From assembly GCA_015178975.1 (NCBI GenBank), contig WHVD01000017.1, positions 434,001-498,000 of the forward strand: a DNA stretch of 64,000 bases, written 5' to 3'. Each line of letters opens with the position of its first letter. The stretch's first letter is position 1. Shown here piece after piece: positions 1-64,000 of the stretch. A program made the translations under genes and the position numbers. The stretch is from Hysterangium stoloniferum (lineage: Eukaryota; Basidiomycota; Agaricomycetes; Hysterangiales; Hysterangiaceae). The notes under the pieces were generated by a model. The model was not told the origin of the DNA and did no database searches. It saw only the letters and a program-made list of their open reading frames with translations.

Positions 1-566
1 TGCGGCAAGCTAATTAGGTTGGAAATAGAAGATACACAGGTGGGTTATGCCAGGCTACGAATGAACTAACCCTCAAATGACTGCTCTTGTGACCTCACGA
101 GTATTGTTAGGGATCATTTACAATGATTCAGGCTTCTGATGCTCTGGATGACAGCATAATGGTTAAATTCAATCTCATCTTAATGTTATTTGAAGCTGCA
201 AACATCAAAACTACCTTTCCCATGTCCAAGAAGAAAAAAGTATTTCCTGCAGTGTGTATTTCCTCCTTGTGGCCCGCTCGGGATGAGCCAGTGAAAATTA
301 AGCGGATTTATGGAGAGCGGCTTGGCTACTACGCTCCACAAAAAAAAAAACAAAAAAAAAAGAAGACGAAAAAAAGAGTATGGTTCTGGATGGATGCATC
401 GGAAAGGCGTAGGACCCAAAAGTTGTGGGTGGCTGTCATGTATCAACTCCACTGATCAAATCTGCAAGGGCCGGATCAGTGGTAGCCCGCCTCGAAGCTC
501 ACGTGGCTAAAACCCGTAGGTCAGTGAACTTGCTTGAGGTTAATTTGGATGGTTTGGGCTATGGTC
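1..566. other. Unassigned sequence at window start
   Basis: No gene is supported here. The first 20 bases (TGCGGCAAGCTAATTAGGTT) are the reverse complement of a sequence inside the repeat block near 10,369-10,387 and 61,745-61,765, so a repeat end may lie at the edge. An A-rich run at about 340-378 makes lysine-rich chance frames. Confidence 0.4.
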
Positions 567-890
567 GGGAATAAGAAACTAAGTCGATATCAGATCTAAG
601 GTAAAGTACAAATTTGTGGAAACTAATATAAGTCTTCTCATTATTGTACTACAAACTGAGACCATAATCAGACGGAAACAGAAGTATTCTTAAAACGGAA
701 ATACAATAAGACATCTCGGGTAGACAATATTCCGAAACAGGAATATAATAGACAAACGAGTGAATACTTGTCAACGGACAAATTACCAAATGCGGAACAA
801 GGGAAGAATACGGAAGATACGGTAACTATGATGTTCCGTAGTGGGAAATCGGGAGTCAGATATTGAAACATCTGGGAACGGGTCGTAACA
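567..890 (-). repeat. LTR fragment, family A (truncated)
   Basis: This stretch matches the distal part of the complete family A LTR at 4025-4568 almost base for base and ends with the same terminal TAACA. The other end is missing, so it is a truncated solo-LTR fossil. It abuts directly on the family C fragment that follows. Confidence 0.7.
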
Positions 891-1487
891 CCTGTCAAAA
901 TATACTCGTACTATCTGGTTAAACTCTGATATGTCCCTTTTTTATTATGATGATCCATTCTATCCTATGATTCACATATGTCTATATATACCTGTAACCC
1001 TCAAACTATTTCCTTTTTTCGTAATTCCACTCTCGGTTATTTTATGGCCTCCAAACTAAAAGTCACCTCCCGTTCCTAGTCAAGCTTATTTGTCAATACC
1101 ACTTTCCACTCTTCTCCTAGTTAGTATTTTCTAGACACCAGATATTTGTATATGAACCCGCTATAGTTGTAGTTATTAGGCAATCAGAATATCAACTCAG
1201 AATACCCTCTTACACCTCCAGAAGTCTCATACTAAATACTCCACTATCCACCTTCACGTGCGCTCACCCACTCTCAGTCCCCAACCCCTTGGCCCAACAC
1301 TCGACTTATCCTTTGGTTCCAATTGGTAGTTTTGCCGAAAGGTACTCATTAGGACTAGTCTTTGCCCATCCGAAATTTAAGGACACCTGACGGATAATTG
1401 CGAGGGCGCAGCACATAAGCTGAAGCCAAGTCCTTCCGATCAGTCCCCGTCGGCCTACTGACATTAGTCAGTTTTCAGTTCTTAACA
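891..1487 (+). repeat. LTR fragment, family C (truncated)
   Basis: It matches the complete family C LTR at 55372-56116 from the TCAAAATATACT segment to the terminal CAGTTCTTAACA. The first ~150 bases of the family are missing. It carries the ATAAGCTGAAGCCAAGTCC motif near 1419 that recurs in several LTR families here. Its right end cuts into the copia reverse transcriptase region. Confidence 0.75.
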
Positions 1488-1522
1488 TGTTCCAACTTCA
1501 TGATCCCTTTGTATTTGTATTC

Positions 1523-2414
1523 CTAGTATTTTTTTTTCATGTCCCCTAAGTCGGTCATAGTGAAATTGTTATTTAATTCTTGTTTAATTCTTGTCATGCC
1601 ATCTTGTGTATTTGCAAACAGTCCTAGATCATCCACATAGGCTGCAATGATCTCAATATTCAGTCCATTTATCCTGATGAAGATGCATTCATCAGTGGCA
1701 CTTTGAGTATATCCCAAATCAAGTAATGTCTTCTTTAGGCAGTAATGCCAAGTGTAACCTGCCTGTTTTAGTCCATAGAGCACCCTATATAATTTTAGTA
1801 CCCTGTCAGTTCCATCATTAAACCTGTCTGGCTGTTTCATATAGATTTCTTCTTCAAGAATAGAGTTCAGATATGCACCTTTAATGTCCATTAATTCTAT
1901 TTCCCAATTTAGTGCTGTCCCCAAAGCAATTAGTGCTGAGTGATGCAAATTTGAGTACTGGTGAAGTTATTTCATAATAGTCCATTCCAGGATGCTGTGT
2001 GAAACGTTGTGTGACTAAACGACCTTTTGCCTTTTCAAATTTCCCTTCTGGGCTTGTTTTGGTAGCATGTACCCAACAGCATCCTATTGCTGTCCTGCCG
2101 GGTGGTAAATCAATTAATTTCCAGGTACCAATTTGCCAGTGCTGTTCTATTTCTGTTTCCATAGCAGCAATCCATAGTGGTGAGTCATTTTGGGAAATTG
2201 CCTCTTTGTAATCCTCAGGAGGAGTCACAATTTCTTGTGTCACCATTACTTTATCTGTAACCCTTGATCTAGGCCAGGCATTTGGGTTATTAAGTGTCTG
2301 GTAGTCTAGTAAGGGACTATTATTAATTCTTGAACTATACCATGCTTCTTGTGGCTGAGTTTCTAGTTGTGATGGGACTTCTTCAATGTAGGCCTCTGTG
2401 GGTGCAATTGACAT
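1523..2414 (-). pseudogene. copia reverse transcriptase region (fossil)
   Basis: The minus strand shows the copia reverse transcriptase signature: a W-V-x-A-T-K-like segment near 2060, MDIKGAYLNS near 1880, an LYGLKQAGYTWH motif near 1760 and the catalytic AAYVDDL box near 1635. This is the DNA polymerase part of pol, which would copy element RNA inside virus-like particles. It is one segment of the copia fossil and is not intact. Confidence 0.85.
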
Positions 2415-2429
2415 ATTTGGTGTGATGAC

Positions 2430-3522
2430 TGTCAGGAACTGGAAAACCTGCCGGCCTCTGGGCCCCCAGAACCCATCCTACATGCTCCCGACCCTCTATA
2501 TTGTACAGTAACAACCAGAGTTCCTGCCAGAGCCCACACGTCAACTTCTTTATGCCTGACTCTCTGTGTTACGAGCAGAAATCCCGCTGGACTCCAGGCA
2601 CTAACTTATATGCACCCGTGCCCTATACGCACCTGTTATCAGTTTACCGGAATTCCCATTGGACTCCATACGTCAGACTCGTCTACATCCATCTTTGTCA
2701 CATTGTGTTTCAGTCACCAGAATACCCACTGGACTCCGTCTCTGTCTAATTCCGACCTTGTCCCACGTGTCAGTCACCAGACCCCACTCAGAATACCTGT
2801 CTTCCCTCTAACCAAGCCCCATTCCTGTTTTAGTCAAATGACCTGTCACGATTCAGACTCTGCTCCCGCTCCATTTCCCATTATGGTTTATGATTTGTCA
2901 CTATTCGGACTCCGCTCCATTCCGTCCCGTTCCTAACACCAATTTGGTGTTTACTATTCCTGTTTTATGTTTTGCTCACTTTGTTTCATTATTACTGGAT
3001 TCAGTATGACATTTACTCCATGGTCTATTTAAACTGGCAGATGTTGCACATACATTCCAGTCAGAAAATCAGCTTAGATTCCCCCCTGGTAATCTAATAC
3101 ATTTTCCACTCTAAAACCCTACTTGAATCACACCGCTCGCACTAGTCGGAGCCCACGGGCTCTGGCATATCTATCTCTCTCACCAGTCTCGACTCACGAC
3201 CCACAACCTCTGACTTACGACTCATGACCCACGACCCCCGCCCAGACTCCCCAGGATTCCCATCCACCTGTCTGAAATTGGACTCGACGATCTAGTGAGG
3301 GTGCAGCCTATAAGCTGAAGCCAAGTCCATCTCAGTTGTACCCATTCTCTGGTAACTATTCTGATACCACACTCCCTTGTACTACTAATATTCCTGGAAA
3401 CTCCCCGGACCTATTACCCGGGGAGTCCATGGGACTATTACCCAAAAAGTGTGTGTTCGGAATATAGTTACCGGAGAAACCTCCGTGGGACTATCTGTGG
3501 AGCTTTGTTCGTGAACTTAACA
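2430..3522 (+). repeat. Solo LTR, family B, inserted in copia
   Basis: It starts TGTCAGGAACTGG and ends GAACTTAACA. It is flanked by a 6 bp direct repeat GATGAC (2424-2429 and 3523-3528). No internal region is present, so it is a solo LTR left by LTR-LTR recombination. It carries the shared motif CCTATAAGCTGAAGCCAAGT near 3309. It separates the copia reverse transcriptase and integrase regions. Confidence 0.85.
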
Positions 3523-3540
3523 GATGACCGTACTACTAGG

Positions 3541-5305
3541 TCACTTGGCATTGAAACTCTCCCCCTTGAGTGGGACAGTAGTTATTTCTTCACCCTTGTT
3601 TTCTCCAGGTATTGGGTATAGTTTACTGTATGTAATATCAAATGTAATATTTCTAGAAGTTTGAACACACTTAGTTTTTGTGTTACAGTACTTCCAGGCT
3701 TTAGCATTCTCAGATATTCCTGTGAATATATACTCTTCCACTTTGGGATCCAATTTTGATCACCATTCATCAGGTACCATAACCCAACATTTAGTCCCAA
3801 ATTCTTCTAATTGTGACACATCTGGTTTTTTACCAAAAAACACTTCATGGTGTGTTATGTCAGCTCCAAGAGCTTGGGTAGGTGATCAGTTCTTGATATA
3901 GCAGGCATATGAAATGGCTTCTGGCCATAAGGTTTTCGGTAAATCCTTTGGATATATCATGGCCCTCACATGTTCAACTATTGTGTGATTTACATAACTG
4001 TTCAGCTATCCCATTTTGGGCAGGTGTTAAGTGCCGTGTCGGGAACTTATTCTGGAACTATCGGAAAGTCACCGGGAAGTCGGGAACTATTGGATAGGGT
4101 CAGGACGTCGGCTTCAGCTTATGTGCTGCGTCTCTACGCAAACGCTCAAAGTCCTTAATTTCAGAAGTGAGACTTGCGATGGAAGATATGGATATTCAGA
4201 GTTCCAAAGAGTTCCGAATATCAAGTGTACAGGAAGACGGGAGAGGGAATAAGAAACTAAGTCAATATCAGATCTAAGGTAAAGTACAAATTCGCGGAAA
4301 CTAATATAAGTCTACTCGTTATTGTACTACAAACTAAGACCATAATAAGACGGAAATGGAAGTGTTCTTAAAACGGAAATACAATAAGACATATTAGGGA
4401 GACAATATTCCGAAACGGGAATATAACAAACAAACGAGTGAATACTTGTCAACGGACAAATTACCAAATGTGGAACAAGGGAAGAATGCAGATGATACGG
4501 TAACTATGATGTTCTGTAGTCGGAGATCAGAAGTTTGATATTGAAACATCTGGGAACGGGTCATAACAGCAGGGGAATAAGGTGCCGTGTTTTCTGTAAT
4601 TATTCCTTCCTCTGCACAAAAACCTTTGAATAGTTTGCTTGTGTATTCACCACCATTGTCTGTCCTGATATGTTTTAATTTTTTGTTTATTTGATTTTCA
4701 ACAAATGCCTTGTACATTTTGAAGTGTTTCAGGGCCTGGTCCTTTGATGTATCCATAAATAAAACACTGTGTCTTGTTTTAATATCCATGAACGAGTAAA
4801 AATACTTCTCATGATTTGGTCCTTCAGTTGCAGCTGGTCTCCATACATTGGATATGGTTAATTCACCTATATCACTTACAGAGTCTTCAGCCTGTTTTGG
4901 AAATGGCTCCACACATGCCTTTCCTTGTATGCAAGCCTTGCATTGAGTAAATTCTTGTGTTTCATCCACTTGTAGTCCTGTAACTAGTTTATTTTTCTTT
5001 AATAATTTGACTGCTCGAATACTGATATGGCCAAGTATCCTGTGCCATTTGTCCCAAGTGTGTGTTTTAGAAATCATGGCAAACTTGCTTGGTTTGGCAC
5101 TCTTTGTGCATTAGGTGATTTGAAATTGACACCCAATGATGTACATAAGAGCCTCATGTCCATTATCAGTTAAATGCCCAATACTTAGTAGATTGTTTGG
5201 TGCATCTGGGGCATGTTTAACGTCCCTTAGTTCAACAGAATAGTATTTACAGTAGGCAACAAAACCATTCAGATGTTTCTTTGTTTTGGAAAGACCCTTT
5301 AGCAT
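3541..5305 (-). pseudogene. copia integrase and protease-end region (fossil)
   Basis: The minus strand shows a GAG-pre-integrase zinc segment (WHRILGHIS near 5040, then C-x2-C of CKACIQGK near 4945) and the integrase core (FYSFMDIKTRH near 4790, RTDNGGEY near 4650, NTAPYSP near 4590). The segment VKHAPDAPNNLLSIG near 5200 is typical of the protease C-terminal part of copia pol. A solo LTR (4025-4568) sits in the integrase region. Fossil, not intact. Confidence 0.85.
4025..4568 (-). repeat. Solo LTR, family A, inserted in copia integrase
   Basis: A 544 bp unit starts TGTTAAGTGCCG and ends GGTCATAACA on the plus strand, and is flanked by perfect 5 bp repeats GCAGG (4020-4024 and 4569-4573). 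The motif ACATAAGCTGAAGCC reads on the minus strand, which sets the orientation because families B and C carry it in the sense direction near their 3' ends. There is no internal region. Confidence 0.9.
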
Positions 5306-5512
5306 TAGCCCAAAATAAATTGTACAAAGTCTGAATAAATTATGAGAGATGCTCTAATATCACAAAATGCTGATTACATAACCATGATGTCATATGTCCA
5401 TTTATGGCAATGTAATAATAGGATTAATGAAGCTTGTACATCCAAATGGTTTTGTTGCCTGTATTTTATAAACCCTATATACTAAACTAGTACTTGGTAT
5501 ACCCTCCCTTGG

Positions 5513-6331
5513 TGTTACGACTGGACAATCCTGCCGGACTCCGGGCACTAACCCATACGCCCCCACGCGCTACAAGCACCAATCGTCTGTTTATAGGATT
5601 TCCCACCCCGACTCCATTATGTCAAGACTCATTATGTTCGACCTCATTACGACACATATCAGTCACCGGACTTCCCCTGGACTCCGTCTCTGTCTATGTC
5701 CATCTTCGTCCCACGCATCAGTCACTGGTCCCCGCTTAGAATGCCGTCACTGCTCTAATCGAGCCCCGTTCCCATTTTAGTCAAATGACCTGTCACGATT
5801 TAGGACTCCACTCCCACTCTGTTTCCTGTTATGGGTTATGCTTTGTCACGATTTGGACTCCGCTCCATTCCATTCCATTCCTAACACCAATTTGGTGTTT
5901 ACTATTCCTGTTTCATGTTTTGTTAGTTTCGTTTCACCATTACTGGATTTGGTATGTCATCCACTCCATGGTCTATATAAACTGGCAGATGTTGTACATA
6001 CAATCCAGTCAGAAAATTAGCTTAGATTCCCCCCAGTAATCTAATAACATTTTCCGCTCTAAAACCTTACTTGATTCACATCGCTTGCACTAGTCGGAGC
6101 CCACGGGCTCCGGCACATCTACCTCTCTCAACTAACTCGACTTATGACCCATGACCCCCAACTTACGACCTACGACCCACGAACACCGCCCGGACTCCCC
6201 AGGATCCCTGTCCATCCGTTTGAAATTGGACAACACGATCTAGTGAGGGTGCAGCCTATAAGCTGAAGCCAAGTCCTACCGGATATCCTGTGGGTTTCTC
6301 CGGAAGCCTGGCCTGTGTGTGTATCCTAACA
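5513..6331 (+). repeat. Solo LTR, family B, inserted in Tc1-like element
   Basis: An 819 bp unit starts TGTTACGACTGG and ends GTATCCTAACA, with perfect flanking repeats CTTGG (5508-5512 and 6332-6336). It shares the GTGCAGCCTATAAGCTGAAG block and the ACTGGCAGATGTT region with the 2430-3522 copy. It lies in the left arm of the Tc1-like palindrome, so it is younger than that element. Confidence 0.9.
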
Positions 6332-6490
6332 CTTGGCCTTAATTACAGCTTCAACTCTTCTAGGCATACTTTTTACCAAGTTCTACATACCTCTTTTAAT
6401 ATCTTCTCCCATTCCACTTGACAGTGTTCCCAAAGCTCCTCCACTCCACTAGGTAGTGTGTTGTACTCAGTTAGCCTCCTTTTCAAGGGT

Positions 6491-6778
6491 TTAGATCTGG
6501 AGACTGTGCTGGTCATTGCATAACAGTATAGCCATGGTTATCAAACCACTTTTGAGTGGTTTTCTGGTATGCTTTGGCCCATTATCCTGCTGGAAGATGG
6601 TATCAGATGGAGTTTCTTTGTAAAACTCAAGGGATTGCTGAAGTTCATCCTCCAAGATGGAGCAGTAAAGCTGTGAATCCATCTTCCCTTCAATACTAGT
6701 GACATATCCAATGCCTTCCCAATGCATGCAACCCCACATCATCACACTACCACCATCAAACTTCAATGTTCCCTCCAC
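6491..6778 (-). pseudogene. Tc1-like transposase C-terminal half, left arm
   Basis: The minus strand encodes part of the DDE transposase core: GGSVMMWGCMHWEGIG, then LEDELQQSLEFYKE and the second catalytic aspartate in FQQDNGPKHT. The third-acid segment is not read in the same frame after CNDQHSLQ, so the arm is decayed as well as truncated. It mirrors the copy at 6916-7230. It cannot act as a transposase by itself. Confidence 0.8.
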
Positions 6779-6794
6779 CTCACAGGAGGGAGAG

Positions 6795-7411
6795 GCTACA
6801 GTGGGCAGAGAGACATCAGGAGTACACTCTGGAGGTCTGGAAGGGTGTTGTATTCTCTGATGAGACCAAAATCAATTGTCTTGGGTCAGATGGAAGGAAG
6901 TGGTTGTAGAAAAAGGTGGGGGAGGGGTTGACTGATAGGCAGGTGGAGGGATCATTGAGGTTTGGTGGTGGTAGTGTGATGATGTGTGGTTGCATGCATT
7001 GGGAAGGCATTGGATATGCCATTAGGATTGAAGGGAAGATGGATCCACAGCTTTACTGCTCCATCTTGGAGGATGAACTTCAGCAATCCCTTGAGTTTTA
7101 CAAAGAAACTCCATCTGATACCATCTTCCAGCAGGATAATGGGCCAAAGCATACCAGAAAACTGCTCAAAAGTGGTTTGATGACCTTGGCTATACTGTTA
7201 TGCAATGACCAGCACAGTCTCCAGATCTAAACCCTTGAAAAGGAGGCTAACTGAGTACAACACACTACCTAGTGGAGTGGAGGAGCTTTGGAAGCACTGT
7301 CAAGTGGAATGGGAGAAGATACCAAAAGAGGTGTGTCAGAACTTGGTAAAAAGTATGCCTAGAAGAGTTGAAGCTGTAATTAAGGCCAAGGGAGGGTATA
7401 CCAAGTACTAG
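6795..7411 (+). pseudogene. Tc1-like transposase C-terminal part, right arm and spacer
   Basis: The spacer supplies the first catalytic aspartate region (VVFSDETKINCLGSDGRKW at about 6848-6905). The right arm continues with GGSVMMCGCMHWEGIG, FQQDNGPKHT and, in a shifted frame (7205-7411), the tail VEWEKIPKEVCQNLVKSMPR. A Tc1 transposase is ~340 residues; this part covers roughly the last 200 and lacks the N-terminal paired-like helix-turn-helix. The reading frame changes between the DN box and the tail, so it is inactive. Confidence 0.8.
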
Positions 7412-7649
7412 TTTAGTATATAGGGTTTATAAAATACAGGCAACAAAACCGTTTGGATGTACAAGCTTCATTAATCCTATTATTACATTGCCATAAATAG
7501 ACATATGACATCATGGTTATGTAATCAGCATTTGTGATATTAGAGCATCTATCATAATTTATTCAGAATCTTTACAATTTATTTTGGGCTAATGCTAAAG
7601 GTCTTTTCAAAACAAAGCCACATCCGAATGGTTTTGTTGCCTACTGTAT

Positions 7650-9020
7650 ACCAATGGGGCCTTTCACCTCAAATATGTTTGATAGTGTTCGCCAAACATC
7701 AAGCACGGTAATTAATCCTCCTGTATATACCAAGTAATTGTCACTTATGTGTAAGCAAATTGCCACATAAGCCTGTTGATCTTTCCATTTCCAATCCATA
7801 GTTGCCTGCCGTTCTTCTTCCATTATATTCTTAGGGTCTGTTAAGTTCCCGAACAAAGCTCCACGGATAGTCCCGCGGAGGTTTCCGGTAACTATTCCGA
7901 ACACACACTTGCTTCCGGGAAATAGTCCCACGGAGTCCCCGGGCAATAGGTCCCGGGAAAGTTCCGGGGATTATTAGTACAAGGAACGGCGATATCAGAA
8001 TAATTACCAGAAAGATATGGTGAACGACTGAGATGGACTTGGCTTCAGCTTATAGGCTGCACCCTCGTACTCGGGTGTCCATATTTCGAGCTGACAGAAT
8101 GCATACAGGAAGATATAGATTCCGGAGTTCCCGTGGGAGTTCCGGGAATCGAGTGTGCAGACAGACAAGAAGACTAGAGACTGTTCAAGGATCAAACTTG
8201 TTCGGGGGAAAACTAGTTCGAGATTGAAACTAGATTCTAAGTACATGAATATAGCAGACTTATATAGACTGTGAAATGTAATAATACCAAATCCGGTATT
8301 AATGAGAGGCAGAGCTATTAAACATAAAACGAAACAAGTAAATACTAAACTGGGAATTAGGGACGGAACGGAACGGGAGCGGAGAATGAATCATGACAGA
8401 TCATTTAACCATAACTGGAGCAGGGCTCAGTTAGAGGGGTTCCGGAAGTCCGGTCGGAGTCCGGTGACTTGGTGCACAGGATAGTGTCGGGTATAGACAG
8501 GCTTGATGTGCAGGAGGTCCAGTGGAGTCCGGTGGGTTTTCCAATGACTGGTGTGTGAGACACAGAGACAGATAACAGGAGCGGGGTTCTATGCTCTGTT
8601 AGAGGGGTTCCAGGAGTCCGGTCGGAGTCCGGTGACTGGTACATAAGACACAGAGTGTCGGGTGTACATAGAGTGGAGTCCGGAGTCCGGGGAGTCCGAG
8701 GACTGGTGTATGAGACATAGAGGGTTAGGTGCAGACAGGTGGGGTGCGTACAGAGAGTCAGGCATAAACAAGTTGACATGCGGGCTCCTGTGGGAACTCC
8801 GGTTGTTACTATACAATATAGAGGGTCGGGAGCATGTAGGACGGGGTCCGGGGGCCCGGAGGCCAGCGGGTTTTCCGGTTCCTGACAGGGTCTGCCAGCA
8901 TCAGCTCTCCAGTCAATCTGTCCACATATGCCCATAGACCTTGTTCTATTAAGATCCACTTGAGTTTCTGTTTCCATGCGAAATAATTGTCCCCGTTTAA
9001 GAGGTCAATCCTATATAACA
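7650..9020 (-). pseudogene. copia gag region (fossil, split by a solo LTR)
   Basis: On the minus strand the right piece (about 8893-9021) reads LLNGDNYFAWKQKLKWIL and the left piece (about 7650-7830) reads WKWKDQQAYVAICLHI, both typical of copia gag (UBN2-like capsid). The family B solo LTR at 7839-8887 lies between them. The zinc-knuckle part of gag is not seen; the sequence ends at the Tc1-like element. Fossil. Confidence 0.75.
7839..8887 (-). repeat. Solo LTR, family B, inserted in copia gag
   Basis: A 1049 bp unit starts TGTTAAGTTCCC and ends CGGTTCCTGACA on the plus strand, with perfect 5 bp repeats GGGTC (7834-7838 and 8888-8892). It is the reverse complement of the family B form at 2430-3522 and keeps many more CpG sites than that copy, so it looks younger or less decayed. 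Confidence 0.9.
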
Positions 9021-9106
9021 AATTTGATTGATTAAGTGTATGAGCATCGAGTTCTAGAGTAGAGATATGTATATACTTGTTCTAGTTTTGGCCGGGGCCC
9101 ATAACC

Positions 9107-9228
9107 TGTAGTCAAAAGATGATTATATTATATTATTCAAGATGTTATCACATCTTTTATACTAAATAAATACTAACTAATTACTAATATTTCCAGATAC
9201 GGGATATTGAGTTGCCAGCCCCACAACA
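9107..9228 (-). repeat. Probable 5' LTR of the copia element
   Basis: On the minus strand the unit runs TGTTGTGGGGCTGG to GACTACA (122 bp), contains a TATAAAAG promoter-like box, and is followed at once by the primer-binding-like GGTTATGGGCCCCGG. The length is short but plausible for copia. The partner LTR is lost, so the outer limit is an inference. Confidence 0.5.
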
Positions 9229-9793
9229 TAACACTAATGAGCCGCTGACTCGTTACATTGTAATATGATTGAGTGTAATGAGCACGGAACAAACCTGATG
9301 GTGCCTGCAGGTATGCGTACACAGGCATCACTGCGGAATAATGCCTGTCGGATCGTTGTGAACGAGAACTAAAAGGATGTCAGGAAGAAATATTTTAAGT
9401 TAAGATCCATTGCAATGTCACCTATTTCTGTACTCAAACTCATTCACATGTGGTGGCAGGAATGGTCCACTGGGATCGCGTGTCAATGAAGCAGGTAAGG
9501 ATGAGTCGTTCAAGATGGACGTCCCCACACTCCCTGAGACGACGGCAAGTCTTCGATCTCTTGATTGCATCATCACAGTATGCGGAAATTCATTCCTGGA
9601 TGCCTCCCAAAAAACCACACATCCCTCCCCCAATCTGCAAATAGACCATGATTGAGTATGCTAAAAATGCTGCACAATATGTGATATGAAGCCTTGTACA
9701 TCTGACTGCCTGCATTCCCCACTCCATCTGGGTCCCTTGGACTTTGAGCATTTGAAGACCTGGAGCACAATCAACTGTGCCGTTAGTGATCCA

Positions 9794-10098
9794 TGTTAGA
9801 GTATGATATTACAGCTCTCACATAGTCTATGATGTTCCCTATATTTTTCTGATATTTGTAGTATTTTTCCCAGCACTGTAGGTGCAGTATTGAGTGAGTT
9901 ACCTAGTAAGGTAACTCATGTGTAGGTGCTTAGGTAAGCACCCTGTAGCATACTCTGCTGTGGGTGTGGGAAAGTCTCCTTAGTGTTTACTTTCCTCACA
10001 CTCACAGGTATGTAGTTATTTCACAGTTGAATACACTTAGTGTTTACTTCCCTCACACTCACAGGGTGTTTGTCAAGAGTTATTCAACTGTTTTAACA
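9794..10098. repeat. Solo LTR inside repeat copy A
   Basis: A 305 bp unit runs TGTTAGAGTATG to TTTTAACA and is flanked by perfect 5 bp repeats ATCCA (9789-9793 and 10099-10103). Copy B has the single uninterrupted site GTGATCCAATC at 61,475-61,485, which confirms the insertion boundaries. Inside it a segment CTTAGTGTTTACTT...CACACTCACAGG occurs twice. Confidence 0.9.
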
Positions 10099-11093
10099 AT
10101 CCAATCTTGAATAAAGTGGAAGTCAAATGGAAAATACCCACTGGACATCATCTCCAGAGTGGGTCTGATGGTCCATTATTCTCCAGAGGTCCATGAGAGG
10201 AATGTGGGTCAAGTGGGTGTAAAAGATACATGGTTTTGAACCATCCCCAAAGCGAGGTTCCCACACCTGTCAAAGTCTTTGTGCTTTTTCTGAATATTCA
10301 TATTCCAATCTCAGCCATTCTTCGTTTCAGCTAAGGCTTGGCAATTCCCTGTGCATTGTCTATTTTAACCTAATTAGCTTGCCGCATAGCCCCCTGAGTT
10401 CCAACCTAATTTGAATGCATAAGCTATTTTGCCGCAGTGCTGTGCTTCCCGGCTAGCTAGACGAACCAGATCATCACAACCAACCCGTGTCACTGTCACA
10501 GCCGTTGTAGGCCCCAAATTGTACCTCACTTAGCGCATGTCTCAACGACAACCAGCTACAGAGTGTACTAAACTAAATGCCATATAACTGTATGGAGTAT
10601 TTTTATTTCACCGTTGTATTTCAATCAATAATTCACTGTACCCGGTGAGATTTATGCGCCTGGGGCGGGGTAAAGCCTGTCAAACAGTGTAAATGGTGGC
10701 ACCGCCCCTGGGCCACGCCCAGCCGTGGCCAGTTGTGCCGGGATTCTGTTGGAGTTGGTGATGAAACCACCTTTTTCCCAGGGTCAGTTCACCCATTTCT
10801 TCACTTTTTCATAGGATGATGCTAATTGTGGACCATGTTTTCTGAGCTTAATGGATGCCTGGGCCGTTCGCACTTCCATACCGCTCGCAGTTTCCATTCA
10901 CGCCCCACCGCGGCCCCGGCCACCAACTCTCTCGCAGTCGGTCATGATTGATTTGCATCAGCATAAATATCTTATTCCCCCCTCCTTTTCCCCCTTTCCC
11001 CCCCAATTTTAAGGGAGTTCTTTTTCATTGGTAGGTACGTGGAGATGGCATGTAGGCACGACTTGTTGCAGACAGACTTGCAATATTGCTAAA

Positions 11094-11114
11094 TAATAAT
11101 AATAATAATAAAAT
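11094..11114 (+). repeat. AAT microsatellite
   Basis: A run of about six AAT units, followed by AAATGG. The equivalent site in copy B at 62,479-62,496 has fewer units, so the repeat number changed after duplication. Confidence 0.7.
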
Positions 11115-12545
11115 GGATGCTGCGAGCCGGGAGAAAGTCTCCTCTGTTGGAAACCACTAACGTTGGCTTGAATCAAGTAAATGGACTACGTCACATCCAT
11201 ATATGTAACCCGCTTACTCACATCCGTATGGTACGAGTCGTTGCAGCTCGCTTACCGAATTCCCAAAATTCAACAACGGACTCAAAGGTGAGGGAAAAGT
11301 ACAATTACGTCATCAGTGTATAATTCCATAATGCATACCAACTTAGACAAGGTTGCAACTATCAGCTAAATATAATTTCGCTCGTAATTTTCATCGTACA
11401 GTGCGTTTGCGATTTTTTCCTGCTCCAACAGATTTGGATTCACATGTCCTACTAGCATCGAACTTATTGCATATTTGTACTGATGGAATATGATTCATCC
11501 GGTGAAGGTGCGGGTTTACATATTTAACACGATTCTGTCATGTCCGTTAGACAATTATGAACAGTACCTCTACCGAACGAATACAACGACATCTTTGAAT
11601 ACACACTGCCTGCAATATGATGCTTCCACTGTGGGATATATGAAACTACGGTCGTTCCTAAATTGAGACATGGTTCCCGCCAAGGCATTGGTCGCACAAT
11701 GTTTAACGAGAATATGTGGTGGAAACTAAAAAGGGAGCTGCACGGCCGACCGAGTGGAAAATCAACGACTATATGCGCCGTTATATTTCATGCACAGGGT
11801 CGGGATTACCGTGAAACTAAAGGTATTCCACCTTGTTTGTGAATTCATGATCGGACCGTGCTGTGATCACTCAACATCCCCATTCACTGAAAGGACAACT
11901 CCAAAATACAAAAAAATAGGTGCGTTGGTGGGATTTTTGTTGAAACTTCTCACCCCATACATAATCATCATGCACGTCGACCTGGTGATCCGAAAATGTA
12001 GTTCAAACCGAAGATTGAGTGGGTCTCACCGCACTGAATCTTTGGGTGGCTGTACGAAACCGAATATATAAGCGTGTTCCTTCAGTCGCAGGCAAATCTG
12101 CGCTGTGGCTATTTGTCACAGAAAACATAGATGCACCGCAATCTGCTGAGATGGTATATTTGAGGATGGGGATTTCATATCTGTCGGAGACGTTGTTGGA
12201 CTTAGCTCAAGGCCAAAGTTGCTGAGGGTAGCAGCGGCATAGCGCCGGATTGGTATCTATTGCATTCATATTATTCGTGGCGATGTGACCGAATCGAATA
12301 TGTAGATAAACCAGAGTGCCCTTAATTGTAACGCTCGAGAACTCTTGAGTTGACACAGTATGAGATGATAACGGACTACACTATTATCAGCTGCCATGCG
12401 TCCTTTGGATGGTTGAAAATCTGATGAAGTGGAGGAAAGTAGTAGGGTAACTTGAGAGAGTGTCCTGAAGCCTGTATGAATCACTGGAGGAATGGGCTTC
12501 GGTTTACTGGAGGCAATAAGTTGGATTTCTGGTCATTGCAGATAG

Positions 12546-12750
12546 TGTTGGAATTTGTGGTTCAGAACCCTAAGTACCAACATGTATCCATAATAGTCCC
12601 TATCTATGTCTGTGACTCTGTCCAGTATGTGGTCGTCTGAGTTCAGTTACTTCTGGTAACCAGTCTGTGTCTGTGTCTGAGTGGTGGTCTATTTGTCCAC
12701 TAGGGTCACTATTATGTGCCCCAATCCCCATCTATTCTATCCTTTTAATA
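12546..12750. repeat. 205 bp insertion, probable small LTR relic
   Basis: Relative to copy B (site GCAGATAGTGATAGAATT near 63,500) copy A has about 205 extra bases starting TGTTGGAATTTG, bounded by the direct repeat GATAG(TG) at 12541-12547 and 12751-12757. The TGTTGGAAT start and 5 bp repeat suggest a solo LTR; the right end (TTAATA) is not a canonical CA end. Confidence 0.55.
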
Positions 12751-13730
12751 GATAGTGATAGAATTAAATAGTACAGCTTTCCAACCTTGAGATTGAAAGC
12801 AGTTGAGAAAGGATAAAAGCTGTGAATCTCATGCAAGGACGGCCCCTATACCTAAGCTGTTGGACTCAACCCTACATGTGAAATATTTATATCCACTTGC
12901 TGTGAGGACAACTCCAGCACACCAATTCCTACTGTACATCCACAAAACCGAGTGCATACAGCTATGAGATGAAAGAGGCACCTGCTGAGGTTTCTGTGGA
13001 AGCTGTCGAGGAACTACCTCCATTGGTTTCCCCAGTTGTACTGAACCCAGAACAGCATAGTCACATTGTTGAAATGGGAATGAGGGAAATATTCCACAAA
13101 AACATCGGGAAAGGTGGGCCTGTAAGGGTCCTGACCATGATTTATGTTATCGAGCTCCTGATGACAATCAGCACATACCATCGTCTGCTAATCATCTAGA
13201 GATATGGATCGACGAGTTGGTGTGTATTTAAGAATGTAAATATAACAGATCCAGAATGACATTCGGACATTTTTGTGCCAAGGAGAAAAGGCCTGCCATG
13301 AACCACCAGGTATTGTAAAGATGGTGAGAAGTGCCACCGACACAACATCTCTCAGTCCAGGGACTGGAGGGTGGATTCACAAGATTTTGGGACACCTTCA
13401 AGTATTGAAATTGGACCCGGGTATTACTGTGGAGTGTTTTTGGAAAGGGTCGGGATGAGTCCTCTCCATCCTTACAGGCAAGCTCAGACCCAATGGCAAA
13501 CTTACCCCACAAGAAAGACAGCATCATATGGACAACAGCCTTTGTCTCTTGTGTGGAAAACCCAGTCATTGAGTTCCAGAATGTCCAGTGGCAAAAGCAA
13601 ACTCTGCAAAAGGTTGTACAGCCAAGATTTCCTCCACAGAATCCCCATTGAAGGACAAACCAGCTTCTGACCCAAAAAAAGAGTAAGCAACCCCACAGAC
13701 TCTGCATGGGTTGGGGGTTGGATTACCTCT

Positions 13731-14757
13731 TTGCACCTTCATGAGTTCACTCATCTTAACACATCTGCTCTTTTGAACTCTGACTCATTTTCTATTAAAC
13801 TTATGTCTAATATGATCCTAAAATTTGTTTTCTCAGCACTCATAGATTCCAGCTCGACCCATTGTTTTTTAGACACAAAATTCATACAAAAAAATCTGTT
13901 GTCAACTTATCCAATAAATCCAGTTGGACTCCAACTTTTTGATGGCACAAGCAATTTGGTTATCACCCAAGCTTGCAACCTATCTATCCGGTTCCCATGT
14001 GGAACATCTCAGTTGGTCACTTTCTATGTGACCCAGTTAGACTCAAGTTGCTTGGTTGTCCTAGAACATAACTGGCTTACCCATTACAATTTGTTGATTG
14101 ACTGGGTATCAAACAGTATAACTTTCCAGACACCTGTGGCACCTGAGATAACTGTATCCAACATGGCCTCCATGGCACCTGCAGCTTCAGTAGCTCCTGT
14201 GATCCTTATGGCACCCATGGCCTATGGCACCCCCAGCCTTCCTGGCACCTGTGGCCTCAGTGGCCCCTGTGATCCATACAGCATCCATGGCTTCCTTGGA
14301 ACCCACAGCACCTCCATCTATTTCTCTTATTAATGCTGCAGCGTTTATCAGAGTTATGAAAATGGATGGATCCCAGGCATTCACTATCAATTTGAAAATT
14401 GATGAAGCAACCGGTCATTTTTCAACCCCAGCAGCTGAGCAAATTGCAGACCTAGAAGGTGTCCCCAAGAAATACCATGATTTCATGGATGTTTGGAGTA
14501 GGTGTAAAGCTGACTGGCTTCTGCCCCACAGAGAATATGACTTAAAAATTGACCTCAAAGAAGGCACCCAGCCACCCCTTGGACATATCTACCAGCTGTC
14601 CTCCACAGAACTTTCCACAAGGATTTCCTGGATGAACATTTATCCATAGATTTTATTAGACTCTCAAAGTCTCCTTTTGGAGCACCTGTTCTGTTTGTTA
14701 AGAAAAAGGATGGATCCCTTCGACTATGTGTTGATTTCAGAGGACTCAATGCTGTTA
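13731..14757 (+). pseudogene. gypsy protease and N-terminal reverse transcriptase region (fossil)
   Basis: Recognisable segments are the aspartic-protease turn (LIDSSSTH), the fold segment VVLEHNWLTHYN typical of gypsy proteases, a low-complexity Ala/Pro/Ser linker (about 14,150-14,330), and the start of reverse transcriptase ([13 protein letters not shown]-like near 14,520 and [15 protein letters not shown] near 14,700). The Ngaro element begins at 14758 within the next conserved block. Fossil, not intact. Confidence 0.75.
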
Positions 14758-14940
14758 GTGTTGAGTGCCACACGATCCTTGGTGTGCCGGGAGTAGTTCG
14801 GCACTCAACGTCCAGCTGAGCATATGTAGGATTCGCACGCCTTGTGTTCTTGTACAACGTCGCTGTCGTCCCTCAGTTCCTTTCTGTTTTTCTCATCACT
14901 GACTTCTGATCCTTATTCCTACATATCTACACATTTAATT
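14758..14940 (+). repeat. Ngaro split repeat A1
   Basis: It starts GTGTTGAGTGCC and ends ACACATTTAATT, matching A2 at 19529-19711 over the whole 183 bp with a few changes. Confidence 0.9.
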
Positions 14941-14955
14941 ATTAGGGCTCACTCG

Positions 14956-16542
14956 ATGACATCTGGATCCCTACCTCAAGGCGTGTTTGCCCACTTGGGT
15001 ATCAACCTGAACCCTGAAGGGCACCCGCCCCACCCCAAAGCAGGACCGGAACCTCCTCTTTCGGTGACAGCTGGTATCCCACGTTCCCCAGTCATCACAC
15101 ATCTCGAGTCCACCAGCAACGATCAGGGAGATCACCAGTCCTCCCCCCCTCACGAGATTGATCAACTAGAGGCCCAGATTGCGCAATTGGCTGCATGACG
15201 AGACCTATTGTTGGCTCAAGGCAGACCAGATGTCCATGGCAGCAGGGTCCTTCCAGACATCTCACCAGGTGTGATGAGATTATTCACTGACCTGGATACG
15301 ATCCAGCTGGCCAACATGCGGGCCTCCATGGCTGGCGACACTAGGACCACCAAGAAGGCAGCGGTCCCTGATATAATTCCAGGATTCAAGGCCAATGCCT
15401 TAGAGATCCGTGAGTCCATCTATCTCTCTCTTTGGCCCAATCGGACACAGCCGCAGCACTCTCAGTGTGCAGCATCATTCAGACAGCTCAGGGGCCGGCC
15501 TGTAGGCCGGCACCCCATTACAGACAGTCCACCACAGGGAGCCGCTGGCACCTGGGAGGAGCATGAGTTAAGCCGTCATGCGGCTGGCCTGCAGAGTCCC
15601 ATGGCAATCTAACAGATGCCAGGCTCTGGGCCAGTCATACAGCGCGATCACCCCCCCCCCCCTTTTCTGTTGCTTGCTGCACCTTCTATTCATTATTATA
15701 CCTTGTGTCAAGGGCCAACCAGCTCATTTTTATTGTATCCATTCACAGCCATTCCTCAGAAGGTAGAGGAAGCCTTTAGGAACCTACATTATGTCCCTTA
15801 TACAGCCCTCACTATGGAGGTGCGGCAGAAGGCCGAGAGAGGCTTGGAAGAATTCACCTTCTCACCTTCAGGCAACATCATGGCCAAAGGGGTGGACCGC
15901 GATAATGAGAGGAGCATCTCCATCATTGACTGGCTCTCAGCAGCAGCAGCAGCGGTCAACCGTACTAGGATTCACGGGGGTGACACCAGAGCTGATGCGC
16001 TTTCGGCCCACCACGCAGTGGTGACAACCATTGCGAAATCCCATAGCTGGGAAGTGGCCATGGAATACGATGTGCAACAGCATGAAGCAGCTGCCCGCAA
16101 CCCGACCCATGACTTGAGCTGCCTGGACACCAATGCCCTGACAATCATCTCGACACGAACAGCACTGCAGGCATCAAGATCCGGCACCACCTCAGTCTCC
16201 CCAGCGAAACGCCTCGCGCCAGCTGGGCCACCACCCCTCTCCACTTCTCCTCGAAAGAGGCCTCGCACAGACGGGGAACGTTCACATTGCTTTTGGTGTG
16301 GGACACCGGGGCACTTTCCGGCTGGCTGCACAGCAAAACTCACATCAGCAGGGAAGAACGCTGCCCCAATCACCCAGGATGCCAGAAACAAGCACGCCTT
16401 GGCATCCCCCGATGGAAAGCAGTTTTGTTTCAAGTGGGCAACAGGAACACAGTGCCGGTGGGGTGACACCTGCACCAATACACACATGTGCAGCATCTGC
16501 TTCGAGCCAGACCACGGAGCAGCAGCCTGCAAGCACCTCTGA
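14956..16542 (+). pseudogene. Ngaro gag-like region (fossil)
   Basis: This region precedes the reverse transcriptase. Its last part (about 15,730-16,542) holds a CCHC knuckle (CFWCGTPGHFPAGC near 16,290) and a cysteine-rich segment (CFKWATGTQC...CTNTHMCSICFEPDH, about 16,425-16,520), which fit a nucleic-acid-binding gag-like protein as in fungal Ngaro elements. The upstream part has a coiled-coil-like start (IDQLEAQIAQLAA near 15,165) and LPDISPGVMRLFTDLD near 15,255. Not continuous as one reading frame. Confidence 0.7.
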
Positions 16543-16749
16543 CCCAAGAAGGGTCATGACGCCACTTGATCCAATCGAAGCGGCACATACATTAAGTAAA
16601 TATGGTATACTTGACAGGTGGGAATATGTTATCTCAGGTTTAATCAATGGCTTCGATATTGGGGTAAAGGACTGCATACTGCGCACTGTCATTTTTCGAA
16701 AATCACAAATCCTCTTCATTAGACACGGACTTTATATACAAGTGAATAG

Positions 16750-18182
16750 CGAGCGAACAAGGGGCTGGACGCTACTTTTGGGGCTTCACCCCAGCAGAGC
16801 TAGAGCAGATCATTGGCCCATTTCAGACCTCCCCACTGGGCCTCATCCCAAAACCAAACTCCAACACTTACCGCCTAATCCAAGACCTTTCCTTTCCTCG
16901 GGGAGACCCATAATACCCTTCCATAAACAGTGGAATAAATTCAGACGACTTCCCCACAGAGTGGGGCACCTTTGCGGACGCCGCAACACTAATCTTATCC
17001 TTACCGGATGGCTGCGTAGCAGCCACATTCGACATCTCTGCCGCATACAGAGTGACCCCCATAAGACCAGATCAACAGAACGCTTGCTGCATTTCGTGGG
17101 ACAGCTTGGTATACGTCGATTGAGCAGTAGCATTCGGTCTGGCCTCCAGCGCTGGAGTTTTTGGCAGCATTGCAGATATGCTCATAGCACTGTATCGGAA
17201 GGCAGGCTTCAGAAGGCTACTCAAATGGGTGGACGACTTCCTAGCCATTCGCCTTCCAGGTCAGATTTGGACAGAAGAGGACTTCATCACCTTGTCCGCC
17301 CAATTCGGGGTCCCATGGAGCAGAAGCAAAACACGACCATTTGCAACAGTGCAGAAGTACATCGGCTTCCTATGGGACTTGAACTCCAAGACAGTTGCTG
17401 TGCCACCAGAGAAACTACACGCAACCCTCACCTTGATCGCGCAGTGGATGGCAGAGGGCATGCAGTTCTCAGCAAACGATGCGGAGAAGCTACATGGGAA
17501 ACTGGTGCACTTGTCGGCCATCTTCCCATGGATCAGGCCCTTTCTCCGGTCCATCGCAGCATTTGCAAGCGGTTTTCATTCTCGCAGAGCACACCTACTG
17601 CCAACCCCGTCAGTGCGAGCAGATCTCTCCTGGATCCAGTACATACTCCGGCATCTGCGAAACGAACTCCCAATTCCATCGCCCGACGTAGTAGACATCG
17701 GCTGGTGGGGAGATGCCAGCTCATCCTATGGGATAGGCATCATCGTCGACTGCCATTGGGCCGCCTGGAAATGGGCTCCCAATTTCAAAGTCGGCCCTCG
17801 CTGCGAATGCGATATTGGGTGGGCAGAAGCGGTAGCAGTAGAGCTGGGCCTGAGATTGGCACTCCAGAATGGCTTGCTGCACCATCAACTCCCTTCTCAT
17901 TCAACGTTCTTGGTGTGCTCCGACAACAGTGGGGTAGTCGCCATTATAAACAAGGGTCGTTCCCGCAGCAAGGAGACAAACAAGGTCCTAAAAGAGATTT
18001 CCCGCCTACTAGCCACCCACCGAATACATTTGAAAGCCATTTACATACCCTCAAGAGACAATGTGTCAGACGCCCTCTCGCGAGGTCACATCACCGAATT
18101 TCTCAGGGGTTTCCCGAAGGCAAACACCCACGCCGAGATGGATATTCCCATCCATTTGCGTCATCGGATCCAATCATTGTAG
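16750..18182 (+). pseudogene. Ngaro reverse transcriptase and RNase H region
   Basis: Reverse transcriptase motifs in order: IPKPNSNTYRLIQDLSFP near 16,850, ATFDISAAYRVTPI near 17,025, AFGLASSAGVFGS near 17,135 and the catalytic KWVDDFLAI near 17,225. RNase H follows with DIGWWGDASSSYGIG near 17,700, CSDNSGVVAIINKG near 17,920 and the final DNVSDALSRG near 18,060. The order fits DIRS/Ngaro pol. It ends just before the recombinase region. Confidence 0.85.
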
Positions 18183-19375
18183 CACTGGCATTGCTACCAG
18201 CACCATTTACCCGAGCAGTGAATATATCATCATCTAATCACGGGCTCCTAGCCCCATCCCCACTGAGACCTCCATGCAAAGCAGCAGAGAGGCTGTTCAA
18301 GTGGAGAGGCGTCAACACACCCCCGCCTGCTACTATACAGCACCCGGTCCTCCAATTAATCGCAACGATCGCGTCAGAGGCCTCTTTAAAGGAACCCAAA
18401 GCCTACGGCGCTGGCCTACAAAAATTTCACATCTTCTGTGACATCTTCTTGATTGCAGAAGTGGACAGACTACCAGCATCCTTCCCAGTGATCCATTCCT
18501 TTGCTCTCTGGGCAGCTGCAGACCCGTCCTTTCTCGGAGATGGCCTGGCTGCGGGAACCAGATTCGAGACAATCTCCGTCAGCGTGACAAGAAAATACCT
18601 TTCATCAATCAGGGCATGGCATATAGCACAAGGCTGGCCACCACCGCTGTCTGATGAGGAACGCACAAAAATTGAATGGTCACTACGAGGATTGGAGAAC
18701 TTACAAGGCACGGCACGAAAACGACCCCCACGACCCCCAGTACAATTGAGGATGTTATTCGCACTGAAGTCAATCCTGGACCTGAGTGATGCATTCGATG
18801 CATGCATTTGGGAAGTGGCTTCATGCACCTTCTGGGGATTAATGCGTTTTGGCGAGGTTACCGTGACATCCAGACCGCACTTTGACACCACCAAACACCT
18901 AAAACGAAAGGACGTTCTAATTAGTCGTGACAACGATGGAAAATGCTACGCACGTTTAGACCTGCCATCAGCGAAGACAGCCAAAGTCGGAGAGATTCAG
19001 GCAGTATTTATAACGGACCAACAGGGAGTCTGCCTGATTGATGCCTTGATCAATTTAGCCAAGGTTGTCCCAGCAGGACCGGACGATCCTTTATTTTGCT
19101 GGCGAGACAACAAGGGAGAGGTCAGACCAATAGTTAAAAAGGCAGCACTCCACCGGATTAATTCAGTCCTCCAGGCTTGTGGATGGGGAACAACCTTTGG
19201 CCACTCTTTCCGCATTGGCGGTGCCTCCTTCTTCTTAGTGCAAGGAGTTGATCCCGAGATAGTACGACTAGTGGGCAGATGGAAATCCTTAGCATACGAA
19301 ACATACATAAGGGCCTTCGAGCAAATTGCATCACGGCACATATCGAACCTGTCTGCCAGAAAGGTGGCTGCCTAG
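18183..19375 (+). pseudogene. Ngaro tyrosine recombinase region
   Basis: The recombinase would insert a circular DNA copy by strand exchange. The catalytic pattern is visible: the first arginine in WGLMRFGEV near 18,840, the H-x-x-R box in GHSFRIGGAS near 19,200, a GRW box near 19,275 and the nucleophile region ETYIRAF near 19,300. It ends with SNLSARKVAA about 60 bp before B1. This part reads open and looks whole. The same reading frame stays open upstream across the gag and reverse transcriptase regions, but there it is only a shadow. Confidence 0.85.
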
Positions 19376-19427
19376 GTTGGGTGAGCGGCATAGTCTCGCT
19401 GCGGTAGTAGGCAGGCCTTTTGCGGGT

Positions 19428-19528
19428 GAGCGGCGAGTCTTCCCACACACACGCGGAGAGCTAACGCTCTTCCTCTACCCAACCACTCAGCTCTTCACTG
19501 TCTAGTCCGTAATAGTCGACGCTGGATA
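19428..19528 (+). repeat. Ngaro split repeat B1
   Basis: It starts GAGCGGCGAGTCTTCCCAC and ends GTCGACGCTGGATA, nearly identical to B2 at 19847-19947 and directly joined to A2. Confidence 0.9.
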
Positions 19529-19711
19529 GTGTCGAGTGCCGCACGATCCCTGGCATGCCGGGAGTAGTTCGGCACTCAACGTCCAGCTGAGCATATGTAG
19601 GATTCGCACGCCTTGTGTTCTCGTACGACGTCGCTGTCGACCCTCAGTTCCTTTCTGTTTTTCTCATCACTGACTTCTGATCCTTATTCCTACATATCTA
19701 CACATTTAATT
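19529..19711 (+). repeat. Ngaro split repeat A2
   Basis: It starts GTGTCGAGTGCC and ends ACACATTTAATT; 183 bp, partner of A1. It is separated from B2 by a 135 bp linker. Confidence 0.9.
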
Positions 19712-19846
19712 TACCCACCCACCCTAGCCCTTTCTTTAGACTGCAGCAGTAATCAAGTATCAATATTTCGATGTGATATATTTACCGTATTTAGCGGATT
19801 ATACAGTAATGAGAGCTGTTAATGTGTTATGATTACCCGCCCTCCC

Positions 19847-19947
19847 GAGCGGCGAGTCTTCCCACGCACACGCGGAGAGCTAACGCTCTTCCTCTACCCA
19901 ACCACTCAGCTCTTCACTGTCTATTCTGTAATAGTCGACGCTGGATA
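19847..19947 (+). repeat. Ngaro split repeat B2 (right end)
   Basis: 101 bp partner of B1, ending CTGGATA, after which the gypsy reverse transcriptase resumes with CACAGAAGGATAAG. Confidence 0.9.
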
Positions 19948-20891
19948 CACAGAAGGATAAGTATCCACTCCCATTTATGTACTGTATATCTGACCTGCTC
20001 GATGCTCCATGGAATTCCCAGATTCATATCAAAATAGACCTTAAACACACTGACCACTTGGTCCAGATCTCTGCAGGAGATGAGTGGAAAACCACTTTCA
20101 GGACCCATTATGGGGCTTTTGAGTGGTTGGTGATGCCCTTTGGGCTCACCAATGCTCTGTCTGTTTTTCAACATTTTATTAATGATATTTTCTCTGACAT
20201 GCTTGATGTATGCATTATTTTTTACTTGGACAACATTCTTATCTACTTTGAGGACCCCACGGTACATGACAAACAGGTCTGTGAAGTTCTTTGAAGACTC
20301 AGACAACATGGTCTCTTTGCAATTGGTAAAAAATGTACTTTTAACACAGACTCCGTGGAGAATATAGGGTTCATAATGGGAACCGATGGACTCCATATGG
20401 ATGAAGCCAAACTACAAGTCATCAAAGATTGGCCAGAACCCAGAAAAGTCAAAGATATACAATCTTTCCTCAGCTTTGCCAATGTTTACTGACAGTTTAT
20501 CTGTGGATATTCCAAGATCACAGTCCCCCTTACTCATCTTATGCACAAGGGTGCTCTGTGGACTTTTGATGATAAGTGTCAAAAAGCTTTCAATCTTTTA
20601 AAAGATACTTTTTCTTCAGCTCCAATCCTTTCACATTGGAAACCAGACAGTCTGCTCATTGTTGAGATGGACACCTCAGACTATGCACTTGGAGCCATTC
20701 TGTCTATTCAGGACTCTGACAGAGAAGTCCACCTGTGGCTTTTCTGTCCCAGACTTTCACCAGACCAAAGCTCAATTATGACATTCATGACAAGGAACTC
20801 CTAGTGATTTTTGCAGCTTTCAAATCATGGTGACACTATTTGGAGGGCTCGGGAATTCTGTTTGAGGTTGTAACAGATCATAAAAGGAGGG
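19948..20891 (+). pseudogene. gypsy reverse transcriptase and RNase H region (fossil)
   Basis: It continues the gypsy reverse transcriptase after the Ngaro insertion: FEWLVMPFGLTNA near 20,130 and the catalytic-box region near 20,225. RNase H begins with VEMDTSDYALGAIL near 20,665 and includes a VTDHK segment near 20,870. It stops at a purine-rich AAAAGGAGGG tract (20,882-20,891). CpG-poor and broken. Confidence 0.75.
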
Positions 20892-22228
20892 TGTTTATAA
20901 TTACTATAATCTCAAATATTTACTAATAAAAGTCTTATTTTTACAAAACTCTATCTTTAAATAGTTATATCTATTCTGAAACAATTATATCATCAAAAAA
21001 CAACCACCAGAAATAGTTCTCCATATTACATCTTATACAACCCATTGTTATTTAACAAATTCCATTGTATATAATTTCCTTCCTTTTACAGATGCCTACT
21101 AATACTTTTATTAGTACTTTGTTTTTTAAAAGTTGTAATGTAGTTATTTCCATGTAAGATATGTAAAATATTATTGGAAATTTTTCATACCACAGCTGTC
21201 TTTATTAAGTGAAATCACCTATGTATATATTCTGGGTATGTTGAATCAAGTAGAAATCTGTTCAGATTGACAGATCTATTCCGAAGTAATACATATGAAT
21301 TTAGAGGTGCCAATGATATACATATGCATGGAATGGACTATCTAAAGGTATCTATTTTTTAAAAGTATTAGTGTTTCTAACTACTTATTTTTTTATTGTC
21401 TACTTGTGTCTGGAAAGATTGTTTAGTTTGTAATGTATAAGAGAGTTTAAAACTTTTTGAAAGTTTTAAAAACCAAATTATGTTTGAATCACATCCCAGA
21501 TGTTTAAATGACCTTCAAAGTATATTAGAATTTGGTATACTTAATAGTTTTACTCATATTCTAACACTCTGATCAGCTTTTCTACTATCCACTGTTCTTG
21601 AGCATTGTTTCTTCCCAGTTATTCTACACTTCTGTAAGAGTTTGGGAATCTCTTACTTTGGAAAGGTACTATCCTTCCTCTAAGATAGTTGTCTCTTTTT
21701 CTTATTTTTTATAGCTTGCTCTTTGATTAGGTTAGGAGTACCTGGCTGATAGATTAAGACAGTGAGAAGTTACCTCTTTCACTTATACAGTGTGAGTGGC
21801 TTCCACTCTAGACTCTAAGGTGTAGGTTTAGTGTTTATCTGTTTTGGTCACTCCCACAGCAACAGATTATATTATACCAGTCAGGGAAATATATATACAA
21901 TACACTGCTTACTGGACTTCCTGAAATTTACAGTATTCAGTTATTCCTCTTCCATATTTCTCTAATGGTATATCATCATAACATTTTTTTGAACTGATTC
22001 TCATGTATTATTTATATAGTTTTTGTTCCATCATTTTCACAAACTATTTGGATTTCATTCTAGGCCTGATATTGTCAATACCAAAGACAATAAACCAAAA
22101 ATATCTATTCCCGGAAAAGGTATGCCAAGTTTCCCTTAATGATGTCTTTATTTTACAAATAATATACATACTGTATGTAGTTGTTGGACTGTACCATCAT
22201 GGACCTTATCCACCTTGAATGTTTAACA
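20892..22228. other. AT-rich non-coding segment, possible decayed LTR
   Basis: About 1.3 kb of very AT-rich sequence with no supported gene. It begins TGTTTATAATTAC right after a purine tract (AAAAGGAGGG) and could end at GTTTAACA (22,228), which would fit a 3' LTR of the truncated gypsy element. No second copy or target repeat supports this, so it is only a suggestion. Confidence 0.3.
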
Positions 22229-22537
22229 TGCTGATAACACGGGAATGAATTATAATGTGACTTTTATGTGCTGATAGCACCAAATGATAATTTGTTGCAA
22301 AAACGTGGAAACCGATGATTTGTGACTTTCTTGTTTGTGCATATGCATGTCTTCACGCGTGACAAAGGGTATATGGTGGGAAACCTTCCCAAAGGATTGA
22401 GTCGTTATCATGCCGATGATGTCATGTAGTCCAAGTCCGAAAAAAGAGTGACGAGAAGAGTCTACTGGGGCCAGGGCCCATAACCTATTGGGAACTTGTG
22501 CAGACCGCAGTCGATATTAGAATATAACTTGGCTTGT
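22229..22537 (-). other. Possible copia internal remnant with primer-binding-like block
   Basis: The minus strand contains GGTTATGGGCCCTGGCCCC (about 22,470-22,490), very close to the primer-binding-like block next to the copia LTR at about 9,090-9,106. This suggests a second copia-type remnant whose LTR side was split by the gypsy insertion at 22,543. No coding part was recognised. Confidence 0.35.
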
Positions 22538-22542
22538 ATCTA

Positions 22543-22820
22543 TGTAAGGTTCAGCTATAAGTTAGCGTAATCCTTCGGTTTGAGCTTCTTACGAAGAGGA
22601 ACGAGTAGAGTAGGAATAGGCTCCAATTCAAAATAACTACTGTAGCTAATGGGTGGTTTCCCTATTTATGCTTGCATTCGTAGACTAAACCCCCTAGCGA
22701 CAGATAATAGAAATGAAACAGTGTTCTGATCGGAAAATTATCTACCCTCTCTTTACCCCCTGAGACAACGGCGGTAGACTGCTCCGTGCCAAGTCCGCCA
22801 CCAGGTCCGCTCCCGTTACA
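22543..22820 (-). repeat. gypsy 3' LTR (minus-strand element)
   Basis: 278 bp, TGTAAGGTTCAG to CTCCCGTTACA. All three differences from the other LTR are CpG in that copy and TpG or CpA here. Confidence 0.95.
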
Positions 22821-22868
22821 CCCACCCTCCCATGCTGCAATGCAGTGTGCCATTAACAGCGGACTGGT

Positions 22869-25169
22869 TTAGCTATGCAAATCCCTCACCCCCTGCTCCA
22901 GCTCGTCTAAGTTGTCACTCACGTAACTGCCATCGAGGTCCATCTCCTCCTCGTGGCCATGACCAAACTGTTGCATCAATGCATGTGGTCCGTCCTTCCT
23001 GATCACCTGAGATGGTGCTGACCCCCTTACACACCCCTCCTTGGCCTGCAGTGGACGTAAGACTGGCATGCGAGTTTCGAGGCGGTGCACTGAAGATGAT
23101 GCCACTGGCCCGGAAGTACCCTGCTGCCGCCTTCTTCGCTGGTGACGGAGTGCACTTGAGGCCTGTGGTGACGGTAGGGTGCCTGGTACATCTCGCCGTG
23201 GAGACAACCTGTCGATCAGCGATGAAGGTTGTTGTCTCTCCCTCCAGGCACGGGTCCATTCCCTTACACGAGGGTTGACCGTAGATTTGGATTGTGGTAT
23301 GTTATTCCTCTGCTGTGCTTCGAGGAGTTGATGCTGCATAGTCTCGAGCTGCTCCATACGCAAATCCCATGCCACTTGGACGCCTCGAAGAGCACTATTG
23401 CGAACGGCAGCCATTGTAGTCGTCAAAAACTCTGTGGATACCTGCGTTGGATAATCTTGAGCATCCATAGTGGGTGATTCTTTTTCAGCGATTGGGACAG
23501 CTGAACCCACAGAAATAGGAGGCAAGTCTTCAGCGCTTGATATGTAAGACATTCCCTGATGAAGGTTTGAGCTCAAAGACATCTTGGCAACTTCGATGTG
23601 ATTCGAGAGCCGCCCTTGGCCCCTGGGCAACGATCGAACACTTGTAACACCTAGTGCCTCCAGGTAAGCCTTCAAAGGATGAACATGCTGAACAGCGTGA
23701 TATGGCAACCAGGTAGTTTCTCCAGTGTTCCACAAAACCTCAAAGAAGGCCTCGAGGCCCTTGCCTGAATGAGCAAGGATCTTCTCCACTGCCCACTCGC
23801 GTGGCTGACTACCAAAACCCAGAATCTGCCTCAACTGCCTCCCTGGGAACAGATGATCGTCATTCGGAATGTGCATCCGAAGCAACAAGGCATGAAAACT
23901 TGGGTTAATCCCCTGTTGCTTGAGCTCCCTTGACAGTTCCAACTGGTATGTCACTCCTGGCTCCAGTACCCGGCTGATCCTAAACGGTCCTATATATTTT
24001 GGAAGCAGTTTACGTGCCCGATTTTTTGGTAAACGTAAGTTCTTCATGGATAGATAAACTAAATCATTCACGTTAAATACAGCAGACCTCCAGTGTCGAT
24101 TTGCCTGCCGCATCTGCTTAACCCTAGCGGTCAGTATCTCATCGTGTGCATTCATGATTGCCAGCTTCATCCGTTCTGCAAATTCAAGGACACCTGGATA
24201 CTTCGTATTGTTGTCCCAGAGGAGTGGCCGTGGCAGCCGACCATAATTCAAAAAAAATGGTGAGAATCCAGTTGTTTCCGATGTGGCGTTATTCATCGCA
24301 AACTCAATAGCTGACAGCTTCAACACCCAATCTCTCTGGTTTGGTGCTACACATTGCCTAAGCATTTGTGTCATCGTCCGATTCACCCGTTTGGTAGCGC
24401 CATCTGTTTGGGGGTGGTATGATGAAGACATCCACAGTTCGACTCCTATCAACCGATGAAGCTCCCTCCAAAAGATACTTGTAAATAATGAATCTCGATC
24501 GCTAACAATTTTGTCGGGCAGCCCATGCAACTTGTAAACATGGTTGAAGATCACCTCAGCCATTTGAATAGCAGTATAGTTGCTGCGCACCGGTACCAAA
24601 TGGACCATGCAAGTTAAGTGGTCAATAATAACGCAGATGCTATCGAACTCTCCAAGGCGATTCCTAGATGCTGGCAAGGGTCCTACAAAATCAATCCCAA
24701 TTGCCTCCCACGGCTGTGATGGCACTTCCATTGAGCGAAGTTGTCCCTGTGGTTTCTGTGTTTCAGATTTCGACGTGGCACACACACTGCATGACTTGCA
24801 AAATAATTCAACATCTTTGGTTAATGACGGCCACCACACATTGGTTCGCAAATATGTAGCAGTTTTCCTAGCCCCTAGATGTGCCAAGATGGAATGGGCA
24901 TGCGAAATGACAATTTCCCGCACTCGTCGATTCCCAATGGTAATATCAGGGATGCAAAGTAGCTTGACACCCTCCAGATTTAAAAACAGAAACCCATCCT
25001 GCGACGTAAAGCCCTTATATTCCTGCGGCGTTGCCCATATCCTCGAGAAGAAAATGTCCAATCCATACTGTCGTCGTAAGACTTCTGGGATGTCCAATCC
25101 AGCATGACCCTCCAATGGGATTTCTGCTAGTAGAAAATCTGAAGGCAACTCAGGTAATGCACCCTCCAT
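22869..25169 (-). CDS. gypsy integrase with chromodomain-like tail (fossil ORF)
   Basis: A 766-residue frame on the minus strand. An H-x-H/C-x2-C zinc region (SILAHLGARKTATYL, then CKSCSVC) is followed by the integrase core (IGIDFVGPLPASR, IVSDRDSLFTS, SSSYHPQTDG), a GPFRISRVLEPG barrel-like segment and a chromo-like region (AVEKILAHSGKG...FFEVLWNTGETTWLPY). About 250 further residues are Gln/Arg/Ser-rich with no recognised domain. The integrase would join element DNA to the host genome; a chromo-like tail usually guides it to certain chromatin. Confidence 0.8.
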   Translation of the reverse strand: MEGALPELPSDFLLAEIPLEGHAGLDIPEVLRRQYGLDIFFSRIWATPQEYKGFTSQDGFLFLNLEGVKLLCIPDITIGNRRVREIVISHAHSILAHLGARKTATYLRTNVWWPSLTKDVELFCKSCSVCATSKSETQKPQGQLRSMEVPSQPWEAIGIDFVGPLPASRNRLGEFDSICVIIDHLTCMVHLVPVRSNYTAIQMAEVIFNHVYKLHGLPDKIVSDRDSLFTSIFWRELHRLIGVELWMSSSYHPQTDGATKRVNRTMTQMLRQCVAPNQRDWVLKLSAIEFAMNNATSETTGFSPFFLNYGRLPRPLLWDNNTKYPGVLEFAERMKLAIMNAHDEILTARVKQMRQANRHWRSAVFNVNDLVYLSMKNLRLPKNRARKLLPKYIGPFRISRVLEPGVTYQLELSRELKQQGINPSFHALLLRMHIPNDDHLFPGRQLRQILGFGSQPREWAVEKILAHSGKGLEAFFEVLWNTGETTWLPYHAVQHVHPLKAYLEALGVTSVRSLPRGQGRLSNHIEVAKMSLSSNLHQGMSYISSAEDLPPISVGSAVPIAEKESPTMDAQDYPTQVSTEFLTTTMAAVRNSALRGVQVAWDLRMEQLETMQHQLLEAQQRNNIPQSKSTVNPRVREWTRAWRERQQPSSLIDRLSPRRDVPGTLPSPQASSALRHQRRRRQQGTSGPVASSSVHRLETRMPVLRPLQAKEGCVRGSAPSQVIRKDGPHALMQQFGHGHEEEMDLDGSYVSDNLDELEQGVRDLHS

Positions 25170-25175
25170 TGCCTC

Positions 25176-26684
25176 TCATGAAGAAGGTCGTTCAACATAA
25201 TCTTGATGACCAGACGTATTTGGTGTTTTTTCCCTCACCCCTTGTGACAGATGCTCCATGGGTGATCCAGATGACTTACTATGACCAATGTATGTCTTTT
25301 TGGTCGTCTCTCCTAATCCTTCAGTACGTCCTTTCCTCCTTGCTCCCAACCCTACGAGTGTTGCATATGACGGACGCATTTGATTAGCCAACCTTCCTGA
25401 CCGTCTTGGTGCTTCCTCCAATGCTACCGCTGCGGACCCCGTATACAGTGGTGTCGACACGCTGTTTAAGCCAGGTACCCCTGAACCGTAGTGCACCCCC
25501 CGTGTATCCTCTTCCATCCCTGGAATGTCAGTTACATACTCAGATTCAGCCCTAATGGTGCCCAAGGGCTCATCGCTATAGATTCTTGATAGAGCATCTG
25601 CAAACGTATTCGACTTTCCAGGGATATAGTGAATCTCGAAGTGGAATTCATTTAGAAGATCCAGCCACCATGTCTGCCTTGGAGACAGGTTCTTCTGCGT
25701 GAGTATATATTCTATCCCTTTATGGTCAGTACATATTCGGAATTTTACCCCCAACAGTTGTGATCGGAATCGTTTCAATGATTCCACAATAGCCAACAAC
25801 TCCTGTTCGTGGACAGGGTAGTTCTGTTGTGCCGAATTGAACTTTCCCAACCAGAATGACACTACTGCAGCAGTGCAGAGATCTTCACCTTGGCTGAGAA
25901 TGCCACTTGCACCTGTCAAACAAGCGTCTGTCACCAAATTAATGGTTTGATGACCTCATGAGTAGTCCAACGCAATTCTATAACTGTCACGATGGGCCTG
26001 AACAATACACTTGACGTCTTCAAAGGCACGCTGCTCTGTTGCACCCCAATGCCACTGCCTGTTTACTCCTGTCTGCGCTGCTAAAATAGCCATTGGAATT
26101 CAAACCCCCTCGCAGTTGTTAGCGAGATATCCCACTGCCCCCAAAAATCCTGCCAGCAGTTGCTTATTTGTCGGAATCTTCCAGTTGCCCACTGTATCGA
26201 CTTTATGTGGGTCCATTTTTATACCTTTATCGTTAATGACATGCCCTAAAACTGGTAACTCCGAAGCAAACAAGTGCATCTTATTGACAGCGAGGTATAA
26301 TTTTTCCCGACGGAGCACAGTAAACACGGTGCGTAGATGCTTGACATGATCACTGATAGTGTCAGAGTATACGACAATATCATCCAAGTATACATCCATG
26401 AAGACGCCAATGTACGGGGCAAAAATGTGGTTCATCAATGTCTGGTAGGTCGACGGACCATTGCAATCCCCTATTTGTAACATCAGGCTCTCCATAGTGC
26501 CATCAGGAGAGGTGAACAATGTCCGGTGGACATGCTCAGGAACCAATCGAATCTGCTCATAGGCATCCTTCCCATCTATCAAACTCCGATACTTATGACG
26601 CACAACATTCCGTAGAATAGCTTCGATATCTGGCAAGGGGGTCGCCAGCTTATATGTGTTAGCATTCTGCTCACGCTTATCCAC
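25176..26684 (-). pseudogene. gypsy reverse transcriptase and RNase H region
   Basis: On the minus strand: LPDIEAILRNVVRHKYRS near 26,620, SLIDGKDAYEQIRLVPEH near 26,560 and the catalytic YLDDIVVYSDT box near 26,380. RNase H follows with VTDACLTGASGILS near 25,930, HEQELLAIVESLKRF near 25,810, TDHKGIEYIL near 25,725 and KSNTFADALSR near 25,610. This is the element's polymerase core. Fossil, not continuous. Confidence 0.85.
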
Positions 26685-26696
26685 TACGGTGCATAT

Positions 26697-27722
26697 TCAC
26701 AAAGTACCGTCAGCCTTTGGAGGTTTAGGAATAATGAGCATAGGACATGTGTTCGTTCCCGTGGCTACTCTCCACCTCCCATTCTTGATATATGCATTTT
26801 TTTTTTCATGCCATAGATCCCTCATTGCTTCAGGGCATTTGGATGGTCTCCATGAGTAAGCTTTGGTGTCATCAATTATTGGAATGGTATGATTAACAGC
26901 CCTTAATGGAGGCAGTGCTGTTGAAGCAGTGTCTGGGTCAAGGTCAGCCACTTCAGCACGTAAGTCTGCCCTTAACCTTTCTAACTCATTGTCAAAAATT
27001 TCAGCTACTGCAGAACGGAGAGTCTCGATGGTATCTCCTTCCATGGCGAGTGGCAGCACTGACCCAATGTTGACCCTTGTAGGATTCAACCCCATCATAA
27101 CTTGATGTTGAAATATTAAAGGGGTCCCTAATATCAAGTCGTATGAATCAAGGTTAGCAACATTGAAATGCCGAGTACACTTTATATTCTGATATGAAAA
27201 CTCAGCAGTAGCAGAATAATTAATTTTTGACCGTGATCCGTGAACAGCCAACTGAATAGTAAGTGGTTTTACTAATGGATCCTTGACTACCTTCAGCTGA
27301 TCGACTAACGTCGTTGACATGAAGTCTGCCAGTGATCCGCTATCGATTAGGGCTTTCACTGGTTGTTCATTGATGAATGCCTCAATGACCACAGGTTTCG
27401 GTAAGCAACGAGTAAAGTCTTTTGGTTGCATTGAGGTACGCTGAATCATTTCAACCCCGTCATTTTGCAACTGACTCTTCTTCCTATGTGCTAACACCTT
27501 TTTCGTAGGCATATGAGCGGCGTTGACAAACACAACTGCCCTTGATAAGTCCTCTGTGACTTCTCCCCTGGCCACAATCTGTGGCACAGTCCATTCATCA
27601 TGTTGGAGATGGTCCTTCGTAACCAGGTACGTTACTGATAACTCCCGGTCACGAATCTGATACGATCCTGCTGTGAATCTGATGATAAATCGCTGTCGCT
27701 CCACCCCATTTATATCCGTCAA
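26697..27722 (-). CDS. gypsy protease and linker (fossil ORF)
   Basis: A 341-residue minus-strand frame. A retropepsin-like core is visible: VKALIDSGSLADFMS near 27,340 (the DSG catalytic turn) and YDLILGTPLIFQH near 27,140 (the ILG flap partner). The C-terminal part begins reverse transcriptase (AMRDLWHEKKNAYIKNGRW, then MLIIPKPPKADGTL near 26,740). The protease would cut Gag-Pol into its mature parts. Confidence 0.75.
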   Translation of the reverse strand: MTDINGVERQRFIIRFTAGSYQIRDRELSVTYLVTKDHLQHDEWTVPQIVARGEVTEDLSRAVVFVNAAHMPTKKVLAHRKKSQLQNDGVEMIQRTSMQPKDFTRCLPKPVVIEAFINEQPVKALIDSGSLADFMSTTLVDQLKVVKDPLVKPLTIQLAVHGSRSKINYSATAEFSYQNIKCTRHFNVANLDSYDLILGTPLIFQHQVMMGLNPTRVNIGSVLPLAMEGDTIETLRSAVAEIFDNELERLRADLRAEVADLDPDTASTALPPLRAVNHTIPIIDDTKAYSWRPSKCPEAMRDLWHEKKNAYIKNGRWRVATGTNTCPMLIIPKPPKADGTL

Positions 27723-28523
27723 GATGCCTGTCTTATAATAGACTCAAAAGCGAATCTCCAACAACTTACACATTGCCTCCTGGCAGTGTCGTCGAAAAGC
27801 TGGCATCTCTTCGGTGAACCCAGGTATGTGTTCCTCATACACGGCTTGTATTTTATCCTCTATGGCTTCGTCAACCCTGAACACAGACCAGGGCATAAAC
27901 AATGGCAAATCAGTATTGGACTCATCCCAAATCCGCAAGCCAGACTCTTCTGTATGTACCTGAAACCGAGTTTCGGGGGAAATCCCTTCCTGTAATGCCT
28001 CCTCTGGCGTGAAATACTCTTTCAAAGCTGCCAGGAGGTACTGCCCTGGAGTGGGCCTGTTTTCTCTCATTGGTTCGTCATCCTCTAAAGACTCCCCTTG
28101 ATCTGTCCCGCCCTCCATTAAAATAGCTGTACTAGCCATTTGAGCGATCGTCCAGTCGCCACTTAGGAGGGCCTGTTTTGATATCGCCATATACAAGTGG
28201 GGTCGAAGGCGATCTACTATTTCATATGTCCAGTGACAATGATCAAATATCACCTGAAACCGCTCGGTATGACACATCCCGGCATCAATGGACTCAACAT
28301 TTGAAAAATACAGACAACACTCATGTTGTATTAGAGTTGCGACAGAAATTCGGTCGGCACAGTTATTGGTAAGTCTTTTCCCAGACCATTCGGAGTTACT
28401 TAAGATACTTTGCTCTACGCGATACCCAGGTTCCCTACATACTACCTTTCCAATATGCAGCAGAGGCCCGGGTAAGACGTTATCTTTGATCACAAAATCT
28501 GCCGTTGTCAAGGACACTTCAAA

Positions 28524-30880
28524 TCATGTCCTTGGATTTTGCCCCTCAGCGATGGCAGTATCCTGCCCAAAATATTCAGTAATTGATTTTTGCAGCCAAG
28601 CTGCATAAATCCGCTCATGCAAAAGATTAAACTTCTGTTGGTCTTCCGGATTTCTCAACACAAAGGAGGCCATGTGGAGTGGTATCTCCGCACGCTCCTT
28701 TTTTTTTTCCAAATCTGTGAGTCGTTTAACTCTGACAGATTTAGCCGACATCACAGTACCCTTTTTGGGTGCCGAAAGGAATTTTCCTTGAGGACAATTG
28801 CGGGATTCATGACCCTCCCTCTTGCAATTGAAGCATCATCCTTCTGCTTGAAGTTGATTAATTTCTGAACGACTCAATTTCAAGCGAGGTACTTTATTGG
28901 TGTTTTCGAACCCAGAAGATGTCGATGGATGAGTTCTTTTTCCTTTTTCATCAGTTTGTCCCACTATCTGATTGGCTTGTTCATTCTTTTGTAGCCATCC
29001 TCGGTTCGACTTGACAAATGAGGTTTCCCTTCGTCCTTTGTCTATCTTATGAAACTCTTGAGCTGCTTCGAATCGAGTAGCCGTCTTGATGAGTCTCTTC
29101 CATGATGTATTGTCAGGGTTTAACCCCTTGTCTAACCATTTTTCCTTAAGGTAATCGTATGCACCATCCCATACAATCTGCTTAAGTTGACGCTCCTGCA
29201 TGTCAGGAAACCGAATTGCATTATGTTCAACATCTCGAGCGAAATCCCGAAAGCACCTTCCACCCTGATGGGAAGTGGTCAATCGCTTACGCAACTGCAA
29301 CTGTAATCTGCCGGAAAACAATAGTCGAAAAGACCATTGTACACAGCCTTCAACGTCCACTTCCTCTTGCTCAGTGCCACATGTTTCATATAGAATGAAC
29401 TAGCCTTGCCATCCAGGAAGTAAATGATGAGCTTAACCACCCATTTACGATCTAACCCATTAATTTCTGCCCACAGATCATAGGTGTAGATAAAGGCTTC
29501 AAGTACATCAATTTCAGCTACGCCGTTATATATAACAGCCTGCTTCGTTTTGACTCCAGCTAACAATTTTTTGGTCCATTTAGCATCGGCCTTCGACCTT
29601 TTTTGCTTTTCATGTCTTATGCGATTAGAGCTTGGTGAGGTTTTCTTTCCACACTTCTTTTTCCCTGTTTCAGAATTGCTTTCCGTAGAATCTTCTGATC
29701 CCGATCCTGAATCAGGTGCGTCTATGCTCCTACTGATTTCCGAATCAGTGGATATACTGCTGGCTGAATCATCTGATCCATCACTACTAGATGGGCTGCT
29801 GGAGTCAGATGGTGGTCCGAACTTTCCTTGCCCTCCCACTGCAAAGTACCTGCCATCAGGCACTTGTGAGGGTTCTCGTACATACTGGTTCGTCACATTC
29901 TTATGCATCTGCTTTCTCAGCAACTGACGATTTCGCTTCTTGCTCTCCCCACCAGTGTTTAGACTCGGGGAAGCTTTAGTAGGTTTCTGTAAGGGACGTT
30001 CACCCTCCATTCTCTCCTTTCCCTTAGGGGACTGGGTTGACGACTTGTTTTTAGATCCATCTGCTTTTGCAGGTTCTAACCTAGAGGAGGATGCTTCGGT
30101 TGGAATGGGTTCATTTTCGTCTACCTCAATGACAATGGCGCTTAGATTTAGGGAGACATGGGGAAATGTAACTGGACTCTCCAACCCTCTAATCATTCTC
30201 CTGGCTTTAGGTAACGTCCACGTTTCTGGTAGCGGCCCCAACTGATCTTCATCAGACTCCAAACAATCGGACCATCTAAACTGATCAGCCTGGCTGCGCT
30301 CCAGTGCCATAGCCTTGGACGCTCCCTCCTGCCTTTCATTGTCATTGCCACTACTCTCCATTTCAAACCACTCTGGAAAAAAGAGCGACTTTGTGTGGAT
30401 GAGAGGTGTCTCCTTTGGCAGCCTCCTCCGGAAGGTCTTTCGAGGGGCGGCCAGCTCTTCAGGATACAATAGGCTATACTGGTATGTCCAGTTCTGAAGA
30501 GTAACCGGAGTACGGAGGTATTCATCAATAAGGGGAAAAAGCTCTCTCTCTCCCCCGCTTTCAGACGATTCATTCGAGGCTTCACTACTGGGAGCATGGT
30601 CGTTTCCACCAGCCGGGGCCATCGAGGAATCAGAGGTTATTGTCGCTACCTCTTCCGTCTCGGCATCACGGTCCATCCTTCCCTCTCCCCCCTGATGCGT
30701 AGGGAGGATTGGTTCGGGGCCCGTGGCATTCTGAGGCGAAGAAGTACTACTCACCGTTGCTACGGCCCGATCGTTCAACTCATCAACTACCACTGCTTGT
30801 TGAACAATTCTCTTGCTCCACACGGGGATTGCGCTTCGGACTGTGCCTCGGCGAGTAACGGGTTGATTTATCTCGGACAT
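28524..30880 (-). pseudogene. gypsy gag region
   Basis: The frame 29279-30880 starts near the 5' LTR and is rich in Ser, Glu and Asp with a basic segment (KKKCGKKTSPSSNRIRHEKQ near 29,640). A capsid-like helical part follows (YDLWAEINGLDRKWVVKLI near 29,450, then LDKGLNPDNTSWKRLI near 29,110). A CCHC knuckle (CKREGHESRNCPQGKF) lies near 28,800. Gag would form the particle shell and bind RNA. The long acidic N-terminal part is unusual for gag, though I cannot say how rare. Confidence 0.7.
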
Positions 30881-31009
30881 TATGACGGTATTGGTAGGTT
30901 TTTTGGTTTGGTAGTGTGCACACGTGTTATTGTGAAAACCTAGTGGGTGATCAGTCCACTAGTAGAAAATATAAAAGAATACTAGATTGAAGACAAAACA
31001 CTCAAAAAG

Positions 31010-31287
31010 TGTAAGGTTCGGCTATAAGTTAGCGTAATCCTTCGGTTTGAGCTTCTTACGAAGAGGAACGAGTAGAGTAGGAATAGGCTCCAATTCGAAA
31101 TAACTACTGTAGCTAATGGGTGGTTTCCCTATTTATGCTTGCATTCGTAGACTAAACCCCCTAGCGACAGATAATAGAAATGAAACAGTGTTCTGATCGG
31201 AAAATTATCTACCCTCTCTTTACCCCCTGAGACAACGGCGGTAGACCGCTCCGTGCCAAGTCCGCCACCAGGTCCGCTCCCGTTACA
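31010..31287 (-). repeat. gypsy 5' LTR (minus-strand element)
   Basis: 278 bp, TGTAAGGTTCGG to CTCCCGTTACA, followed by the ATCTA target repeat at 31288-31292. Confidence 0.95.
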
Positions 31288-31299
31288 ATCTACGAGTGA

Positions 31300-31452
31300 A
31301 CTACTGGGGATTATATATATCTATGGGGAAGAAGGTTCTGGAAGGGATGACAGCGATATTACTAAAGCTATGTTAAGTATATTCCAAGATATTCTATAAT
31401 ATTCTAGGGATGTCAGGTTGATTACCAACACAACTAACCCTAAGTCAAACTG
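31300..31452 (+). promoter_or_regulatory. Probable promoter region of the DUF6535 gene
   Basis: A TATATATATCTATGG stretch lies at about 31,311-31,325, roughly 130 bp upstream of the chosen ATG. The young gypsy element ends at 31,287, only 166 bp before the start codon, so upstream regulatory sequence may have been separated from the gene. Confidence 0.4.
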
Positions 31453-33198
31453 ATGTCTTCGCAGTATGCAGGAGACAGTAGCTCCGCTGAATCACAGGTA
31501 CCAGTTGTCTCAGGTATTAAATCAGATTTTACACTGTTTCGAATCTGAAGCACGTAAACGGAAGCATCAGGAACGATCAACCGTGAACATTCGCTGCGGC
31601 CTACCACGGTTCCTTCAAGCCCAACCAAGGGGGCATCTAGTGGCGGTAATGGCCTAGATAGCGAGGAAGGCAACCCTTATGCCAAGCACATTCAATCGGA
31701 TTCGCCCATATGGTCGTCATATCTACAGGAAACGGAAAAAGAGGATAGAGAACTTGCCAATTCATTGCAAGTTGGTATCGACGAGCTTCTCATATTTGTA
31801 AACTGAATTTATTCTCCTTTATGGGATATTCAATTCATAGTTTCTCAGGCAGGCTTGTTTGGAGCGATTCTTACCGCTTTCCTGATCGAAAGTAGGAAGT
31901 ATTTGCAGGTAGATCCTCTTCAAGAAATCCTTCACACACTCCAAAATTAGTTCGCTGCGACTACCTCTCCGTCTTTTCAAGTCTCCAAATCTTCCCTTAT
32001 TGTCAACTATTTGTGGTTCAGTAGCCTCGGTCTGACCCTGGTCAGTGCGCTCTGTGCTGTACTTGCAAGGGAATGGCTGGCAAAGTATATTCCTGTATCG
32101 CCAGGAAGCCGCTCAAGTGATGCATGTGAACGTCTCCTTCGTGTTAAGAGAGCGCAGCAGTGGCGCCTCGAGTCAGTTGTTACTGGCATCCCGCTTTTGA
32201 TCCAACTAGCTCTCTTTCTTTTTTCTGCAGGTCTCGTCTTATTCACCTGGGAGAGCAGCGTAGCTTTAGGCGTGCTTACGCTTTTTTTGACCGGATGCGG
32301 AATCGCGCTATATATACTCGGGACGTTATTTCCCTTGTTTTCCCCCGCCTGTCCCTTTCAAACAACAATGTCACGCTTTTTCCCGGTCGTCTCTGCAGGA
32401 GCAAAGTATGGGACGTCCGGATCAGACAATCCTGGGTCTCTTTCATCGACATGGACATATCCATTTAGAATTTCTGAATGGCTAGAAAGCCTCTCTCGGT
32501 TCTTGGTTGAAGCACAACGAAAGCCTCAACGGACCGAACTTGAAGCTGATATCCTGGCATGGGTGATTGAAAAATCTATGTCGGAGGAGGCAGTTCAGGA
32601 GGCACTGAGGGCCGTAGCAGGTGCGAAACCATGTGAACAGTTGCGAATTGCTTTGCGCCAACGAGCCGTAACGGAAAAACTATGCAAAACATTTGAAAGT
32701 TGCTTTCACGTTACCGCGGGCGTCGTCACCGTACGTGATGCAGAACTTGCCGAAGTTTCTCTCCTGGCAATGTCACGGTTCCTTTCGCCGCGAACAGACA
32801 AACTGATAGACGAAGGGTACCTTAGCCCCTTCAGGATCCTGATACAGGTCGGGAGACCCTTACATCGGTTGGACAGTTTAGAGCCTTGCCTGAGGACATT
32901 GGGGTTGGCGGTACTTATTGGTATTAAGGTAAACATGGATGAGGGTAACCTAGGGGTGTCGACATACTCAGACATCCAAACTCTGATCACTCTGGGTGCA
33001 GCACCGTACGAGCGACAGACATTGATGATGGTTGCTATTGATGGAGCATTGTCAGAGAAAGAGGACCTACGTCCAAGGTGCCAAGAGGTAATATTGGCAT
33101 ATTGGCATCTTCGTAAGGACATTTGTCATGGCTACAGACAGAAACTAATTGATGAGCAGAGGATTGCCAGAGAATGCTGGAAGGGAAGGGTGTTATAG
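31453..33198 (+). CDS. DUF6535 membrane protein, three exons, one internal TAG
   Basis: Exons 31453-31513, 31565-31797 and 31849-33198; both introns are 51 bp, GT-AG, in phases 1 and 0, and the joined frame predicts 547 residues. The splice join gives LLIF-AGLFGAILTAFLIES, which matches my recollection of the DUF6535 core: a W-x2-Y-acidic N-terminal segment (SPIWSSYLQETEKEDREL), a membrane helix, then LWFSSLGLTLVSALCAVLAREW and a long second hydrophobic pair (LLIQLALFLFSAGLVLFTW, about 32,200-32,260). The C-terminal ~270 residues are soluble and helical. The function is unknown; it is probably an integral membrane protein. An in-frame TAG lies at 31948-31950. It could inactivate the gene, be a sequence error, or be removed by a 42 bp GTAGAT...ATTAG intron in phase 0. 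Confidence 0.7.
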
Positions 33199-33243
33199 CA
33201 GGTGAACTGTCCTGTTTACATCAATGAAAATACACATAGCTGA

Positions 33244-35253
33244 CGTATTGGCACGGCCGGAAAAGGAAACGAGTGGATAAAGAGACTAGCACAAAGTAGT
33301 ACCAACCGCTTTGAACATAGAACTGATCTCGAAGAACTATTACTCGTGAAATGTGGTAAGAGTATGCGAAGTGGAAAAGGAGTTTAATATAATATGCAGC
33401 GGTTTTCAGCGAATTATCCAACTGGTATTTGTGGGGCCATTACCCACATTATTGCACTTTTGAAGGACTCTGACAACACCGTTCGATCAAACGGAGTATC
33501 GGCCTTGGCGAAGCTTTCAGAACGAGGTTCAGTGGCTCATAATGGGATGGTAATCTTGCTGACATTTGATCACAGCCGAATTTCGAGCTGCGATTTCGGG
33601 TGCCATTGGCGACATCTTTGCACTTTTGATGGACACTGACGACTTGGTTCGTTCAGACGGAATGACGGCCCTGGCGAAACTTTCAGAACAAGGTGCGATG
33701 CCTCATAATAAGATGTGAACCCAGCTCACATTTAATCACAGCCGAATTTCGAGTTGCCATTTCGCGTACCATTCCCGACATTGTTGCACTTGCACTCTTC
33801 AAGGACGCTGACGACTGGGTTCGTTCAACTGCAGTATCGACCCTGGCCAAGTTTTCAGAGCAGGGTGCAGTGCCTCATAATGGGACCAGAACCCAGCTGA
33901 CATTTGACTACAGCCGACTTGCGGCCTGCCATTGCTGATCTCATTCCCAACATTGTTGCACTTTTGAAGGACAGTGACAACTGGATTCGTTCAAAGGGAG
34001 TGTCCGCCCTAGGGAAGTTTTTAGAACAGGGTGCAGTGACTCATAATGGGATAGGAACCCAGCCGACCTTTGACCACAGCCGAATTGCAACTTGCCATTG
34101 CTGATGTCGTTCCCAACATTGTTGCATTTTTGAAGGACGCTAACAACGGGGTTCGATCAAGTGGTGTATCAGCACTGGCCAAGCTTTCAAAGCAAGGTTG
34201 CATTGCATCCTCATGGAATGGGACCCCAGCTGACATTTGAACTCAGCCGAATTTCGACCTGTCATTGTGAATGCCATACCTGACATTGTCATACTGTTGA
34301 AAGACTCCGACGCATCCGTTCGATCAAAATGTGTATCAGCACTGGCCAAGCTTTCGGAACAAGGTGCGGTGCCTCATATTGGGATGAGAACCCAGCTGAC
34401 ATGCATTGACAGCCGACTTTCGAGCTGCCATTTCAAGCGCGATTTCCGAGATTGCTGCACTTTTGAAGGACTCTCGGTCCTTTGTTCGATCAAGGGCAGC
34501 ATCTACCATGGTGAAGCTTTCAGAGCAAGGTACGGTCCCACATAATGGAATGGAAATGCAAGTGACATTTGACCACAGTCGAATTTCGGACTGTCCTTTC
34601 GACCACGGCCGAATTTCGAGGTGACATTGTGGATGCTATTCCTGACATCGTTGCCCTTTTACAATCCTGCGGCAAATCCGCTGGGTCAGATGGAGTATCG
34701 GCCCTGGTCAAGCTTTCAGAGCAAGGTGGGATGCGGCACAGTGGGGTGAGAATCTAGCTTACATTTCACCACAGCTGAATTTCGAGCTACCATTTTGGAT
34801 GCCATTCCCGCAATTGTTGCACTTTTGAAGGACTCTTTCCCCGACGCTCGATCAAACGCAGTATCGGTCCTGGCCAAGCTTTCAGAGGAAGGTGCGGTGT
34901 CTCAATAATGGGATGTGAATCCAGCTGAAATCCGAACACAGCGCTATATGAAGTGGCTATAGTGTGTACCATTCCTGACATTGTTGCACTTTTGAAGTAC
35001 CGTTTTGCCCCCGTTCGCCGGAGCACAGCATTTCTGCTGGCCAAGTTATCTGAGAAAGGTATTCCAATAATTCTTCATGCAGCATTTTTCTCGAGTCTTC
35101 ACAGCGAAGTTCCTTCCTCTTGTCAGGGGTCACATACTTGGTGCTGTAGGTTTGTCTGACAGCATGCGGCCATCGCCGCACAATCCCCCTTCAACTCCAC
35201 TGCGACGCTTGACTATCCCCCCCTTCTACCCCACCCCATGCTCATACATATAA
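33244..35253 (+). CDS. HEAT-like repeat protein 1 (open across all exons; 5' end uncertain)
   Basis: Ten complete HEAT-like exons start at 33410, 33576, 33742, 33914, 34080, 34247, 34413, 34579, 34775 and 34942, each of 117 bp (one 123, one 147), with 46-50 bp GT-AG introns, all phase 1. A final exon (35105-35253) starts like a repeat and runs into the shared upstream region of the next gene. Each unit encodes about 39 residues of the form AEFRAAISGAIPDIVALLKD, a variable window, then VSALAKLSEQ. All exons are open. An upstream exon ending at 33355 (frame WIKRLAQSSTNRFEHRTDLE) joins through a 54 bp intron; no ATG is clear there. It may be the 3' part of the DUF6535 gene, through an 84 bp intron 33190-33273. 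HEAT repeats usually form curved binding surfaces; the partner is unknown. Confidence 0.65.
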
Positions 35254-35392
35254 CAGCGATCTAGTCAATAAGCCCGACACACACCAGATCTCCCAATTCG
35301 CGACGAGTCGTCTCCGGTCGACTATAGATCTCTTACAGAGTACTCACAGCATTTGGCGTCATGAAGGTATCAAGATCCTTCAACAGATAACG
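35160..35392 (+). promoter_or_regulatory. Promoter and 5' UTR of HEAT-like gene 2
   Basis: This ~215 bp block is almost the same as 40,850-41,068 in front of gene 3. It contains a TATA-like CATACATATAACAG at 35,242-35,255, about 140 bp before the ATG, and a pyrimidine-rich stretch just upstream. Conservation between two paralogues supports a real promoter/leader. Confidence 0.55.
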
Positions 35393-37900
35393 ATGGCATG
35401 TACGTGAAGAGCCCTCATATGTTATTTCGTATATTGTTCATTTCCAATGTCTAAACTACTTGAAAGCTCACAGTTTTGGCCTCACCTTACCAACCTTCAA
35501 TCTCAGAGTGCGTGAAGGAAAATTGGCTCTCGGACAGGCGGTGATTACTCTCCATGTGTTTAGTGAGTGTGCCGACTTCTTGCAAACTGCCATAATTGAT
35601 GGGTTTCCAGACAAATTTCACACCGCCATTGCCGGTGCCATTCCTAACATTTTCATACTTTTGAAAGACTCTGATGACTCCGTTCGGTCCCAGGGAGTAT
35701 CGGTCCTAGCCAAGCTTTCAGAACAAGGTAGGGTGTCTGTCAATGGGATAGGAATCTAGCTGACAAATGATCACAGCCGAATTCCGAGCCGCCATTTCGG
35801 GGGCCGTTCCCGACATTGTTGCACTTTTGAAGGACCCCTACCTCTCCCTTGGATCAAACGCAGCATCAGTCCTAGGCAAGCTTTTAGAGCAAGGTGCGGT
35901 GCATCAAAACGGGTTGGAAATCCAGTTGACATTTAACCACAGCCGAATTTTGCGGTGCCGTTTTGGGTGCCATTCCCGCCATTGCTGCACTTTTGAAGGA
36001 CTCTAGGTCATCTACTCGATCAAATACAGTATCGGCCTTGGCAAAACTTTCAGAACAATGTGAAGTGCCTCATAATGGGATGGGAACATCATTGACATTT
36101 GCTCACAGCCGAATTTCGGGCTGCTATTTCGAATGCCATTCTCGACATTGTTGCACTTTTGAAGGACACTGACGACATTGTTCTTTTAAACGCAGCATCG
36201 GCCCTGGCCAAGCTTTCAGAGCAGAGTGCGTTGCATCATAATGCAATGGGAATCCGACTGACATTTGACCCTAGCCGAATTTCGAGCTGCCGTGTCGCGT
36301 GCCATTCCTGACATCGTTGCACTTTTGAAGAACACTGAGGTCTTTGTTAGTTCAAATGCAGCATCGGCCCTGGCCAAGCTTTCAGAGCAAGGTGCTTTGC
36401 ATCAGAATGGGATGGGAACCCAGCTGACATTTGACCACAGCCGAATTTCGACCTGCCATTGTGGATGCTATCCCCGACATTGTCATACTTTTGCGAGACA
36501 CTCAGTGCGGTCAATCAAATATTGGATCAGCACTGGCCAAGCTTTCGGAATATGGTGCGGTGCCTCGGATATGGGATGAGAACACAGCTGACATTTATCA
36601 CAGCTGAATTTCGGGCCGCCATTTCGGGTGTCATTCCCGACATTGTTGCACAAGTGAAGGACACTGAGCCCCTTGTTCGATCAAACGGAGCACTGGCCCT
36701 GGCCAAGCTTTCAGAGCAAGGTGGAGTGCCTCACATTGGGACGGTAATCTTGCTGACATTCGATCACAGCCGCATTTCGGCCTGCCATTTCGACTGCCAT
36801 CCCTGACATTGTTGCACTTTTAAAGGACACTGACGTCTTTGTTCGTTCAAGCGCAGTATCGGCCCTGGCCAAGTTTTCCGAGCAAGGTGCGTTGCCTCAT
36901 AATGGATGGCAATCTCGGTGACATTTGATCACAGCCAAATTTCGGCCTGCCATTTTGAGCGCCATCCCCGACATTATTGTACTTTTGAAGGACGCTCAGC
37001 CCGTTGTTCGATCACACGGAGTATTGGCCCTGGCCAAGCAGAGCAAGGTGTGGTGCATTATCATGGGATGGGACTTCGAGTGACACTGTTCCCAGCCGAA
37101 TTTCAACCTTCTGTGTCGCGTGCTATTCCCGATATTGTTGCACTTATGAAGGAGCCTTTGTACTATGTTCAACCAAGTGTTTCATCGGTCCTGGTGAAGC
37201 TTTCAGACCAGGGTTCAGTGCCACATAATCGGATCGGAATCCAGCTCACATTTGACCATAGCGGAATTTACATCTGCCATTGCACGGGCTATTCCTAGTA
37301 TTGTTAAACTCTTGGAGGATAAACACCCATTAAAAGCAACACATGTCGTAGACTTGCTCGTCAAGCTCTCAGCACACGGTGCGTGCCTTGAGACCCAAGT
37401 CAACAGCTTCTTCTTAGCTATGTTTTCAAAGATTGCTTTCGTGATTCAATTGCTCGTTGTAACCTAGAACATCACTGTGCATTCCTCGTTGCTGCCAAGC
37501 AATATGAATTCGTTTTATCCGGTGTAAGACTATTTGCAGCTTTTTCTCAATATGGTATGCTTTAATTGTATCCAGCATTGACTCTTTTTATTACCGTCTT
37601 TTAGGCTACTTTTCCAACCTCAAGCTGCAGATCGTCCTCATTGCACTGTGCCAATTCTATCTACCTGAACCACCTCTCCTGCACCGTGGCACGCTGATTG
37701 AAATCCTCTTGGAGGATGGTGAGTGCTTCCATCTTCTAGTCGTATGAATGCCAATTTTTTCAGCTTTTGTAAGCCATACCATTCTTGAAGTCGCTCATAT
37801 TGTGTCCTTCATGATACATTTCATGGGTGATATTCCTTCTGATTGTATTCGGGCCTTGATACTGGAAATGGATAGACACGGACTATTAACAACATTGTAG
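35393..37900 (+). CDS. HEAT-like repeat protein 2 with distinct C-terminal domain (one frameshift)
   Basis: Sixteen exons. Exon 1 is only 7 bp (ATGGCAT, 35393-35399); exon 2 (35467-35562) adds FGLTLPTFNLRVREGKLALG. Eleven HEAT-like exons follow from 35611, 35777, 35943, 36109, 36275, 36441, 36604, 36770, 36935, 37096 and 37262, mostly 117 bp with 48-49 bp introns. Exons 14-16 (37432-37554, 37605-37718, 37764-37900) encode ~124 residues with no recognised domain (RDSIARCNLEHHCAFLVAAK, YFSNLKLQIVLIALCQFYL, ending RHGLLTTL). The start was chosen because the 7 bp exon, the AAAG acceptor and the frame are the same in gene 3. Exon 11 (36935-37047) is 113 bp: it lacks CTTT after GGCCAAG, which shifts the frame into a stop in the next exon. 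Because repeat exons are symmetric, a transcript skipping it would stay in frame. Confidence 0.7.
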
Positions 37901-40849
37901 CCTCGCACACTACTATTGTCCAAGAGTGGCTGAACTGTGAAAGTTCCACCCACATTTACACATGGCTCACGCCAAATCCTTATGCACTCGGTACCTTGTG
38001 CCATTCGTATTTACCCCACACATCCTTTTCACTCGATTGTACACCTTATTGAATATTATTGGCTCGGCTTGATTTATTAAACAGTCACTGGAAATTTTGG
38101 TGGATGTGTACTGATTGCAAACCATCGATTGCTACAAGGTATAGCGCCAAGTCCGTTCATATCAATGGGAGGGAGCTCTTCTAGATCTCCATTTGCGGCA
38201 GCAATGAGCTTCCTTTTAGAGCCTAGTTAAAGTTAGAAAATATTTTTACCAGTTGCAATAATTGGATCGAGGTAAAACTTTGAATGATCGGGATCGAATG
38301 GGAATGGACTACATGATTAAACCTGTCCTACCTCATGACGAACGTTCGTGATTTGACATGGCAAATGATGCCCCGTGAACGAACACACCAACATTCCCGT
38401 CCTTACTACCTCCACAAGATTTATTTTCCTAAATCTCCAGGGATGGCAACTGTAATGCAAGCTGACTGACGATTTGCAATTTATTGTTCTCTGGGACAGC
38501 CCAACTCTATGCTAATTTCTACCATTGAGCGATGATCCGCTTTGTATTAGAAGGACAGGTTTACCTATTGATATCCGACTTTTTAAGACTGGAATGGTGC
38601 TGTAATATGAGTAAATGGCTCTTTGGAGGGTTCAAAACCTAGCTGTGTAGCTATTCATACACACGTGCGTGCGCGTGTGTGGTAGGCGCAATTCTAGTGC
38701 GTAGTGGGGCGCTGTGGTTTCCCCCCGCGGGAATAAGCACGGCGACGAAGTTTTTGAATCTAAATGACGGTGTGACTTTCCTGGTCCAGGAAGATCAGCA
38801 GCCATTCTCCCCGACAGTCTAACCAATTCAGCCCTTGGATTGCAACAACTCCCTAGGTCAACAGCGCAGTACTGTCAAAGCCCAGGATGTCTCCTCGACC
38901 CCCACTTGATCCGTTCTTGCTAACCTTATAGATCATCATGTACGTCTCCTCACAAAAATGCTTGGTCGCAACGCATGAGACTCTATAATGATGGGAGTCG
39001 GAAGGAGGTACGAACATAATCGAGACTACTCTGAAGTTTATGGCTGGATTTGCAGACTGTGCGTACCACAGCTGTCAATACCCTCCGTAGTCTCGTTTGT
39101 GGCCTTCCGCATTGTGAAGCAATCTCCCACTTAACATATGCCACATCCACGCTTCAGTCCTATCAAGAATTCCTTCATCGTGCTCACTCCTTCCATGCCT
39201 AATCGCTACTCCATTCACTGGTCCGTATGGGTCACACAATTGCATATCAGTTTTGAAGGCATACCGTTGGCCCGGTGAAGGCGTGGATTTACATGATTCT
39301 GTCACATTTTATAACAGTGATGAACGATATCTCAACAAAAAGAATACAATTACATTTATGGATACAGATTGTTCGCGATAACATGATTCCATCCTTTAAA
39401 ACAAATGGCAAGTACAAGACCTATGTCGGAAAATATTCAAATTCCCGAAAACTATTCGGAAATTTAAAGAAGTCTTCTGTACGAGACATCTGATGTTAGG
39501 AGAGATGGGGGTCCCTCAATAGTCTACATCAGTTATTCTCGCATAATAATTGAGAGGACTGTGAAAAAAAAATTAGATAGCTTAATTTGGAAAGTATCCA
39601 AATAGGATATATAAAATTCCACGCAGTTCCAAAAAAATAAAAATAAAAATAAACACATTTCGGGAAATCTTTGTAATTTCCACAAACTGTCTAATTTTCA
39701 CGAATTTTAAGGGGTAATTTAAAATCGTGAATATGAAACTCAACAGTGTGACATGTAATGACCTCCATTTCTATGCGCATGGCAGCGACACCAAGATTCT
39801 CAGAGAAGCATTGTGATGGAGCATCCAATCTCCGTCTGTGACTAGTATCTACGAGAACGGAGGTGATTTTACTGTAATATCTCGTGGAAAATACAAAAGA
39901 CTGGGTGTCCTGCACCATACATAGCTCAGTATCCACTGCATTCATATTTTCCATGGTGATGTCACTTTTTGAATAAATAGCTCAGTATCCACTGCATTCA
40001 TATTTTCCATGGTGATGTCACTTTTTGAATAATAGAAAGGGCAGATTACCCCGAACTCTACCCGAGAACACTTGGGCTACCAAACTTATGTGGTGTTAAC
40101 GTAAAACAATTGTCAGCATTCATGTGTGCTTTTGGCGGCAGATGATATCAAGAAGTGGAAGAAATCGTTGGGGCAACTTGCGAGTATCCTGAACCGTAGG
40201 TTTCATTTCTCGTCGTTGCTAATATTGATAGAGTTGAACACGCATTCAAAAGAAGTTTACAACTTGAACATGAAACGCACAATTTGGACAAGTAACCAGT
40301 TTGAATATGAACTGGACAATATTGCCGGATATAGCAACGAGATTGAAGCCGCCCAGAAAGAGTGATTTTCGCACAAGCGAAGTCCCAATGCTAATCTATC
40401 GCATTCTACCATAAATAAGCAATAGTGATACTCACCTGATATGAGCACATCTACGATACACCACTGCCTACATCTAACAAACCGAGTGCGTGCAGCTACG
40501 ACACGAACGAGGTACCTGCTGAGGTTTCTGTCGAAGCTGTCTCGAGGAACTAACTGCATCGGATTCGCCAGCTGTTACTGAGCTCAGAACAACAAAGTCA
40601 GAGCATTGTGGGAATAAGGGAGATATTTCGCGAAGAACTCTGGAACGGTGGGATTGGAAGGATATAATAGCCATGATTTATGGGATCGAGCTCCTGATGA
40701 CAATCACCACATACCACTGTCAGCTACTCATCTAGAAGTTTAGACAGACGAGTTGGTGTATAGTTTAGAATGTAAATGCAACGGATCCAGAATGACACTT
40801 GGACATTGTCAGTGCTAAGGAGAAAGGACCTGCGACGAATCACTGGCCA
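37901..40849 (+). repeat. Diverged pieces of the large non-coding repeat
   Basis: No gene is supported. Pieces match the duplicated block in scrambled order: 37,988-38,060 resembles 63,863-63,930; 39,270-39,460 resembles about 11,495-11,625 and 63,940-64,000; 40,120-40,845 resembles 12,390-13,300. The run at 38,656-38,682 (ACACACGTGCGTGCGCGTGTGT) alternates purine and pyrimidine. I see nothing definite in 38,100-39,260. Confidence 0.6.
39921..40032 (+). repeat. 56 bp tandem duplication
   Basis: Two adjacent identical or nearly identical 56 bp units start ATAGCTCAGTATCCACTGCA and end TTTTTGAATA(A). It is a recent local duplication in non-coding sequence. Confidence 0.85.
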
Positions 40850-41068
40850 TCGGTGCACAATCCAACTTCAACTCCACTCCCAAGCTTGACTATCCCTCCT
40901 TCTACCCCACCCCATACCCATGCATATAACAGTGATCTAGTCAATAAGCCTGATACACACCACATCTCCCAATTTGCGACGAGTCGTCTCCGGTCGACTA
41001 TAGATCTCTTACAGAGTACTCACAGTATTTGGCGTCACGAAGGCATCAGGATCCTTCGACAGGTAACG
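40850..41068 (+). promoter_or_regulatory. Promoter and 5' UTR of HEAT-like gene 3
   Basis: It closely matches the region in front of gene 2, with the TATA-like CATGCATATAACAG at about 40,919-40,932 and the same leader CGACGAGTCGTCTCCGGTCG near 40,978. Confidence 0.5.
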
Positions 41069-42990
41069 ATGGCATGTACGTGAAGATATCTCATATATTA
41101 TTTCATATGTTATTCATTGCTCAATTTCCAAACTACTTCAAAGCGCACAATTTTGGCCTCACCTTACCAACCTTCAATCTCAGAGTGCGTAAAGGAAAAT
41201 TGGCTTTCGGACAGGCGGTGATTACTCTCCATGTGTTTGGTAAGTGCAACGACTCCTTGTAAACTACCATAATTGATGGTATTCAGAGAAATTTCGACCC
41301 GCCATTGCCCGTGCCATTCCTGACATTGTCATGTTTTTGAAGGACTCTGATAACTCCGTTCGGTCCAACGCAGTATCGGTACTGGCCAAGCTTTCAGAAC
41401 GAGGTGGGGTTTCTCTCAATGGGATAAGAATCCAGCTGACAATCGATCATGGCTGAATTCCGAGCTGCCATTTCAGGTGCGATTCCCGACATTGTTCTAA
41501 TCTTGAAAGACTTGAACGGTCTCGCTGGATCAGAAGGAGTATCAGCTCTGGGAAAACCTTTAGAGCAGGGTACGGCGCATCATAATGGGTTGGGAATTCA
41601 GTTGACATTTAACCACAGCCGAATTTTTCCCCGCCATTGCGAGTGCCATTCCCGACATTGTTGCACTCTTAAAGGACTGGCACCAGCCGGATGGATCCAA
41701 CGGAGTATCGGCCCTAGCGAAGCTTTCAGAACACGGTGCAGTCCCTCTAAATGGGATAGGAAGCTTGCTGACGTTTGACATAGCCGAATTTCGAGCTGCC
41801 ATTTTGGGTGCCATTCCCGACATAGGTGCACTTTTGAAGGACTCTAGGTCATCTATCCGATCAAATGGAGTATCAGCCCTGGAAAAACTTTCAGGACAAG
41901 GTGAGGTGCCTCATAATGGGATGGCAACATCGTTGACATTTACCCACAGCCGAATTTCGGGCTGCTATTTCGAATGCCATTTCCGACATTGTTGCACTTT
42001 TGAAGGACACTGATTACTTTGTTCGTTCAAAGGCAGCATCGGCCCTAGCCAAGCTTTCAGAACAAGGTGCGGTGGATCATAATGGGATGGTAATCTAGCT
42101 GACATTGATCACAGTTGAATTTCGGCCTACCATTTCGAGTACCATTTCCGATATTGTTGCCCTTTTATAACACTCTGACCTCTTCCTTTGTTCAACTGCA
42201 TTATCGGTCTTGGCTAAGCTTTCAGAGCAATTTGAGTTCCATCATAATGGGATGGGAATCCGACTGACATTTGACCCCAGCCGAATTTCGAGCTCCCGTG
42301 TCGTGTGCCATTCCTGCCATTGTTGCAATTTTGAAGGACACGGTCAGCTTTGTTCATTCAGACGCCGCATCGGCCCTTGCCAACCTTTCAGAGCAAGGTG
42401 CGTTACATCAGAATCGGATGGGAACCCAGCTGCCATTTGACCCCAGCCGAATTTCGACCCGCCATTATGAATATCATCCCCGACATTATCATACTTTTAC
42501 GCGACTCCTATTCATCCGATCCATTAAGTGTTGGATTAGCCCTGGCCAAGTTTTCCGAGCAAGGTGCGGTGCCTAATCATGGGATAGCAATGTAGCTGAC
42601 ATTTGATCACAGCTGAATTTCGCCCTGCCATCTTAAGTGTCATTCCCGACATTGTTGCACTTTTGAAGGACACTGGGGACTTTGTTCGTTCAAACGCACT
42701 GTCGGCCCTGGCCAAGTTTTCCGAGAAAGGTGCGGTGTCTCATAATGGGATAGCAATGTAGCTGACATTTGATGACAGTCGAATTTCGGCCTGCCATTTT
42801 GAGTGCCATCCCCGACATTCTTGTACTTTTGAAGGACAATGACTACTTTGTTCGTCCAAACACAGCATCGGCCCTGGTGAAGCTTTCCGAGCATGGTGCG
42901 GTGCCTCATAATGGGTACCTGACATTTGATCACAGCCGAATTTCGGCCTGCCGTTTTGAGTGCCATCCCCGATATTGTTGCACTTTTGAA
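41069..42990 (+). pseudogene. HEAT-like repeat gene 3 (decayed)
   Basis: Exon 1 ATGGCAT (41069-41075), exon 2 (41144-41239, FGLTLPTFNLRVRKGKLAFG) and exon 3 (41287-41403) match gene 2 in size, phase and sequence. Eight more full repeat exons begin at 41453, 41619, 41784, 41950, 42115, 42281, 42447 and 42613, then 42779, and a last one (42936) is cut off near 42,988. The acceptor before 41453 has changed from CACAG to CATGG. Exon 8 (42115-42231) contains an in-frame TAA at 42168-42170 and has lost its GT donor. The gene has no C-terminal domain exons. It is a pseudogene, but the repeat frames after the TAA remain largely readable. Confidence 0.75.
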
Positions 42991-43549
42991 GGAGCATCAG
43001 GAAAATGTTTTCTGTCCTTATATACCTTAAATGCACTTGAAAAATGTTTAAGTAGAATTAAGGAAAATTTTGGTAAGGTTGACTTGGCTTGCAGCAAGGA
43101 CTTTGGATCTTAAAACTACCTTGAAATGCCCTGGAATGCCACTTACCCCAAGGAAATAGACGTGGATATAAGGAGTGTTCCTACTGCTAAGTGGATCTGT
43201 GCCACCATAAGGAAATAGCTTCCTGTCAAGGGGAGTGTAAGGAAAATACCTTATGGCTAAAGGGTGAATACAAAAGGTGAATAACAATGCTTGTATATTA
43301 ACAATGTTTAATAATTTATTTTTCATTCACTTAACACTACAACCATGCCTAATATAAATACGACTTTAGAGGTGGCTGCCAGTGATACTCAACCTAAATA
43401 ACCATTGTACTACTAGGTAACTGCACCAATGCCAATAGTGATGCCACCAGTGGTAATGGTGCCAGGTCTTTTTGGATTAACAGAAAGTTTCATAATGTAG
43501 TGCATGCATTTTTCAAAGACCTACCATGTGTCAAATATTGTGAAATTGG
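42991..43549. other. Unassigned sequence between HEAT-like gene 3 and the inverted relic
   Basis: About 560 bp that replaces the rest of gene 3. I see no gene, repeat partner or terminal structure; short GTAAGGAAAAT-like strings recur (43,066-43,090 and 43,237-43,250). Confidence 0.3.
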
Positions 43550-44150
43550 CTGTCATCAACTGTCAGCTGGATTCCAATACCATTAAGAGACATCCCACCT
43601 TGTTCTGAAAGCTTGACCAGTGCCAATACTCCATTGTGCTGAATGGAGTCGTCAGTGTCCTTCAAAAGTATGACAATGTTGGGAATGGCAATGGCGGTTC
43701 GAAATTTGCCCTGAAACCCAAGTCAGCACACTTACGAAACACATGGAGAGTAATGACCACCTGTACAACTCAGAGAGCCAATTTTCCTTCACACACTCTA
43801 AGGGTTGAAGCTGGGCAAGGATTTGTCCCAGTGATGCAAAAGTATAGTGATCTCAGGAATAGTATCCACAATTGCAGTTCAAAATTCAGCCATGGTCGAA
43901 AGGGCAGGTCGAAACTCAACTGTGGTCAGATGTCACTTGGATCCCATCCCATTATGTGGCACTGTACCTTGTTCCGAAAGTTTGACCAGTGGTAATTCAC
44001 CATTTGATTGAACAGTTGCATTGGACTCTCTCAAAAGCATGACAATGTTGGGCACAATGGCAGGTCAAAATTCGGCTGTGATCAAATGTCAGCCAGATTT
44101 CCAAACCATTATGATGTACCGCACCAGGTCAAAACAATCAAGTTTGGACC
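43550..44150 (-). pseudogene. Inverted, scrambled relic of a HEAT-like repeat gene
   Basis: The reverse complement carries recognisable family parts: a remnant of exon 2 (VREGKLA-like near 43,785 and TLHVF-like near 43,745), the small intron, a repeat exon (AIPNIVILLKD-like near 43,670, then LALVKLSEQG near 43,615), and further repeat exons at about 43,830-44,110. Relative to genes 2 and 3 the repeat exons lie on the wrong side of exon 2, so the copy was rearranged as well as inverted. CpG sites are nearly absent. It is not functional. Confidence 0.65.
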
Positions 44151-45074
44151 TAATATCCCAGTTTCAAAAATGCTAACAACAATGCCCCTTGCTGCCAATT
44201 CACATGTAAGGTGCACAAGCTATATTGTATATGGATAATTCTATAAGAAGAAATTTAGCGCTGAACTGAGAAGAAAATGACAAATGTTATACAACAGAAA
44301 TACAATGGCTGCTGAGATGGCTTGTTGCTGTGTTCGCTTGGACAATTTTTGGGAGCTATGAAGTCATAAATAGCAAGCAGAACAGACTGTATCCCCACTG
44401 TTGTTTCATGTTACACTGCCATCACATTCTGTATATCTTCGAAGACCAATGTGGTTCCCACCTCCAAACATACCTATAGTAGTGCTGGTAATCAACGACA
44501 TAATCCTGTCAAATACATGTGAATTCCAGTCAATCAACCCCTCAACCCGGCTAAAAGCGGCGTACCTCGACTAGTGCATGCAAATCATCCCATTTTGAGG
44601 ATGCCAATAACAACAGAAACGCACTCGATGGTTGTGTCATACAATGATCAGCAACGAGGATTGTCATGGTATGTTCAAAACAGAAGCCTCACGGGCACTC
44701 ATTCATCATATGCTTTAGAGCTAAAGCTGTCAACCCAGGCATGGAATATCGGTGAGCAATCGACCAGATCGATAGTGTGAGGTATCAGCTTTATCTCATA
44801 ATTTTCTCTTAATTTTCTTTGAATTTATTAATATTTTCTCGAATTTATTGTATTTTTTATTATATTTTTATTGTGAAATATAGGCTCTATTCCTTTTAAC
44901 TTCGCATAATAATAGCATATATGAACTCATATTATGCTATTATATCTTAGTTAATTTATTATAATTTTTAACTAATTATTTATATTTTATTTACTTAGTT
45001 ATTACCTTTCGGCACTTGCTGCAGCTCAGTTTGCGCATTTTTGAAGTCATGTGACTTATTAGATAAGCCTCTGG
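44151..45074. other. AT-rich sequence, no gene seen
   Basis: The stretch 44,780-45,000 is extremely AT-rich. A small frame at 44,574-44,780 has no recognisable features. Nothing else is supported. Confidence 0.4.
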
Positions 45075-46100
45075 TGTCGGGATGTCACAAAGGTCACGAG
45101 TGTGACTACCCGAGTCACACAAGTCACGAATGTGACTACCCGAGTCACACAAGTCACGAACGTGACTACCCGAGTCATTATTAGGTTCCGCCGACTCATC
45201 GTTTGCTTCCGTCCCCGGGACCGCGGCCTTGAACCTTCATGTTCAAGCCAAAGCTTAGAACCCTTGTCTCAGAGAGGGGAATCACATGTTAAACAAAGGG
45301 TAAATAATGAGTACAATATGAGGTCATTATGATCTCACTAATGACCTCATAAACTAAATAGTTAGCTAATCATTGAGTTATCAAAATGTATATAAGGAGG
45401 GCTAAGTTTCCAATAAAATCATCTTATCACACACATATTTTACAGTACAGCACAGAAGCTTACCTCATCATCCTAAGGACAATAATAGCCTTAGTCTGAT
45501 ACACTCACTGCAAGCACCTACACTTGCAGCATCTTGAATCTTTGTCAGCAACTCTTGGACTTAGCTAATCATCTAAGTTCCCCAGCCTCACAGCTACCCT
45601 TTAGGCTTATTAATTAAATAATAAACCTAATAAGTATCTAAGTATCCTTACTGAAATCCCTGCCAATACTAGATTATTCAAGGCCCAGCCCTAAGTTTAT
45701 TGAATTAATCAAGTACAAGCACTCAGATAATCCAATACATATTATTTTCTCTATTAATAAATTATTTAACACCTTGTTAAATAACTATTAATAGTTACAA
45801 ATAAGCATACAAAAATCCGAAGCTCTTATATCAAGTCTCTGCCACGTTACTGCGCATATATTCAGCTTCCAGCCCCTATTCTCAAGGAATAGTTCTTGTA
45901 TTTGCTAAAAGAGTCATACACAGTTCTATTGAACCTTTCAATAATCAAAATAAGCATTGATTTGAGTTGTTTAAGCTTCATAGCGCAGCTCATTAATCTA
46001 TCAGTATTTAAATTACTGGACCTTTGCTTGTTTTATTGTTGAAGCTCTGTGACACTATAGCATATATTGAGCTATCTAAGAGAATCCCCTGAATACATTA
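45075..46100 (+). repeat. Possible LTR-like sequence
   Basis: The segment begins TGTCGGGATGTCACA and contains a strong TATA box (ATGTATATAAGGAGGGC at about 45,388-45,404), followed after ~30 bp by CACACACATATTTTACAGTACAG, which looks like an LTR U3/R border. No partner LTR, target repeat or coding part was found, so the call and the right limit are uncertain. Confidence 0.3.
45091..45180 (+). repeat. Three tandem 30 bp repeats
   Basis: Units at 45091-45120, 45121-45150 and 45151-45180 share AGTCACGAATGTGACTACCC and then CGAGTCAC. Each holds an inverted pair GTCAC/GTGAC. They lie about 215 bp upstream of the TATA box at ~45,390. Confidence 0.85.
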
Positions 46101-46219
46101 CAGATAGTGCTGAGGCAGGTGGTGGCTGAGGTGTGAGGTGCAGATGAGGATCGGGAATGTGTGGCTGGTGAGTTTGACGAGGCATGCTTTTCATTATAGT
46201 ATTAAAAATATATATTATT

Positions 46220-47134
46220 TTAGTCCTCTATTACAATAGGTGGGTCTTTCTTCTTTCCCACCTCAACAAACTCATTATGAAGCTCTTTGAGCTCCTCGGG
46301 CCCCACCACTTGCTCTGTCTCTTCTGTCCCCTTGGAGCTCCCAGAATCCATGGCATTGGATACTTCATAGTCCTTGTAACCCACCATCAACTCCCAGAAA
46401 AGCCCATGGAACTCTTGAAAACCACTTTTAAGGCTCTTACTAGCATTCTTGCTCTCCCACAGCAAATTGTTTTGAACTTCCTCCAAGGCCCCCAGCCTTT
46501 CTGTGTGACTTCCCAATTCCTGGGAACCAGACCCTGATGCATCCTGCACAAGGGAGCACTTTGCTTTCAAGTGCATGCATAGCCACCAGATTTCCAGTAG
46601 CATTTGGTGTTCCAGTCATTACAACTGGAGCACTGTGGGTCATTTTTGGTCTCCAGGTGGGCTGGAGCATTCTTTTGAGCCTTCAGTCAAACATAAGTCA
46701 TTTTGGATCTCCCATGGACTGCCTGCTTACCTTTTGAGGACTTCCCTGCTCCCCCTCAGACTCAGACTTGACTTCCACCACTTTGCACTGTTAGGATGGT
46801 CAGTTCAAGGTGTCATAAAACAAAAGGATGCTTATCTTGCCTGCAGACACCGTGGACACCTTGGCACATTCCATGGCAACCCGAGCTGCCTCTCTATTCA
46901 CCTCTGCCTTCTATTCCTCTTCCCTCTTCCTCTTATTTTCTGCCTCCTTCTCTGTGGCCACTGCCACCTGGTACTCCCTTTCCAGCTCCTCCCAGGCCTT
47001 TTCTTGGCCTCTTCATGTTGGCAATGCTGCTGTAATATTTGAGCTGCTGTGAGTGGAGCCTGATATGTGGACCCCATGGATGACCCAGTGGTTGGCTTGT
47101 GTGGTGTTGGCTTTGGACCCATAATTGTCAACAT
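46220..47134 (-). pseudogene. Relic coiled-coil reading frame
   Basis: Minus-strand fragments in more than one frame suggest a decayed gene: an N-terminal part starting near 47,134 (MLTIMGPKPTPHKPTTGSSM, then AAQILQQHCQHEEAKK), a charged Lys/Glu stretch (about 46,900-46,990), and a C-terminal part (LGALEEVQNNLLWESKNASK near 46,480 and GPEELKELHNEFVEVGKKKD near 46,240). It resembles the charged, coiled-coil hypothetical proteins common in mushroom repeats, but I cannot name a family. Several stops and frame changes separate the pieces. Confidence 0.4.
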
Positions 47135-47291
47135 GGGGGAATGAAAGAAGAAATTTTTATTATTCTCAATTTTTATATAGGCTCCTCACATTTGAACCTT
47201 ACTGTCCAGATCACCTGACATTTTGGCACATACATGTAACCAGCAACTCTAACAGGGCCTCCTTGGGACTTCAGCCTTAAAGGGAGGGTAC

Positions 47292-47785
47292 TGTGATGAC
47301 CAGAAAACCCACTGGGGCCCAGACCCCATCATACATATGTACACCTGACTCTCTACATATATTGTCCAAATGACACACTGGACCCTGCCCAGACATTCCA
47401 GAAGCCCTTGTTCCCAATCCATCTTTGCCCATGTGTCATCTGGTTCAGTTATAACTTTGTTCCCGATTAGTTTTGACACCTGGTTTATTGTATTATTGGA
47501 CTCCTGTTATGTTTTTTTGTATGTCTGAGTTAGTAGTACAATAACCTACTAGTCTATATAGCAAAGTAGTTATTTGTACATACAATCCAATCAGAAAATC
47601 AACTTAGCATCTACTTGTCTTTTGCACCTTGCACATTCTCAGAACCTGCAGGTTTCCCATTTGCTCCTGTTTGAAATTAGACAATGCAATCTGCGAAGGC
47701 ACAGTACATAAGCTGAAGCTGAGTCCATCCTCAGAACTTCCATGGGTTTTCCCTGGAGACTCACCCATGAGCCTCACACTTAACA
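47292..47785 (+). repeat. LTR, family B-like (diverged)
   Basis: It runs TGTGATGACCAGAAAACC to CACACTTAACA. It shares the ACATACAATCCAATCAGAAA block and a degenerate form of the shared motif (ACATAAGCTGAAGC near 47,708) with family B. A purine-rich AAAGGGAGGGTAC lies just upstream, as before a 3' LTR. The flanking 5 bp do not match, so it may be one end of a lost element. Confidence 0.65.
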
Positions 47786-48066
47786 AAGGGGGTCATCTAA
47801 GTTGATTTTTGAACTGAGGAAGCTATAGCATATATGAAAAACTTTATAATACAGGGAGATGGATGATTGGAGGGTCAATCAGAAAAGTGAGAGTGATGAT
47901 GGGTCAAAGAGAAGTAGGGGAAGGAAGTGGGAATGTAAATGAGGGGACAAAACTGTCCCAATGTTTTGATAATTCCCATTAAATGTTGTACAACTGATCA
48001 CATAAATTTCCTAAAATGGTGAAAATATGTGACTGTGACAGTCACACTTCAACTATTACTCTCATC

Positions 48067-48522
48067 ATGAAAGCTATTTCTCCTCTCAAAAGAGAACAAG
48101 CCGTCTCTCTCCTCCAAAATACACTCTTCAATAGGAATGTAGCTCTATCACAGGTATTAGCAAGTCTACTATCAGTAGAATTGCTCAGGAGATGAACATA
48201 GACAAAGAAAACCTGAAAGGAGGATGTCCTTCCAAGCTTTCTCCTACTGACCAAAGGAGGATCATATATCAAATCACCTCTAGATAATACTGACCAGGCC
48301 ACACACTTCATCAATTCCATCAATTAATCCCATGTCTCATCCAAAACAGTGAGGAGGACCTTGAGACAGCATGGTTTAAAAGCTGTAGTCAAAGCAAAAG
48401 GGCCCTTACTCAAGGCTTAACATACAAAGGCCAGGTTAAGCATTACCCTCAAGTACCAAAACTGGACTGGGGATGCTTGGAAAAGTCTTGTGGGCTGATG
48501 AGACCAAGATCAATAATATTGG
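48067..48522 (+). pseudogene. Tc1-like transposase N-terminal part
   Basis: The part begins MKAISPLKREQAVSLLQN (helix-turn-helix start) at 48,067. It continues in another frame with STISRIAQEMNIDKENLKGG and PSKLSPTDQRRIIYQIT (about 48,165-48,290), then VRRTLRQHGLKAVVKAKGPL (48,348-48,410) and the first catalytic aspartate region SDETKINN near 48,500. Frame changes and stops between these segments show it is inactive. It stops where the solo LTR at 48,528 enters. Confidence 0.8.
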
Positions 48523-48717
48523 GGTTGTGTCAGGGTATTGATTTTATTTTATTTTATTATGTACCTACAAGACAAGTACAGGCAAAGGTGCAAGAACAAT
48601 TATGTAATTGCACTGCTGCCTGCACAAAAAGTGATGTGGTGCAGCAGCACTGCGATACAATGCATTGGTGGCATTTGTTACAACCGTGTCGCAACCTGAC
48701 AGTCCCTGAGGTTATCA

Positions 48718-49019
48718 TGTCAGGGGACAATCTCAAGTTTTCTAAATTCATCCCTGACCTTCCTTAATATAGTCTCATAAGTCAAGGATAAGAGTACCTT
48801 GTTTTTATCACATTTTCAAACTCAGCTGCACCTTTAGTTAGTCACTCGCTAGCCGAGGGTTCCTTAGACTTTTCTCTTCGGATTCCCTCTGCTAGGTAAG
48901 TAATAATGTACATTGTATGTATATAATAGATAGGTATAAAACTTACTTCGGATTCCCTCTGCTAGTGCCCCAACTCAGTCATAGTGCGAGTCAGTGTGGT
49001 CTAGAGAGTCGCCCTTACA
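48718..49019 (+). repeat. gypsy 5' LTR
   Basis: 302 bp, TGTCAGGGGACAAT to CGCCCTTACA. It contains CTTCGGATTCCCTCTGCTAG twice, about 60 bp apart. Confidence 0.95.
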
Positions 49020-49158
49020 GAAGAAAAGTCTCACATCGAGTGACCGGAGTCACCGCCGCTATTTTTCGAGCCATATTCAAGATCGCAAATTCAAACCTTT
49101 ATACAGATCTAATCTACTTCGAGTTTACACGCGGTCCCCTCCCCTCATTTTTACTATT

Positions 49159-49926
49159 ATGTCGACTTCTATTACCGATCCCCACCAGGTGCTGGAACAG
49201 CACAGTAACGACATTAGAGATCTCCAAGCCTCCCAGAAGCAAAATACGGACCTGTTGCAGCAAATTCTTCAGCAACTCACTGTACAAACACAACCACCAA
49301 CGAATCCTCCACAGCCGCCCGCGTTACCTATGTCGACCTCTGCTGCCGTTTCGACCAACTCAGGCCCGAAGGTTCCACTTCCGAACGCGTACGACGGTGA
49401 TCGATCTGGTGGACGCACCTTCTACAACTCGTGTCTGCTGTACATCAGCATGAATGGGTCGAAGTTCCAGACGGACGAGACGAAGGTTCAATGGGTGGTG
49501 TCGTTCATGAAGACGGGTCGAGCCGCCCTTTTCGCAAATCGGCTCATGAAATCGTGGAGTCAAGGAGACACGGTGCCGTCGTGGGAGACCTTCGTGCGGA
49601 CCTTCGAGCGCGAGTTCTTTCCAGCTGACGAAGCAGCTACGGCCAGTATCAAGTTAGAAGGAACGACGTACCATCAAGCCCGAAGAACGGTCGACGAGTA
49701 CACAGATGAGTTTCGCGAACTCATTGACCTTGCAGGTTACAAAGACGCGTTAGCCATTGTGATGAAATATCGACACGGCCTTTTACCACATATCCAGACC
49801 CAGGTTGCGACGATGGAGAACCGCCCGAAGGACGACGATGAGCAAGGCTGGTACGACGCCACTTCCCGCTTCGACCGAAATCGAAATGCAAACGAGATTT
49901 TTCGTTCAGCAGGCGTCACAACGTGA
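49159..49926 (+). CDS. gypsy Gag (fossil ORF)
   Basis: The frame starts MSTSITDPHQVLEQ near 49,159, with a coiled-coil-like start (LEQHSNDIRDLQASQKQNTD), a Pro/Gln linker and a capsid-like core (VQWVVSFMKTGRAALFANRL, WETFVRTFEREFFPADEAAT, ARRTVDEYTDEFRELIDLAG). This is the retrotransposon Gag fold common to Ty3/gypsy. It would build the particle shell. The region is CpG-rich, unlike the pol region that follows. Confidence 0.85.
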   Translation: MSTSITDPHQVLEQHSNDIRDLQASQKQNTDLLQQILQQLTVQTQPPTNPPQPPALPMSTSAAVSTNSGPKVPLPNAYDGDRSGGRTFYNSCLLYISMNGSKFQTDETKVQWVVSFMKTGRAALFANRLMKSWSQGDTVPSWETFVRTFEREFFPADEAATASIKLEGTTYHQARRTVDEYTDEFRELIDLAGYKDALAIVMKYRHGLLPHIQTQVATMENRPKDDDEQGWYDATSRFDRNRNANEIFRSAGVTT

Positions 49927-50022
49927 CCGGTCGCACTGAAACCTTCGACGTTCCCTCGTGTTGTTCCCCCACTTCCCCCACATTCCACGTCGACACTATC
50001 CTCCTCTAGGCCGACCGACGCG

Positions 50023-50295
50023 ATGGACGTTGATGCGACAAAAGGCCGGGGTCTTCCCTCAACACTCTGTTTCGATTGTCATCAGCCGGATCTCAGTCGT
50101 GACTGCCCTCGAAAACTACAAAGAATCCGCTCCCTACTTACTAGCCTTGATGAAGAGGGACAGGACATGGCCATGGACATCCTTCTTGCAGAAGCGGATG
50201 TCCGAATTGCCTGTAGTAGGGTGGCTGAAGCAGATGACTCTCCTCGAGGGGCTGACCTACAGCCTGCTTCGGGTTTTCCCAACTGCAGCGAGTGA
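50023..50295 (+). pseudogene. gypsy Gag C-terminal zinc-knuckle region
   Basis: It carries MDVDATKGRGLP and the CCHC-type knuckle LCFDCHQPDLSRDCPRK near 50,068, followed by acidic sequence. The knuckle would bind element RNA. It lies between the gag and protease regions. Confidence 0.75.
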
Positions 50296-50467
50296 AGGGT
50301 ATGCCCTCGCTGCCACTTTCAAATAGATTCAGTGTCCTCTCTGTTGATGATGTATGTACAGTTAATACATCAGAAGTTGAACCTCTGTTGAGTGAGGACA
50401 CTGGAATTCAAGTCATACCTAACCCACCCAAGTCTCCCTCAGTCCATTCACATCGTAGAAGACCAGT

Positions 50468-52651
50468 TTGGGAATGTCGTCTTCCAAAATCTCTCATTAT
50501 TGCCTCAACGGCAACTGCGAAATCATTACACCTAAAAGTCGAGCTCAAACAACTGACACTGGTCTTCTCCGATCGACTCGTGCATTGGTTGATTGTGGTG
50601 CAACTGGTCTATTCATTGACCGAGACTATGTGTATGAAAACAGAATTGCCACACGATCACTCATTTACCCAATTCATGTATACAATGTTGATGGGACACC
50701 CAATGAAGCAGGTTCAATCACTGAAGTTGCTGAGTTGGTCCTACGCTACAAGGATCACTCAGAAAAGGCATTGTTTGCAGTCACCAAGCTTGGGAAGGAA
50801 TCCCTTTTACTTGGCTATACCTGGCTTCGGGATCACAACCCAGAGATCAATTGGCAGACACAAGAAGTCAAAATGACCCGTTGTAACCCACACTGTAAAG
50901 AGTGTAAAATCTCAACCCTCAGGGCACGTGAAGAGATTAGATGTTTACAAGCTTGTAGAGATGCCCCTGCCCCAGTCTTCACATCTGAGGAAACAGAAGA
51001 GCCAATTCCTGATTTACTACCTGATCAGTCTGATGAGGTTGAAGACCAAATAGAGGACTTAATTGAAGATGGAGATCGGGTATTTGTCACGGTGCTGCAC
51101 CCAGAATTGACTCCAAGTCAGATTCGAGCATCTGCCACAGTGTCTCAGCGACTAGCAGAGGCTAGTGCAAGGTTTAATACACCGAGCCCAAAAGGGTTTC
51201 GAGACATTGTCCCTGAGTATCTCCACACCTTTGAAGATGTGTTCTCCAAGGAGTCATTTAATTCATTGCCTGATAGAAAACCTTGGGACCATGCAATTGA
51301 ACTAATCCCTGATGCAAAGTCAACCAATTGCAAGGTCTACCCTATGTCCCTCAATGAACAGACAGAGCTGGATATTTTTATTGCTGAAAACCTTGCAACT
51401 GGTCGAATACGTCCTTCTAAGTCACCCATGGCATCCCCAGTTTTCTTCATCAAGAAGAAGGATGGCTCCCTTCAACTTGTACAAGACTATGGTGCATTGA
51501 ATGCCCAAACCATAAAAAATCGATATCCACTCCCACTTATTTCAGAACTGGTGAATCGATTAAAAGGGGCACGGTATTTCACAAAACTTGATGTCAGATG
51601 GGGCTACAACAATGTTCGCATTAAGGATGGCGATGAGTGGAAGGCTGCTTTCCGAACAAATAGAGGGTTGTTTGAACCCTTAGTCATGTTTTTTGGCCTC
51701 ACTAATAGCCCAGCAACCTTTCAGACTATGATGAATGACATCTTCCGAGATTTGATTGCAGAAGGAGTTGTCTGTGTCTACCTGGATGACATCCTCATTT
51801 TCACCAGGACGCTTGAGGAACATCGGCGTGTCCTATTACTGGTTCTAGAGCGTCTTCGCGAGTATAAGCTCTACCTTAAGCCAGAGAAATGTGAGTTTGA
51901 AAAGACAAAGATTGAATACCTTGGTCTAGTCATCTCTGAAAACCAAGCAGAGATGGACCCAATCAAGGTGTCAGGTGTACGTGATTGGCCCACTCCTACC
52001 AGTCGGAAAGAGGTACAGGCATTCCTTGGTTTTGCCAACTTCTATAGGCAATTCATATCACATTTCTCCCACCATGCACGACCACTGTTTGATCTCACAA
52101 AAAAGGAAACCAACTGGAGGTGGACCATGACAGAGGACAATGCCTTCCTTCTCCTCAAGGATCTGGTTACAAATGCACCAATTCTGACAATGCCTGATGA
52201 TTCAAAACCATTTAGAGTTGAAGCTGACTCATCAGACTATGCCACTGGAGCAGTCCTCTCACAACAGCTGGATGATGGAAAGTGGCATCCTGTTGCCTTT
52301 TACTCAAAAAGCTTGTCAGCTGTTGAACGCAATTATGAGATCCATGACAAAGAGATGCTGGCAGTGATTCGTGCCTTTGATGAGTGGAGACATTTCCTAG
52401 AGGGGGCACGGCACTCAGTGGAGGTATGGACTGATCACAAAAACCTCGAGTACTTCATGTCCTCAAAAAAGCTAAATCGAAGACAGGCCCGATGGTCGCT
52501 GTTCCTGGCACGTTTTGATTTCCAACTGCACCACCGACCAGGGCGCTCTATGGGTAAAACAGATGCACTCTCTCGCCGGTCTGACCATGGTTCAGGTGAA
52601 GGAGACAACTCAAACATCACTCTACTTAAGCCAGAGTTCTTTGCAATTTGA
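50468..52651 (+). CDS. gypsy protease, reverse transcriptase and RNase H (fossil ORF)
   Basis: A 727-residue frame. Protease: RALVDCGATGLFIDRDYV near 50,578 and LLLGYTWLRDHNPEINW near 50,810. Reverse transcriptase: SPMASPVFFIKKKDGSLQLV near 51,425, RYFTKLDVRWGYNNVRI near 51,575, FFGLTNSPATFQTMMNDIF near 51,690 and the catalytic VYLDDILIFT at about 51,776. RNase H: FRVEADSSDYATGAVLSQQ near 52,212, NYEIHDKEMLAVIRAF near 52,330 and KTDALSRRSD near 52,560. The order is standard for Ty3/gypsy pol. Confidence 0.9.
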   Translation: MGMSSSKISHYCLNGNCEIITPKSRAQTTDTGLLRSTRALVDCGATGLFIDRDYVYENRIATRSLIYPIHVYNVDGTPNEAGSITEVAELVLRYKDHSEKALFAVTKLGKESLLLGYTWLRDHNPEINWQTQEVKMTRCNPHCKECKISTLRAREEIRCLQACRDAPAPVFTSEETEEPIPDLLPDQSDEVEDQIEDLIEDGDRVFVTVLHPELTPSQIRASATVSQRLAEASARFNTPSPKGFRDIVPEYLHTFEDVFSKESFNSLPDRKPWDHAIELIPDAKSTNCKVYPMSLNEQTELDIFIAENLATGRIRPSKSPMASPVFFIKKKDGSLQLVQDYGALNAQTIKNRYPLPLISELVNRLKGARYFTKLDVRWGYNNVRIKDGDEWKAAFRTNRGLFEPLVMFFGLTNSPATFQTMMNDIFRDLIAEGVVCVYLDDILIFTRTLEEHRRVLLLVLERLREYKLYLKPEKCEFEKTKIEYLGLVISENQAEMDPIKVSGVRDWPTPTSRKEVQAFLGFANFYRQFISHFSHHARPLFDLTKKETNWRWTMTEDNAFLLLKDLVTNAPILTMPDDSKPFRVEADSSDYATGAVLSQQLDDGKWHPVAFYSKSLSAVERNYEIHDKEMLAVIRAFDEWRHFLEGARHSVEVWTDHKNLEYFMSSKKLNRRQARWSLFLARFDFQLHHRPGRSMGKTDALSRRSDHGSGEGDNSNITLLKPEFFAI

Positions 52652-52654
52652 GCC

Positions 52655-54292
52655 ATGGAGGGCGTATCAATACATGGGCCAGAATGTGAATTCCTCACTG
52701 CTATTCGCCAAGGAAATGAGAAGGGTGAACAGGAGGAAGCAGTGATCAAGGCAGTGAAGGAACTCCGGAAATCTGGTGGCCGATCTATCAGATTAATGGA
52801 ATGGTCAGAGGAAGATGGATTGGTGTTGTATCGGGGTAAAATATATGTCCCAACCGACCCAGAACTGAGGCGTAGGATTGTGGAACAGCACCATGACTCT
52901 CGGGTTGCTGGCCATGCAGGATGATGGAAGACTTTAGAGCTAGTAAGTCGCAACTTCTGGTGGCCAGGCATATCACGATATATAGGGCAATATGTCAAGA
53001 CCTGTGACACATGTATACGCACCAAGTTCCAGCGTCGAATGCCAATTGGGGAATTACACCCAAACACCACACCAGCAGACCGATGGGATACAACCAGTGT
53101 TGACTTCATAGTTGACCTACCTGAATCTCAAGGATATGATTCAGTTATGGTAATTGTAGATCTCATGACAAAGCGGGGACATTTCCTGCCCACACACAAA
53201 ACTGTTGACTCTGTGGGTGCAGCTCAGATCTTTTTTAAGGATGTGTGGAAGCATCATGGACTCCCACAGAGAATCATCTCAGATCGTGGATCACAGTTTG
53301 CAAGCCATTTCACTCGGGAATTATATCGGCTCCTTGGGATTCAACCAGCCTATTCCACAGCCTACCACCCTCAAACTGATGGACAAACTGAACGAGTCAA
53401 CCAAGAGCTTGAGACATATCTACGGATTTTTGTGAATTAGCGCCAATCAGACTGGGTTGACCTTCTCCCACTTGCAGAATTTCAATACAACAACCATATC
53501 CATGCATCTACACAACAGACACCATTCATGTTAGACTGTGGACGTCATCCACGAATGGGTTTTGAACCAAACCTTCGATCCAGCAAGGTGGAATCGGCAA
53601 ATGATTTTCGAGATCGAATGGCTGAAACTCTTGAGGAGGCAAAAGCAGCATTGGCTAAAGCAAAGGATGAGATGACAAAGTACTACAACCGTCGGCGAAC
53701 CCCAGCACCAAACTTCAAGGCAGGAGACCAAGTTTTCCTAGATGCCAGTGATATTCAAATGGCCCAACCCTCAAAAAAGCTTTCACACCTTCGGTTAGGG
53801 CCATTCAAGATACTTGAACAGGTCTCACCAATTGCCTATAGGTTGGAACTGCCCAAGTCAATGAATAGACTCCACCCAGTATTCAATGTGGTGAAACTGA
53901 CACCAAAAATTGAGGATCCAATCATTGGCCGCCATTCTCAACCACCACCAGATCCAATAGTAGTGGAAGGAGAAGTGGAGTATGAAGTTGAGAAGGTATT
54001 GGATAGTAGATGGAGATATGGGCGAATTGAATACCTCATAAAATGGCAAGGCTTTCACATGGAACATAATAGCTGGGAACCAGGATATATGGTATTTGCT
54101 CCCACTCTGACAGCAGACTTCCACACACGACATCCAGAGGCAGTAACAACTCAGGGCCCTATTCGAGGATCAAGACAACCTCCAAACACCATAGTACGAG
54201 TGACCCAGATTCCAGAGTTTCGAAAGGTCAAGCCTGGACTTTATTGGCAGCAACAGCATGTCGGGACGCCATATCTTAAAAGGGGGGGGTGA
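52655..54292 (+). pseudogene. gypsy integrase and chromodomain region
   Basis: An H-H/C-C zinc part (RRRIVEQHHDSRVAGHAG near 52,870, then TCDTCIRTKFQ near 53,005) precedes the integrase core (TTSVDFIVDLPESQGYDSV near 53,095, RIISDRGSQFASHF near 53,270, AYHPQTDGQTERVNQELE near 53,360). The C-terminal part has a barrel-like segment (LRLGPFKILEQVSPIAYRLE near 53,790) and a chromodomain (EVEKVLDSRWRYGRIEYLIK, then WEPGYM, about 53,985-54,095). A chromodomain places it among the chromoviruses. Not continuous as one frame. Confidence 0.88.
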
Positions 54293-54594
54293 TGTCAGGG
54301 GACAATCTTAAGTTTTCTAAATTCATCCCTGACCTTCCTTAATATAGTCTCATAAGTCAAGGATAAGAGTACCTTGTTTTTATCACATTTTCAAACTCAG
54401 CTGCACCTTTAGTTAGTCACTCGCTAGCCGAGGGTTCCTTAGACTTTTCTCTTCGGATTCCCTCTGCTAGGTAAGTAATAATGTACATTGTATGTATATA
54501 ATAGATAGGTATAAAACGTACTTCGGATTCCCTCTGCTAGTGCCCCAACTCAGTCATAGTGCGAGTCAGTGTGGTCTAGAGAGTCGCCCTTACA
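54293..54594 (+). repeat. gypsy 3' LTR
   Basis: 302 bp; two differences from the 5' LTR. It follows the AAAAGGGGGGGGTGA purine tract directly. Confidence 0.95.
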
Positions 54595-55371
54595 TATCGC
54601 CACCTATTGACATTTCAAGTTATTGTTCAAGTCATCGCATCGGAAACCGTCGGTCTCCTGACGCTGATGTATGCTTTTGTGGCCATCAAACTCCATTTAC
54701 ACCCCCGTCAAAATATACTCATACTATCTGGTTAAACTCTGATATGTCCCTTTTTATTATGATGATCCATTCTATTTTATGTTTCATATATGTCTATATA
54801 TACTTGTAACCCTCAGACTATTTTCTTTTCTCATAATCCCGCTCTCAGTTATTTCACAGCCTCTGAACAAATCATAACCTTCCCATTCCTAGTCAAGCTT
54901 ATTGTCAATAATGTTTTCTGCTCTTCTCCTAGTTAGTATTTTCTAGATGCTGAATACTTGTATATAAACCCGCTGTAGTCATAGTTACTAGAAAATCAGA
55001 ATATCAACTCAGAATACCCTCATACATCTCTAGAAGTCTCATACTAAGTATTCCGCCCTCCGCCTTCACATGTGCTTGCCCACTCTCGGTCCCTGACCCC
55101 TTGGCCTAACACTTGACTTATCCTTCGGTCCCAATCCATAACTTGCCAAGAGGTACTCATTAGGACTAGTCTTTGCCCATCTGAAATTTAAGGACACCCA
55201 ATAGATATTTGCGAGGGCATAGCATATAAGCTGAAGCCAAGTCCTTCCAATCAGTCCCCATTGGCCTACCGACATTAGTCAGTTTTCAGTTCTTAACAGC
55301 ATGGCCAAATGATGGCACCGATGTAAGGCCGATGCCACCACTGTTGCAAGGCCACCACCACCATCACAAAG

Positions 55372-56116
55372 TGTTACGACCGTGTCGCAACCTGACAGTC
55401 CCCGAGGTTATCGCCACCTATCGATGATTTAAGTCATCACTCAAGCCCTCACATTGGAAGCCGTCAGTTCCCCAACACTGACGTATGCTTTCGTGGTGAT
55501 CAAACTCCGTCTACGCCCCCATCAAATATACTTGTACTATCTGGTTTAACTCTGATACGTCCCTTTTCATTATGATGATCCGTTTTACTCTATGTTTCAC
55601 GTATGTCTATATATACTTGTAACCCTTGGACTATTTCCTTTTCTCATAATCCCACTCTTGGTTATTCCCCAGCCCCTGAACTAATCAAAACCTTCCCGTT
55701 CCTAGTCAAGCTTATTTGTCAATACCAATTCCACTCTTCCCCTAGTTAGTATTTCCTAGACGCCAAATAATTGTATATGAACCCATTGTAGCTGTAACTA
55801 CTAGGCAATCAGAATATCAACTCAGAATACCTTCTTATGCCTCCAGAAGTCTCATACTAAGTACTCCACTATCTGCCTTCATGTGCACTCGCCCACTCTC
55901 AGTCTCTGACCCCTTGGCCCGACACTCGACTTATCCTTCGGTTCTGATCAGTAGTTTCGCGGTGAGGTATTCGTTAGGACTAGTCTTCACCCATCCGAAA
56001 TTTAAGGACACCTGACAGATATGTAATTGTGAGGGTGCAGCACATAAGCTGAAGCCAAGTCCTTCCGATCGGTCCCTGTTGGCCTACCGACATTAGTCAG
56101 TTTTCAGTTCTTAACA
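55372..56116 (+). repeat. Solo LTR Y, family C, complete
   Basis: A 745 bp unit starts TGTTACGACCGTGTCGC and ends CAGTTCTTAACA, with perfect repeats CAAAG (55367-55371 and 56117-56121). It is the reference copy for family C and carries CACATAAGCTGAAGCCAAGT near 56,039. It is inserted in solo LTR Z. Confidence 0.92.
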
Positions 56117-56516
56117 CAAAGCCACTGTTGCTGTCATGTGTGCCCACTGGGCCTCCTTGTGTGCCAGCACTGCAAAGGCAGTCAGTGTCTATGCAAGCAT
56201 TGGTGCAGTGGGTGGACCTACACAGCACCGGGTGGGATTACATAAGTGCTGAAGTGTGGCTATGCACTGTAGGGTGCATACATGCCATTTTTAGTGTTCT
56301 TCTCAGATTTTTCATAAATAAAAAATACTAAATAAATATTAAATAAATAGTATAAATAGTAGACCTATACATACTCATTTCTTTAGTTTCAATCTCTTAG
56401 GAATCCCACTAAAACAAGTGTGATCTCCCCTGTCATTGAGCTGTTCCCTCCTCACTTTATATTTCTATATTCTATCTTGTGTTTGGTAGCCTTGTTAGTG
56501 TTGCCCTGACAGGTTG

Positions 56517-57064
56517 GATGGACATCAATATGTGTGGAAGAAAGCTGGAGAACCACTTTCTGATGGGACAACCCAACCTACAGTCAAGTATGGAGGTGGA
56601 AATATCATGGTGTGGGGCTGTATGGGTTAGAATGGAGTGAGAATGCTTGCAGAGATTGAAGGATGGATGGATTCTGCATAATATGTGGAGATCCTGGCTC
56701 AGCACTTGTCCCAGAGCATTGAAGACTTGGAGATTCCAGCAGATAAGGCCATTTTCCAGCAGGATAATGATGCCCACAACACACATCCAAGATGGCACAA
56801 AAATGGTTTTCTGAAAATCATATTCAGGTGTTAGACTGGCCAGCACAGTCTCCTGACCTGAATCCCATAGAACAGCTTTGGTTCCACTTGAAGAAACAGC
56901 TCCAGAAATGCCCTTCACTACCAAATGGTGTTTGGGAGTTATGGGAGAGGGTGGAAGTGGAATGGCCAAAGATTGAGCCTCAGGAGTGTCAGAAACTTAT
57001 AGAAAGTATTCCAAGAAGACTAGCTGCTGTAATACAGGCCAAAGGAGGCCATACAATGTACTAG
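56517..57064 (+). pseudogene. Tc1-like transposase C-terminal part
   Basis: It resumes after solo LTR Z with DGHQYVWKKAGEPLSDGTTQ and KYGGGNIMVWGCMG (56,518-56,627), then ADKAIFQQDNDAHNTHPRWH with the second catalytic aspartate. The last frame (56,792-57,064) reads VLDWPAQSPDLNPIEQLWFH, which holds the third catalytic acid, and ends IQAKGGHTMY. At least one stop and one frame change lie before the last frame, so it is inactive. The WPAQSPDLNPIE box is characteristic of Tc1/mariner. Confidence 0.85.
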
Positions 57065-57590
57065 AATAACAAGATATCTGATTCAAAAAGAGCAGGGGAC
57101 AAAACTGTCCCAATGATTGGTTATTTTTAAATATTCACTATGACACCAATTTCCATCAATATTATATAATACTTGGGGATATGGAAGTTAGTGAAAGGCT
57201 GTTGTTATCAGCCTCACTCAGTCAACACGGATAGGACTAAGTTTTCTTTATTTTAATAGCAGTATGATACAAGATGAATGTGAGGTTCCCTATGGAAGAG
57301 TGAGAAGGGATTTAATGGTCAAAAAGATTGTTCCTTATCACTGTGGAATGTATACTTATATATCTGCTTGGAACAATAAGATTGTGGTAACAAAAGGTGC
57401 CTGAAGACAAGGAAGATGTGGCAGGAAAAGGAGAACCAAGGTTGATGGGAGAACAATGGTCAAGGGTGATTGAGTGGCGACACAAGGAATGCTTGATTAG
57501 TTGAACAAAGGGAGTGGTAGGGAATGGTGGTGTATGTGGTAAGGTGGCCAGGCTTACAGTTAGTGTGCTAAGACATCTGCTAGAATATCT
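57065..57590. other. Extra sequence between transposase end and right terminal repeat
   Basis: About 525 bp with no gene. At 57,096-57,116 it holds GGGGACAAAACTGTCCCAATG, a third copy of the terminal repeat, in the same orientation as the left end. It may mark a second, smaller insertion or an internal rearrangement of the Tc1-like element. Confidence 0.4.
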
Positions 57591-57677
57591 TCACCATTTT
57601 AGGAAATTTATGTGATCAGTTATACAACATTTAATGAGAATTATCAAAACATTGGGACAGTTTTGTCCCCTACTGTA

Positions 57678-59816
57678 TACTAAAAGAGGTGAGGTGGCAA
57701 ATGAGATATCCATATGTATATGTGGAAATGGTGACGGGGAGTGAGTGGAGCAGAGATGGGACAGAAGGCTAAGGTGTTGTGATACAATGAAGCAAGTGTC
57801 AGGGGCACTGTAGGTGGTGCTACCATGAGTGGGGTACTGATAGTAGGATGACAGAGTTTTATGAAACTAAAACAACTTGTGGGGGTCCGAAATGATGGGG
57901 ATCCTAACATAATACCATTTTTAGCTTTCAGAGTATTTTTCCATCAACTATTGAAATAATAAATATAAACCACTGTGGATAATTTTCCTGAACTCTGAAG
58001 AACAGGAGACAGAGACACACCTCGGCTTATTCAAAATGGGTGTGGAAAGTAAAAGTGGTGACCGAATTGTGATATCAGCGTGACAACAGCGCGGCCGATA
58101 TGGCATCTCATGGACCGAATCGTGATCGTGCGAGACATTATTCATTTTAGCAATAGAAAATCTGGATTCACTCTAGCTGGAGAATTCTTCATTTATGTGA
58201 TGATAACGCATTAAATTATCATTAGCTGGTATGCGTGCTTTTGGCGGTAGACGATCTCATGAAGGGGAAGAGTTAGTGAATAGCACACCTTCAGCCATAC
58301 GCGGCACTGAGATCCATTCTAATTGCTGTGGCAGCCGCATGAATAGTAGACCGACATATGAAGGTAGAGCCCGCAATAAGTAAAACAGGAGATCCCAGAT
58401 TTTTCTGTTGTGCTCATCCGCGTTTTTCGAAACCGTTTTTGCGTTGTGGCTTCTTGTGCTATTTGCACCCTTTACGCCTACCTTGTTGTATATCATAGCT
58501 GTGTATTCTCAGAAGTGGTGTGAGATGGCATTATTTTGTTGGATTCGAATTCGAGCGGCCCCCTGCCTCTCTACAACTCAACGGACTCTAGAATCTGACT
58601 CGGGATTCATTTCTCAGTGCAAGTTCTGCTTCCATTAATCATCAAGTATTATCCGATGCTTCCCCAGAAAGGTTCTTTTCTGAAACTTCTTGCTTTCGTA
58701 GCGCTATGGAGCGCTATTTCCCATGGAAAGACCGGCATCCATGTGGTTTCTCAGGTCCACGCTTCTCTTAGGACGTTGATCAATGACGGAGTTATTTCTC
58801 TGACGTGATTATTACACGCCTGATGGTCTAACTTATGTCTAGCTTTAGTCTGACTTGCTTTGTACTCATATCCGTGTGACAGAAGGGTCCTTGTCTCAAA
58901 GTCGTTGGGTCCAGCATCGCCACATTTCAGGATACGGAATGGCATTACTATTTTTCTGTGGTGATATATTTATAATTAGGTTTTAGGAAAATAGATGACA
59001 GCCCAGGCCGAAGACGTAACATCGACATGTGCTTCCTACAGGTCATGAAGGAGAGGGGCTGTCAAATAAAAAACTATTTAAAGGTGTATCAAGGGTTTCA
59101 TTGGGGCGAAACGCAGTGTTATACCTCAATCCCAGATATTCCATGCAGCATTGATAGAAAACTTCACTGATAACAATGTGGTGATTATGATTTGTCGTCG
59201 ATGTGGAAATCGTAAAAAAAAAAGGCGCTTGTAGGGGGAAGGGACCAAGACCCTCGTTCGGAGGAGGAATTCTTCCGTTTGTAAGTCCCCAATTTCTGTG
59301 AGAGGTTCTGGATCCTTCGCTGAAGGAAAGGGATCGCCTAATGACGAAGGCGATAATTTACTTGACATCTGGACTGACGGTGGGCCCATTTGATACTACA
59401 CGTCAACCTTACACCCAATGCCAGTTTCTCCACTCTTGGTTCACTCTCCCATTGTCGAAATACATTATTATTGTTAAGTTTAAATCCACCCATTGTTTAA
59501 TACTTCCCCTAACCGTTTGGTTATATTTCTATCACATTTATCTATATCCTCCGAAAGGCTTGTGACTGGCCATGTGCTAATTAGCGTGCCAGAGTTTTTG
59601 TCACATTCTATACATATTATAACATGCCAAAGCTTTAATTAAAGCGACACTCGAGAAATAACTACGGTGGAGCCATATTAAGCCAAGTGTCACAGTACCT
59701 GAAGAGGCGCAGCTTATCGCAGATCTGCCACTTGGCTCGGATTAGCACCTATGGTAACAGCTCATATAACAAGTCATATACAATGCAACTAATTCCACCC
59801 CCACTATTACACGGTC
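57678..59816. other. Intergenic sequence with a diverged repeat piece
   Basis: The stretch 58,060-58,290 is a diverged relative of the large repeat block (compare TGCGTGCTTTTGGCGGTAGA at 58,233 with the block near 40,120 and 12,395). A hydrophobic frame at 58,408-58,638 has no recognised family and no support as a gene. I see nothing definite in 58,650-59,816, apart from a short A tract near 59,213-59,223. Confidence 0.4.
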
Positions 59817-60554
59817 CTACTGATTAAGCAGCCAGACCAGCTTGTACTCCCGGGAGGTGAAATGAGCACGGTCTACCGGGTGCCAGAAGGTATGATTATA
59901 GAGATATTTGGTAACCTGCTCCCGCATTTGCTCTAACTCTATCTGAGTACCCTGTGCTTTCTCCTCCCCGGAAGCTTTTTTGAGAAATTTATAGTGGCGG
60001 CGTACGTGCCTCAGTAGGTCATTCTGAGTTACAAACACACCAACCTTTGATAAACCCCGACACCCCTTCAAGGGACAAGTGTACAAGGCGGCCAGCAGGA
60101 TATCTCGCCTCTGCGTTGTATTTATAACCAAGTTACTGTGGTCTCCATACGGATATGTGAGTGCGACTTGCAAGTCTGTAAAGGCATGAACCCTAATCCA
60201 ATGCTTGACGAGCGAGTCTTTCTTGGCTATATGCTCCTGACAGAGCTTGCACTTCCTTGTGACCGCCTGTGGATCAGCGGCCGTAATAAACGTCACAAAG
60301 TCGGCGACGTTGGTTCTTTTCCCGTATGGTGTAGGTAATACTGTGCTCGCTGCGGCGGCCTTGAGGGATGCGTTCACCTTGAAAGCACGGGAAATGAAGG
60401 TAGTGCGCTTGCTGCTACTGTTAGGCTCGGTTGGGTGGGTAGGTGAGATAGATGGGCGCCGTGTAAGCGTGGACATATTCGAGGATACCTCCTCCGGCTC
60501 CCTCACCATCTCCCTACATGAATTATGTTCCATGGTGCCGGACTTCGACGCCAT
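59817..60554 (-). CDS. C2H2-type zinc-finger protein, 245 aa
   Basis: A single-exon minus-strand frame starting ATGGCGTCGAAG at 60,554 and ending VWLLNQ. Two C2H2-like fingers are visible: C-x2-C...H-x4-H in CKLCQEHIAKKDSLVKHWIR (about residues 102-124) and C-x4-C...H-x3-H starting CPLKGCRG and ending DLLRHVRRHY (about residues 158-187). The N-terminal ~75 residues are Ser/Thr/Pro-rich and likely disordered; the C-terminal part has a short helical charged stretch (IELEQMREQVTKYLYN). It is probably a nuclear DNA- or RNA-binding protein; the target is unknown. The frame is fully open and CpG-rich, unlike neighbouring decayed repeats. It could be a host gene or a captured fragment of a larger one. 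Confidence 0.7.
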   Translation of the reverse strand: MASKSGTMEHNSCREMVREPEEVSSNMSTLTRRPSISPTHPTEPNSSSKRTTFISRAFKVNASLKAAAASTVLPTPYGKRTNVADFVTFITAADPQAVTRKCKLCQEHIAKKDSLVKHWIRVHAFTDLQVALTYPYGDHSNLVINTTQRRDILLAALYTCPLKGCRGLSKVGVFVTQNDLLRHVRRHYKFLKKASGEEKAQGTQIELEQMREQVTKYLYNHTFWHPVDRAHFTSREYKLVWLLNQ

Positions 60555-60944
60555 GGATCTGGCGTGTTCTCTTTGTTTAGGTTGAGGGGAGCTGGGGTAG
60601 AGACATGAGTTTGATAATAGACTTGTCAGCCGAGTATATATTTATTTACGCAAACACGGCAATGCTTACCGTTTTAAACTCCCCCCGTGTGCGAAAATAT
60701 TTCCTTCCAAGGGCTCTTTGAAACGCCCCGAACTACAGAACGTAGGGACCACAACCTCTGGCCTACCAGTGTGGGAATCGTCTGTATGATACTCGTGGCG
60801 TATGCTGTATTCTCGTCAATAAACATAATTAATTGCAGGAAAAGAACTTACGTCGTTTCGGAGTTTGCCGGCCTGCGCTGACGGTGGACATGTCCGCAAT
60901 CTACAAATTCTAATATATTTCGTTTTGCAAATTTTAACAGAAAT
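60555..60944 (-). promoter_or_regulatory. Upstream region of the zinc-finger gene
   Basis: On the minus strand a TATA-like AAATAAATATATACTCGG lies at about 60,632-60,649, 80-90 bp upstream of the ATG. Nothing else is recognised before the repeat block begins at about 60,945. Confidence 0.4.
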
Positions 60945-63880
60945 TGAGTGTAATGAGCACGGAACAAACCTGATGGTGCCCGCGGGTATGCGTACACAGG
61001 CAGCGGCGTCGAATATTGCCTGTCAAATCGTTGTGAGCCAGAACTAAAAGCATGACAGGAAAGAAATATTTCAAGTTGACATGGATTTTTTCCCGAAAGA
61101 TTGCAATGTCACCTATTTCTGTACTCAAACTCATTCACATGTGGCGGCGGGAATGGTCCGCTGGGATCGCGTGTCAACGAAGCGGGTAAGGACGAGTCGT
61201 TCAAGATGGACGTCCCCACGCTCCCTGAGACGACGGCAAGTCGTCGATCTCTTGATTGCATCATCGCAGTACGCGGAAATTCATTCCTGGATGCCTCCCA
61301 AAAAACCGCACGTCCCTCCCCCAATCTGCGAATAAACCATGATTGAGTATGCTAAAAATGCTGCACAATATGTGATATGAAGCCTCGTACGCCTGACTGC
61401 CTGCATTCCCCGCTCCATCCGGGTCCCTTGGACTTCGAGCATTTGAAGAGCTGGAGCACAATCAACCGTGCCGTTAGTGATCCAATCTCGAATAAAGTGG
61501 AAGTCAAATGGAAATACACACTGGACATCATTTCCAGAGTGGGTCTGATGGTCCATTATTCTCCAGAGGTCCATGAGAGGAATGTGGGTCAAGTGGGTGT
61601 AAAAGATACGTGGTTTTGAACCATCCCCGAAGCGAGGTTCCCACACCTGTCAAAGTCTTTGTACTTTTTCTGAATATTCATATTCCAATCTCAGCCATTC
61701 TTCGTTTCAGCTAAGGCTCGGAAATTCCCTGTGCATTGTCTATTTTAACCTGATTAGCTTGCCGCATAGCCCCCTGAGTTCCGACCTAATTTGAATGCAT
61801 AAGCTATTTTGCCGCAGTGCTGCGCTTCCCGGCTAGCTAGACGAACCAGATCGTCACAACCAACCCGTGTCGCTTTCACAGCCGTTGTAGGCCCCAAATT
61901 GTACCTCACTTAGCGCATGTCTCAACCCACAACCAGCTACAGAGTGTACTAAACTAAATGCCATATAACTGTATGGAGTATTTTTATTTCACCGTTGTAT
62001 TTCAATCAATAAGTCACTGTACCCGGCGATATTTACGCGCCTGGGCGGGGTAAAGCCTGTCAAACCGCGTAAATGGTGGCGCCGCCCCCGGGCCACGCCC
62101 AGCCGCGGCCAGTTGTGCCGGCCGCACGGTATTCCGGGATTTGGATTCTGTTGGAATTGGTGATGAAACCACCTTTTTCCTAGGGGCAGTTCACCCATTT
62201 ATTCACTTTTTCATAGGATGATGCTAATTGTGGACCATGTTTTCTGAGGTTAATGCATGCCTGGGCCGTTCGCACTTCCACACCGCTCGCAATTTCCATT
62301 CACGCCCCCCCCCCTCGCAGTCGGTCATGATTATTTTGCATCAGCCTAAATATCTTATTCCCCCCCCCTCCTTTCCCCCTTTCCCCCCCAATTTTAAGGA
62401 AGTTCTTTTTCATTGGTAGGTACACGGAGATGGCACGTAGGGCACGACTTGTTGTAGACAGACTTGCAATATTGCTAAATAATAATAATAATAAAATGGA
62501 TGCTGCGAGCCGGGAGAAAGTCTCCTCTGTTGGAAACCACTAACGTTGGCTTGAATCAAGTAAATGGACTACGTCACATCCATATATGCAACCCGCTTAC
62601 TCATATCCGTATGGTACGAGTCGTTGCAGCTCGCTTACCGAATTCCCAAAATTCAACAACGGACAAAGGTGAGAAAAAAGTACAATTACGTCATCAGTGT
62701 ATAATTCCACAATGTAGACAAGATTGCAACTATCAGCTAAATATAATTTCGCTCGTAATTTCCATCGTACAGTGCGTTTGCGATTTTTTCCTGCTCCAAC
62801 AGATTTGGATTCACTCGGACCGTGCTGTGATCACTCAACATCCCCATTCACTGAAAGGACAACTCCAAAATACAAAAAAAATAGGTGCGTTGGTGGGATT
62901 TTTGTTGGAACTTCTCACCCCATACATAATCATCATGCACGTCGACCGGGTGATCCGAAAATGTAGTTCAAACCGAAGATTGGGTGGGTCTCACCGCACT
63001 GAATCTTTGGGTGGCTGTACGAAACCGAATATAAGCGTGTTCCTTCAGCAGCAGGCAAATCTGCGCTGTGGCTATTTGTCACAGAAAACATAGATGCACC
63101 GCAATCTGCTGAGATGGTATATTTGAGGATGGGGATTTCATATCTGTCGGATACGTTGTTGGACTTAGCTCAAGGCCAAAGTTGCTGAGGGTAGCAGCGG
63201 CATAGCGCCGGATTGGTATCTATTGCATTCATATTATTCGTGGCGATGTGACCGAGTCGAATATGCAGATAAACCAGAGTGCCCTTAATTGTAACGCTCG
63301 AGAACTCTTGAGTTGACACAGTATGAGATGATAACGGACTAGAATATTATCAGCTGCCATGCGTCCTTTGGATGGTTGAAAATCTGATGAAGTGGAGGAA
63401 AGTAGTAGGGTAGCTTGAGAGTGTCCTGAAGCCTGTATGAATCACTGGAAGAATGGGCTTCGGTTAACTGGAGACAATAAGTTGGATTTCTGGTCATGGC
63501 AGATAGTGATAGAATTAAAATAGCACAGCGTTCCAACCCTGAGATTGAAAGCAGTTGAGAAAGGATAAAAGCTGTGAATCTCATGCAAGGACGGCCCCCG
63601 GCTACACCTAAGCTGTTGGACTCAACCCTACATGTGAAATATTTATATCCACTTGCTGTGAGCACAACTCCGGTACACCAATGCCTACATCCAAAAAACC
63701 GAGTGCGTGCAGCTACGAGATGAAAGAGGCACCCGCTGAGGTTTCTGTGGAAGCTGTCGAGGAACTACCTCCATTAGTTTCCCCAGTTGTACTGAGCTCA
63801 GAGTCACATTGTTGAAACGGGAATGAGAGAAATATTCCGCCAAAAACTTCGGGAAAGGCGCTCGGTACCTTGTGTCATTC
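60945..63880 (+). repeat. Large non-coding repeat block, copy B
   Basis: It is the partner of copy A (9267-13,090) and keeps far more CpG sites. It has the empty target sites of both insertions seen in copy A and lacks a ~410 bp segment (junction near 62,816). Both copies end their match at CGGGAAAGG; copy B then continues with CGCTCGGTACCTTGTG, which matches 37,988 onward. Confidence 0.8.
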
Positions 63881-64000
63881 GTACTCACCCCACACATCCT
63901 TTCAAAGATTGTACACCCCATTCAATTTATTGGCTCTTATGAAAATGAATGGTGAGTATAAGAGTTGGGCCCGAAAATGTTCAAATTCCCAAAAACGGTT
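63881..64000 (+). repeat. Repeat block continuation at window end
   Basis: It matches pieces at 38,000-38,060 and about 39,405-39,460 (ATGTTCAAATTCCCAAAAAC near 63,977). The block continues beyond the window. Confidence 0.5.

Follow-up and report, generated by a model that had tools for sequence, protein, structure and literature searches.

Exon-per-repeat HEAT arrays with a narrow variable window in a DUF6535 gene family of Hysterangium stoloniferum: candidate membrane-anchored recognition proteins

The window analysed here, 64,000 nucleotides of the Hysterangium stoloniferum genome, contains three neighboring arrays of short exon-intron repeats in which most of each unit is nearly constant while a few residues change from unit to unit. 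Which gene or genes these arrays belong to, and what keeps so small a part of the repeat variable, are the questions addressed in this work.

The computed repeat period was 166 bp, and the repeat search returned a 166-bp ladder only. We found 32 plus-strand units distributed in three arrays (10 + 11 + 11), each unit being made up of a 117-bp phase-1 exon and an intron mostly 49 bp long; period, exon phase and unit number (more than 30) were thus rightly described in the initial annotation. Units were aligned pairwise against the whole unit. GT and AG were both present in 523 of the 541 inner units from the window and 26 further loci. Changes in exon length were multiples of three in 35 of 45 cases, whereas 142 of 153 changes in intron length were not; since the exon frame is kept and intron length is free, the division into exons and introns is well supported at the sequence level. 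The intron-retention stop test, at 124/474, was uninformative. Chains of 8 of the 10 units of array 1 (77.7 bits, 1.8e-22) and 8 of the 11 units of array 2 (73.0 bits, 5.9e-21) matched the Pfam HEAT profile PF02985 above its cut-off of 23.5, which bears out the HEAT-like assignment proposed previously. We accordingly classify the arrays as HEAT repeats (PF02985/PF13646), with a putative solenoid fold taken from their sequence match to alphaRep proteins and to PP2A subunit A. The features of the region are as follows:

31453..37720, plus strand: one gene, probably a pseudogene in the copy present here; ends approximate
31711..32253, plus strand: DUF6535 (PF20153), split by one short intron (C79:465711-466253; 142.3 bits, cut-off 23.9)
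31948..31950, plus strand: in-frame TAG within the DUF6535 of this copy, from the alignment of copies
31951..33198, plus strand: open frame, the remaining part of DUF6535 followed by a conserved middle domain (Pfam scan)
33410..35058, plus strand: HEAT array 1, 10 exon-intron units, 8 of 10 clean (unit search)
35061..35610, plus strand: linker joining arrays 1 and 2, made up of coding segments with, probably, short introns (alignment of 22 loci)
35611..37378, plus strand: HEAT array 2, 11 exon-intron units, of which 8 are clean (unit search)
37431..37556, plus strand: conserved C-terminal exon (C79:471431-471556)
40850..41286, plus strand: second linker copy, directly 5' of array 3; start approximate (sequence reading)
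41287..43009, plus strand: array 3, truncated duplicate with 11 units, 7 of them clean (unit search)
43550..44127, minus strand: remnant of 4 damaged units, none of the 4 clean (unit search)

The initial annotation had assigned the three arrays to three tandem genes, a model ruled out by the alignment of the linker, its open frame and the position of DUF6535. Because a DUF6535 domain lies upstream of array 1 and each of three linker segments is open in a single frame in all 22 loci, arrays 1 and 2 are, on the sequence, parts of one gene. In the three segments, on stretches outside the poorly conserved middle of the linker, pN/pS was 0.61, 0.51 and 0.72, lower in the open frame than in the other frames. 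The gene at 31453..37720 therefore runs from DUF6535 through the middle domain, array 1, linker and array 2 to the C-terminal exons; its start is an ATG common to six aligned copies and its 3' end was set by eye. Beyond DUF6535, the Pfam scan gave no match for the middle domain, and an AF2 model of 31951-33195 was too poor to use (pLDDT 43). Array 3, whose unit at 42115 contains an in-frame stop codon, is a truncated and damaged duplicate by its sequence: the genome profile search revealed no DUF6535 match near it, nor any PF20153 match upstream of or near the second linker copy.

The copy at 31453..37720 is probably a pseudogene, no longer functional. It carries one nonsense codon, the TAG at 31948..31950, which is open in 5/5 other aligned copies, and one frameshift, an exon 4 bp short in the array 2 unit at 36935. 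This state, the upstream membrane domain and the genome-wide family to which the gene belongs had all gone unmentioned in the initial annotation.

Genome-wide we found at least 425 unit matches, at least 75 DUF6535 matches and 60 matches to the C-terminal exon, and the repeats are part of a large family of HEAT proteins that are apparently anchored in the membrane. Among the 75 DUF6535 places listed, 65 were examined; 43 of these have the C-terminal exon downstream in the same orientation, 3.9-9.6 kb away, and such a range would be expected if repeat number differs between genes. The common architecture is DUF6535, middle domain, two HEAT arrays (mostly of 10-21 repeats each) with the linker, and a C-terminal piece. 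Contig C79 carries a cluster of members, and several copies are damaged. The C-terminal exons showed a weak match to DUF3384, under the cut-off (E 0.03), and an NCBIfam scan gave nothing relevant.

DUF6535 is a basidiomycete family. By the curated cut-off of 23.9 bits, 31951-33195 (90.1 bits) and paralogue L019 (113.6 bits) are members of DUF6535 (PF20153) at the sequence level. The hydropathy profile of L019 contains four main hydrophobic peaks, and the positive-inside rule suggests that the array is probably on the cytosolic side. With a dN/dS of 0.42 for its exon (36 pairs of nine genes, three shorter frames dropped), the membrane domain is under constraint at the codon level. The one paper retrieved by full-text search mentions the family, in the part available, as one down-regulated gene in a table.

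Diversity along the unit is uneven and concentrated at codons 21-23. In the 21 clean complete units of the window, mean diversity was 0.578 at these codons, 0.247 in the other exon positions and 0.264 in the intron, and none of 20,000 permutations of codon order reached the maximum at codons 21-23; when all 507 clean complete units were taken, the figures became 0.555, 0.224 and 0.227, with 478 of 20,000 permutations reaching it. A variable window had thus been correctly recognized, but it is narrower than the six or so residues first proposed. Likewise, the claim that introns vary less than the loop holds; their diversity is about that of the rest of the exon. Codons 21-23 and 27 rank among the top seven in two subfamilies, G1 and G2, and among the top eight in a third, G3, to which the gene at 31453..37720 belongs. 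Aromatic residues (F+Y+W) account for 28.9% at positions 22-23 vs 4.0% elsewhere. Position 8, in the first helix by our reading, is also variable.

Our selection data all come from paralogues of one genome. In G3, comparing units matched by position (57 pairs, drawn from four gene pairs that share no gene) revealed a replacement excess at codons 21-23 (pN 0.273, pS 0.119, dN/dS 2.63), against a dN/dS of 0.79 in the rest of the exon, which suggests weak constraint there (Fisher p 2.4e-7, with units not fully independent). Silent change at codons 21-23 relative to the rest was at background (0.94, 0.50-1.51), and because a dN/dS of 2.63 coincides with background silent change, the G3 sequences support diversifying selection over hypermutation. 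The same codons change at about twice the intron rate (0.130). For gene pairs L043-L027 and L036-L037, selected for an open main DUF6535 exon, a criterion covering that exon only, pN over the intron rate was 2.58 (1.78-3.58) and dN/dS 1.95 (32 unit pairs). Among the 67 gene pairs listed, which share genes, pN at codons 21-23 exceeded the intron rate in 66 and pS exceeded pN in 8. The near-identical pair L027-L028 showed little change at these codons.

Part of these data could also be read as decay, in which relaxed constraint leaves the loop to vary without function while exchange homogenizes the rest. The damage to the gene at 31453..37720, the truncated duplicates (array 3 and L028), the 114 of 645 units flagged, many of them at array ends, and the rest-of-exon value of 0.79 would all fit. 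Relaxation alone, however, should not lift replacement change above the intron rate; moreover, 531 of 645 units are clean, the reading frame is preserved in exon lengths but not in intron lengths, and constraint acts on the membrane-domain exon. We consider decay an unlikely explanation.

The claim of diversifying selection, sustained by the position-matched units of G3, is weakened by G1, the most homogenized subfamily. There, silent change at codons 21-23 is also raised, 3.5-fold (2.04-5.28), with a dN/dS of 1.19 (1.20 for L019-L020), so that selection is not isolated and its signal is confounded. In G2, where the silent ratio is 1.94 (0.93-3.48) and dN/dS 1.51, diversifying selection is suggested. 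The raised silent change of G1 is what local hypermutation or targeted diversification of the nine bases would produce, with selection secondary, and even the closest unit pairs still differ at codons 21-23: in 84 such within-gene pairs, silent and replacement change alike were about 20-fold above the intron. Nevertheless, hypermutation is unsupported in G3 after position-matching of units; in G1 it may still play a part. Silent counts are also inflated by multi-base codon swaps, whereas single-base codon differences are mostly replacements (silent to replacement 15:72 in G1, 7:64 in G2 and 21:109 in G3).

A further pattern in G1 bears on the same alternative. Eight nine-base types, each common to at least three of seven genes, are carried by 89 of 171 units, and they are unlinked from their flanks (background distance 0.111 for same type vs 0.114 for different). 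This lack of linkage supports sequence exchange between repeats, as the initial annotation had suggested, and fits the swapping of existing blocks, although recurrent mutation could give the same pattern. Taken with the G3 result, it makes hypermutation improbable in our judgment, the least likely of the explanations weighed here.

We favor, with a probability of about 0.55, a membrane-anchored variable HEAT solenoid that is most likely an intracellular recognition receptor for a changing partner. Fast change at two or three residues per repeat is what one would expect of a receptor whose targets do not stay the same. Four predicted membrane helices of DUF6535 would tether the protein, with the array probably in the cytosol. 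Since each repeat corresponds to one exon, recombination within introns or conserved exon ends may add, lose or exchange repeats with the frame intact. On the surface of the solenoid, a ladder would be built from one residue of each repeat's second helix together with the two or three that immediately precede this helix, a fold and placement that we infer from the correspondence with alphaRep; selection would diversify the ladder, which would bind a changing partner, for example a non-self or parasite molecule, in an immune-type recognition role.

A membrane scaffold with variable binding but no role in non-self recognition, such as an adaptor in trafficking or uptake, its repeats having specialized for different self partners after duplication, is a possible, less probable reading. 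Unit positions in G3 are conserved between paralogues (matched identity 0.83-0.89 vs 0.69-0.71 for all unit pairs, in seven genes besides that at 31453..37720, which aligns position by position likewise), so that each repeat keeps its own identity, and the scaffold PP2A subunit A is the top structure-database match. Change between paralogues at twice the intron rate argues against an adaptor, as does the variation in repeat number within G1 (10-21 per array, one array being cut by the end of the examined stretch), unlike a fixed scaffold.

The receptor reading offers a testable proposal for DUF6535, a family without known function, that covers the constrained membrane domain, the diversified ladder, the differences in repeat number and the C79 cluster. 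If true, fungi would have a second, non-NLR route to a variable recognition repertoire, and one repeat per exon would be a simple way of shuffling binding units with the frame undamaged. More tentatively, DUF6535-HEAT proteins might form a previously unrecognized class of fungal non-self receptors without the NLR core, with tens of genes, membrane-tethered and drawing new surfaces from exon-per-repeat recombination.

Two known systems help to place these proteins. The artificial HEAT-like binders named alphaRep, derived from HEAT-like repeats of thermophiles, were among the best structure-database sequence matches. In our own register, alphaRep variable positions 18, 19 and 23 align with 22, 23 and 27 here; these are the pair of hypervariable residues that precedes V-R in our repeats and the single one that follows it, and our two most variable residues, 22 and 23, correspond to designed binding positions. 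Three of the six alphaRep positions (18, 19, 22, 23, 26, 30) are the most variable here, a marginal association (Mann-Whitney p 0.049); dN/dS for the set was 1.16 in G3, 0.89 in the gene pairs selected above for an open DUF6535 exon, 1.88 in G2 and 2.16 in G1. The alphaRep repeat has 31 residues, whereas ours has 39, in a natural protein with a membrane domain; positions 22, 26 and 30 of the artificial set are much less variable here, and positions 8 and 21 more.

The other system is that of the fungal NLR (STAND) receptors, which in the sections available of the cited works carry WD40, ANK, TPR or HEAT repeats of high internal conservation, as in Podospora HNWD (het-d/het-e) (PMC4986451, PMC12222747, PMC10197012). 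Unlike these receptors, the proteins described here have a DUF6535 membrane domain, one exon per repeat and two arrays per gene. A scan of the array chains, DUF6535 exons, middle domain and C-terminal exons gave no NACHT or NB-ARC match, two of the three array queries being represented by the best 25 of 31 and 36 families. The features shared, as far as those sections describe them, are near-alike tandem repeats, variable repeat number, repeat exchange, diversifying selection on a few codons and a large gene family (PMC4986451, PMC12222747, PMC10197012). High internal repeat conservation does occur here together with positively selected codons, selection being clear in G3 and confounded in G1. 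By analogy, this pattern supports a likeness in working rather than membership, and the best reading is that DUF6535-HEAT proteins, with no NACHT domain detected, may work like fungal NLRs.

The 166-bp repeat of the 64-kb window, in which every unit comprises a 117-bp exon encoding one HEAT-like repeat and an intron of about 49 bp, was found together with the following features.

Features of the 64-kb window (coordinates, strand, description)
15616-19375, forward: long frames that by eye resemble an element carrying reverse transcriptase and ending in a tyrosine-recombinase-like part
22869-30880, reverse: retroelement-like frames, namely integrase, reverse transcriptase and gag-like with a zinc knuckle (by eye from translations)
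31711-32253: DUF6535 (PF20153), a membrane domain, upstream of array 1
33410-35058, forward: array 1, 10 units of the 166-bp repeat
35611-37378, forward: array 2, 11 units of the 166-bp repeat
39917-40032: 56-bp tandem repeat, about two copies, 98% matching
41287-43009, forward: array 3, 11 units of the 166-bp repeat
43550-44127, reverse (opposite to arrays 1-3): four damaged units
45084-45177: 30-bp tandem repeat, about 3 copies
48994-54292, forward: second retroelement-like set, gag-like, reverse transcriptase, integrase and chromodomain-like end (by eye)

The reverse-strand retroelement-like set stops about 570 bp short of the start codon of the DUF6535 gene.

A search of the assembly (111 Mb, 554 contigs) returned at least 425 matches to the unit, and 26 fetched loci plus the 64-kb window provided a sample of 645 units. 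Paired arrays, 525-553 bp apart, are present in 21 of the 26 fetched loci and also in the 64-kb window. Arrays mostly hold 10-21 units, a few 8-9, and some end at the border of the fetched stretch. On the contig of the window itself (C79), many family members in either orientation are clustered over about 0.47 Mb (about 146-618 kb).

The sequence evidence strongly supports the division of units into exon and intron, as had been proposed in the initial annotation. In 531 of the 645 units the 117-bp exon frame is open and the intron begins with GT and closes with AG, and both dinucleotides are present in 523 of 541 inner units. Length changes occur in multiples of three in 35 of 45 cases in exons versus 11 of 153 in introns (142 are not multiples of three). 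The most frequent donor is GTGCGG (307/645 units), AGCTGA lies about 13 bases upstream of the intron end in 362/645, and acceptors are of the CACAG type.

The three arrays had been taken for three tandem genes, but our data indicate that arrays 1 and 2 belong to a single one. The linker between them could be aligned over 22 loci, and three segments outside its poorly conserved middle each showed a single stop-free frame in 22/22 loci (one or two rows gapped), with pN/pS of 0.61, 0.51 and 0.72, below the values of the other two frames. Downstream, a C-terminal exon lies 3' of DUF6535 on the same strand, 3.9-9.6 kb away, in 43 of the 65 DUF6535 places entered (out of 75 listed genome matches), but not in the other 22. 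Since the linker is open in one frame, DUF6535 lies upstream and a C-terminal exon downstream, the gene order is DUF6535, middle domain, array 1, linker, array 2 and C-terminal exons.

Array 3 retains a linker and has an in-frame stop within the array, and no DUF6535 match was found near it among the 75 listed. Locus L028 is likewise a truncated duplicate, 98.6% identical to locus L027 over 5.0 kb, with 9 units in array 1 against 12 and no adjoining DUF6535 among the listed matches. Both loci lie on contig C512 with 38.5 kb between them, and L028 is without the start of array 1. The main copy of the 64-kb window carries an in-frame TAG within DUF6535 (31948-31950) and a unit, at 36935, whose exon is 4 bp short. 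Assembly errors apart, it is probably a pseudogene, and our conclusions on selection therefore apply to the family, in which other copies open at both damaged places exist.

As initially noted, one loop varies more than the introns: in the 21 clean units of the 64-kb window, mean diversity was 0.578 at codons 21-23 of the exon, 0.247 in the remaining exon and 0.264 in the intron. Subfamilies were set by eye, with eight other loci excluded from their counts.

Subfamilies (loci; units; codons of highest amino-acid entropy)
G1: L019, L020, L022, L023, L024, L026, L032; 171 units; 23, 22, 21, 27
G2: L029, L030 (both strands), L034, L035; 87 units; 22, 27, 23, 8
G3: L027, L036, L037, L038, L042, L043, L044, 64-kb window; 151 units; 22, 23, 21, 8

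Within genes, both silent and replacement change at codons 21-23 appear raised between units, partly because whole codons are swapped. Unit positions are conserved among paralogous G3 genes, and we therefore compared units matched by position, in 57 pairs drawn from four gene pairs that have no gene in common. The choice of codons did not come solely from the tested data, because the same three rank highest in G1. At codons 21-23, dN/dS was 2.63 (pN 0.273, pS 0.119), versus 0.79 in the rest of the exon (pN 0.100, pS 0.124), with an intron rate of 0.130. Bootstrapping gave a ratio of pN at these codons to the intron rate of 2.11 (1.74-2.57) and a ratio of their silent change to that of the rest of 0.94 (0.50-1.51); clean units matched on sites outside the three codons gave 2.11 and 0.90 (54 pairs). 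The two gene pairs with an open main DUF6535 exon yielded 2.58 (1.78-3.58) for pN over intron and a dN/dS of 1.95 (32 unit pairs). Five or more matched units were available for each of 67 gene pairs, which share genes; among these, pN at codons 21-23 exceeded the intron rate in 66 and pS exceeded pN in 8.

The corresponding pN-to-intron ratio, silent ratio and dN/dS were 3.42, 1.94 (0.93-3.48) and 1.51 in G2 (27 pairs), 4.20, 3.54 (2.04-5.28) and 1.19 in G1 (37 pairs), and 8.5, 5.3 and 1.20 between L019 and L020 (26 pairs). Because of these dN/dS and silent ratios, the diversifying selection initially proposed for the loop is clear in G3 and is suggested in G2, while in G1 it is confounded. 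The DUF6535 exon showed a dN/dS of 0.42 (0.33-0.57) over 36 pairs of nine genes, the damaged copy of the window being kept and three frames under 380 aa dropped. All these data come from paralogues of one genome, between which gene conversion can distort pairwise dN/dS; there is no evident reason for it to raise replacement change in just three codons.

Gene conversion had been proposed as well. The nine bases of codons 21-23 form 53 types in the 171 G1 units, 29 of them single, and eight types found in at least three of the seven genes together make up 89 units. Flanks of units from different genes are about equally distant whether the type is the same (0.111) or different (0.114). The histories of the nine bases and of their surroundings are separate, as expected from short exchanges between units, although recurrent mutation may also account for this.

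The arrays match HEAT in Pfam, and their sequence matches in the structure database include PP2A subunit A as well as many alphaRep proteins (artificial HEAT-like binders). The variable alphaRep positions 18, 19, 22, 23, 26 and 30, given in a passage of PMC3754942, would correspond in our deduced register to unit positions 22, 23, 26, 27, 30 and 34. Three of these six are the most variable here and the remaining three vary little (group test marginal, p 0.049). In one alphaRep complex described in the same source, contact is made via concave faces bearing the variable residues. At unit positions 22-23, 28.9% of residues are Phe, Tyr or Trp, versus 4.0% at the other positions. In the DUF6535 part of L019, mean hydropathy reaches 2.0-2.6 at four main hydrophobic peaks and 1.2-1.4 at a weaker peak farther along. 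With 8 Arg/Lys against 3 acidic residues in the loop joining peaks two and three, the HEAT array and both ends would lie on the cytosolic side according to the positive-inside rule.

Titles and abstract openings among the matches listed contained no description of such a family, and a full-text search on DUF6535 returned one paper, in which a table lists one down-regulated gene. No NACHT/NB-ARC, the domain defining NLRs, was detected by Pfam in the arrays, DUF6535 exons, middle domain and C-terminal exons scanned (best 25 of 31 and of 36 families for two of the three array queries), so we do not class the DUF6535-HEAT proteins as NLRs. They may nevertheless work like one, by analogy: fungal NLRs with internally conserved repeats, as presented in passages of PMC4986451, PMC12222747 and PMC10197012, with HEAT-coding genes included in the Podospora set of the first, are resembled here by a diversified solenoid ladder, a variable repeat number and a constrained membrane part.
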